From an uncultured Opitutaceae bacterium (GTDB lineage Bacteria; Verrucomicrobiota; Verrucomicrobiia; Opitutales; Opitutaceae): 32,732 nt of DNA. Position 1 is the stretch's first letter. Each line of letters starts with the position of its first letter. Where the stretch lies: the NCBI GenBank assembly GCA_903862595.1, contig CAIOYO010000397.1:1-32732 (forward strand), given 5' to 3'. Below, piece by piece: positions 1-32,732 of the stretch. The translations under genes were made by a program, and so were the position numbers. The notes under the pieces are model-generated. The model saw nothing but the letters and a program-made list of their open reading frames with translations, did no database searches and was not told the origin of the DNA.

Positions 1-24
1 GTCACGATCCGCCTTGGCTCGTGA
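1..24 (+). CDS. Possible 3' end of an upstream gene
   Basis: Reading frame 1 from the window edge gives seven codons (VTIRLGS) and then TGA at 22-24. Two hairpins follow at once, the second with a short T-rich tail, which is what one expects behind a gene ending here. The tail is too short to assign to a family. Another frame could be the real one: frame 3 stops at 52-54, inside the first hairpin, and frame 2 stays open much longer. The call rests on terminator position only. Confidence 0.3.
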   Translation, partial: VTIRLGS

Positions 25-39
25 CTGGTGCCGTGCAGT

Positions 40-55
40 CTCCCTCGTGAGGGAG
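40..55 (+). repeat. Small perfect hairpin just before the terminator
   Basis: Arms CTCCCT (40-45) and AGGGAG (50-55) pair perfectly around a CGTG loop. It sits 15 nt after the TGA at 22-24 and 5 nt before the larger terminator stem. It could assist termination or protect the 3' end of the upstream message. Confidence 0.4.
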
Positions 56-60
56 CAAGT

Positions 61-104
61 ACGGGCTGGAAGTGCCTCCGTGGCATTTCCAGCCCGTTGC
101 TTTT
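61..104 (+). terminator. Rho-independent terminator of the upstream gene
   Basis: A 16-bp stem is formed by 61-76 (ACGGGCTGGAAGTGCC) and 82-97 (GGCATTTCCAGCCCGT), with one G-T wobble and a 5-nt loop. It is followed by TGCTTTT at 98-104. The opposite strand has no T-run after the stem, so it acts on plus-strand transcripts coming from left of the window. Bases 105-232, up to the stop of the minus-strand aldolase gene, hold nothing recognisable. Confidence 0.8.
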
Positions 105-232
105 CACCGGAGTTCAGGCGAGGCGTGCGGTGACGCGCGCGTCCCCGAGCGCCGACAATGAGCCCGTGGGGATCGAGCAGCGGCCTCCGCTCAGGCGCTG
201 ATCGTGTCGGGTAAAAGCCTCTGGGAAAAAGC

Positions 233-1189
233 TTAGGTCATGCCCCACTGTCGAAACCGGCTACCGAGTTCCTGCACAATCTCGCGGTACAGGTGGCGGG
301 ACGACTCCGAGACTACGGCCTTCGGCGACCCGGGATTCAGACCCCGAGCCTCCATGCCGGCGGCAACATTGAGCGGGAACGTGAGGCGGTCGATGATGTC
401 ACCGATTTCGCGCAGGCGTTCGAATGCGGGCGCGATGTCACCGGTCCGGCCGAGGCGGCACACATTGAAGAGGTGGACCATGAGATCGGGGGCGATATTG
501 ACCAGCCCGCCGATGCAGCCGGCGGCGCCGAGGCCGAAGACTTCCGGCAGGCGCGTATCCGCCCCCGAGAAGACCACGAAGTTCCGTTGCGTTCCGAGCG
601 CGACCAGATCGCGGTGGTAGGCGAACTCGCGCCCGCTTTGCTTGATGCCCGCCATTGGACCGCGCTCGGAGAATGCCTGGACGGTGGAGAGATCGATCCG
701 CGTGCCGGTCAGCTCGGGGAAGTTGTATAGAAAGGTCGGCAGTTGCGCGGCATCGGCCGCGTGCAGGAAGTGCGCGAGCAGATCGTCCTGCCGCGACGGG
801 AAGAATCCCGGTGGCATGATCGCGATGGCCGGCAGACCGAGCTGCCGCGCGAAGCGACCGAGCTCCGCAACCGCGCGCGGCCGGATGTCGCTCACGTTCG
901 TGATGACGGGAAGGGGGTGCGCCAGCTCGGCGACGCATTCCAGGACCCGTTTGCGCTCCTCCAAGTCGAACTGGGGAAATTCGCCCGTGCTTCCGAGGGC
1001 CAGGATGCCATGTACACCGTGGCGGCGGAGAAACCCGAGATGGGCCGCGAGCGCCTCGCGCTCCAATTGCCCGTCCGCACGGGCGGGCAACCAGAGCGCG
1101 GCAAAGATACCATGCCTCGGTGCGGCGTTGGGAAAGGCAGCAATGGGAGAAGCGGAGGCCGGCGCGTCGGCGGTCAGGGTCGGGTTCAT
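233..1189 (-). CDS. DapA/NanA-family aldolase (dihydrodipicolinate synthase-like)
   Basis: A 318-residue class I aldolase of the DHDPS/N-acetylneuraminate lyase family, a cytoplasmic TIM barrel that cleaves or forms keto-acids through a Schiff base. Visible signatures are GSTGE at about residues 66-70, the YNFP tyrosine at 155 and the Schiff-base lysine in AGIKQSG at 183. The ATG at 1187-1189 overlaps the stop of the upstream VCBS gene as ATGA, which decides this start over an in-frame codon at 1264 and implies translational coupling. It is the last gene of the TonB receptor, sulfatase, VCBS and aldolase cluster. The context argues for cleavage of a keto-deoxy sugar acid or sialic-acid-like product rather than lysine synthesis. 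Substrate residues cannot be assigned, so true DapA activity is not excluded. Confidence 0.85.
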   Translation of the reverse strand: MNPTLTADAPASASPIAAFPNAAPRHGIFAALWLPARADGQLEREALAAHLGFLRRHGVHGILALGSTGEFPQFDLEERKRVLECVAELAHPLPVITNVSDIRPRAVAELGRFARQLGLPAIAIMPPGFFPSRQDDLLAHFLHAADAAQLPTFLYNFPELTGTRIDLSTVQAFSERGPMAGIKQSGREFAYHRDLVALGTQRNFVVFSGADTRLPEVFGLGAAGCIGGLVNIAPDLMVHLFNVCRLGRTGDIAPAFERLREIGDIIDRLTFPLNVAAGMEARGLNPGSPKAVVSESSRHLYREIVQELGSRFRQWGMT

Positions 1190-3222
1190 CGATCGAGGGG
1201 AAGCGAGTACAGGAATCCGTCTTCGGCACCGATCACGAGGACCGGGTGCGCGTAGCCGGGCCAACGTGCGATGGTCGGCGTGGTGGAGTGGGAGGCCAGC
1301 AGGTGCGTGTGCACGGAGCCGGAGTCCTGAAAGCGCCAGCGTCCCTCGCCGTCGCGACCAAGGCCGCGCAGCACATTGACGTTGGTGCTGCTGTTCACCA
1401 GCAGGTCGAGCTCCCCGTCGCCGTCCCAGTCGTGGAAGATGAAGGTGCGCCGCCCGCTGCCGCCCGCCCGGCGTTCATTCATCCGCAACAGGCCGGATAC
1501 CTGGTTCATCGGGCGTCCACCGCCGTCGTAGCTGCTGACTCCCTCGGCCCAGAAGACGCGCTGCGGAGGGAGGAGCTGGAGTTGACCGTCCTTTCCGCGC
1601 CGCCGCTCGAAAAGCGCGAGGTAGCCTTCCTGGTCGAGCATGACGAGATCGGTCAGTCCGTCGCGGTTCCAGTCGATCATGGTCGGCGTGGTGCGCCACT
1701 GCGTGACCAACTCCTTGCCCACCGGCTTCCACCAGACCCATTGCGGCTTCGGTGTTTCACCCGGCCACTCGACCTGGAGCGACTCCGGCTTGGCGAGGCG
1801 CGGTTCCGTGCGGGTGCCGATGTTCCGGAAGAAGAGCACGCGCCCCCAGATGCCGTTGGTGAGGATGTCGGGGAGTCCATCCCCGTCCCAGTCGCCCACC
1901 GATGGATTCGTGTAGCCCCACTTGGCCTCCGCCGGACCCTGGATGGAGCCGTTCGGTCCGGCCTGCTCGCGGAAGACCTGATCGCCCGCCGCGAGGTAGA
2001 CCGGTGCGGCCCAGCGCACGGGATTGCCCCCAAGGTTCTTGATGAAGCCGATGTAGCCGGCGGTGTTGCCGACGATCAGGTCCTCGAGCCCATCGCCGTC
2101 CCAGTCGACGCTCACCGGTGCGGCCAGCGCTCCGAACTTCACGTTGTCCGCCTGCTGCCGGAAGTAGCGCGGCGGAAGAAACTGCGGCAGGCCGTCAACG
2201 ATCTTGCCCGTGTTCTCGATGAAGGCCACGCGGCCGTCCTCGTCACCGACGACAAGGTCAATGTCACCATCGCGGTCGAAATCAACCGCCACCGGGACGA
2301 TCATGCACAGATCCATCGTCAGGGTGCGTCCCCCGGTCGTGAGACGGCGGCCCGGCGCGTAGCGCGGCTCGCGGCGGGACCCGACGTTCTCGAAGTAGGT
2401 GAAGCCGTCGACGAATTCGCCGCAGAGGAGGTCGAGATCGCCGTCACGATCAAAGTCCTCGAAGTTGGGCGAGGGCATGCCGTAGACATCGACGGGGTTG
2501 CCGTCGTTCATGAGGATGCGAACCGGTGCTCCGTAGCGCGGGGCGGCGTCGGTGCCCTCATTGGCGAGGAGGTAGACAAATCCGCGCAACGGCCCCCGGG
2601 CCCAGCGGCCTTCCGAGTCGAAGGCGTCGTCCCAGCCGTAGTCGCCCCAGTAGCCGACGCCCACGACGAGGTCTTGCGCGCCGTCGCCGTTGTAGTCGGC
2701 GAACTTCCACTGGTTGCCGCGGACCCGCCCCTCGGCGACGTGGATCTTGAGCGGATCGCCGAGTTCGACCGGTTTCTCGAAAGCCTGGGTGCGGAACTCC
2801 GGATGGAGACGGCCTGAGGTGGTGACCATGGGCCGCCCCGCGACGTAGGAAATTGAAGGTGACGTCTGGCGTTCCCAGGGGCCTTCGCCGGCCCGGCCGA
2901 TCACGCGCCCGGGGGTGAAGACGGGCAGGTGCGTGGAGGGATCAAACTCTCCGGTGTTGCGAAAAACGTAGATGCCGTTGGAGGGACGGTCGGTGCATGC
3001 GACCACGAGGTCCATGAGCCCGTCCTCGTCGAAGTCCATCGGGAGCGGCCAGGCCCACAAGCCGACGCCGAGGTCGACCAAGAGACCCGGATTGTGGTGC
3101 TTCAGATGGGCGATGCGTTGATTGGGATCGGTGGCTGCGACGAGCGTGGGAGTCGCGGCGCAAAGGCACAGCGCGAGAAGCCGGGCGGTTGACGGTGGAC
3201 GGAAGAAGGACCGGAGGGGCAT
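1186..3222 (-). CDS. Secreted FG-GAP/VCBS-repeat protein
   Basis: A 678-residue exported protein with an N-terminal Sec signal (LLALCLCAATPTLVAA) and about eight calcium-loop motifs of the form D-x-D/N-x-D-G-x-x-D-L (for example DFDEDGLMD, DYNGDGAQD, DWDGDGLED, DWNRDGLTD). These mark a beta-propeller of FG-GAP/VCBS repeats that probably binds Ca2+. Such proteins act outside the cytoplasm, often as carbohydrate-binding or scaffold partners; no catalytic domain is visible. The start at 3222 is chosen because it directly precedes the signal peptide; the frame remains open to 3438, inside the sulfatase gene. The leader before the ATG is C-rich (CCCTCTTCCCGCTCCCC) with no Shine-Dalgarno sequence. 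It lies 44 nt after the sulfatase and overlaps the aldolase start. The repeats create a long antisense open frame on the plus strand. Confidence 0.85.
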   Translation of the reverse strand: MPLRSFFRPPSTARLLALCLCAATPTLVAATDPNQRIAHLKHHNPGLLVDLGVGLWAWPLPMDFDEDGLMDLVVACTDRPSNGIYVFRNTGEFDPSTHLPVFTPGRVIGRAGEGPWERQTSPSISYVAGRPMVTTSGRLHPEFRTQAFEKPVELGDPLKIHVAEGRVRGNQWKFADYNGDGAQDLVVGVGYWGDYGWDDAFDSEGRWARGPLRGFVYLLANEGTDAAPRYGAPVRILMNDGNPVDVYGMPSPNFEDFDRDGDLDLLCGEFVDGFTYFENVGSRREPRYAPGRRLTTGGRTLTMDLCMIVPVAVDFDRDGDIDLVVGDEDGRVAFIENTGKIVDGLPQFLPPRYFRQQADNVKFGALAAPVSVDWDGDGLEDLIVGNTAGYIGFIKNLGGNPVRWAAPVYLAAGDQVFREQAGPNGSIQGPAEAKWGYTNPSVGDWDGDGLPDILTNGIWGRVLFFRNIGTRTEPRLAKPESLQVEWPGETPKPQWVWWKPVGKELVTQWRTTPTMIDWNRDGLTDLVMLDQEGYLALFERRRGKDGQLQLLPPQRVFWAEGVSSYDGGGRPMNQVSGLLRMNERRAGGSGRRTFIFHDWDGDGELDLLVNSSTNVNVLRGLGRDGEGRWRFQDSGSVHTHLLASHSTTPTIARWPGYAHPVLVIGAEDGFLYSLPLDR

Positions 3223-3266
3223 GGGGAGCGGGAAGAGGGATGGGGTGGGCGGGCGGGCCGATCGGA

Positions 3267-4781
3267 TCAGAGAGCAGGTTGCGGCAGCGGGGGCGCGAGG
3301 CGCTGGGCTGCGGCCTCGAGGCGGCGGCGGGCCGACTGCGTGAGAGGGTCGTCGATGACATTGCGGACCTCCGCAGCGGAGGTGGCCGATTCGTACAGTT
3401 CCTGCGCCACGATTTCGCCTGACGCGACGGAGCGCCACTCCACGTAACGATGCTCTCGCGACCGCAGCGTGTAGCCCATCACGGTGAGTTGCCCGTTGAA
3501 GTACGGGCGGGGATGCTGGGACACGGCGTATTCCTTCCCTGGCAGGGACGGCTGGCGGAGGTTCGGCGCGAGACTGACTCCGGCGAGGCCGGCCGGAGTC
3601 GGCAGCCCGCAGAGATCGGTGAGCGTCGGGAAGAGATCGACCAACTCAACCAAGGCGCGGGTCGAGGCCCCGGCCGTCCCGTGGGCCGGCGCCGCGATGA
3701 TGAGCGGCACCCGCGTGTCGCGCTCGTAGTTGGTCGACTTTCCCCACAACGCGGACTCACCCAGATGGAAGCCGTGGTCGCTCCAGAAAACCACAATCGT
3801 TGATTCCTCGAGACCGAGTTCCCTCAGGGCCGTGAGGACGCGGCCGACCTGCGCGTCGAGGAACGAGACGGCGGCGAGGTAGCCGTGGCGGAGTTCGGCT
3901 ACCTGTTCGGGCGGGAGGGGGCCTTCCCTCGGGATTCCCTCGTAGCTGCGCAGTTCGGGGGAGTCGTGGCTGGCCAGCGCTGGTGCTCCCAAGGGTGCCC
4001 GGGTGCCGGCGGGCGGGGCGAGGCGGGCTCGGTCGTAGAGATCCCAGTACCGCTTGGGCGCGTTGAACGGGAGGTGGGGCTTCCAGAAGCCGACGGCGAG
4101 GAAGAACGGCTGGCCCTCGTCCCGCAGCGTGCGGAGTCGGCGGGTGGCGGCGGCGGCGATCTTCCCGTCGAAGTAGGCCTCGTCTGGGACCTCGAGGCAC
4201 TGCGTCGCCCCGCCCCGGCTTTCGGGTGGGCCCGGTTGGCCTGGGACGACCCAGTCCTGCCAGTGGGCACCCTCGGCGAACTCGGGCGGCTCGGACCACG
4301 AGACCGGATCGGCGAACGGGAAGGCGGGGCGCTGGCCGACTCTCTGGTTGTGGAAGACCTTCCCGAGGCTGACGGTTCGGTATCCCTGCGCCCGGAAGTG
4401 CTGGGGCAGCGTGACCGCGTCTGGCAGCGTGTCGCGGAAATGGGTCCGAAGATCCCAGACGCGCAGGGTATCGGGCCTGAGCCCGGTGAGGACGGAGGCG
4501 CGCGACGGGTTGCAGACCGCCTGTTGGCAGTAGGCGCGGTCGAAACGCACGCCGCGCCGCGCGAGGGCGTCGAGATGCGGCGTGAGCGCCTCCGCGTGTC
4601 CGTAGGCGCCGAGATCGGTGCGCAGATCGTCGGCGACAATGAAGACGACGTTGGGCCGGCTCGACTTCCGCGCGGCGCCGACCGGGGCGGTCGCGGCGGC
4701 GAGGGACCCGACCCCGAGTGCAAACGCCAGACCCGCGACCCCGAGGTCGCGGGCGAGGCGTGGTGCGGAAGGAGCGAACAC
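3267..4781 (-). CDS. Secreted formylglycine sulfatase, iduronate-2-sulfatase-like
   Basis: A 504-residue alkaline-phosphatase-superfamily sulfatase. The formylglycine signature CNPSRASVLTG spans residues 90-100, with Cys90 the residue converted by a formylglycine-generating enzyme. Metal and sulfate site elements are visible: DD at 51-52, K140 with H144, KPH at 234-236 and SDHG at 334-337. An N-terminal signal peptide (GVAGLAFALGVGSLAAA) sends it to the periplasm or outside. The layout (PNVVFIVADDLR, GYRTVSLGKVFHN) matches the iduronate-2-sulfatase-like branch; the actual sulfate ester is not known. The start is a GTG at 4781, 24 nt after the TonB receptor stop, so it is probably cotranscribed. 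It presumably desulfates a glycan fragment. No sulfatase-maturing enzyme lies in this window. Confidence 0.92.
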   Translation of the reverse strand: MFAPSAPRLARDLGVAGLAFALGVGSLAAATAPVGAARKSSRPNVVFIVADDLRTDLGAYGHAEALTPHLDALARRGVRFDRAYCQQAVCNPSRASVLTGLRPDTLRVWDLRTHFRDTLPDAVTLPQHFRAQGYRTVSLGKVFHNQRVGQRPAFPFADPVSWSEPPEFAEGAHWQDWVVPGQPGPPESRGGATQCLEVPDEAYFDGKIAAAATRRLRTLRDEGQPFFLAVGFWKPHLPFNAPKRYWDLYDRARLAPPAGTRAPLGAPALASHDSPELRSYEGIPREGPLPPEQVAELRHGYLAAVSFLDAQVGRVLTALRELGLEESTIVVFWSDHGFHLGESALWGKSTNYERDTRVPLIIAAPAHGTAGASTRALVELVDLFPTLTDLCGLPTPAGLAGVSLAPNLRQPSLPGKEYAVSQHPRPYFNGQLTVMGYTLRSREHRYVEWRSVASGEIVAQELYESATSAAEVRNVIDDPLTQSARRRLEAAAQRLAPPLPQPAL

Positions 4782-4805
4782 GGCGGGGTGGGTCTGGCCG
4801 CGGGA

Positions 4806-7085
4806 CTAGAATGTCGTGGAGACGCTCAGGTTGTAGGTACGCGGCGGCTGGTCGCGGGTCACGAGCATCGGATCGTTGCCGAGGTTCGTGACCATGAGGT
4901 CGACGAGGATCTTGCGCCAGCGGTAGCTGAAGCCTGCGTCGAGGCTGGTCTGCCGCTGTGGCACGTAGGTGAGGCCGAGTCCGGTGACCTGAGCGTAGAA
5001 GGGCCCGATGGCGGAGGCGCCGGCCTTGACCTCGAATCCCTGCTCCTGCGCGTCGCGGAAGCTGTACTTCGCGAACAGGTTGGCGTTCCAGTCGGGGGCA
5101 AAGCGCAGGGGAACGGTGGCCGGACGATTGGTGGTGGTGTTCCACCCTTGAGCGTTCTGCTGGCCGGTGAAGGCCTGGCTGGTGGTCATGCGCGTGTAGT
5201 TGGCGATCAGGCTCAGCCGGTCGGTGATGCCGCCGAAGGCGGTGAGTTCCCAGCCATTGGACTGCGCGCCCTGCAACTCGGTCTGCGTGCCAATATTGAC
5301 GGTCTGGCCCTGCGAGATGCCGGGGGCGAGGATGTTGACCACGCTCCCCGTGCGGGTCATCTGCCAGTAGGCGGCGGAGAAGGAGAGGCGTCCTCCGAGG
5401 ACCTCGCCCTTCAGTCCGCCTTCCTGCAGCTCCGTGTAGGGACTGACGGTGAAGAACTCGTTCGCGCGCGGATCCCCGGCGAGTAGACCGTTGTAGCGCT
5501 GGATGCTGCGGGTGGCGTCATTCTGCACGCTCTGCACCGCGTAGGCGGCGAGCCTCGGGGTGATCTTGAAGGTGGCGCCGTAGCGGTACGAGTTGAGGGT
5601 GGTGTCGCCGCCCGCGGTGCGCAGGTTGGTGACGAGGTTGGTCGTCTCAGTGCGATCGCGGTCGGAGCGGATGCCGCCGGTGAGTAGTAGCCGATCGTCC
5701 CAGAGCCCGAAGTCCTGCTGCACGTACATGCCGATGCTGTAGGAGTCGGTGCGCGTGTAGCTGGAGCGGGCGACATTGCTGACGCGCCGGCCGTTGTAGA
5801 ACGAGCGGCTGTTTCCGGAGGCACCGATCGCGGCGATGTTCAGGAAGTTGAACGGGGCGTCCGGGATGCCGGCGTAGTTCGAATTGACGGAGTCGACGTC
5901 GCCGTAGGAATAGCCGACGAGCGTCTGGGTCGAAAGCCAGTCAACAGGGGCGAACTTGGCGACGAGGTCGCCCTGGGCGGTGGAGCCCTGCGTGGTGGTC
6001 TCGAAGCCGGAGTACTGCGACGGCATGTTGATCACGAGGTTGTTCTCGGCCGCGTAGGTGAAGCTGTCCTGCCCGAGGTAGCGCACGTTCCCGACCTGCC
6101 GGAAGAAGATCTTGTCGGTAAACTGGTGGGTGAAGAAGAGGGTGGAGGCGGCGATGCGCTGTTTGTCGACGTTGTCGGGCCCGATCAGGTTGAAGTTGTA
6201 CGGCAGGCTGAGGGCGGTGATCGGGTCGGTGGGCGTATCGAAGCGCGGGATCAGGCGGCGGGCGGTTTCGGGGTAGATGGCGAAGCCGTGGCCCTCGTCG
6301 CGGGAGGGCGTCGTGAGGTTGAGGAATTCGCTCGCCACGATGAGCTCCGTGTTCCGGCCGATCTGCCAGCGCACGGACGGGTAGGCGGTGTAGTTCTCGA
6401 ACTCGTTGAACTTGATGTAGTCCTCCCCCTTCTGGATCGAGGCGGCGACTCGGGCGGTGACTGAGCCGTCGCGGGTGAGCGGGTAGTTGGCGTCGAGTTC
6501 GCCCCGGGTCATCCGACCGTCGAACTCGTCCCACTTCACGGAACCCCGTACGAACCCACCGCGTCTGGCGGCGTCGGGCTTTTTGAGGATGTAATTGAGC
6601 AGGCCGGTGCCGCCGGCGCGGCCCTGAACCGCGGATGGCGGACCCTTGACAATCTCCAATCGCTCATAGCCGACGAGGTCGCGCTTGTAGTTGCCCATGC
6701 GCACGCCGTCGACCGAGATGGATCCGTTGGTCTCGAAGCCGCGCAGGTTCACGCCATCGCCGGATCCCGCGTGGCGGTTGCGGACGTAGACGTTGGCCGC
6801 GTAGCGGAAGGACTCATCGAAGCTGGCGGCCCCGATGTCGTTCCAGAACTCTCGGGTGATGATCTCCACCGCCTGAGGAATGTCGATGAGTGCGGTGTTT
6901 GTGCGGGTGGCGGTGGATGCAGTGGTGACACGGTAGCCGGTGGAGGCTTCCGCCGTCACTTCGAACGGTCGAAGCGTGATGGGGTCTTCGGGCTTCGAAG
7001 GCGACGTCGAGCTCTGGGCGAACGCAGCGCCGGATGCACCGATGGCGAGGACAAACAGGCAGGGGATCAGACGATTCGGGGTCAT
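4806..7085 (-). CDS. TonB-dependent outer-membrane receptor
   Basis: A 759-residue outer-membrane transporter. It has a signal peptide (residues 1-23, ending AFA-QS), a TonB-box-like ITLRPFEVTAEA stretch at about 37-48, a plug domain (VNLRGFETNGSISVDGVRMG, then RLEIVKGPPSAVQGRAG) and a long beta-barrel ending in the aromatic C-terminus STTF. The plug style resembles siderophore-type receptors, but the operon partners (sulfatase, VCBS protein, aldolase) and adjacent LacI regulator suggest import of a sulfated sugar oligomer. No SusD homologue is present, which is usual in Verrucomicrobia. The leader is extremely C-rich (CTCCCCCCCAACCC before ATG) and has no Shine-Dalgarno. It is the first gene of a minus-strand operon, with an 18-bp palindrome 88 bp upstream of its start. 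Confidence 0.93.
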   Translation of the reverse strand: MTPNRLIPCLFVLAIGASGAAFAQSSTSPSKPEDPITLRPFEVTAEASTGYRVTTASTATRTNTALIDIPQAVEIITREFWNDIGAASFDESFRYAANVYVRNRHAGSGDGVNLRGFETNGSISVDGVRMGNYKRDLVGYERLEIVKGPPSAVQGRAGGTGLLNYILKKPDAARRGGFVRGSVKWDEFDGRMTRGELDANYPLTRDGSVTARVAASIQKGEDYIKFNEFENYTAYPSVRWQIGRNTELIVASEFLNLTTPSRDEGHGFAIYPETARRLIPRFDTPTDPITALSLPYNFNLIGPDNVDKQRIAASTLFFTHQFTDKIFFRQVGNVRYLGQDSFTYAAENNLVINMPSQYSGFETTTQGSTAQGDLVAKFAPVDWLSTQTLVGYSYGDVDSVNSNYAGIPDAPFNFLNIAAIGASGNSRSFYNGRRVSNVARSSYTRTDSYSIGMYVQQDFGLWDDRLLLTGGIRSDRDRTETTNLVTNLRTAGGDTTLNSYRYGATFKITPRLAAYAVQSVQNDATRSIQRYNGLLAGDPRANEFFTVSPYTELQEGGLKGEVLGGRLSFSAAYWQMTRTGSVVNILAPGISQGQTVNIGTQTELQGAQSNGWELTAFGGITDRLSLIANYTRMTTSQAFTGQQNAQGWNTTTNRPATVPLRFAPDWNANLFAKYSFRDAQEQGFEVKAGASAIGPFYAQVTGLGLTYVPQRQTSLDAGFSYRWRKILVDLMVTNLGNDPMLVTRDQPPRTYNLSVSTTF

Positions 7086-7173
7086 GGGTTGGGGGGGAGA
7101 TGGGGTGAAATGTGCTTCGCTACGAGGCTCGAGCCGGGACGGCGGTTCCGGAACGCAGGGTGTGAGCGCAACA

Positions 7174-7191
7174 AGCTAAATGGATTTAGCT
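7174..7191. promoter_or_regulatory. Perfect 18-bp palindrome, candidate LacI-family operator
   Basis: AGCTAAAT (7174-7181) and ATTTAGCT (7184-7191) are perfect inverted arms around GG. The AT-rich element stands out in GC-rich surroundings. It lies in the 152-nt gap between the LacI-type gene and the TonB receptor, 88 bp upstream of the receptor start, where a repressor site would be expected. The size and symmetry fit LacI-family operators, although these usually have a central CG. A weak terminator for the regulator gene is the alternative, but the stem is AT-rich and no T-run follows it. Confidence 0.5.
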
Positions 7192-7237
7192 GGCGCAAGG
7201 AAATTCGATGTGGAGAGGGTCGCCGGGTCTTGGGCGC

Positions 7238-8344
7238 TCAGCGTTCGCGTCGTTTCGATCGGCGCTTCGGGTAGGCTGGCTTCGTCGCGCCGATCGCCGT
7301 TGGACGGTGGCGACGCGTGGACTCCCGCAGGAAGACGGGGGGGACCACGAGAACCTCTGGAGGAACCGTCTCTCCCCGCAGGAGACGGAACAGCAGCGGC
7401 ACGGCTTCCGCGACCATGGCCTCGTTCGCGCCGGCGACGGTCGTCAGCGGGGGGGCGAAGAACTCGGCCAGTTCGTAGTCGCCCACGCCGACGACGGCCA
7501 CGTCGGCCGGAATCCGCACGCCGAGGTCGCGGAACACGCGGTACGCGCCGATCGCGAGGCTGTCGGTGACGGTGAAGAGTCCGTCGACGCGTCCGCCGCG
7601 CGCCCAGTGCTGTTCAAAAGCGGCGGCGGCATGGCGTGGCTGGAGACCCTCGGAGACAAGCACGGTGGGCTCGCGGCCGGTGCGTTCGCGGAGGGTGTGC
7701 CGGAACGCCGCCAGGCGGTCGGCGGTGGTGTGCGTGAGCAGTCGCCCGTGGATCACGGCGGGCGCGCGGCATCCGGCGTCGATGAGAATCTCCGCGGACC
7801 TCCGTCCGACGAATTCCGGCGCCTCGAGCACGCAGCAGCGCCCGGGAATGCGTCGCCCGAGGATCACCGCCGGGTAGGGCAGGGCGGCCTCCGCGAGGAA
7901 GCGGTCGTCCTCCGGCAGGGTGTTGGTCAGGATCACGCCGTGATAGCGATCCGCGTCGAGCAATCCGGTCTTCTCGCGGATGCGCCCGGCATGAAACATC
8001 TCGATCGCCACGGCGTAGCGGGTGTCGGCGGTGCTCTGCACCTCGACGGCCCGCTGGAGGGCGTGGAGCGCCTGACCGACCAGCGGCAGCGGGGCCTCGA
8101 ACGACGTGAGGATGGCGAGGTCGATCTGCCGAGTCGCGGTGCGGTGCGCCCGCAAGCGGCGTCCCGCCATGTTCGGGATGTAACCGAGTGACTGGGCAGC
8201 CGCGCGGATCCGCTCCACCGTGGCTGGGGCGATGCGCCGCTCGACGTGCCGGTGGGCAAGCACCGAGGAGACCGTCGCTGCGGACACACCCAAATGGCGC
8301 GCGATCTGGTGGACGGTGACCGGGGGGCGATAGGCCGGCTTCAT
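7238..8344 (-). CDS. LacI-family transcriptional regulator
   Basis: A 368-residue regulator. Residues 8-65 form a LacI helix-turn-helix ([25 protein letters not shown]) with a hinge segment ([12 protein letters not shown]). A periplasmic-binding-protein-like effector domain follows to about 345 ([39 protein letters not shown]). The C-terminal tail is basic (KRRSKRRER). It sits directly upstream of the receptor-sulfatase operon on the same strand and divergent from the FGGY kinase, so it probably responds to a sugar effector and controls both. The effector cannot be read from sequence. The start ATG at 8342-8344 fits the usual distance to the HTH. Confidence 0.9.
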
Positions 8345-8435
8345 CCCGAAAGCGGAACGCGATCCGCGCCGGGACGCAATCCCGCGTCACGCGCCTCTTA
8401 TCCCGGGTGACGCACGCCTCCTCTGCACAAAAGCT

Positions 8436-8450
8436 TGAGCGGAGCGCTCA
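8436..8450. promoter_or_regulatory. Palindrome in the divergent LacI/kinase spacer
   Basis: TGAGCG (8436-8441) and CGCTCA (8445-8450) are perfect arms around GAG, in the 194-nt spacer between the divergent regulator and kinase starts. It could be an operator but does not match the AT-rich palindrome at 7174-7191. In GC-rich DNA a 6-bp arm is weak evidence. No convincing -10/-35 pair was seen here. Confidence 0.25.
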
Positions 8451-8538
8451 CCAGCGTATGCGTCGGGCTCGTCGGAGGCCGCCGGCGATTCCACGCGCTC
8501 ATCCCGGGCCCGTCGCTGCGCGACCTCCCTTCATCGCG

Positions 8539-10197
8539 ATGCACTACACCTTGGGAATCGATGTTGGCACCGGCAGTGCCCGAGCAGGCATTTTCGACGC
8601 GCGAGGGAAGATGGCCGGAGCCGCCTCGTATCCCATCCGCATGTGGAAGCCCGCGCCGGATCATGTCGAGCAGTCCGCCGACGACATCTGGCGCGCCTGC
8701 GCGCGCGCGGTGCGCGCCGCGCTCGCTCAGGCCGGGCTGAAGGGCGGCGCGATCAAGGGCATCGGATTCGACGCGACCTGCTCGCTCGTCGCGGTGGACG
8801 CCGCGGGTCGGCCCGTCTCGCTGAGCACGACCGCTCGGCGCGAGCAGAATGTCATCGTCTGGATGGATCATCGGGCGATCCCGCAGGCCGACCGGATCAA
8901 CCGCCTCGGTCACGCGGTGCTCCGCTACGTCGGCGGCGTGATCTCGCCGGAGATGCAGACGCCGAAGCTGCTTTGGGTGAGGGAGAACCTACCCGCCGCG
9001 TGGCGCGAGGCCGCGCACTTCTTCGACTTGCCCGACTATTTGACCTTCCGTGCGACCGGAGACTCCACGCGCTCGCTGTGCAGCACGGTGTGCAAGTGGA
9101 CGTACCTCGGGCACCGTCGCGGTGAGGGTAAAGGCTGGGACGCCGGGTACTTCCGGCGCATCGGCTTGGGTGACCTGGCGGACGAGGACTTCCGGCGGAT
9201 CGGGCGGGTGGTTCGACCCATGGGCCAGCCGCTCGGCGGTGGCCTCTCGCCGCAGGCCGCGCGGGACCTTGGGCTTGCGCCGGGTACGCCGGTGGGGGTG
9301 TCGATCATCGACGCGCACGCCGGCGGACTCGGCATGCTTGGCGCCACGCTCGACGGCCGCGCTCCGACGCCGGCGGCGCTGAACCGTCGGCTGGCGCTGA
9401 TCGGCGGGACTTCCTCCTGTCATATGGCGGTTTCACCGGAACCCCGGTTCATCCGCGGCATCTGGGGTCCGTACGCGTCGGCGATGATTCCAGGCCTGTG
9501 GCTTACCGAGGGCGGCCAGTCCGCGACCGGCGCCTTGATCGATCACGTGATCTTCTCGCACGCGGCCTCGGCGGGTGTGCAGGCGGAGGCGCGTCGTACG
9601 AAGCGCACCGTCTATGAGCTCCTGAACGAGCGGCTGGAGCGGCTCGCGAAGGCGGAGGGCGTTGCCCATCCTGGGGCCCTGACGCGTTCGCTGCACGTTC
9701 AGCCGGATTTTCATGGCAACCGCTCGCCGCGCGCGGACGCGACGCTGAAGGGCGTCGTCTCGGGTCTGACCCTTTCCGCGACGGCGGATGACCTCGCGAG
9801 GCAGTACCTCGCGGCGATCCAGGCGGTGGCATACGGCACGCGTCACATCATTGAGGAGATGAACCGGCGTGGATACGCGATCGACACGCTGCTGATCTGC
9901 GGCGGGGGCACGAAGAATCCGGTCTTTCTGCGCGAGCATGCCGACATCACGGGGTGTCGCCTCGTGTTGCCACGCGAGCCGGAGGCGGTGCTGCTCGGTT
10001 CCGCAGTACTTGGGGCGGTGGCGTCGGGCCGGCACGACTCGGTGCTCGCCGCGATGCGCGCGATGAACGCGGCGAGCCGCGTCATCGCGCCGACGCGCGG
10101 GGTGGTGGCGCGGTTCCATGCGGCGAAGTACCGCGTGTTCCACCGGATGCACGCCGACTTCCTCGCGCACCGGACACTCATGGCGGCCGCGGGTTGA
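8539..10197 (+). CDS. FGGY-family pentulose kinase (D-ribulokinase-like)
   Basis: A 552-residue ATP-dependent carbohydrate kinase of the actin/Hsp70 fold, expected to phosphorylate a ketopentose or related sugar in the cytoplasm. The N-terminal ATP loop [12 protein letters not shown] is at residues 6-17. [12 protein letters not shown] (76-87) and WMDHRA (108-113) are typical of ribulokinase/pentulose kinases, the catalytic aspartate is probably D258 in [10 protein letters not shown], and the adenosine motif GGGTKNP is at 455-461. The frame is open upstream to 8407, but similarity begins at the ATG at 8539. It is divergent from the LacI-type regulator, suggesting shared control with the sulfatase operon. 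It could instead use ribitol or another pentulose. It converges on the Sel1 gene with only 28 nt between. Confidence 0.9.
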
Positions 10198-10225
10198 GGG
10201 CGCGCTGGCGGCGCCTCATGGGGTG

Positions 10226-11206
10226 TTATTTGACCTGCTCGGCGAGCGCGGCCACGGCGTCCTCTGCCTTTTGCTTCTGCTCGTCGGTCATGCGCTCCTC
10301 GACGGTCAACATGACCATGTTGGCGTTCATGCCCATGGAAGGCGGATTGTAGTTCTTGCTGGAGGCGAGGTTGAACCACGCGTGGCCCTGCGCGATGTCG
10401 AGCGGTTGCACGGCGTGGGGCCTTCCGAGGAATTCTTCGACGGTGCGGAACGGGCCATCGGGGGCTGGCTCGTCGGCGAGGCGCCACCAGCGTTCCGCCT
10501 CCTTCTCATTCACGGGCACGCCGGTGCCGTTGTTCAGCATGAAGCCGTACTCTTGCTGGGCGCGACGATGTCCCTCCTCGGCGGCCGCGTGGAACCACGT
10601 GGCGGCGGAGCGAGCGCTCTTCACGACGCCCTCTCCGTTGAGGTAGGCGCGAGCGAGGAGGAACTTTGCTTCCGCCCGGTGAGGCGCCGCCTTCTTGAGC
10701 ATCTCGGCGGCGGCGGTGGGATCGCGCTCCTCTCGCATGAGACCGTCGGCGTAGATTCCCGCGAGCTCGAGTTGGGCGTCCGGCTGTCCCTGCTCGGCGG
10801 CCTTCTTCAGCAGTTCGAGGGCATTGTGGCGGCGTAGGTAGCGGCCAGCGTAGCCGACCTTGTACTGTGCGAGCGCGTCGCCGGCGCGGGCGCCGTCGGC
10901 GTAGAGGGTTTCCAGGATGTTGAAGTCGAGCGTGACCCCGCGGAAGACGTAGATCATGCCCAAATTGAAGCTCGCCGCCGCGTCGCCGCGAAGTGCGGCC
11001 GCCCGGTACCAGCGGATCGCCTCGTCGAGGTTGCGCTCGACCCGCTCTCCCTGAGCGTAGGCGTAGCCTAGGATCAGGTGCGCTTGGAGTTCACCGGTCT
11101 CAGCCGAACGACGGACCGAGTCCAAGCCGCCGACCGGCTGCGCTGGGCTCGCCGCGCTCAAGGATGCGGTAACGCTGAGTAGAATCAGGACGGCAATCGC
11201 ACGCAT
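10226..11206 (-). CDS. Secreted Sel1-repeat (TPR-like) protein
   Basis: A 326-residue exported protein. A signal peptide (AIAVLILLSVTASLSAA) is followed by tandem Sel1-like repeats of about 36 residues, seen as A-x-x-x-L-G-x-x-Y-x-x-G and A-x-x-W-(Y/F)-x-x-A-A patterns: ILGYAYAQGERVERNLDEAI, AIRWYRAAALRGDAAASFNLG and YLNGEGVVKSARSAATWFHA. Such solenoids mediate protein contacts; no enzyme domain is present. The start is the ATG at 11206 before the signal sequence; the frame continues open to 11518 but that part overlaps the divergent VOC gene. An inverted repeat GGCAAC-N9-GTTGCC at 11237-11257 lies in its leader and could be a 5'-UTR hairpin or operator. It appears to be transcribed alone. 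Confidence 0.85.
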   Translation of the reverse strand: MRAIAVLILLSVTASLSAASPAQPVGGLDSVRRSAETGELQAHLILGYAYAQGERVERNLDEAIRWYRAAALRGDAAASFNLGMIYVFRGVTLDFNILETLYADGARAGDALAQYKVGYAGRYLRRHNALELLKKAAEQGQPDAQLELAGIYADGLMREERDPTAAAEMLKKAAPHRAEAKFLLARAYLNGEGVVKSARSAATWFHAAAEEGHRRAQQEYGFMLNNGTGVPVNEKEAERWWRLADEPAPDGPFRTVEEFLGRPHAVQPLDIAQGHAWFNLASSKNYNPPSMGMNANMVMLTVEERMTDEQKQKAEDAVAALAEQVK

Positions 11207-11401
11207 AGGGGCGTCTTTAGGTCGACGCGGGATGATGGCAACTTCGATTTTGTTGCCCGAGATATCACGATTCTTTCTTGCTCCAGAGTGGGACGTTTTC
11301 GGTTCCCAACGGCGGTTTTTGCGTTGGCAACGGTGAGCGGCTATCGAACGCTTGCGGTATGCTGCGGGACAGCCCCCGTCGTTGAGCATCATTCTGCCGC
11401 T

Positions 11402-11785
11402 ATGATTTTCGAGCACTTTGCCCTGAATGTTCCCGATGTTCGCCGCCAGGCGCAATGGTGGGTGGAACACGTAGGCTTTCGCGTCGTGTGGCGGAAGGAG
11501 GATGCGCCGTTCACTCACTTCCTTGGCGACGAGTCAGGCCGGGTGGTGATCGAGCTTTATTCGAACGCCGCGGCGCTCTGCCTTCCCGTGGCGGAAACGC
11601 CGGCTGCGGCATTCCACGTCGCCGTGGTGGCGCGCGATGCGCGAAGCGAACGTCGGCGTCTCATCGAGGCAGGGGCCACTTTCCAATCGGAGGATGTGTT
11701 CCCCGACGGGACTTGCCTGATCATGCTGCGGGATCCATGGGGAATCTCGCTGCAACTTTGCCAGCGGGCAAAACCGCTCGGCTGA
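11402..11785 (+). CDS. Small VOC-superfamily (glyoxalase-fold) protein
   Basis: A 127-residue protein with two beta-alpha-beta-beta-beta units of the vicinal-oxygen-chelate fold. Candidate metal ligands are H5 (FEHFALN), E51 (VVIELYSN) and H72 (AFHVAV). The fourth position, normally Glu, appears as Gln118 in GISLQLC. The start at 11402 places the first strand at the N-terminus; the frame is open upstream to 11288 but that part has no family similarity. The reaction is unknown: lactoylglutathione lyase, dioxygenase and antibiotic-binding proteins share the fold. It diverges from the Sel1 gene and converges on the Gfo/Idh gene. Confidence 0.8.
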   Translation: MIFEHFALNVPDVRRQAQWWVEHVGFRVVWRKEDAPFTHFLGDESGRVVIELYSNAAALCLPVAETPAAAFHVAVVARDARSERRRLIEAGATFQSEDVFPDGTCLIMLRDPWGISLQLCQRAKPLG

Positions 11786-11818
11786 CCGCGACAGCTTCCT
11801 TCGCGCGAGACCGCGCGG

Positions 11819-12889
11819 TCACGCGCGCCGGCCCGGCCAAGACTCTGGTTTGTTCCAGAAGTCGGTGGAGCGGTCTCCGTAGTACGAAGCGAGGGCGGCA
11901 TCCATCACCGCAGAGGTGCGGCGCGCGGAGTGTGCCGTGCTCGGGCAGGAGGTGCGTCCGAGCAGTTCATTCACGACGGATTGAATCAGCGGCTGCTGGA
12001 CGTGGGCTGGATGCGAGATTTCGAGGAGGGTTTTCTCCTGTCCCCGGGTCAGTCGAATCGGACTCTGATCAAAGACGGAGTACTCGATTATACCCTCGGT
12101 GCCGGTGATGCGGCAGACATCGCGCGCGACGCCCGAAGCGAAATTCCAAGAAGCGACGCCGACCGCCCCACCGGCGGTGAAGTGCAGGATTACCGAGTCC
12201 TCGGCGTCCTGAGCAGTTGCTACGTTCCGCGCTAGACCAGCGTAATTTTGGAGGGGGCCGACGAGGAAGTCGATCAGATCGAGCGCATGAGATCCGAGAT
12301 CAAGGAACAGACCGGCCCCGGCCGTCCGCACGTCCGTCCGCCATCCGGCGGCGCCGCGGTGCGAGGGCGAGTCGAAATGGTAGTCCGTACTGGTGATCCG
12401 GCCGATCGCCTCCTCCTCCAGCCAGCGTTTCACCTGGAGAAAGCGGGGAAGCGCGCGGCGGTAGTACGCGACGTAGAGTGGCAGACCCCGCTCGCTGAAT
12501 GCGGCGATCATGCGGTCGCACTCGGCGGTCGACCGCGCCATCGGCTTCTCGACGTAGGCGGGCTTTCCGGCGGCGGCGACCTGTAAAGCGTACTGCTCGT
12601 GGGAGTCCGGCGGCGTGGCGATATACACGGCATCGACCTCGGGATCGGCGATCAGGGCCGCTGCGTTGTCGTACCATCGCGGTACCCCGTGGCGCCGGGC
12701 ATAGTCGGCCGCGAGCGCCCCATTGCGGCGCATGACGGCAACCAGTCGCGATCCTTCGGCGAGGCGGAAACCGGGGCCGCTCTTCACCTCGGTGACGTCA
12801 CCGCAGCCGATGATGCCCCATCGGACTAGGCCGGGCACCGGTTGCTGACTGGAGGGGAAGGGGAAAGGCTGCAGTGAAGGCACGGACAT
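11819..12889 (-). CDS. Gfo/Idh/MocA-family NAD(P)-dependent oxidoreductase
   Basis: A 356-residue dehydrogenase. The Rossmann motif GIIGCGDVTEVKSGPGF is at about residues 25-41, the family EKP motif at 114-116 (YVEKPMARS), and a DLGSHALDLIDFLVG segment carries the probable catalytic histidine. No signal peptide is visible: the 20-residue N-terminal extension is proline-rich, so the enzyme is likely cytoplasmic. Family members oxidise or reduce sugar hydroxyls such as inositol, glucose or 3-keto sugars; the substrate cannot be read here. It appears monocistronic. The 185 bp upstream (12890-13074) holds no gene, only a GC-rich 12-bp palindrome at 13048-13059. Confidence 0.9.
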   Translation of the reverse strand: MSVPSLQPFPFPSSQQPVPGLVRWGIIGCGDVTEVKSGPGFRLAEGSRLVAVMRRNGALAADYARRHGVPRWYDNAAALIADPEVDAVYIATPPDSHEQYALQVAAAGKPAYVEKPMARSTAECDRMIAAFSERGLPLYVAYYRRALPRFLQVKRWLEEEAIGRITSTDYHFDSPSHRGAAGWRTDVRTAGAGLFLDLGSHALDLIDFLVGPLQNYAGLARNVATAQDAEDSVILHFTAGGAVGVASWNFASGVARDVCRITGTEGIIEYSVFDQSPIRLTRGQEKTLLEISHPAHVQQPLIQSVVNELLGRTSCPSTAHSARRTSAVMDAALASYYGDRSTDFWNKPESWPGRRA

Positions 12890-13074
12890 AGTGTGGAACG
12901 TGGTGAGGAGCCTAGGGAGATTCTCCGGAGGCGTCCATCTGTGGTCTCATCGTTTTAGCGGAATGAAGGGTGCGCCGCGCGCCGTGCGATTCAAGGGTGT
13001 TGCGGCGAGCGTTCTCCGGAGGCTAGCCGCCTTGCGAACGGGCGCAGCCACCGCGGTGGGCGGACCTCGGCCGT

Positions 13075-14550
13075 TCAGGCAAGCAGGTCCTTCATGACTC
13101 GGCCATGGACGTCCGTGAGTCGGTAGCGGCGACCCTGGAACCGATAGGTCAGGCGCTCGTGGTCGACTCCGAAGAGATGCAGGAAGGTCGCGTGCAGGTC
13201 GTGGACGTGCACCCCGTCGCGAACGACGTTGTACCCGTAATCGTCGGTTTCGCCGTAAGTGAGTCCTGCCTTCACTCCGCCGCCGGCCATCCATCCGGTG
13301 AAGCAGCGGGGATGGTGGTCGCGCCCGAAGTTCGTCGCGGTCATCGGGCCTTGGCAGTAATTGGTTCGCCCGAATTCGCCGCCCCACACCACCAAGGTGT
13401 CGTCCAGCATGCCGCGGGCCTTCAAGTCGGCCACGAGCGCGGCGGCGGGCTGGTCGGTCTCCCGGCATTCGCTGCGCAGGCCGGTCGGCAGGTTGCTGTG
13501 GTGGTCCCAGTCCTGATGGTACAGCTGGATGAACTTCACGCCGCGCTCGGCGAGCCGGCGGGCCAGCAGGCAATTTGCGGCGAAGCTTCCGGGGTTGCGG
13601 GCCCCGGGACCGTAGGAATCGATTACCGCGTCCGACTCCCCGCGGAGGTCGGTAACCTCGGGCACGCTGGTCTGCAGGCGAAACGCCATCTCGTAGTTGG
13701 CGATGCGGGTCGCGATCTCCGCGTCGGCGGTGCCGGCGAACTGGTGCTCATGCAGTTCCCGGAGACTGTCGAGAGCGGCGCGGCGGGCCTCCGACGAAAG
13801 CCCGGCGGGGTTGTTGAGGTAGAGCACGGCATCGGCGGCGGAGCGGAAGCGTACGCCTTGGTGCCGGGTCGGCAGGAAGCCCGACCCCCACAGGTGGGAC
13901 ATCAGCGGCTGACCCTTGGTCTTGTCCTTGGTGATCAGCACCACGAATGACGGCAGGTTGCTATTCTCGCTGCCGAGCCCGTAGTCGATCCACGAGCCGA
14001 AGCTCGGGCGTCCCGGGATCTGCGACCCCGTCTGCATGAACGTCACTCCCGGCCCGTGGTTGATCGACTCCGTGTACAGCGTGCGCACGATGCAGAGGTC
14101 GTCGGCGATCCGCGCTGTGTAGGGGAGCAATTCGCTGAACCAGGCCCCGGATTGGCCGTGGCGGGCGAAGCGGAAAGGTGAGCCGGCGATCGGGATCGAG
14201 CTCTGGTTGCCGGACATTCCGGTCAGGCGCTGCGTGCCGCGGACCGAGTCGGGCAGTTGTTCGCCGTGCCGCTGATTCAGGAGTGGCTTGGGATCCAGCA
14301 GGTCGAGTTGGGAGGGGCCGCCGGACTGGAAGAGGTAGATGATGCGCTTGGCCTTGGCCGGAAAGTGAGGCAGCCCGGGCAGGCCCGGCTCGGCGGGCGC
14401 GCTGGTCGCGGCCTCGGTGTCCCGCTGGAGCAGTTGGGCGAGCGCGATTCCGCCGATTCCGAGGGCGAGGCGGTTCAGGCATTCGCGTCGGCTCATCGAG
14501 AGCCACGAGGCGTGTCCGGTGCAGAGCGAGGGGCGGGGGGAGGAGGACAT
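13075..14550 (-). CDS. DUF1501 protein, Tat-type signal, sulfatase-superfamily fold
   Basis: A 491-residue DUF1501 protein (PF07394), a family related to the alkaline phosphatase/sulfatase superfamily and abundant in Planctomycetes and Verrucomicrobia. The N-terminus holds a twin-arginine-like signal, SRRECLNRLALGIGG, at about residues 20-34. Family landmarks are IIYLFQSGGPSQLDLLDPKP (roughly 70-89), INHGPGVTFMQTG, FIQLYHQDWDHH, VVWGGEFGRT and GRDHHPRCFTGWMAGGG. The histidines and acids in the last four resemble metal-binding positions. The start at 14550 lies 7 nt after the stop of the PSD1 gene, a linkage typical of these two families. An internal ATG at 14496 would still retain the Tat motif. 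The biochemical role of the family is not established. Confidence 0.9.
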   Translation of the reverse strand: MSSSPRPSLCTGHASWLSMSRRECLNRLALGIGGIALAQLLQRDTEAATSAPAEPGLPGLPHFPAKAKRIIYLFQSGGPSQLDLLDPKPLLNQRHGEQLPDSVRGTQRLTGMSGNQSSIPIAGSPFRFARHGQSGAWFSELLPYTARIADDLCIVRTLYTESINHGPGVTFMQTGSQIPGRPSFGSWIDYGLGSENSNLPSFVVLITKDKTKGQPLMSHLWGSGFLPTRHQGVRFRSAADAVLYLNNPAGLSSEARRAALDSLRELHEHQFAGTADAEIATRIANYEMAFRLQTSVPEVTDLRGESDAVIDSYGPGARNPGSFAANCLLARRLAERGVKFIQLYHQDWDHHSNLPTGLRSECRETDQPAAALVADLKARGMLDDTLVVWGGEFGRTNYCQGPMTATNFGRDHHPRCFTGWMAGGGVKAGLTYGETDDYGYNVVRDGVHVHDLHATFLHLFGVDHERLTYRFQGRRYRLTDVHGRVMKDLLA

Positions 14551-14557
14551 GGCAGAC

Positions 14558-17500
14558 TCAGCGTTTCACCACAAACTCGTCGTGATTCATCAGCGTGTTC
14601 ACGACCACGGTGGCCGCAGCCACCAGCGGGGCCGGGAGGTCCTTCGCCAGCGGAGATGCGCCGGTGGCAGCGTAGGTCTCGGCGGCTTGCGGGCGTGCGG
14701 AGAACACCTGCAGTTGCCGCTCCATCAGGCGGCCGATGATCTCGCGCTCCGTGGAATCGGGCGGCCGGCAGAGCACTTGCTCGAAGGCGGCGCGCACGAG
14801 CGCGTCTCGCTCGCCGCCGTGGACGCGGACAAGCCTTTCCGCGAGGAACCGGGCGGCCTCGACGAACTGGGGGCCATTGAGCAGAATCAGCGCCTGCAGC
14901 GGCGTGTTGGTGGTGTCGCGACGGACCACGCACACCACGCGCTTCGGCACATCGAAGGCTTCGAGCACCGGGGCGGGCCCGGTCCTCCGCCAGAAGGTGT
15001 ATACGCTGCGGCGGTACAGCGCGTCCCCGGTGCCGGCCGGGGCGGGCTTGAATGACTCCGGGATGTCGTAGGTGAAGACGGGAGGTCCGCCGAAGGTCTC
15101 GACGAGCAGTCCGCTGGCCGCAAGGGCCCGGTCGCGAATCATCTCCGCCGGGAGCCGGTGCCGGGGGCCGCGGGCCAGCCAGACGTTGCCGGGGTCCTCC
15201 GCGGCGAGTTCCGGGGCCGCGATGCTGCGCTGGCGGTAGGTCTGGGACAGAACGATCGTGCGCACGAGTGCCTTCAAGTCCCAGCCAGAGCGGATGAACT
15301 CGGTGGCCAGCCAGTCGAGGAGTTCGGGGTGGGAGGGCAGTTCACCCTGACTGCCGAAATCCTCGGAGGTCCGGACCAGGCCGTGGCCGAACAGGGACTG
15401 CCAGAGACGGTTCACGGTCACCCGGGCAAACAGCGGATGGCCCGGGTCGGTCAGCCAGTGGGCGAGTCCGAGCCGATTGCGGGGCTCGCCGGCAGGGAAG
15501 GGTGGTAGGACCTCGGGAGTGCCCGCGGAGACGCTTTCGCCGCGCTGGTCATATTCGCCTCGGCGAAGGATGTAGGCGGTGCGGGGCCGGAAGGACTCCC
15601 GCATGACCATGATCTCCTTCGCTTCCTCGGCCGCGGCGGTCTGGGCGGCGCGCGCGGTGCGCAGCGCGTCGAGCGCTTGGAGATAGGCCGGGTCGTGATT
15701 CACCAGATACGTGTCGAATCGCTCCTCCGGAGCAGCCGCCGCCAGTGCGCCCGCGGTGTCCAGTTCGGTGGCTTCCAGCGGGGTGATCGCGCGGTTGAAG
15801 ATGCGAAGGTCGTCGATCACTCCGTCCTTGAAGATGCGGTCGCGGAAGCGGACGCCGACGGTGAGGGTCCGGCAGGAGAACCCCGGTGGGTTGTACTCCC
15901 GGCAGCCCGTGATGTCTTTGGTCAGGTTGTCCTGGATCACCTCGACTCGGGCCGGCTTCCCATCGACGAAGAGAGAGAGTCCGGACGCTCGGCTGGAGCC
16001 ATCGTAGCTCACAGCGACGTGCACCCACCGATGGAGGGGCAGCGGATCGACGGCGCGGATGGAGATGGCGTTGCCGGGCCAGAAGTGGATGAGGGACCAG
16101 CGCAGCCGACCTCCGTCGAGGATCAACTCGTAGCCGCGACTCCCGCTGTCGCTCGCCGCACTGGAGCGATGGAAGACGACCGCTCGTTCCTCCGCGCGGG
16201 CGGTCTGGACCCGGAGCGCGACGGAGAAGGGGTCGTGCCGCTGGAAGTTGCCCACGGAGGTGTTGACCGGGAAGTCGCCTCCGATGCGGAGGGCGCTGCC
16301 GCTGGAGCCGTTCGCGTGCCGGTACTCCGCGGGTGACGTGGCGTAGTCTCCCGGCTTCACCCGGTTCGCGAACCGCACCAGCGGCACGTTCGGTTCTTCG
16401 TTGGGAACGTTCGGGTCCTTGGATGCCTTCGTGGCGTCGGGCACCTCGGCTGGGGGAACGGGTTCCGATTGGTCGAAGCTGAAGCTCGCGATCTCGCCCG
16501 TCATGCGCAGGCCCTCCGCCGGGGCCCCGGCGACCCAGCGTGCGAAGGCCGGGCGGGCGGCCGAGCGCGCCTCGGCGAGGGTCTTTTCCGCCGCGCGCAC
16601 CGCGGCGGTGGCGACCGCGTGCTTGTGGCGTTGGGCCTCGTCGGGCAGCCACAGCGTGGGGGTGGGCGTCGACTCCGGCCCCAGCGCGTACAGGCCCGCC
16701 TCGTCGATGTCCTGAAAGAACGCGGAGAGGGAGTAAAACTCCCGCTGGGAGATCGGGTCGTACTTGTGGTCGTGGCAGCGCGCGCACTCCAGCGTCAGGC
16801 CGAGGAACGCGGCACCAAACGTGGTGGTGCGGTCGTTGACGTGGTTGATCCGGTACTCCTCCTCCACAGAGCCGGCCTCGGCTTCCTGCGCGTGCAGGCG
16901 GTTGAAAGCCGTGGCAAGAACCTGCTCATCGGTCGCGTTGGGCAGGAGATCGCCGGCGAGTTGCCAGGTCACGAACTGGTCCCACGGCAGGTTGCGGTTG
17001 AACGCCGTGATCACCCAGTCGCGCCACGGCCACATGTCCCGGGCGCGGTCGATCTGGAAACCGTAACTGTCCGCGTAACGGGCAACGTCGAGCCAGTCGG
17101 CCGCCATCCGTTCGCCGTAGCGGGGCGACGCCAGCAACCGGTCCACGAGCCGGGGAACGGCGTCCGGCGCAGGGTCAGCGGCGAAGGCGGCGACATCCTC
17201 GGGCGTCGGAGGGAGGCCGTTCAGGTCGAGCGTGAGCCGACGGATGAGCGTGCGGCGATCCGCCTCCGGCTGCAGGTGCAGTTGGCGGCGGGCGAGGGAA
17301 GCCGCGACCCAACGGTCGATCGCGGACAGGTCGGAGGGAAGGGGAGGCGTTGCCTGTGGCGGGCTGCTCGCCTCGACGTGGGGCGGCACGAAGGACCAGT
17401 GTGACTGGTAGTGGGCTCCCTCATCGATCCAGCGCTGGAGCACCGCGACCTCGTTGGGAGTGAGGCGCCCGAGCTTGGCCTCGGGCGGTGGCATCATCTC

Positions 17501-17812
17501 TTCCGCGTCGGCGCTGATGACTCGAACGAGCATCTCGCTCTCCGCACTCTTTCCGGGGACGATGGGTGTGAACCCCTCCCGCGTCCGGGTCGCGCCCTCG
17601 CGGGTATCGAGGCGTAGACGCCCCTTGCGGTTCTCCTCGTCCGGTCCGTGGCAGTGGTAGCACTTATCCGAGAGAATCGGGCGGACCTCCCGATTGAAGT
17701 CGATCGGGCCGGACGGCGTTGCGAGGAGCAGAGGCCCGACGAGGAGCGCCAGTGCTGATGCGGAATTTCGGACTGCACGGACCCGCCCCGAAGGGGCGCG
17801 AGAGCGATCCAT
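14558..17812 (-). CDS. PSD1 protein: PSCyt1, DUF1549, LamG and DUF1553 domains
   Basis: A 1084-residue exported multidomain protein. Order: signal peptide (ASALALLVGPLLLA), PSCyt1 cytochrome domain with haem motif CYHCH at 51-55 and MMPPP further on, DUF1549 with a second CxxCH (CARCHDHKYDP), a LamG/concanavalin-like domain in the middle (GYELILDGGRLRWSLIHF, WVHVAVSYDG, LSLFVDGKPARV), and C-terminal DUF1553 (RVTVNRLWQSLFGHGLVRTS, DFGSQGELPSHPELLDWLA). The LamG module suggests carbohydrate binding and the cytochrome motifs suggest electron transfer. Start choice: 17812 puts the signal peptide close to the N-terminus; in-frame ATGs at 17857 and 17902 are possible. It is followed after 7 nt by the DUF1501 gene and preceded, 266 nt away on the same strand, by a TonB receptor. 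Confidence 0.88.
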   Translation of the reverse strand: MDRSRAPSGRVRAVRNSASALALLVGPLLLATPSGPIDFNREVRPILSDKCYHCHGPDEENRKGRLRLDTREGATRTREGFTPIVPGKSAESEMLVRVISADAEEMMPPPEAKLGRLTPNEVAVLQRWIDEGAHYQSHWSFVPPHVEASSPPQATPPLPSDLSAIDRWVAASLARRQLHLQPEADRRTLIRRLTLDLNGLPPTPEDVAAFAADPAPDAVPRLVDRLLASPRYGERMAADWLDVARYADSYGFQIDRARDMWPWRDWVITAFNRNLPWDQFVTWQLAGDLLPNATDEQVLATAFNRLHAQEAEAGSVEEEYRINHVNDRTTTFGAAFLGLTLECARCHDHKYDPISQREFYSLSAFFQDIDEAGLYALGPESTPTPTLWLPDEAQRHKHAVATAAVRAAEKTLAEARSAARPAFARWVAGAPAEGLRMTGEIASFSFDQSEPVPPAEVPDATKASKDPNVPNEEPNVPLVRFANRVKPGDYATSPAEYRHANGSSGSALRIGGDFPVNTSVGNFQRHDPFSVALRVQTARAEERAVVFHRSSAASDSGSRGYELILDGGRLRWSLIHFWPGNAISIRAVDPLPLHRWVHVAVSYDGSSRASGLSLFVDGKPARVEVIQDNLTKDITGCREYNPPGFSCRTLTVGVRFRDRIFKDGVIDDLRIFNRAITPLEATELDTAGALAAAAPEERFDTYLVNHDPAYLQALDALRTARAAQTAAAEEAKEIMVMRESFRPRTAYILRRGEYDQRGESVSAGTPEVLPPFPAGEPRNRLGLAHWLTDPGHPLFARVTVNRLWQSLFGHGLVRTSEDFGSQGELPSHPELLDWLATEFIRSGWDLKALVRTIVLSQTYRQRSIAAPELAAEDPGNVWLARGPRHRLPAEMIRDRALAASGLLVETFGGPPVFTYDIPESFKPAPAGTGDALYRRSVYTFWRRTGPAPVLEAFDVPKRVVCVVRRDTTNTPLQALILLNGPQFVEAARFLAERLVRVHGGERDALVRAAFEQVLCRPPDSTEREIIGRLMERQLQVFSARPQAAETYAATGASPLAKDLPAPLVAAATVVVNTLMNHDEFVVKR

Positions 17813-17903
17813 CAGGACGGTTAGGAATGCGGCCGGTTTGGTGGGAGCCGATTTCATGCGTGGACAAACTAGCCGGCTGCTGTTTCTGCCAAACCGCTGC
17901 ATG

Positions 17904-17919
17904 CTCTCTCCTGAGAGAG
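17904..17919. repeat. 16-bp palindrome upstream of the PSD1 gene
   Basis: CTCTCTC (17904-17910) and GAGAGAG (17913-17919) pair perfectly around CT. It lies 91 bp upstream of the chosen PSD1 start, in the gap behind the TonB receptor. It may be an operator or a processing hairpin; no T-run follows on either strand, so a classical terminator is unlikely. Confidence 0.3.
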
Positions 17920-18022
17920 GACCGGGGACTCACCGAGTCCGCCTCGCCTGTCGGTGCGCGCATGGCCGACCCGGTAGGCCAGCGCTTGATCACGGCGAAG
18001 CGTGTGAGCGGCGATCGGACAA

Positions 18023-18068
18023 GACTCCGCCGGAGCTGCGGCACGGGATCACCGGCCCCGACGGAGTC
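18023..18068 (-). terminator. Possible terminator hairpin after the second TonB receptor
   Basis: On the minus strand GACTCCG (18062-18068) pairs with CGGAGTC (18023-18029), with an inner CCGG/CCGG helix, starting about 10 nt after the receptor stop. The following bases (TTGTCC) are only weakly T-rich and the loop is long. It may attenuate rather than stop transcription into PSD1. Confidence 0.3.
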
Positions 18069-18078
18069 GCGAGTCTGT

Positions 18079-20334
18079 TTAGTACTTAACCGTCGCGGTC
18101 AGGTAGACGGTGCGCGGTGAGTCGACCGTATTGCTGCCGGGGGCGATGGCGGCCTGCACGAAGACAACGTCGGTCAGGTTCTCGCAGGTGAGGGCGAAAT
18201 CCCAATTCTTCCGCCGGTAATTGAGACCTGCGTCCCAGCGGGTGGCACCGGGAAGCTGGTAGGTGTTCTCCGCGATGCCCCAGACCTCGGTTTGGTGGAC
18301 CACGCCGGCGCGGACCGAAAAGCCAGTGGCGCGCTCGGCGACGAAGTCATACTTGGCGAAGGCCTGGATCTTGTGCTTGGGGATGCCGCGAAGTTCGCGT
18401 GGCGAGCGGCCATCGGACTTGAAGCCAGGGGCCTGCGTTTCCGTGTAGGCGTAGCCTCCGACGAGGGCGAGGTTACGGCGGAGGCTGCCGCTGAACTCGA
18501 CCTCCCAGCCCTTGGCCATATTGCCGCTCTCGATGATGTTTTGGGAGCCGCCGGGAACGTTCACGATGTCGTTGCTCGTGTTGTTGCGGACGTTGTCGAC
18601 CTGCACGATTTCGAAGTGGGCGACGTTGATGCCGAGTGCGCCGTCGAGCAGGCTCGCCTTGACGCCGAATTCGTCATTCGTCGTCAGCGGGGTGACCGTG
18701 CGGAGAATCTGGCGGGGATCGGTGAGCGGAATGTTCGGGAAGATCGCGACTTGGCGGCTGGCCGCGCCCGCCTCGCTGTAGACGGCGTAGGCGGACAGCC
18801 ACGGCAGCGGCTTGAGCGTGAGTCCGTACATTGGGCTCTCGACGGTCGGGGTGGTCTTCACGTTGGTGTAGGCCCCGGTGAAGTTGTTGCGTGTCCACGA
18901 GGCCTTGCCTTGGTCACGGCGCAGGCCGCCGGTCAGTACCACGCGCTCGTTGAATCCGGTGAGTTGGGCGTTGGCAAAGTAGCCGAAGTTGCCGCCCTTG
19001 GAGGTGTTGTCGACCGTCTTCACCATTGGCGTGCGTAGGGGTACACCGTAGACGGGACTGCTGATGTTGATCGGCTCCATCTGTCCGCTTGTCGTGGTGC
19101 CTGCGCCGTCGGTGCGGCCTAGGTCGTAGCCGACGAGGATCGTGGCGCCGAGCTTGCCGTCCATCCACTTCGTGGTGCCGACGATGTCTCCCTGCGCCCG
19201 CAGGATCTGGCTCTCGGCGGTGCTGCGCGTCGCGTTACGCTCGTAGACGATCTCGCCATTGCTGTTGTACGCAAAGAAATTGGCGACGACGGAGCGGTAG
19301 TGGTTGGTCGAACTGTCGAAGTACGACACCGCTTGTCGGGCGGCGAAGACATCGTTGAACTGGTGGGTGATGGTCGTGAAGATGGAGTAGAGATCAGCGT
19401 AGAATCCCATTCCTGCTTCGCCGCTGGTGTTGAGCGACATCGGGGCCCACTGGCCCAAGGCGAAGCGCGGCGTCACGCCCGCGGGAACAACAACCGCCTG
19501 AGGCACGCTAATAGCGCTCGTCTGGCTGACGGTGTTCACCGGCGCGATGTACGGGGTACTGAAACCGCCCGGGGTCAGGCCGTCGAAGTACTCCAGATCG
19601 ACCGAGATCTGGGTTTTGTTCGACACCTGCCAGAGGAAGGACGGGTACAGCGCCGTCTTGCGGAGCTTTTCATTGGCGCGGAAGCTGTCGGCGGTCAGTT
19701 GAACTGCATTGAGCCGGTAGGCCATGCTGGTGCCCGCGATCGGCCCCGTGGCGTCGATCGTTCCGCGGAGAAAACCGCGCGAGCCTACGGTTGCGGCGGC
19801 CACTACGGACTCCTTCATCTGGGGGCGCTTCGTGATGATGTTGACGTATCCGCCCGACTCCGACGAACCGGCGATCGAGGCTGACGGACCCTTGATGATC
19901 TCGATCCGATCCACATTGATCATGTCGGTCTCGAAGCCCGGGACGAGGAAGCCATTGCGGTAACGATTCGAGACGATGAAGCCGCGGATGACGCTGCCAT
20001 CGCGGACGTTCTGGCGCTGGGTCACGCCTGGGGTGTAGCGCACCGCCTGCTCGTAGGAGAAGGCTGAGATGTCCTTCAGCAAGTTCTCGTTCAACACGCT
20101 GATCGTCTGCGGCACGTTTTCGGCCGGCGTGTTGAGGCGCGTGGCAGAGGCGAGATTTGACGAGCCGTAGGCGCGGGCGGGGTTCTCCTTCACCGTGAAC
20201 ACGTCCAAGGTGATCGTGGATTCTTCCTTGGGGGGCGGCGGAGCCTGCTGGGCGAACGCGAAGGGCGCTAAGGCGAGAATGGCAGCATACAGTGAGTAAG
20301 TGCGATGGGGGCTCTGGGGACGTTGTGGTTTCAT
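18079..20334 (-). CDS. TonB-dependent outer-membrane receptor (second)
   Basis: A 751-residue receptor. It has a signal peptide (SLYAAILALAPFAFA-QQ), a proline-rich linker, a TonB-box-like ITLDVFTVKE stretch near residue 41, a plug domain (TISVLNENLLKDISAFSYEQ, IRGFIVSNRYRNGFLVPG, RIEIIKGPSASIAGSSESGG), and a barrel ending in the aromatic TATVKY. The plug resembles siderophore/FhuE-type receptors, so an iron chelate is possible, but two copies of the GntR-type operator in its upstream region tie it to the adjacent CoA and cytochrome genes, which suggests an organic carbon substrate. The leader is C-rich (AACCCATCCCC before ATG) without Shine-Dalgarno. It shares low overall similarity with the first receptor in this window. 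Confidence 0.93.
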   Translation of the reverse strand: MKPQRPQSPHRTYSLYAAILALAPFAFAQQAPPPPKEESTITLDVFTVKENPARAYGSSNLASATRLNTPAENVPQTISVLNENLLKDISAFSYEQAVRYTPGVTQRQNVRDGSVIRGFIVSNRYRNGFLVPGFETDMINVDRIEIIKGPSASIAGSSESGGYVNIITKRPQMKESVVAAATVGSRGFLRGTIDATGPIAGTSMAYRLNAVQLTADSFRANEKLRKTALYPSFLWQVSNKTQISVDLEYFDGLTPGGFSTPYIAPVNTVSQTSAISVPQAVVVPAGVTPRFALGQWAPMSLNTSGEAGMGFYADLYSIFTTITHQFNDVFAARQAVSYFDSSTNHYRSVVANFFAYNSNGEIVYERNATRSTAESQILRAQGDIVGTTKWMDGKLGATILVGYDLGRTDGAGTTTSGQMEPINISSPVYGVPLRTPMVKTVDNTSKGGNFGYFANAQLTGFNERVVLTGGLRRDQGKASWTRNNFTGAYTNVKTTPTVESPMYGLTLKPLPWLSAYAVYSEAGAASRQVAIFPNIPLTDPRQILRTVTPLTTNDEFGVKASLLDGALGINVAHFEIVQVDNVRNNTSNDIVNVPGGSQNIIESGNMAKGWEVEFSGSLRRNLALVGGYAYTETQAPGFKSDGRSPRELRGIPKHKIQAFAKYDFVAERATGFSVRAGVVHQTEVWGIAENTYQLPGATRWDAGLNYRRKNWDFALTCENLTDVVFVQAAIAPGSNTVDSPRTVYLTATVKY

Positions 20335-20488
20335 GGGGATGGGTTAGAAACGGGGGCGGGGTGTGGCATCGCTCGGCGCGGATCGCTCGAACGGAGCCTG
20401 CGGGTAGCTGCGGACGGGGCGGAGTGGCGAGGCCGCGGTGCGACCTCAGGTTAGGTTTGCCGGGGGCGCAGCGCCAAACTCTGGGTAG

Positions 20489-20527
20489 AAATTGTCAACA
20501 ATCGGGTCAAGGGAAATTGTTAACAAA
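20489..20527. promoter_or_regulatory. Tandem GntR-type operator boxes before the TonB receptor
   Basis: Two near-identical 14-mers, AAATTGTCAACAAT (20489-20502) and AAATTGTTAACAAA (20514-20527), repeat with a 25-bp period. Each contains a palindromic core TTGT-YR-ACAA. They lie 154-192 bp upstream of the receptor start, in the 288-bp gap behind the enoyl-CoA hydratase gene. The same core recurs at 21467 and 23464, next to the GntR regulator. On the receptor strand the first box reads TTGTTGACAA and so contains TTGACA, a -35-like hexamer. The 25-bp step may allow two dimers to bind side by side. Confidence 0.7.
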
Positions 20528-20622
20528 CGCCTATCTCTCCGTCGTGACGAGCCGTGGGAGGACCAACATTGTTGGCAAGAGCGGTGCGCTCCGAGCGGAT
20601 CAGGGTGGTCGAGACTGGCGGC

Positions 20623-21408
20623 TTACGGGTTGGTTTTGGCGGCGCGCCGGGTGGCGAAGAACTGTGCGAGACGCTGGGTCGCATCGCCGCTGGAGAGGCA
20701 GCGCTGGGATGCGTCTGCTTCGATCTGGGCGTTTTCCGCGAGTGAGACCTCGCTGCACGTGGCGAGGATGGTCTTCGTCTCGCGAACGGCCGAGCGGCTG
20801 TTCGCGGCGACGGCGGTGGTGAAGGCGCGGACGCGGCCGGGGAGGTCGATGCTGGGCCCGGTCCAATCGACCAAGCCGATCCTGCTTGCCTCGTCGGGTT
20901 CGACGATTCGCGCAGTAAAGGCGAGCTCCTTGGCCCGTGCGAGTCCGATGCGTCGGGCGAGGCGGTAGCAGCCACCCCAGCCGGTTACGAGGCCGAGCTT
21001 GGCCTCCGTCTGGCCGAAGCGGGCGGTCTCTGACGCGAAGATGAGATCGCATGCCATGGCCAGCTCCAGTCCTCCACCGAGAGCGTAGCCCTCGACAAGT
21101 GCCACCACCGGCAGCGGAAGCGCCTCGAGCCGGTTCATGAGCTGGTGGCCGCGGTGAACCCACGCGCCCACGGTATCGGCGGTGATGGTTTCCATCACGT
21201 TGAGGTTCGCGCCGGCGCAGAAAAATTTCGGCGAGTGGCTGCGAAGCACGACTGCGACCAACGTGGCGGCGCGCGACTCGATTTCGGCGCAGGCGGCGTC
21301 GAGTTCTTCGATCACGCGGTAGTCCAGGGTGGGAGGTTTTCCCTCCGGAGCGCTCAAGGCGAGATGCGCGATGGCTTCGACGTAGCTGAGGGTGACCTCG
21401 GTTCGCAT
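20623..21408 (-). CDS. Enoyl-CoA hydratase/isomerase (crotonase family)
   Basis: A 261-residue cytoplasmic crotonase. The oxyanion-hole segment FCAGANL is at 63-69 and EGYALGGGLELAMACD at 106-121. Both glutamates used by true hydratases appear present: E115 (GGGLE) and E135 (FGQTEAKLG), followed by GWGG. This favours hydration or dehydration of a 2-enoyl-CoA or a related 3-hydroxyacyl-CoA. The start at 21408 is chosen because the family begins at the first beta-strand and because an operator-like box at 21467-21476 would otherwise fall in the coding region or abut the ATG at 21456; the frame is open to 21483. It is divergent from a type III CoA-transferase, an arrangement that recalls CaiB with CaiD in carnitine metabolism. 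Confidence 0.88.
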   Translation of the reverse strand: MRTEVTLSYVEAIAHLALSAPEGKPPTLDYRVIEELDAACAEIESRAATLVAVVLRSHSPKFFCAGANLNVMETITADTVGAWVHRGHQLMNRLEALPLPVVALVEGYALGGGLELAMACDLIFASETARFGQTEAKLGLVTGWGGCYRLARRIGLARAKELAFTARIVEPDEASRIGLVDWTGPSIDLPGRVRAFTTAVAANSRSAVRETKTILATCSEVSLAENAQIEADASQRCLSSGDATQRLAQFFATRRAAKTNP

Positions 21409-21466
21409 GAAAGGGTCGGTTTGACTCCGCGGAGGCGGAGCCAGAACAGACGGCATGTCAAACGTA

Positions 21467-21476
21467 TTGTTGACAA
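21467..21476. promoter_or_regulatory. GntR-type operator between hydratase and CoA-transferase
   Basis: TTGTTGACAA is the exact reverse complement of the core at 20492-20501. It sits in the 99-bp divergent spacer and overlaps the -35-like hexamer TTGACA (21470-21475) of the CoA-transferase, so binding there should block that promoter. Its edge lies 58 nt from the hydratase start, the same distance as the box near the GntR gene from the GntR start. Confidence 0.7.
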
Positions 21477-21498
21477 AATACAATCACCCTTTGCTATT
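21470..21498 (+). promoter_or_regulatory. Predicted sigma70-type promoter of the CoA-transferase gene
   Basis: TTGACA at 21470-21475 is a consensus -35; 17 bp later GCTATT (21493-21498) is a weak -10. The ATG is at 21508, so the leader would be very short. The perfect -35 inside the operator core supports regulation by occlusion. The -10 assignment is uncertain. Confidence 0.4.
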
Positions 21499-21507
21499 CA
21501 CCGTTCA

Positions 21508-22740
21508 ATGCATCCTTCCGAGTCGGCGCTCAGTGGCATCCGGGTTCTGGATTTTACCCATGTCTATCAGGGTCCTGTGGGTACCCAGATCCTCGCTGAC
21601 TACGGTGCCGACGTCATTAAGGTCGAACGACCCGGCGCGGGTGACTGGAGTCGCCGCTGGGGCCCGTTCGTTCACGGCGTGAGCCTGCCCTTCGCTGGCT
21701 TGAACCGGAACAAGCGGAGCGTGGCGATCGACGTGAAGAGCCCGCTCGGTCGCCGGGCTGTGTACGACCTCGTGGCGAAGGCGGACGTGGTGGTGCACAA
21801 CTTCCGCGCCGGTGTGATGGAGAAGCTGGGCTTTGGCTATGACGAGCTGGCGAGAATCAACCCGCGCTTGGTCTACGCGTGGTCGGGTGGCTGGGGGGAT
21901 CGCGGACCATCGGCGGACCGTGCGCGGGGTGGGCATGACTTGATGGCGAGGGCCGAGGCCGGCTGGTTTGTTCAGCCGGACCGCGCGAAACCCCCGATCC
22001 CGGCTGGCATCTCGGCCGACTACGCCGCTGGGCTGATGCTGATGCAGGGAATCCTGATGGCCTTGCTCGCCCGCGTGCGGACGGGCCGCGGGCAGCGTGT
22101 CACGACCGATCTGCTGAGCGTCGCGTTCCACGCGCACTCGTGGGAGGGGCCCGCGGAGATGAATGCCGAGCGGGTCACCGAAGTCTCCGGGGTGATCGCC
22201 AACGAGAGCATCATCGACAAGTCGTTCGCGACCAGCGACGGCTACATCGAGATTTCACCCGTCTTTAGTGAAAACGCGCTGCGCGACATTTCGGTGGCGC
22301 TGGGCCTCGGGGACCTCTCCACGGACGCGCGCTTCGTCACGTTCGAACGCCAGGCCGAGAACCGTGTGACGTTGAACACGCTGCTGGCGGAGCGGTTGCG
22401 AGCGAAGACGACCTCCGAGTGGTTGGTGGAGCTCGAGGCCAAGGGAGTTCTCTGCGCCCGCATCAACACCATCGCGGAGGCGGCGCTCGATCCGCAAATC
22501 GAGGCAAATCAGATGGTGGTCGAGATGGAGCATCCATCCGCTGGTCACTTTCGATTGCTCGGCACGCCGGTGCGGCTCTACGGGACGCCACCGCAGCCGC
22601 GCGTGTTTGCGCCCGAACTGGGGCGGCATAGTCGGGAAGTCCTGCTCGAGTGCGGTTACTCCGTTGAGCAGGTGACGGATCTCGAGGCTCAAGGCGTTGT
22701 CCACACCGCTCCGGCTGCCGCGGCTCCAGCTGCCTCGTGA
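21508..22740 (+). CDS. Type III CoA-transferase (CaiB/BaiF family)
   Basis: A 410-residue family III CoA-transferase or racemase. Typical elements are GIRVLDFTHVYQGPVGTQIL at the N-terminus, ADYGADVIKVERPG (30-43), NRNKRSVAIDVKSPLGR, and the likely catalytic aspartate D144 in GGHDLMARAEAG, equivalent to the Asp of formyl-CoA transferase. The C-terminal region ends in an alanine-rich tail. It would move CoA from a donor such as succinyl-CoA to a carboxylic acid; racemisation of an acyl-CoA is the alternative. The start at 21508 fits the family N-terminus; the open frame extends upstream through the divergent hydratase gene. Control is probably by the operator box overlapping its -35. It converges on the GntR gene, with a palindrome between them. 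Confidence 0.9.
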   Translation: MHPSESALSGIRVLDFTHVYQGPVGTQILADYGADVIKVERPGAGDWSRRWGPFVHGVSLPFAGLNRNKRSVAIDVKSPLGRRAVYDLVAKADVVVHNFRAGVMEKLGFGYDELARINPRLVYAWSGGWGDRGPSADRARGGHDLMARAEAGWFVQPDRAKPPIPAGISADYAAGLMLMQGILMALLARVRTGRGQRVTTDLLSVAFHAHSWEGPAEMNAERVTEVSGVIANESIIDKSFATSDGYIEISPVFSENALRDISVALGLGDLSTDARFVTFERQAENRVTLNTLLAERLRAKTTSEWLVELEAKGVLCARINTIAEAALDPQIEANQMVVEMEHPSAGHFRLLGTPVRLYGTPPQPRVFAPELGRHSREVLLECGYSVEQVTDLEAQGVVHTAPAAAAPAAS

Positions 22741-22776
22741 AGAGGCCCGCCAGAGGAAAGTGTCGCTTTGACGCGT

Positions 22777-22795
22777 GTATCGATGAAATCGATAC
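22777..22795. terminator. Perfect palindrome between convergent genes, possible bidirectional terminator
   Basis: GTATCGAT (22777-22784) and ATCGATAC (22788-22795) pair perfectly around GAA in the 65-nt gap between the convergent CoA-transferase and GntR genes. The position suits a bidirectional terminator. The stem is rather AT-rich and only TTT follows on the plus strand, so a protein-binding site is the alternative. Confidence 0.45.
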
Positions 22796-22805
22796 TTTGG
22801 GGCGG

Positions 22806-23405
22806 TCAGACGATATGGCTTTTCAGTGCCTCGAGCGCCTCCCACTCGCGCCCCCCGTGCATCGCCCGCACGATGCTCGCGTGTTCGTGATAGCTCTCCA
22901 TCAGGTCACGGTGCCGTGAGTAGCGCAGGAACATCCGGAGCATGATCGGGAGCCACAGGTCCACGAGACTTCCCTTGTCCGCAGTCTCCACGAGCAGTCG
23001 GTGAAAGGCCATGTCGAGTTCCACCACCTGCGCAAGATCGCTGCCGCCGCAGGCCTCCCGGTAGAGCGCGAGATTGTCGTCGAGCCGTCGGAGGAGTGAG
23101 GGATCCCTCGTCTCGAACCAGGCGGTGACCGCGGATGCCTCGATCTCGCGTCGGAGGTGTACAATTACGTTTCGCTTGAAGCCGGAAGGTTCGGCGGCGA
23201 CGCGGACCCCGACGTTGGGCTTCGCGACGAGAAGGCCTTCCTTGGTCAGGTGCAGCAGCGCATCCCGGATGGGGCCGCGGCTGATTCCGAACTCAAGCGC
23301 CAGTGATTGCTCGCGCAGCGGCGTTCCGGGCAGAAGCTGTCCAGAGAGAATCCTTCGTCGGAGGTGCGACGCGACCTGTTCCTGCAGGTTGGAGGCCAGC
23401 TTCAT
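22806..23405 (-). CDS. GntR-family regulator, FadR/FCD subfamily
   Basis: A 199-residue repressor-type regulator. Residues about 5-72 form a winged helix-turn-helix (VASHLRRRILSGQLLPGTPL, EFGISRGPIRDALLHLTKEG). An all-helical FCD effector domain follows, with the expected metal-binding set D131, H135 (ELDMAFHR), H175 (YHEHASIVRA) and H197 near the C-terminus. FCD proteins often bind organic acids such as lactate, gluconate or acyl compounds. The ATG at 23405 is preferred; an in-frame TTG at 23444 would add 13 residues, and the ATG at 23460 is out of frame. Operator-like box TTGTTGACAA lies 58 nt upstream of 23405, which suggests autoregulation and control of neighbouring operons carrying the same box. 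Confidence 0.9.
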   Translation of the reverse strand: MKLASNLQEQVASHLRRRILSGQLLPGTPLREQSLALEFGISRGPIRDALLHLTKEGLLVAKPNVGVRVAAEPSGFKRNVIVHLRREIEASAVTAWFETRDPSLLRRLDDNLALYREACGGSDLAQVVELDMAFHRLLVETADKGSLVDLWLPIMLRMFLRYSRHRDLMESYHEHASIVRAMHGGREWEALEALKSHIV

Positions 23406-23463
23406 CAGAGGGGAGAGGGCAAGCTTCAGGGACAGAGAAGGCAATCCCGTTTGTCGTCATTGA

Positions 23464-23473
23464 TTGTTGACAA
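23464..23473. promoter_or_regulatory. GntR-type operator between gntR-like gene and secretory operon
   Basis: TTGTTGACAA, identical to the box at 21467-21476, lies in the 170-bp divergent spacer. It contains TTGACA at 23467-23472, oriented towards the isomerase-cytochrome-propeller operon. A half-similar copy begins at 23488 (AAATTGTC, matching the first eight bases of the receptor box, then AACA at 23500-23503), about 25 bp on, echoing the tandem spacing at 20489-20527. No good -10 is seen. Confidence 0.65.
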
Positions 23474-23575
23474 ATGACAATAAGGGCAAATTGTCTGCCA
23501 ACAGCGGTGGCTTTGCTCTGCGTCTGGTCGTACTTCGTGAGGAGTCGCCGTCTTACACCCCGTCACGCGTTCGCC

Positions 23576-24538
23576 ATGTCCATCCCGTCTCACCCGCGTT
23601 CGTCTCTCCCGGTTTCGCGGCGCGCGTTTCTCCAGCGAGCCGGACTCTCGGTGGCGGCGGTGGCCGCCGGCTCCTCCTCGCTCGGCGCGGCGGGTACGGA
23701 GGAGTTCGCTCTTCGATACGCCGTCGCCTCCAGCCTTTACGGTGGCTTGTCATTGGATGAGATACTTCCAGAGGTGCGCAAGCAGGGTTCCTCCGCTATT
23801 GATCTTTGGCCGCGGCGACATGGCACGCAGCGGGAAGAAGCGGATGCTTGGGGGCGCGAGCGGCTCTCGCGGACCCTCGCCCTTCACGGGGTCCAGTTGG
23901 CGCTGACGACGCGATTCGACCTTGGGCCGTTCGCGTTGGAGCAGGAAATCGGCTTCGTCGCCTCCCATGGGGGGCGATTGATCGTGACGGCAGCGAAGGG
24001 CGAGACCGGGCTGAAGGGGTCGGCCCTCAAGGAGGCGGTGCGGCGCTTCGTTGAGGCGATGCGACCGACGCTGGACCGAGCGGGTGCAGCCGGCGTGGAG
24101 ATCGCGATCGAGAACCACAGCAACACGCTCGTGAACCCGGCTGAATCAATTCTTTGGCTGCGGGACTTTTCCCATGGATTGCCTCTTGGGATTGCGCTCG
24201 CGCCGTACCATTTGCCGCCGGACCCTGCGCTCCTCGCGGGGCTGATTCGCGATCTTGGTGATCGTCTGCTGCTCTTCTACGCGTGGGAGTACGGTCGCGG
24301 CTGCATGAAGCCAATGCCTCTGGAAGAGGAGTTGATGCAGCTGCCTGGTCGCGGCCTCTTTGACTGGGCACCGCCGCTGCGGGCCCTCCGCGACATTCGC
24401 TTCGCGGGCTGGACGGAGATCTTCATGCATCCGACGCCGCGCGGCCGACCGATTCTAGAGACGGCTGGGCAGGTGACTGCTGAGATCAACCGTGCGCGCG
24501 AGCACTTGGAGAAGGTGCTGGTCGGCTTGCCGCGATGA
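23576..24538 (+). CDS. Tat-exported sugar phosphate isomerase/epimerase-like TIM barrel
   Basis: A 320-residue protein of the xylose-isomerase-like/AP-endonuclease-2 TIM-barrel superfamily. Its N-terminus has a consensus twin-arginine signal, SRRAFLQRAGLSVAAVAAG (14-32), so it should be exported folded. Barrel landmarks are GSSAIDLWPRR (71-81), GGRLIVTAAKG, VEIAIENHSNT with the likely metal ligand E179, IALAPYHLPPD, and the C-terminal AGWTEIFMHPTPRG. It may isomerise, epimerise or dehydrate a sugar or sugar acid in the periplasm; phosphorylated substrates are unlikely there. The start follows from the Tat motif; the frame is open upstream to 23474. It is the first gene of a coupled three-gene operon, its TGA overlapping the cytochrome start as ATGA. 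Confidence 0.88.
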   Translation: MSIPSHPRSSLPVSRRAFLQRAGLSVAAVAAGSSSLGAAGTEEFALRYAVASSLYGGLSLDEILPEVRKQGSSAIDLWPRRHGTQREEADAWGRERLSRTLALHGVQLALTTRFDLGPFALEQEIGFVASHGGRLIVTAAKGETGLKGSALKEAVRRFVEAMRPTLDRAGAAGVEIAIENHSNTLVNPAESILWLRDFSHGLPLGIALAPYHLPPDPALLAGLIRDLGDRLLLFYAWEYGRGCMKPMPLEEELMQLPGRGLFDWAPPLRALRDIRFAGWTEIFMHPTPRGRPILETAGQVTAEINRAREHLEKVLVGLPR

Positions 24539-26754
24539 ACGCCATGCTGGCCCTAAGTTTTTTGCGGAGGTGTGGGGCGGTGCTCACGGTCCTCGGATTC
24601 GGACTAGTGTCGGGAGTGGTCGTGCGCGCTGCGCCAGTCGTAGCAGGTTTCGAGCGATTTCATCGTGGGAAAGCTGACGCCTTGGCTCGTACGGAGGGCG
24701 GATTGCTGCTGCTCAGTGAATTGAACTGCGTCGCGTGTCATCAGCTCCCCGGTGGCGACGGGTTGACCAGTCGACCGCGTCTGTCGCTTAGCGAGGCTGG
24801 GTCACGTTTATCCTTGGACTCGCTCGCCGCCTTCATCGCGGATCCGCATCGGGTGAAGCCAGGAACGTTGATGCCGCAGGTGGCTCTGGCTCCCGGCGAG
24901 GCAGAGGCACTCGCAGCATATCTGGGATCACTCGCGAGTCCGCAGATCGACCCTGCATCGATCGCCGGTTCGGTGGAATCTGGTCGCGGCCTGTATCACG
25001 CGGTGGGATGTGTGGCCTGTCATGCGGCGGACACATCGTTGACGCCTCCGTCGGCGGCCGGCGGGGCCGCCGTCTCTCAACCTTCTGCGGTGGTGCCGCT
25101 GGGTTTGGCCGCGCAATATGACCGCTCGGCCCTCGTGCGCTTCTTGATGGATCCTCTCAGCGTTCGTCCCGCGGGGCGTATGCCAGATAGCCACCTGACC
25201 CTCGCGGAAGCGATCGACATCGCGGCCTATCTTCAGCGGGCCTCTAGCCCGGCTTCAGCGGGAGAGGTAGAGGCCGCCGCGTCGCCCTTGATTAAGGAGG
25301 GCCGGCGCCTGTTCGCTGCCCGTGGGTGTGTGGCCTGTCACGTGGCCGACGACACAGACGTGGCGATTCCGGTGTCCGCACGAGTGGTACCTGCCATCAG
25401 TGGTCTTGCTGGTTCCGCGGTCGGCGGGTGCCTCGCGGAGACTCGATCTGCTCCGGCTCCTGACTTCCAGCTCGATGCCGTGCAACGCGGGGCGTTGGTT
25501 GCGGCACTGCAGCGCCTTCAGGAGGATTCAGCGTTCGCGCATCCGGAGCCCGAGCGAGACGTCGAGCGTTTTCTCGCGCGAATGAACTGTTACGCGTGCC
25601 ACTCGCGTGATGGACGTGGCGGAGTCGAGCCCTCGCTACGTCACTTTTTCGGCCTCAGTGACTCCAGCGCTCACTCGATTGGTGAGCTTGGCAATCTTCC
25701 TCCAGCGCTCGACCACACGGGTCGTAAGCTTACCCGATCGTGGTTGGCCAAGCTGCTCTGGGAGGGTGGGGGCGAAGTCCGGCCCTACCAGATCGCGCGC
25801 ATGCCTGCGTTTGGTCAGGCCGTGTGCGAGTCCGTGCTCGAGCGCTGGGAGGAGGCGGATCGCAGGACAACGCCGGTCGCGATCGATGTCAGTGGTCAAA
25901 AGTTGCACCAGCGCTCGGCCTACGGTCGTAGTCTGATGGGGACGCAGGATGGTGGGCTGGGCTGCATCACCTGTCATGGCCTGCGCGATCGCCCTGCGAC
26001 CGGCGTTTCGGCAGTACCTCTGGACCACACCGCCCAGCGGCTGCGGCCAGAATATTTCAAGGAGTTGCTCCTTGATCCGCAGTCCGTGCAGCCTGGTACG
26101 TTGATGCCGCCGATGTTCATGGGGCGGGCCAAGGCCGACCAGGAGATTGAACAAATCTGGACCTACCTGAAGGAAGTCGACCAGCAGCTTTTGCCGGAGG
26201 GTCTCCTGCGCACGGGCGAGTACGAACTCAGGCCTGAGGCGGTCGGGCAGACCCTCGTGTTTCGCACCTTCCTTCAGGCGGCCGGGCTCGAGGCGGTCGC
26301 GGTGGGAAGCCCGACGGGTCGGCACGCCGCGTTTGACGCTCGGGAAGTGCGGTGGGCGCTGACGTGGCGGGGGCGGTTCCTTGATGCCTTGACCACGTGG
26401 GAGGAGCGCGCGATGACGCCGGCGAAGGCGCTCGGTGAGAACGTTACGGAGCTGCCCGCTTGGACGTCTTTTATGCGGGATGGTTCGGGCGCTTCCGAGG
26501 CTGCCATAAAGTATCGGTATAGAGGATATACGATCGGGCCAGACGGCGTTCCCACATTTCGCTACGAGGTTGAGGCGTTGCGGGTTGAGGATACGCTGCG
26601 GCCTGATGAAAAAGGTGACGGCTACCGAAGGACAGTAGTGGTGCGCGGTGGCGGCGCCGGTTGGGTCTTCCGCGGGATGTCGCCCGGCTCGCAGCCGCGT
26701 CCCGTTTCGTTCGACGCGGCGGGCGAGGCTGTCCTCGAGGAATTGCTGCCATGA
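24535..26754 (+). CDS. Exported five-haem c-type cytochrome with C-terminal beta domain
   Basis: A 739-residue exported protein with five CxxCH haem sites at 65-69, 159-163, 265-269, 352-356 and 477-481. A signal anchor or signal peptide (AVLTVLGFGLVSGVVVRAA) lies at the N-terminus. Methionine ligand loops are visible for four modules: TLMP (111-114), GRMP (214-217), ARMP (421-424) and TLMP (522-525). Module 3 has SAPAPDF where a MPDF-type loop is expected. From about residue 555 no haem motif occurs; this part (FRTFLQAAGLEAVAVGSPTG, WALTWRGRFLD, YRYRGYTIGPDGVPTFRYEV) resembles the beta-rich tail seen with verrucomicrobial dehydrogenase-type cytochromes. It overlaps both neighbours by ATGA, so it is stoichiometrically coupled with the isomerase and the propeller protein and is the likely electron acceptor of the latter. 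Confidence 0.9.
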   Translation: MNAMLALSFLRRCGAVLTVLGFGLVSGVVVRAAPVVAGFERFHRGKADALARTEGGLLLLSELNCVACHQLPGGDGLTSRPRLSLSEAGSRLSLDSLAAFIADPHRVKPGTLMPQVALAPGEAEALAAYLGSLASPQIDPASIAGSVESGRGLYHAVGCVACHAADTSLTPPSAAGGAAVSQPSAVVPLGLAAQYDRSALVRFLMDPLSVRPAGRMPDSHLTLAEAIDIAAYLQRASSPASAGEVEAAASPLIKEGRRLFAARGCVACHVADDTDVAIPVSARVVPAISGLAGSAVGGCLAETRSAPAPDFQLDAVQRGALVAALQRLQEDSAFAHPEPERDVERFLARMNCYACHSRDGRGGVEPSLRHFFGLSDSSAHSIGELGNLPPALDHTGRKLTRSWLAKLLWEGGGEVRPYQIARMPAFGQAVCESVLERWEEADRRTTPVAIDVSGQKLHQRSAYGRSLMGTQDGGLGCITCHGLRDRPATGVSAVPLDHTAQRLRPEYFKELLLDPQSVQPGTLMPPMFMGRAKADQEIEQIWTYLKEVDQQLLPEGLLRTGEYELRPEAVGQTLVFRTFLQAAGLEAVAVGSPTGRHAAFDAREVRWALTWRGRFLDALTTWEERAMTPAKALGENVTELPAWTSFMRDGSGASEAAIKYRYRGYTIGPDGVPTFRYEVEALRVEDTLRPDEKGDGYRRTVVVRGGGAGWVFRGMSPGSQPRPVSFDAAGEAVLEELLP

Positions 26755-28304
26755 TTCACTTTTCCCTGATTTTCGTTCCGCGAAAGACGAAGGGTTTCGC
26801 GCCGGCGGTACGCACCGTTCTGCTGGCTTGGTGGAGTTTGCTCTTGATCAACGGGCCGGTGCTTCCCCTGTCCGGCGCGGGCGTCGAGAAGCCGCGGGGT
26901 GTCTACGAGCTTGAACCTTACGCGCTCCCGACGGAGAGCAAGTTCGAGGTGAGTGGGATCGCGACGCTGCCGGATGGTCGTGCCGCGCTCACGCTGCGTA
27001 AGGGCGAGGTTTGGATCCTCGAGAACCCGCTCGAAGATCCATCCCGTGCACGTTTCCGGCGATTCGCGAGCGGGCTGCATGAACCGCTGGGGTTGGCGTG
27101 GCACGATGGCGCCCTTTACACCGCCCAGCGCAGCGAAATCACGCGGATGGAGGATCGCAATGGCGATGGCGTGGCGGATGCCTACGAGACCGCGGCGAAA
27201 GGTTGGGGCCTGTCCGGAAACTACCACGAGTATGCCTACGGGCCAGTGTTTGATCACGCGGGCAATCTTTGGGTGACGCTCAATGTCACGATTGGCTCGC
27301 CAGCGAAGATTTCCGGGCACCGCGCCGGGCCGCCGCTGTGGCGTGGATGGGCGATGCGTCAGGCCCCTGGTGGAGAGCTCCTGCCCGTAGCAGCCGGCCT
27401 TCGTTCGCCCTTCGGGTTGGGTACCAATTTGGAAGGTGATGTCTTTGCCACCGATCAGCAGGGTAACTGGTGGGGAACGTGCCCGCTCGTCCATCTCCGG
27501 CCGGGAAAGTTTTACGGTCACGGCGACTCCATCCCCGACATGCGGCGCCCGGAGTCGCCGGTCCAAGATCCCGGAACGTTGCCGGCTGGACTGACGGTGG
27601 TTGAGGCAGCGGAGCGGATCCCTGGTTTCGCCCTTCCCGCCGTGTGGTTTCCATACGTGAAGATGGGCCAGAGCACCACGGGGATTGTGTGTGACCGTAC
27701 CGGCGGTGCCTTCGGTCCGTTCGCCGGTCAGCTCTTCATCGGCGACTTCACCCTGGCGCAGGTAAACCGAGTTTTTCTCGAGAAAGTCGACGGCGAGTAC
27801 CAGGGCGCCTGCTTTCCCTTCATGGACCGGCTGCAATCGGCGGTACTCCAGATGGCGTTTCTCTCGGATGGCTCCATGATTGTCGGCGAGTCCAACCGCG
27901 GCTGGAATTCGCTCGGCTCGCGTTCGTTCGGGTTGGAGCGGATCCGCTGGACGGGGACGACTCCCTTCGAGATCCAGACCATGGAGGCCACGCCTGACGG
28001 CTTCCGCCTGACCTTCACGGAGCCGCTGGAGGCGGGCGTGACGCCTGAGCCCACTCAGTTCGTGATTAACGGCTACACCTACCTCTATCAGCAGGCCTAC
28101 GGAAGTCCGGAGACGGACACGCTGCCGGTTAAGGTCGAGCAGGTGACGGTGAGCGACGATCGACGACGCGTGACGCTCCGTTGCGTCGGACTTCGGGCCG
28201 GCTATGTGCACGAGCTTGCGTTGGGGGCCTTGCGCTCCGCGACCGGGCAGGCGCTTCGATACAATCGGGCCTACTACACCCTGAACCGAATTCCTACGCG
28301 TTGA
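26751..28304 (+). CDS. Secreted beta-propeller dehydrogenase-like protein (sorbosone/sGDH type)
   Basis: A 517-residue exported protein with a hydrophobic signal segment at about 21-42 (TVLLAWWSLLLINGPVLPL). It has a six-bladed propeller of the NHL/soluble quinoprotein glucose dehydrogenase type: SGIATLPDGRAALTLRKGEV, GLHEPLGLAWHDGALYTAQR, a calcium-like loop DRNGDGVAD (135-143), AAGLRSPFGLGTNLEGDVFA, and GPFAGQLFIGDF. This matches the putative membrane-bound dehydrogenase domain family of Pirellula and Verrucomicrobium (TIGR02604-like). The last 130 residues form an Ig-like tail. PQQ binding cannot be shown from sequence, and many relatives have no proven activity. The start ATG at 26751 overlaps the cytochrome stop, so the frame open from 26661 is not used. 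Bases 28305-28530 after it hold no recognised element. Confidence 0.88.
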   Translation: MIHFSLIFVPRKTKGFAPAVRTVLLAWWSLLLINGPVLPLSGAGVEKPRGVYELEPYALPTESKFEVSGIATLPDGRAALTLRKGEVWILENPLEDPSRARFRRFASGLHEPLGLAWHDGALYTAQRSEITRMEDRNGDGVADAYETAAKGWGLSGNYHEYAYGPVFDHAGNLWVTLNVTIGSPAKISGHRAGPPLWRGWAMRQAPGGELLPVAAGLRSPFGLGTNLEGDVFATDQQGNWWGTCPLVHLRPGKFYGHGDSIPDMRRPESPVQDPGTLPAGLTVVEAAERIPGFALPAVWFPYVKMGQSTTGIVCDRTGGAFGPFAGQLFIGDFTLAQVNRVFLEKVDGEYQGACFPFMDRLQSAVLQMAFLSDGSMIVGESNRGWNSLGSRSFGLERIRWTGTTPFEIQTMEATPDGFRLTFTEPLEAGVTPEPTQFVINGYTYLYQQAYGSPETDTLPVKVEQVTVSDDRRRVTLRCVGLRAGYVHELALGALRSATGQALRYNRAYYTLNRIPTR

Positions 28305-28512
28305 GAGAATCCTGGCTCGGTCCTACTTCGTCCGGCCCGCACGGATCCAGGTTCTGAATCGGCTGCTGGCGGTGCGGCAGGGGGCGTCCTCGGGGTGCCT
28401 CCATTTACGAGCGCTATTCCCGCGCGCCTCGGGGGTGTCTGGTTCGCGTCTGCGTGTTTGGGGAAGCGAGCCGCTGCAAAAATCCTCGCACGCAGAGGCC
28501 CAAGGGGTTTAA

Positions 28513-29814
<1,302 letters not shown>

Positions 29815-29833
29815 GGATCGCGATTACGAATCG

Positions 29834-29860
29834 ACCGCGTGGGCAGAATGCTCACGCGGT
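29834..29860. terminator. Bidirectional hairpin between metY and the VOC gene
   Basis: ACCGCGTGGGC (29834-29844) pairs with GCTCACGCGGT (29850-29860) around AGAAT, 11 bp with one G-T wobble. It sits in the 58-nt gap between convergent genes. The T-content after the stem is modest on both strands. Confidence 0.6.
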
Positions 29861-29872
29861 GGTTCCATCCGA

Positions 29873-30358
29873 TCACCGCACGGTCTGAGCCGGGGCGGCC
29901 TCGCCATACTCGGCGAGCTCCAGCAGCACACCGTCGGGATCGAGGAAGTAGAGCAGGCGCTTGTCACCACTCGCGAACCGCACGACGCCGGCGGGTACCT
30001 TGACCGGATCGCTGAGCAGCGTGACGTTCGCCGCGCGGAGTCGCTGGGCGAAGGCGGCGATGTCGGACACCCGGAACGCGAGATGGCGCAGGCCGAGGGT
30101 GTTGGCGATGGAGTTGGCGGGAATCGCGATCCCCGTGGGCGCGACGTACTGCAGCAGCTCGATGCGGACCCGCCCGTCCGGTGCCTCCACGAAGGCGACG
30201 CGGCCTTTCACCCCCGGAAGCCGGACGATCTCCTCGATCCAGGCGCCCTCCATGGTGACGTCCTGCGTCTTCCGCAGTCCGAGCACGTCCGTGTAGAAGG
30301 CGACCGAGCGGTCGAGGTCGGCGACAACAAGGTTGATGTGGTCGATGCCGTGAATCAT
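29873..30358 (-). CDS. VOC-superfamily protein, glyoxalase/epimerase-like
   Basis: A 161-residue glyoxalase-fold protein with a full candidate metal set: H7 (IDHINLVV), E67 (RIELLQY), H92 (LRHLAFRV) and E147 (LLELAEY). The order and spacing resemble lactoylglutathione lyase and methylmalonyl-CoA epimerase families; DGRVRIELLQY and FLDPDGVLLELAEY are typical of VOC lyases or dioxygenases. The start at 30358 is set by the first beta-strand; the frame extends upstream to 30637 without family similarity. It is transcribed towards metY, with a terminator between them, and the gene behind it on the same strand is closed by its own hairpin at 30471-30501. Confidence 0.85.
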   Translation of the reverse strand: MIHGIDHINLVVADLDRSVAFYTDVLGLRKTQDVTMEGAWIEEIVRLPGVKGRVAFVEAPDGRVRIELLQYVAPTGIAIPANSIANTLGLRHLAFRVSDIAAFAQRLRAANVTLLSDPVKVPAGVVRFASGDKRLLYFLDPDGVLLELAEYGEAAPAQTVR

Positions 30359-30470
30359 GTGCGCAGATGACCAGACTGCGGCGGGGGGAGGCGGAGCGTC
30401 AAGCGACCGCGACCGATCCTGGGTACGCTTTTGACCTCCAGAGCGCACCGCCCATGCCCTGACAAACTGA

Positions 30471-30501
30471 AGCGCGCGGGCGTGGTGCGTTCCCGCGCGC
30501 T
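30471..30501 (-). terminator. Terminator hairpin after the small exported protein
   Basis: AGCGCGCGGG (30471-30480) and CCCGCGCGCT (30492-30501) form a perfect 10-bp GC stem with an 11-nt loop, starting 12 nt after the stop of the minus-strand gene at 30514. The minus-strand tail TCAGTTTGTC is moderately T-rich, which fits that direction. Confidence 0.6.
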
Positions 30502-30513
30502 CCGACGATAGTC

Positions 30514-30894
30514 TTATTCCACGTCGGCCCAGGCGCGGCCGTCTTTGTAGTGCAGAGTGAGCTTGGAGATCTTCAGCAAATCGAATTTCTCCCACTCGAT
30601 GCTGTTGCCGTCCTTGTCCACGACCTTCAGGTCCCACAGCGCCGCGGTCTCGGTTCGATCGAACGTGATGTGAACCTCGGCTCCGGCCGGCAGCGTGTCC
30701 CGGCCGAGGATATCCTCCTCCCAGTCCTTGCTCTCGTGCGGTGAGACGTAGACCTCGTGGATTTCGACGTCGGTCGCGTTCACGAGGGTGAAGTCCTGCT
30801 TGCCGGCAGCAAAGAGCTGCGCGACCGCGAGGAACAGGGCGGTCGAAACCGCGAAGACGCGCAGGACGCGCGTGTTGGGTGTTGTCGTGTTCAT
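30514..30894 (-). CDS. Small exported protein with SP-x4-W-x3-D-x-LG motif
   Basis: A 126-residue protein with a signal peptide (VFAVSTALFLAVAQLFAAG) and a compact mature region of about 96 residues. The mature part opens with FTLVNATDVEIHEVYVSP (35-52), followed by HESKDWEEDILGRDTLPAG and VHITFDR, and ends in short beta-like strands (LWDLKVVDKDGNSIEWE, LTLHYKDG). The pattern of a strand, then YVSP, then W-x3-D-x-LG, then L-x-x-G recurs in small secreted bacterial proteins as far as I recall, but I know no function. The start ATG at 30894 has a very C-rich leader (CTTCCCCCCACCCCC). It lies 29 nt downstream of the serine hydrolase gene on the same strand and is probably cotranscribed with it. 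The longer open frame up to 31602 is a shadow of that hydrolase. Confidence 0.8.
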   Translation of the reverse strand: MNTTTPNTRVLRVFAVSTALFLAVAQLFAAGKQDFTLVNATDVEIHEVYVSPHESKDWEEDILGRDTLPAGAEVHITFDRTETAALWDLKVVDKDGNSIEWEKFDLLKISKLTLHYKDGRAWADVE

Positions 30895-30923
30895 GGGGGT
30901 GGGGGGAAGTGGAGCGGCGTTCG

Positions 30924-32285
30924 TCAGCGCGCCAGTGACGGGGTGGATTTGGCCGGGGATTCGATCGCTTGATAGACGAGATTCCGGAAGAGTTCGACGA
31001 CCTCTCCCTTGGTCGTGGGCTGGACCTGTCGGTAAAGGATGAAGACCATCCGCTCCGTCGGATCGACCCAGTACGACGTGGCGAAGGCGCCGCCCCAGGA
31101 GAAGGTGCCGCGCGAGGACGGTGTGCGGCGTTCGCTTCGCTCCGAGACGATGCCGAAGCCCAGCCCGAAGTCGTCGCCGGCGGAATTGAACCCGAGCGTT
31201 CCGATCTGGTGCTGGGTCATGAGGCGCACGCTGGAAGCGCTCAGGATGCGGTGGCCGTTGAGCGTGCCTCCATTGAGCAGCATCTGCAGGAATGCGCCGT
31301 AGTCCGAGATGGTCGAGGAAAGCCCGGCGCCGCCGGAGAAGTAGGTGTGATCCTCCAAAGGATAGTTTGGAGCGATCGTCTGGTCGCCGAGGACTTGCCC
31401 GGGGTGCTTCTCGAGTTTGCCCGCCGACGTCTCCCGGTAGAGTTGGACCAGGCGGCCGGCCTTGGCGTCGGGCACGCGGAAGTAGGTGTCGTTCATGCCG
31501 AGAGGCTGGAAGATCCGCTCCCGGAAGAACGCGTCGAGGGACTGTCCCGAGATCTGTTCGACGAGGCAGCCGAGCAGATCGGTGTTGAGTCCGTAGGTCC
31601 ACCGTTCCCCGGGTTGATGCATCAGGGGGATGGCCGCGAGTCGGTTCATGGCGGCAAGCAGATCGTCGCCGTGCACCCCGAGGCCGGCTGGGATGTTCGC
31701 CTTGCCGTAGAGGGTGGTGGCCTCGCGTGACCCGATGACCGCGTAGCCGAGGCCCGAGGTGTGGGTCAGCAGATCGCGGATCGTGATGTCGCGTTTCGCC
31801 GGCACGGTGGTGGTGGTGGTACCATCGGCCGCGTTGAACGAAGCGAGTACCTGTTGCTTGCGATACGCCGGGAGGTACTTGGAGACCGGATCATCGAGGA
31901 GCAGTCGGCCATCCTCCATGAGCATCATGATCGCCACGCTGGTTACGGCCTTGGTTTGCGAGGCGATGCGGAAAATCGCGTCCGTTTGGAGAGGCTTGCG
32001 GGCCTCCACGTCGTCGTAGCCGGCGGCGCGGAAGAACGCGACGTGGCCATCGCGAATCACGAGCGCCACGCAGCCCGGAATCCAGCCGCGCTGCACCCAG
32101 TCATTCATACTCTTCTCAAGGCGGGCGAGACGATCGACGGAGAAACCTGCTTGAACGGACGCCTCGCGTGGCGTCGTCGTCGCTGAGGCTTGCGGCGTGG
32201 TCGAGACCGCGGCGCTCAGGACGACGAGAGCGGTGAAGCAGCGCAGGCGTCGGAACGAGGAGCGGACGGACGATGAGCGGTTCAT
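30924..32285 (-). CDS. Exported serine hydrolase, class C beta-lactamase/esterase family
   Basis: A 453-residue beta-lactamase-fold serine hydrolase. A signal peptide (CFTALVVLSAAVSTTPQASA) lies at about 16-35. The nucleophile motif SQTK is at 109-112, with Ser109 and Lys112. The base tyrosine is probably in RWTYGLNTDLLG, and a WGG triad in FSWGGAFATSYWVDP replaces the KTG motif of true beta-lactamases. This favours a family VIII-type esterase, peptidase or transesterase over a resistance enzyme. The ATG at 32285 is preferred; an in-frame codon at 32306 would add 7 residues before the charged n-region. It is followed after 29 nt by the small exported protein gene. The 111-nt gap to the transporter gene on the same strand shows no terminator. 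Confidence 0.9.
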   Translation of the reverse strand: MNRSSSVRSSFRRLRCFTALVVLSAAVSTTPQASATTTPREASVQAGFSVDRLARLEKSMNDWVQRGWIPGCVALVIRDGHVAFFRAAGYDDVEARKPLQTDAIFRIASQTKAVTSVAIMMLMEDGRLLLDDPVSKYLPAYRKQQVLASFNAADGTTTTTVPAKRDITIRDLLTHTSGLGYAVIGSREATTLYGKANIPAGLGVHGDDLLAAMNRLAAIPLMHQPGERWTYGLNTDLLGCLVEQISGQSLDAFFRERIFQPLGMNDTYFRVPDAKAGRLVQLYRETSAGKLEKHPGQVLGDQTIAPNYPLEDHTYFSGGAGLSSTISDYGAFLQMLLNGGTLNGHRILSASSVRLMTQHQIGTLGFNSAGDDFGLGFGIVSERSERRTPSSRGTFSWGGAFATSYWVDPTERMVFILYRQVQPTTKGEVVELFRNLVYQAIESPAKSTPSLAR

Positions 32286-32396
32286 GAAGGCGAGAAACCA
32301 CGCCAACTGTCAAAAAATTGTAAGGCGGGGTGGGCTGAAGAAGGGCAGGGGGGCGATGCGATCGGAAGCAGCGGTGCTCGGGGCCGCGGTGGAAGC

Positions 32397-32732
32397 TCAG
32401 TCGAGCTCCGCGTGACGGCTTTCTTTGAGATAGATCGCACCGATCACCGTCGTCAGGGCTGCGACGGCGATGGGATAGGCGAGGCCCGCGTAGGGATTGC
32501 CGAACTTGGCCACCAAGCTGGTCGCGATGAATGGCGTGAGTCCGCCGAAGATGCCGTTGCCGACGTGGTAGGGAAGGGACATCGACGTGTAGCGGATCCG
32601 GGTGGGGAAGATCTCGACGAGGAAGGCGGCGATTGGGCCGTAGGTCATCGCGGCAAGGATCACCAGGGTGAACAGCAGCGCGACGATCATGACGTGGTTG
32701 ATCGGGTTGGCGAAGTGCTGCAGGCCGGCGAA
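32397..32732 (-). CDS. MFS transporter of the MHS type, C-terminal part (cut by window edge)
   Basis: The last 111 residues of a membrane transporter; the frame runs open to the window edge (FAGLQHFANPINHV precedes an internal Met at 32690). Three hydrophobic segments are visible: VALLFTLVILAAMTYGPIAA, a glycine-rich stretch with NGIFGGLTPFIATSLV, and YPIAVAALTTVIGAIYL. The loop VEIFPTRIRYTSMSLPYHVG is characteristic of metabolite:H+ symporters (MHS family, ProP/ShiA-like). It probably imports a carboxylic acid or osmolyte. The C-terminus is short and charged (KESRHAELD). Substrate and start lie outside the window. Confidence 0.85.
   Translation of the reverse strand, partial: FAGLQHFANPINHVMIVALLFTLVILAAMTYGPIAAFLVEIFPTRIRYTSMSLPYHVGNGIFGGLTPFIATSLVAKFGNPYAGLAYPIAVAALTTVIGAIYLKESRHAELD

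Follow-up and report, generated by a model that had tools for sequence, protein, structure and literature searches.

A gene module of an uncultured Opitutaceae bacterium that may couple glycoside oxidation outside the inner membrane to a five-haem cytochrome

What do three exported proteins encoded by overlapping genes do together in an uncultured Opitutaceae bacterium? The 32,732-nucleotide stretch of DNA that we analysed (contig CAIOYO010000397.1, hereafter the window) holds at 23576-28304, on the forward strand, three genes joined by two overlaps, both of them ATGA junctions: P1 (23576..24538, from the ATG at 23576 to the stop at 24538; 320 aa), a xylose-isomerase-like TIM barrel; P2 (24535..26754; 739 aa), a five-domain c-type cytochrome with a C-terminal DUF6797-like domain; and P3 (26751..28304; 517 aa), an exported six-bladed propeller of the DUF7133 type. 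An alternative P1 start at 23474 lies immediately 3' of a conserved site at 23464-23473, and because it directly abuts that site we prefer the start at 23576. P1 carries the twin-arginine motif SRRAFLQ (aa 14-20), and P2 and P3 begin with ordinary hydrophobic signal stretches as judged by eye; a regular expression matched the Tat motif in 32 of 36 P1-type open reading frames, a set that includes the window and counts one gene twice, since the stretches L034 and L035 of one genome overlap. The gene layout and the five CxxCH sites of the middle protein are exactly as the original prediction described them, and these N-termini agree with the export signal it gave to each product. The three proteins probably work outside the inner membrane, oxidising a compound that contains a sugar and delivering the electrons to the five-haem protein, a reading that draws directly on gene order, conservation, predicted folds, an exchange of haem for copper, conserved catalytic positions and a common DNA site.

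The CxxCH motifs of P2 begin at aa 65, 159, 265, 352 and 477; in 2000 shuffles of its letters the motif appeared 0.004 times on average and at most once, and PF00034 (Pfam) covers five stretches with 95 bits. Haem 1 (CVACH, aa 65-69, 24727..24741, forward strand like the others) is accompanied by Met113 in 62/66 cases, haem 2 (CVACH, aa 159-163, 25009..25023) by Met216 in 64/66, and haems 4 (CYACH, aa 352-356, 25588..25602) and 5 (CITCH, aa 477-481, 25963..25977) by Met423 and Met524, each in 66/66. Haem 3 (CVACH, aa 265-269, 25327..25341) is without a conserved Met and has a conserved Cys299 instead (64/66). Behind the haem domains lies the C-terminal domain (about aa 566-724; 26230..26706, forward), which is common to haem-less partners of related propellers. 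Against PF20601 (DUF6797) it scores 14.7 bits in the window, below the cut-off of 24.9, which relatives pass in L156 (27.5) and L158 (29.0) and miss in L036 (22.6).

Of the 66 named loci that offer at least 2.5 kb of sequence upstream of P3, 65 have a P2-type gene in the 3 kb before it; P1 is present in 29 of the 60 loci with room for it and was not seen in the other 31. Genes in these related loci are plain open reading frames, which often run further upstream, and distances were taken from the matched segments. As judged from gene order and domain matches, the conserved unit pairs the DUF7133 propeller with the DUF6797-like C-terminal domain of P2, and the trio that the original prediction had put forward is ruled out as a strict unit. 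P3 itself was absent from seven genomes of the same family in the order sample. Within genomes of the order, the next upstream gene matched the P2 C-terminal domain for 27 of 28 stand-alone propellers, two of these matches, in L164 (30 bits) and L160 7896-9269 (35 bits), being weak. We found no papers in a literature search for DUF6797, DUF7133 or "PVC-type heme-binding", and nothing on the P2-P3 gene pair among the matches listed, as far as titles and the starts of abstracts go.

What varies around this pair is the electron carrier, which could be recognised in 25 of the 27 order loci: five haems or one haem in 8 loci each, a cupredoxin at the N-terminus of the partner in another 8 (7 by Pfam and L162 by its copper motif), and in L161 alone a cupredoxin on the propeller, assigned by its copper motif. 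In Bacteroidota the propeller itself bears a C-x4-H-x3-M copper motif in 6/6 loci (Pfam was run on two). In the replacement cupredoxins, on whichever partner they sit, the type-1 copper motif is complete; the carrier is part of the propeller chain in 7 cases, and a tree of 60 propellers implies six carrier changes. This exchange of haem for copper in relatives supports electron transfer from the propeller.

P3 exceeds the Pfam cut-off for PF23500 DUF7133 (36.8 bits against 27) and stays below that of TIGR02604 (43.2 against a required 122.2). It belongs to the same propeller family as the PVC-type haem-binding CxxCH proteins (TIGR02604/DUF7133), but its own chain is haem-free, the haems sitting on the separate partner P2; CxxCH occurs in 1 of 97 P3-matching open reading frames. 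A predicted model (pLDDT 93.8) finds its best fold match among PQQ sugar dehydrogenases (3a9g, Z 29.0, rmsd 3.1, 298 residues aligned), six chains of which score Z 27.2-29.0, with the next rows at about 24.5; 1qbi, the PQQ glucose dehydrogenase of A. calcoaceticus, reaches Z 23.7 only, level with lactonases. Together with the carrier exchange, the top fold match backs the original idea of a periplasmic module in which a propeller feeds a multihaem cytochrome.

If P3 were instead a non-redox protein, be it a hydrolase of the lactonase type or a scaffold for carbohydrate binding, then the haem and copper domains would serve another oxidase or reductase. Lactonases and other propellers do follow in the fold rows (Z about 24), no cofactor site was recognised in P3, and the PA14 and carbohydrate-binding domains on partner proteins suggest binding. 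Against this, nearly all of the order loci combine the pair with a haem or copper carrier, which is at times built into the propeller chain itself, and the six top sugar-dehydrogenase rows score about 3-4.5 Z above the lactonases. We consider a non-redox P3 unlikely.

If P3 is a dehydrogenase, the next question is its cofactor. A sequence search of P3 against the PDB gave no match, and a profile search gave designed and natural propellers through short repeats plus one unrelated glucosidase; because these searches were uninformative, we used GSDH proteins from the same genomes to map the cofactor positions (of 21 loci listed, the 14 with a frame free of stops were kept; L149 and L136 start unlike the others and may be off frame). 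A single profile comparison of P3 with these proteins gave a probability of 94 and E 1.2e-7. We take H144 and R228 to be the catalytic residues of the A. calcoaceticus enzyme, and R406 and R408 to be the Arg pair that binds the PQQ carboxylates. Arg218 of P3 aligns directly with the catalytic Arg, and His159 falls within one residue of the catalytic His, a shift that makes its equivalence likely and not exact; both residues are conserved in 60/60 rows, and P3 also has a conserved DxNxDxxxD loop (135-143). The outcomes that the original prediction said would count against it, a trio not conserved as a unit or a propeller without cofactor pocket and activity, are half borne out: the trio is not universal, but the propeller retains a fully conserved polar centre. 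At the positions aligned to the PQQ Arg pair, however, Arg occurs in 0/60 rows: position 364 reads G 34, A 25 and P 1, and position 366 reads L 27, V 13, I 11, F 3, C 3 and N 3.

A true PQQ aldose dehydrogenase, oxidising C1 to the lactone with scavenged PQQ and passing electrons to P2 while P1 is incidental, would fit the nearest fold rows, the GSDH profile match and the invariant His and Arg equivalents. E. coli has a PQQ aldose dehydrogenase of such a kind and makes no PQQ. Opposed to it are the missing Arg pair, the lack of a PF07995 (GSDH) match to P3 at E 0.1 in Pfam, and the host genomes: pqqC was found in 0 of the 22 searched (of 25 with P3, the other three being left out), against 0 of 14 controls and then 4 over the cut-off among 145 genomes of the phylum. 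PqqE reached its cut-off in 0/22 hosts, with lower matches in 12/22 and in all 14 controls, so it is little informative. The PF07995 cut-off is weakly passed by some of the order's more distant propellers (G011:C22, for example, at 27.6 bits). P3 shares with the soluble PQQ glucose and aldose dehydrogenases (PF07995; 3a9g, 2ism, 3das, 2g8s, 1cru) the six-bladed fold and the His/Arg positions, and the two systems are alike in their sugar context and external electron acceptor; unlike them, P3 adjoins a DUF6797-like partner domain and has an extra C-terminal beta domain. PQQ is not accepted as the settled cofactor, the PQQ dependence that the original prediction proposed to test is doubtful, and the full C1-oxidising scheme is decidedly unlikely. 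No Pfam match to a flavin or NAD domain was seen on P1, P2 or P3.

What, then, would a P2-P3 dehydrogenase oxidise? PA14, CBM6/CBM35 and DUF1080 domains occur on partner proteins of related propellers, and in some loci DUF1080 (3-keto-disaccharide hydrolase) is fused to the partner or replaces the barrel. Directly upstream of the pair stand DUF1080 in L038 and L159 and ThuA in L040; among ten P1-less loci whose upstream neighbour was scanned, three neighbours are sugar-related (DUF1080, ThuA and a mandelate-racemase type) and seven are not. The link to 3-keto sugars comes from such neighbours and fusions in other organisms and not from the window. In LacABC, the catalytic subunit is an FAD-binding protein of the GMC type. 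No such domain was found in P1-P3 (Pfam, E 0.1), so that the trio differs from LacABC in having no FAD-type catalytic subunit by Pfam, and the propeller would be an unrelated catalyst. The portions of PMC9007349 on this lactose/glucoside 3-dehydrogenase describe a C3 oxidation in the periplasm with a coupled DUF1080 step, and DUF1080 likewise adjoins the propeller in some relatives of P3. The window also contains, at 14558-17902, one gene of the PSCyt/PSD1 type. These Planctomycete-specific cytochromes are presented in the relevant passages of PMC5615132 as PVC-wide, sugar-associated and of unknown function; they differ from P2 in cytochrome and partner domains, and those passages make no mention of the P2-P3 pair.

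The surroundings of the trio, which the original prediction did not take into account, add a possible route for the product. At 18079-23444, in the same syntenic island as the trio, lie a GntR/FCD regulator (22806..23444, reverse strand, divergent from P1), a family III CoA-transferase (21499..22740, forward), an enoyl-CoA hydratase/isomerase family gene (20623..21483, reverse) and a TonB-dependent receptor (18079..20334, reverse), the first three syntenic in Opitutaceae. Four TTGTNNACAA sites, a repeated site in Opitutaceae, fall in the island as candidate operators: TTGTTGACAA between GntR and P1 (23464..23473, forward), TTGTTGACAA between the hydratase and the CoA-transferase (21467..21476, forward), and, upstream of the TonB receptor, TTGTTAACAA (20517..20526, unstranded) and a second TTGTTGACAA (20492..20501, reverse). 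The shared site would tie the module to the receptor, the hydratase, the CoA-transferase and GntR in Opitutaceae.

This synteny and common motif could also suit a module that oxidises a non-sugar alcohol or acid, such as an aromatic or short-chain hydroxy acid. Relatives of the CoA-transferase (8 loci) and of the hydratase (7 loci, the window counted in both) were seen only in Opitutaceae-type loci, however, an absence elsewhere that holds within the span of the remaining loci, many of them short, and loci of other types have sulfatases, DUF1080, ThuA and carbohydrate-binding domains instead; a non-sugar substrate is very unlikely. Neither the CoA-transferase nor the hydratase reached an NCBIfam cut-off among the matches listed (25 of 74 for the hydratase), for which reason a substrate read from their names was dropped.

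P1 lies above the Pfam cut-off for PF01261 (42.1 bits against 31.1), has the motif FMHPxPRGxP and folds like IolI (1i60, Z 23.6), whose metal ligands we take to be Glu, Asp, His and Glu. Of these four positions P1 keeps E179 alone; the Asp, His and Glu of IolI and ketose epimerases read A209 (35/35 P1 rows), Y235 (32/35) and F283 (35/35), the last at or just beyond the end of the aligned stretch. The metal-dependent isomerase of the original prediction is unlikely with three ligand positions replaced, and an ordinary sugar isomerase or epimerase feeding the dehydrogenase, for all its family and fold matches, is highly improbable.

E179-x-H181, present in 35/35 P1 rows, points to another class of barrel. 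In 3-keto-glycoside eliminases a catalytic His stands two residues after the beta-5 ligand (Glu147/His149 in AgCGD2, His132/His134 in AtOGE), and mutating the metal ligands that are replaced in P1 abolishes or strongly lowers activity, as reported in the sections of PMC10628242 and PMC8563793 on these enzymes. By spacing, and not by superposition, P1 keeps the base position of these eliminases. With the OGE/CGE 3-keto-O-/C-glycoside beta-eliminases, as those sections of PMC10628242 and PMC8563793 portray them, P1 has in common the TIM barrel and this spacing, but its Asp, His and Glu ligands are replaced, leaving the Mn site incomplete, and it bears a Tat motif. AtHYD (8ro4, Z 20.9) and DgpB-DgpC (7exz, Z 20.7) also appear in the fold rows, no better than other barrels, and serve as leads and not as an identity for P1.

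From these observations we infer a dehydrogenase activity, oxidation at C3, the chemistry of P1 and the regulation. P3 and the C-terminal domain of P2 would form a periplasmic carbohydrate dehydrogenase, most likely for glycosides, passing electrons singly to the carrier domains of P2, here five c-haems, and on to the respiratory chain. The product would most likely be a 3-keto sugar or 3-keto-glycoside, which P1, a barrel that bears a Tat motif and lacks the usual metal site, may then cleave or hydrate, a task that DUF1080 enzymes may perform in related loci. In Opitutaceae the GntR regulator would control the module together with uptake through the TonB receptor, and the CoA-transferase and enoyl-CoA hydratase, under the same GntR, would handle the released acid or aglycone. 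This account, a respiratory glycoside dehydrogenase of P2 and P3 with 3-keto processing by P1 in an island under joint GntR control, is the best explanation of the whole, and we give it roughly even chances. A more specific version is tentative and somewhat unlikely in full: DUF7133 and DUF6797 may constitute a new class of respiratory glycoside 3-dehydrogenase that is free of NAD and FAD, does not bind PQQ in the known way and accepts interchangeable carriers (five haems including one with His/Cys ligation, a single haem, or type-1 copper). In this version the metal-less P1 would remove the aglycones of plant or algal glycosides within the periplasm, and Opitutaceae would pass the released acid on to the co-regulated CoA-transferase and hydratase.

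Complex carbohydrates of plants and algae are broken down by Verrucomicrobiota, Planctomycetota and Bacteroidota, whose genomes contain many propeller and cytochrome genes without known function. The exchange of haem for copper is a strong and checkable argument that this propeller family is one of redox enzymes, and a concrete substrate class to test is suggested by its DUF1080, ThuA and eliminase-like neighbours. If the account given here is true, a propeller-based, respiration-linked route would be added to the known 3-keto-glycoside pathways, and DUF7133 and DUF6797, two domains of unknown function, would become directly assayable. The copper protein that stands in place of the haems in relatives suggests a family of respiratory enzymes for sugar oxidation that is so far uncharacterised.

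The three genes of the operon lie where the original prediction placed them, all on the + strand: P1 (23576-24538), with a xylose-isomerase-like barrel match, P2 (24535-26754), with a cytochrome c match, and P3 (26751-28304), with a DUF7133 propeller match, each over the cut-off. The two predicted ATGA overlaps are present at both junctions, and so are the five CxxCH sites in P2, a protein for which 2000 shuffles gave 0.004 such sites on average. The genome measures 3.34 Mb, and the window is one of its contigs (G000:C397). Directly 3' of the operon is a gene for a Cys/Met-metabolism PLP enzyme (28531-29814), which falls outside the conserved island and was matched in 2 scanned loci including the window.

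Conservation as a unit applies to the pair P2 and P3 and not to the whole trio. A P3 scan of genome contigs gave 183 confirmed relatives, and the best 80 of these, which were retained, are by record title chiefly from Verrucomicrobiota and Planctomycetota, with others from Hydrogenedentota, Omnitrophota, Acidobacteriota, Bacteroidota, and one titled Magnetovibrio. By both the P3 scan and the propeller tree, the nearest named relatives are Opitutaceae. Of these 80 loci, 66 have at least 2.5 kb 5' of P3 and 60 have at least 4.5 kb. A P2-type gene was found within 3 kb upstream of P3 in 65 of the 66, the sole exception being L062, and P1 within 7 kb in 29 of the 60. Among the 65 P2-type genes, 58 encode at least 4 CxxCH, 6 from Bacteroidota have no haem, and one (L053, 7374-9898, Verrucomicrobium sp. 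BvORR106) is split into two ORFs by a frame shift or an assembly error; the close relative BvORR034 (L070) has a single ORF. An in-frame P3 start codon stands at the ATGA position in 42 of the 74 loci having a P2-type gene.

The distribution of P3 within the window's order is patchy, since it was matched (E 1e-20) in 25 of 103 sampled genomes and in none of the seven other same-family genomes listed in that sample. Among the 25, P2 was matched at 1e-15 in 9 and P1 at 1e-5 in 6, the window's genome included in both counts. All three occur together also in G048, G064, and G068, and in G042 the gene order is P2-type gene, P3, P1. The window's genome contains a second, distant propeller homologue (L043; G000:C211, 9479-10699; 37% identity) at a contig end, and no P2-type partner was seen on that piece.

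What stays constant and what changes in the P2-type partner provides the main argument about the propeller. The Bacteroidota partner resembles P2 in its C-terminal domain only (query about 566-724). Pfam scans of two of the six Bacteroidota loci resolve it into DUF1080 (3-keto-disaccharide hydrolase), PA14, and the P2 C-terminal domain, and place a C-terminal cupredoxin on the propeller. The copper set H...C-x4-H-x3-M is present in all six of these propellers, and a DUF1080-part profile built from five of the six loci matches all six, with the DUF1080 and C-terminal parts sitting in two separate ORFs in L118. In three Chitinophagales-type loci (L117, L120, L121), a pyridoxal-dependent decarboxylase-like gene separates the propeller from the DUF1080 partner.

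For the window's order, we selected 18 additional stretches from the list of P3 matches and counted 28 stand-alone propellers above 380 bits (L032-L042 and L156-L172). Left out were the fused protein of L167 (909 residues), three that are weaker or long (L038 3406-6219, L043, L173), a pair of ORFs scoring 15-16 bits, and the duplicate of the G068 gene that L034 and L035 both contain. The gene next upstream matches the P2 C-terminal domain for 27 of the 28, most weakly in L164 (30 bits) and the second gene of L160 (35 bits); in L159, the sole exception, a DUF1080 gene (4285-5016) occupies that place. Five haems are found in 8 of the 27 partners (L032, L033, L035, L038-L042), one haem in 8 (L034, L157, L164, L165, L166, L168, L170, L172), and an N-terminal cupredoxin in 8 (L036, L156, L158, L160, L162, L163, L169, L171), seven of the last by Pfam (L036 weakly, SoxE E 0.0016) and L162 by motif alone. 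In one case (L161) a cupredoxin is borne by the propeller, by motif alone, Pfam at E 0.01 showing none. The remaining two are L037, at a contig end, and the second L160 gene, which has no CxxCH and lay outside the Pfam scan. On a tree of 60 propellers, built by a quick method with members picked to cover all four carrier states and with the long branches L164, L161, and L036 unsure, carrier states change 6 times, where the least possible is 3 and the shuffled mean is 21.6. In our reading, the propeller and the P2 C-terminal domain form a single enzyme core with an exchangeable one-electron carrier, and such exchange around a fixed core is our main argument for a redox function of the propeller. 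Two partner proteins (L169 2918-4972, L171 7446-9584) join a cupredoxin and the P2 C-terminal domain to CBM6/CBM35 and laminin-G.

The predicted P3 model (pLDDT 93.8) has PQQ sugar dehydrogenases as its top structural neighbours, six chains at Z 27.2-29.0 led by 3a9g (Z 29.0, rmsd 3.1, 298 aligned), versus about 24 for Diels-Alderase, lactonases, and other propellers. The PQQ glucose dehydrogenase of A. calcoaceticus (1qbi, Z 23.7) and the fungal AA12 enzymes (Z 23.8-23.9) fall level with this lower group. Profile comparison also links P3 to GSDH proteins, the PQQ sugar dehydrogenase family (probability 94, E 1.2e-7). His159 and Arg218 are unchanged in all 60 rows, and a DxNxDxxxD loop (135-143), with its three Asp in 59, 58, and 58 of 60, may bind calcium. 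Positions 364 and 366 align with an Arg pair that we take to bind the PQQ carboxylates, and Arg occurs there in 0 of 60 rows and in none of an 89-row set. A search for pqqC found none in 22 of 22 hosts; run as a control on 145 genomes of the phylum, the same search gave matches above the cut-off in 4. PQQ, if used, must therefore be scavenged and bound differently.

Haem ligation in P2 was compared across 66 sequences, the window and 65 homologues above 200 bits and of 650-900 residues, with others and the L034 copy left out. Exactly five CxxCH are present in 64 of the 65 homologues. Conserved Met residues are found for haems 1 (Met113, 62/66), 2 (Met216, 64/66), 4 (Met423, 66/66), and 5 (Met524, 66/66). 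Haem 3 has no Met at the equivalent place and instead has Cys299 (25429-25431) in 64 of 66, which makes it a good candidate for His/Cys ligation. The two sequences that lack the Cys, L032 and L033, retain haem 3, and L082 keeps the Cys and lacks the haem-3 motif and two Mets.

Eight residues are invariant in 35 P1 sequences (E179, H181, H212, Q255, F283, M284, H285, R289). Aligned to IolI and TM_0416, P1 has A209 (35/35), Y235 (32/35), and F283 (35/35, at or just past the alignment end) at an Asp, a His, and the last Glu, which we take to be metal ligands in those enzymes. E179-x-H181 is spaced like the beta-5 metal ligand and the catalytic His of 3-keto-glycoside eliminases, His132/His134 in AtOGE and Glu147 and His149 in AgCGD2 (PMC10628242, PMC8563793). 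These papers report that loss of metal ligands nearly abolishes or strongly lowers activity, and because of this dependence P1 cannot simply be such an eliminase. In 10 loci with no P1 match, the upstream neighbour is a double DUF1080 (L038), ThuA (L040), or a mandelate-racemase-type enolase (L042), the other seven being unrelated or without family. The L038 hydrolase gene (6360-7676) lies directly upstream of the five-haem gene. Genes of one DJ-1/PfpI-type sequence cluster, a single member of which was scanned by Pfam, recur in at least 14 loci, in 13 of the 14 lying 2.0-3.6 kb 5' of the P3 start on the same strand.

In Opitutaceae the operon belongs to an island ordered TonB receptor, enoyl-CoA hydratase, CoA-transferase III, GntR, P1, P2, P3, an order shared by the window, L044, L046, L047, L048, L050, and L108, and in L049 as far as covered. 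In every one of the 6 loci aligned, the GntR-P1 intergenic stretch keeps the core ATTGTTGACAA unchanged. All four copies of TTGTNNACAA in the window fall inside the island: two stand 5' of the TonB receptor, a third separates the hydratase and CoA-transferase genes, and the fourth those of GntR and P1. At equivalent places, L044, L046, L048, L050, and L108 likewise have four sites, with a fifth in L050; L047 has three, L049 the one expected, and L045, which begins inside P2, none. Loci L051-L123 hold 17 sites in 1,103,894 bases. When one mismatch is allowed, the window holds 6 occurrences of the full site word, including a symmetric site that counts on both strands, versus a mean of 0.49 and a maximum of 5 in 100 shuffles. 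From these positions we infer a candidate GntR regulon; TTGACA within the site core could also be part of a promoter. Directly behind the receptor is a DUF1501 and PSD1/PSCyt (Planctomycete cytochrome) pair (13075-17902, - strand). PSD1 matches adjoin the receptor also in L044, L046, L048, and L108, and the island may thus house another cytochrome system besides the operon.

Earlier work already describes 3-keto-glycoside routes with LacABC and DUF1080 (PMC9007349), 3-keto-glycoside eliminases (PMC10628242, PMC8563793), and Planctomycete-specific cytochromes in Verrucomicrobia (PMC5615132). Literature searched by the terms DUF6797, DUF7133, and PVC-type heme-binding gave no mention of them. 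P3 and the P2 C-terminal domain are probably a dehydrogenase core. The full explanation, in which we infer the C3 position and the P1 chemistry, has about an even chance of being right, and oxidation at C3, alone, a slightly poorer one. The TonB receptor would take up the substrate, P3 on the P2 C-terminal domain would oxidize it, and the five haems of P2 would pass the electrons to the respiratory chain. P1 would cleave or hydrate the keto product, and in Opitutaceae the acid or aglycone would enter a CoA pathway.
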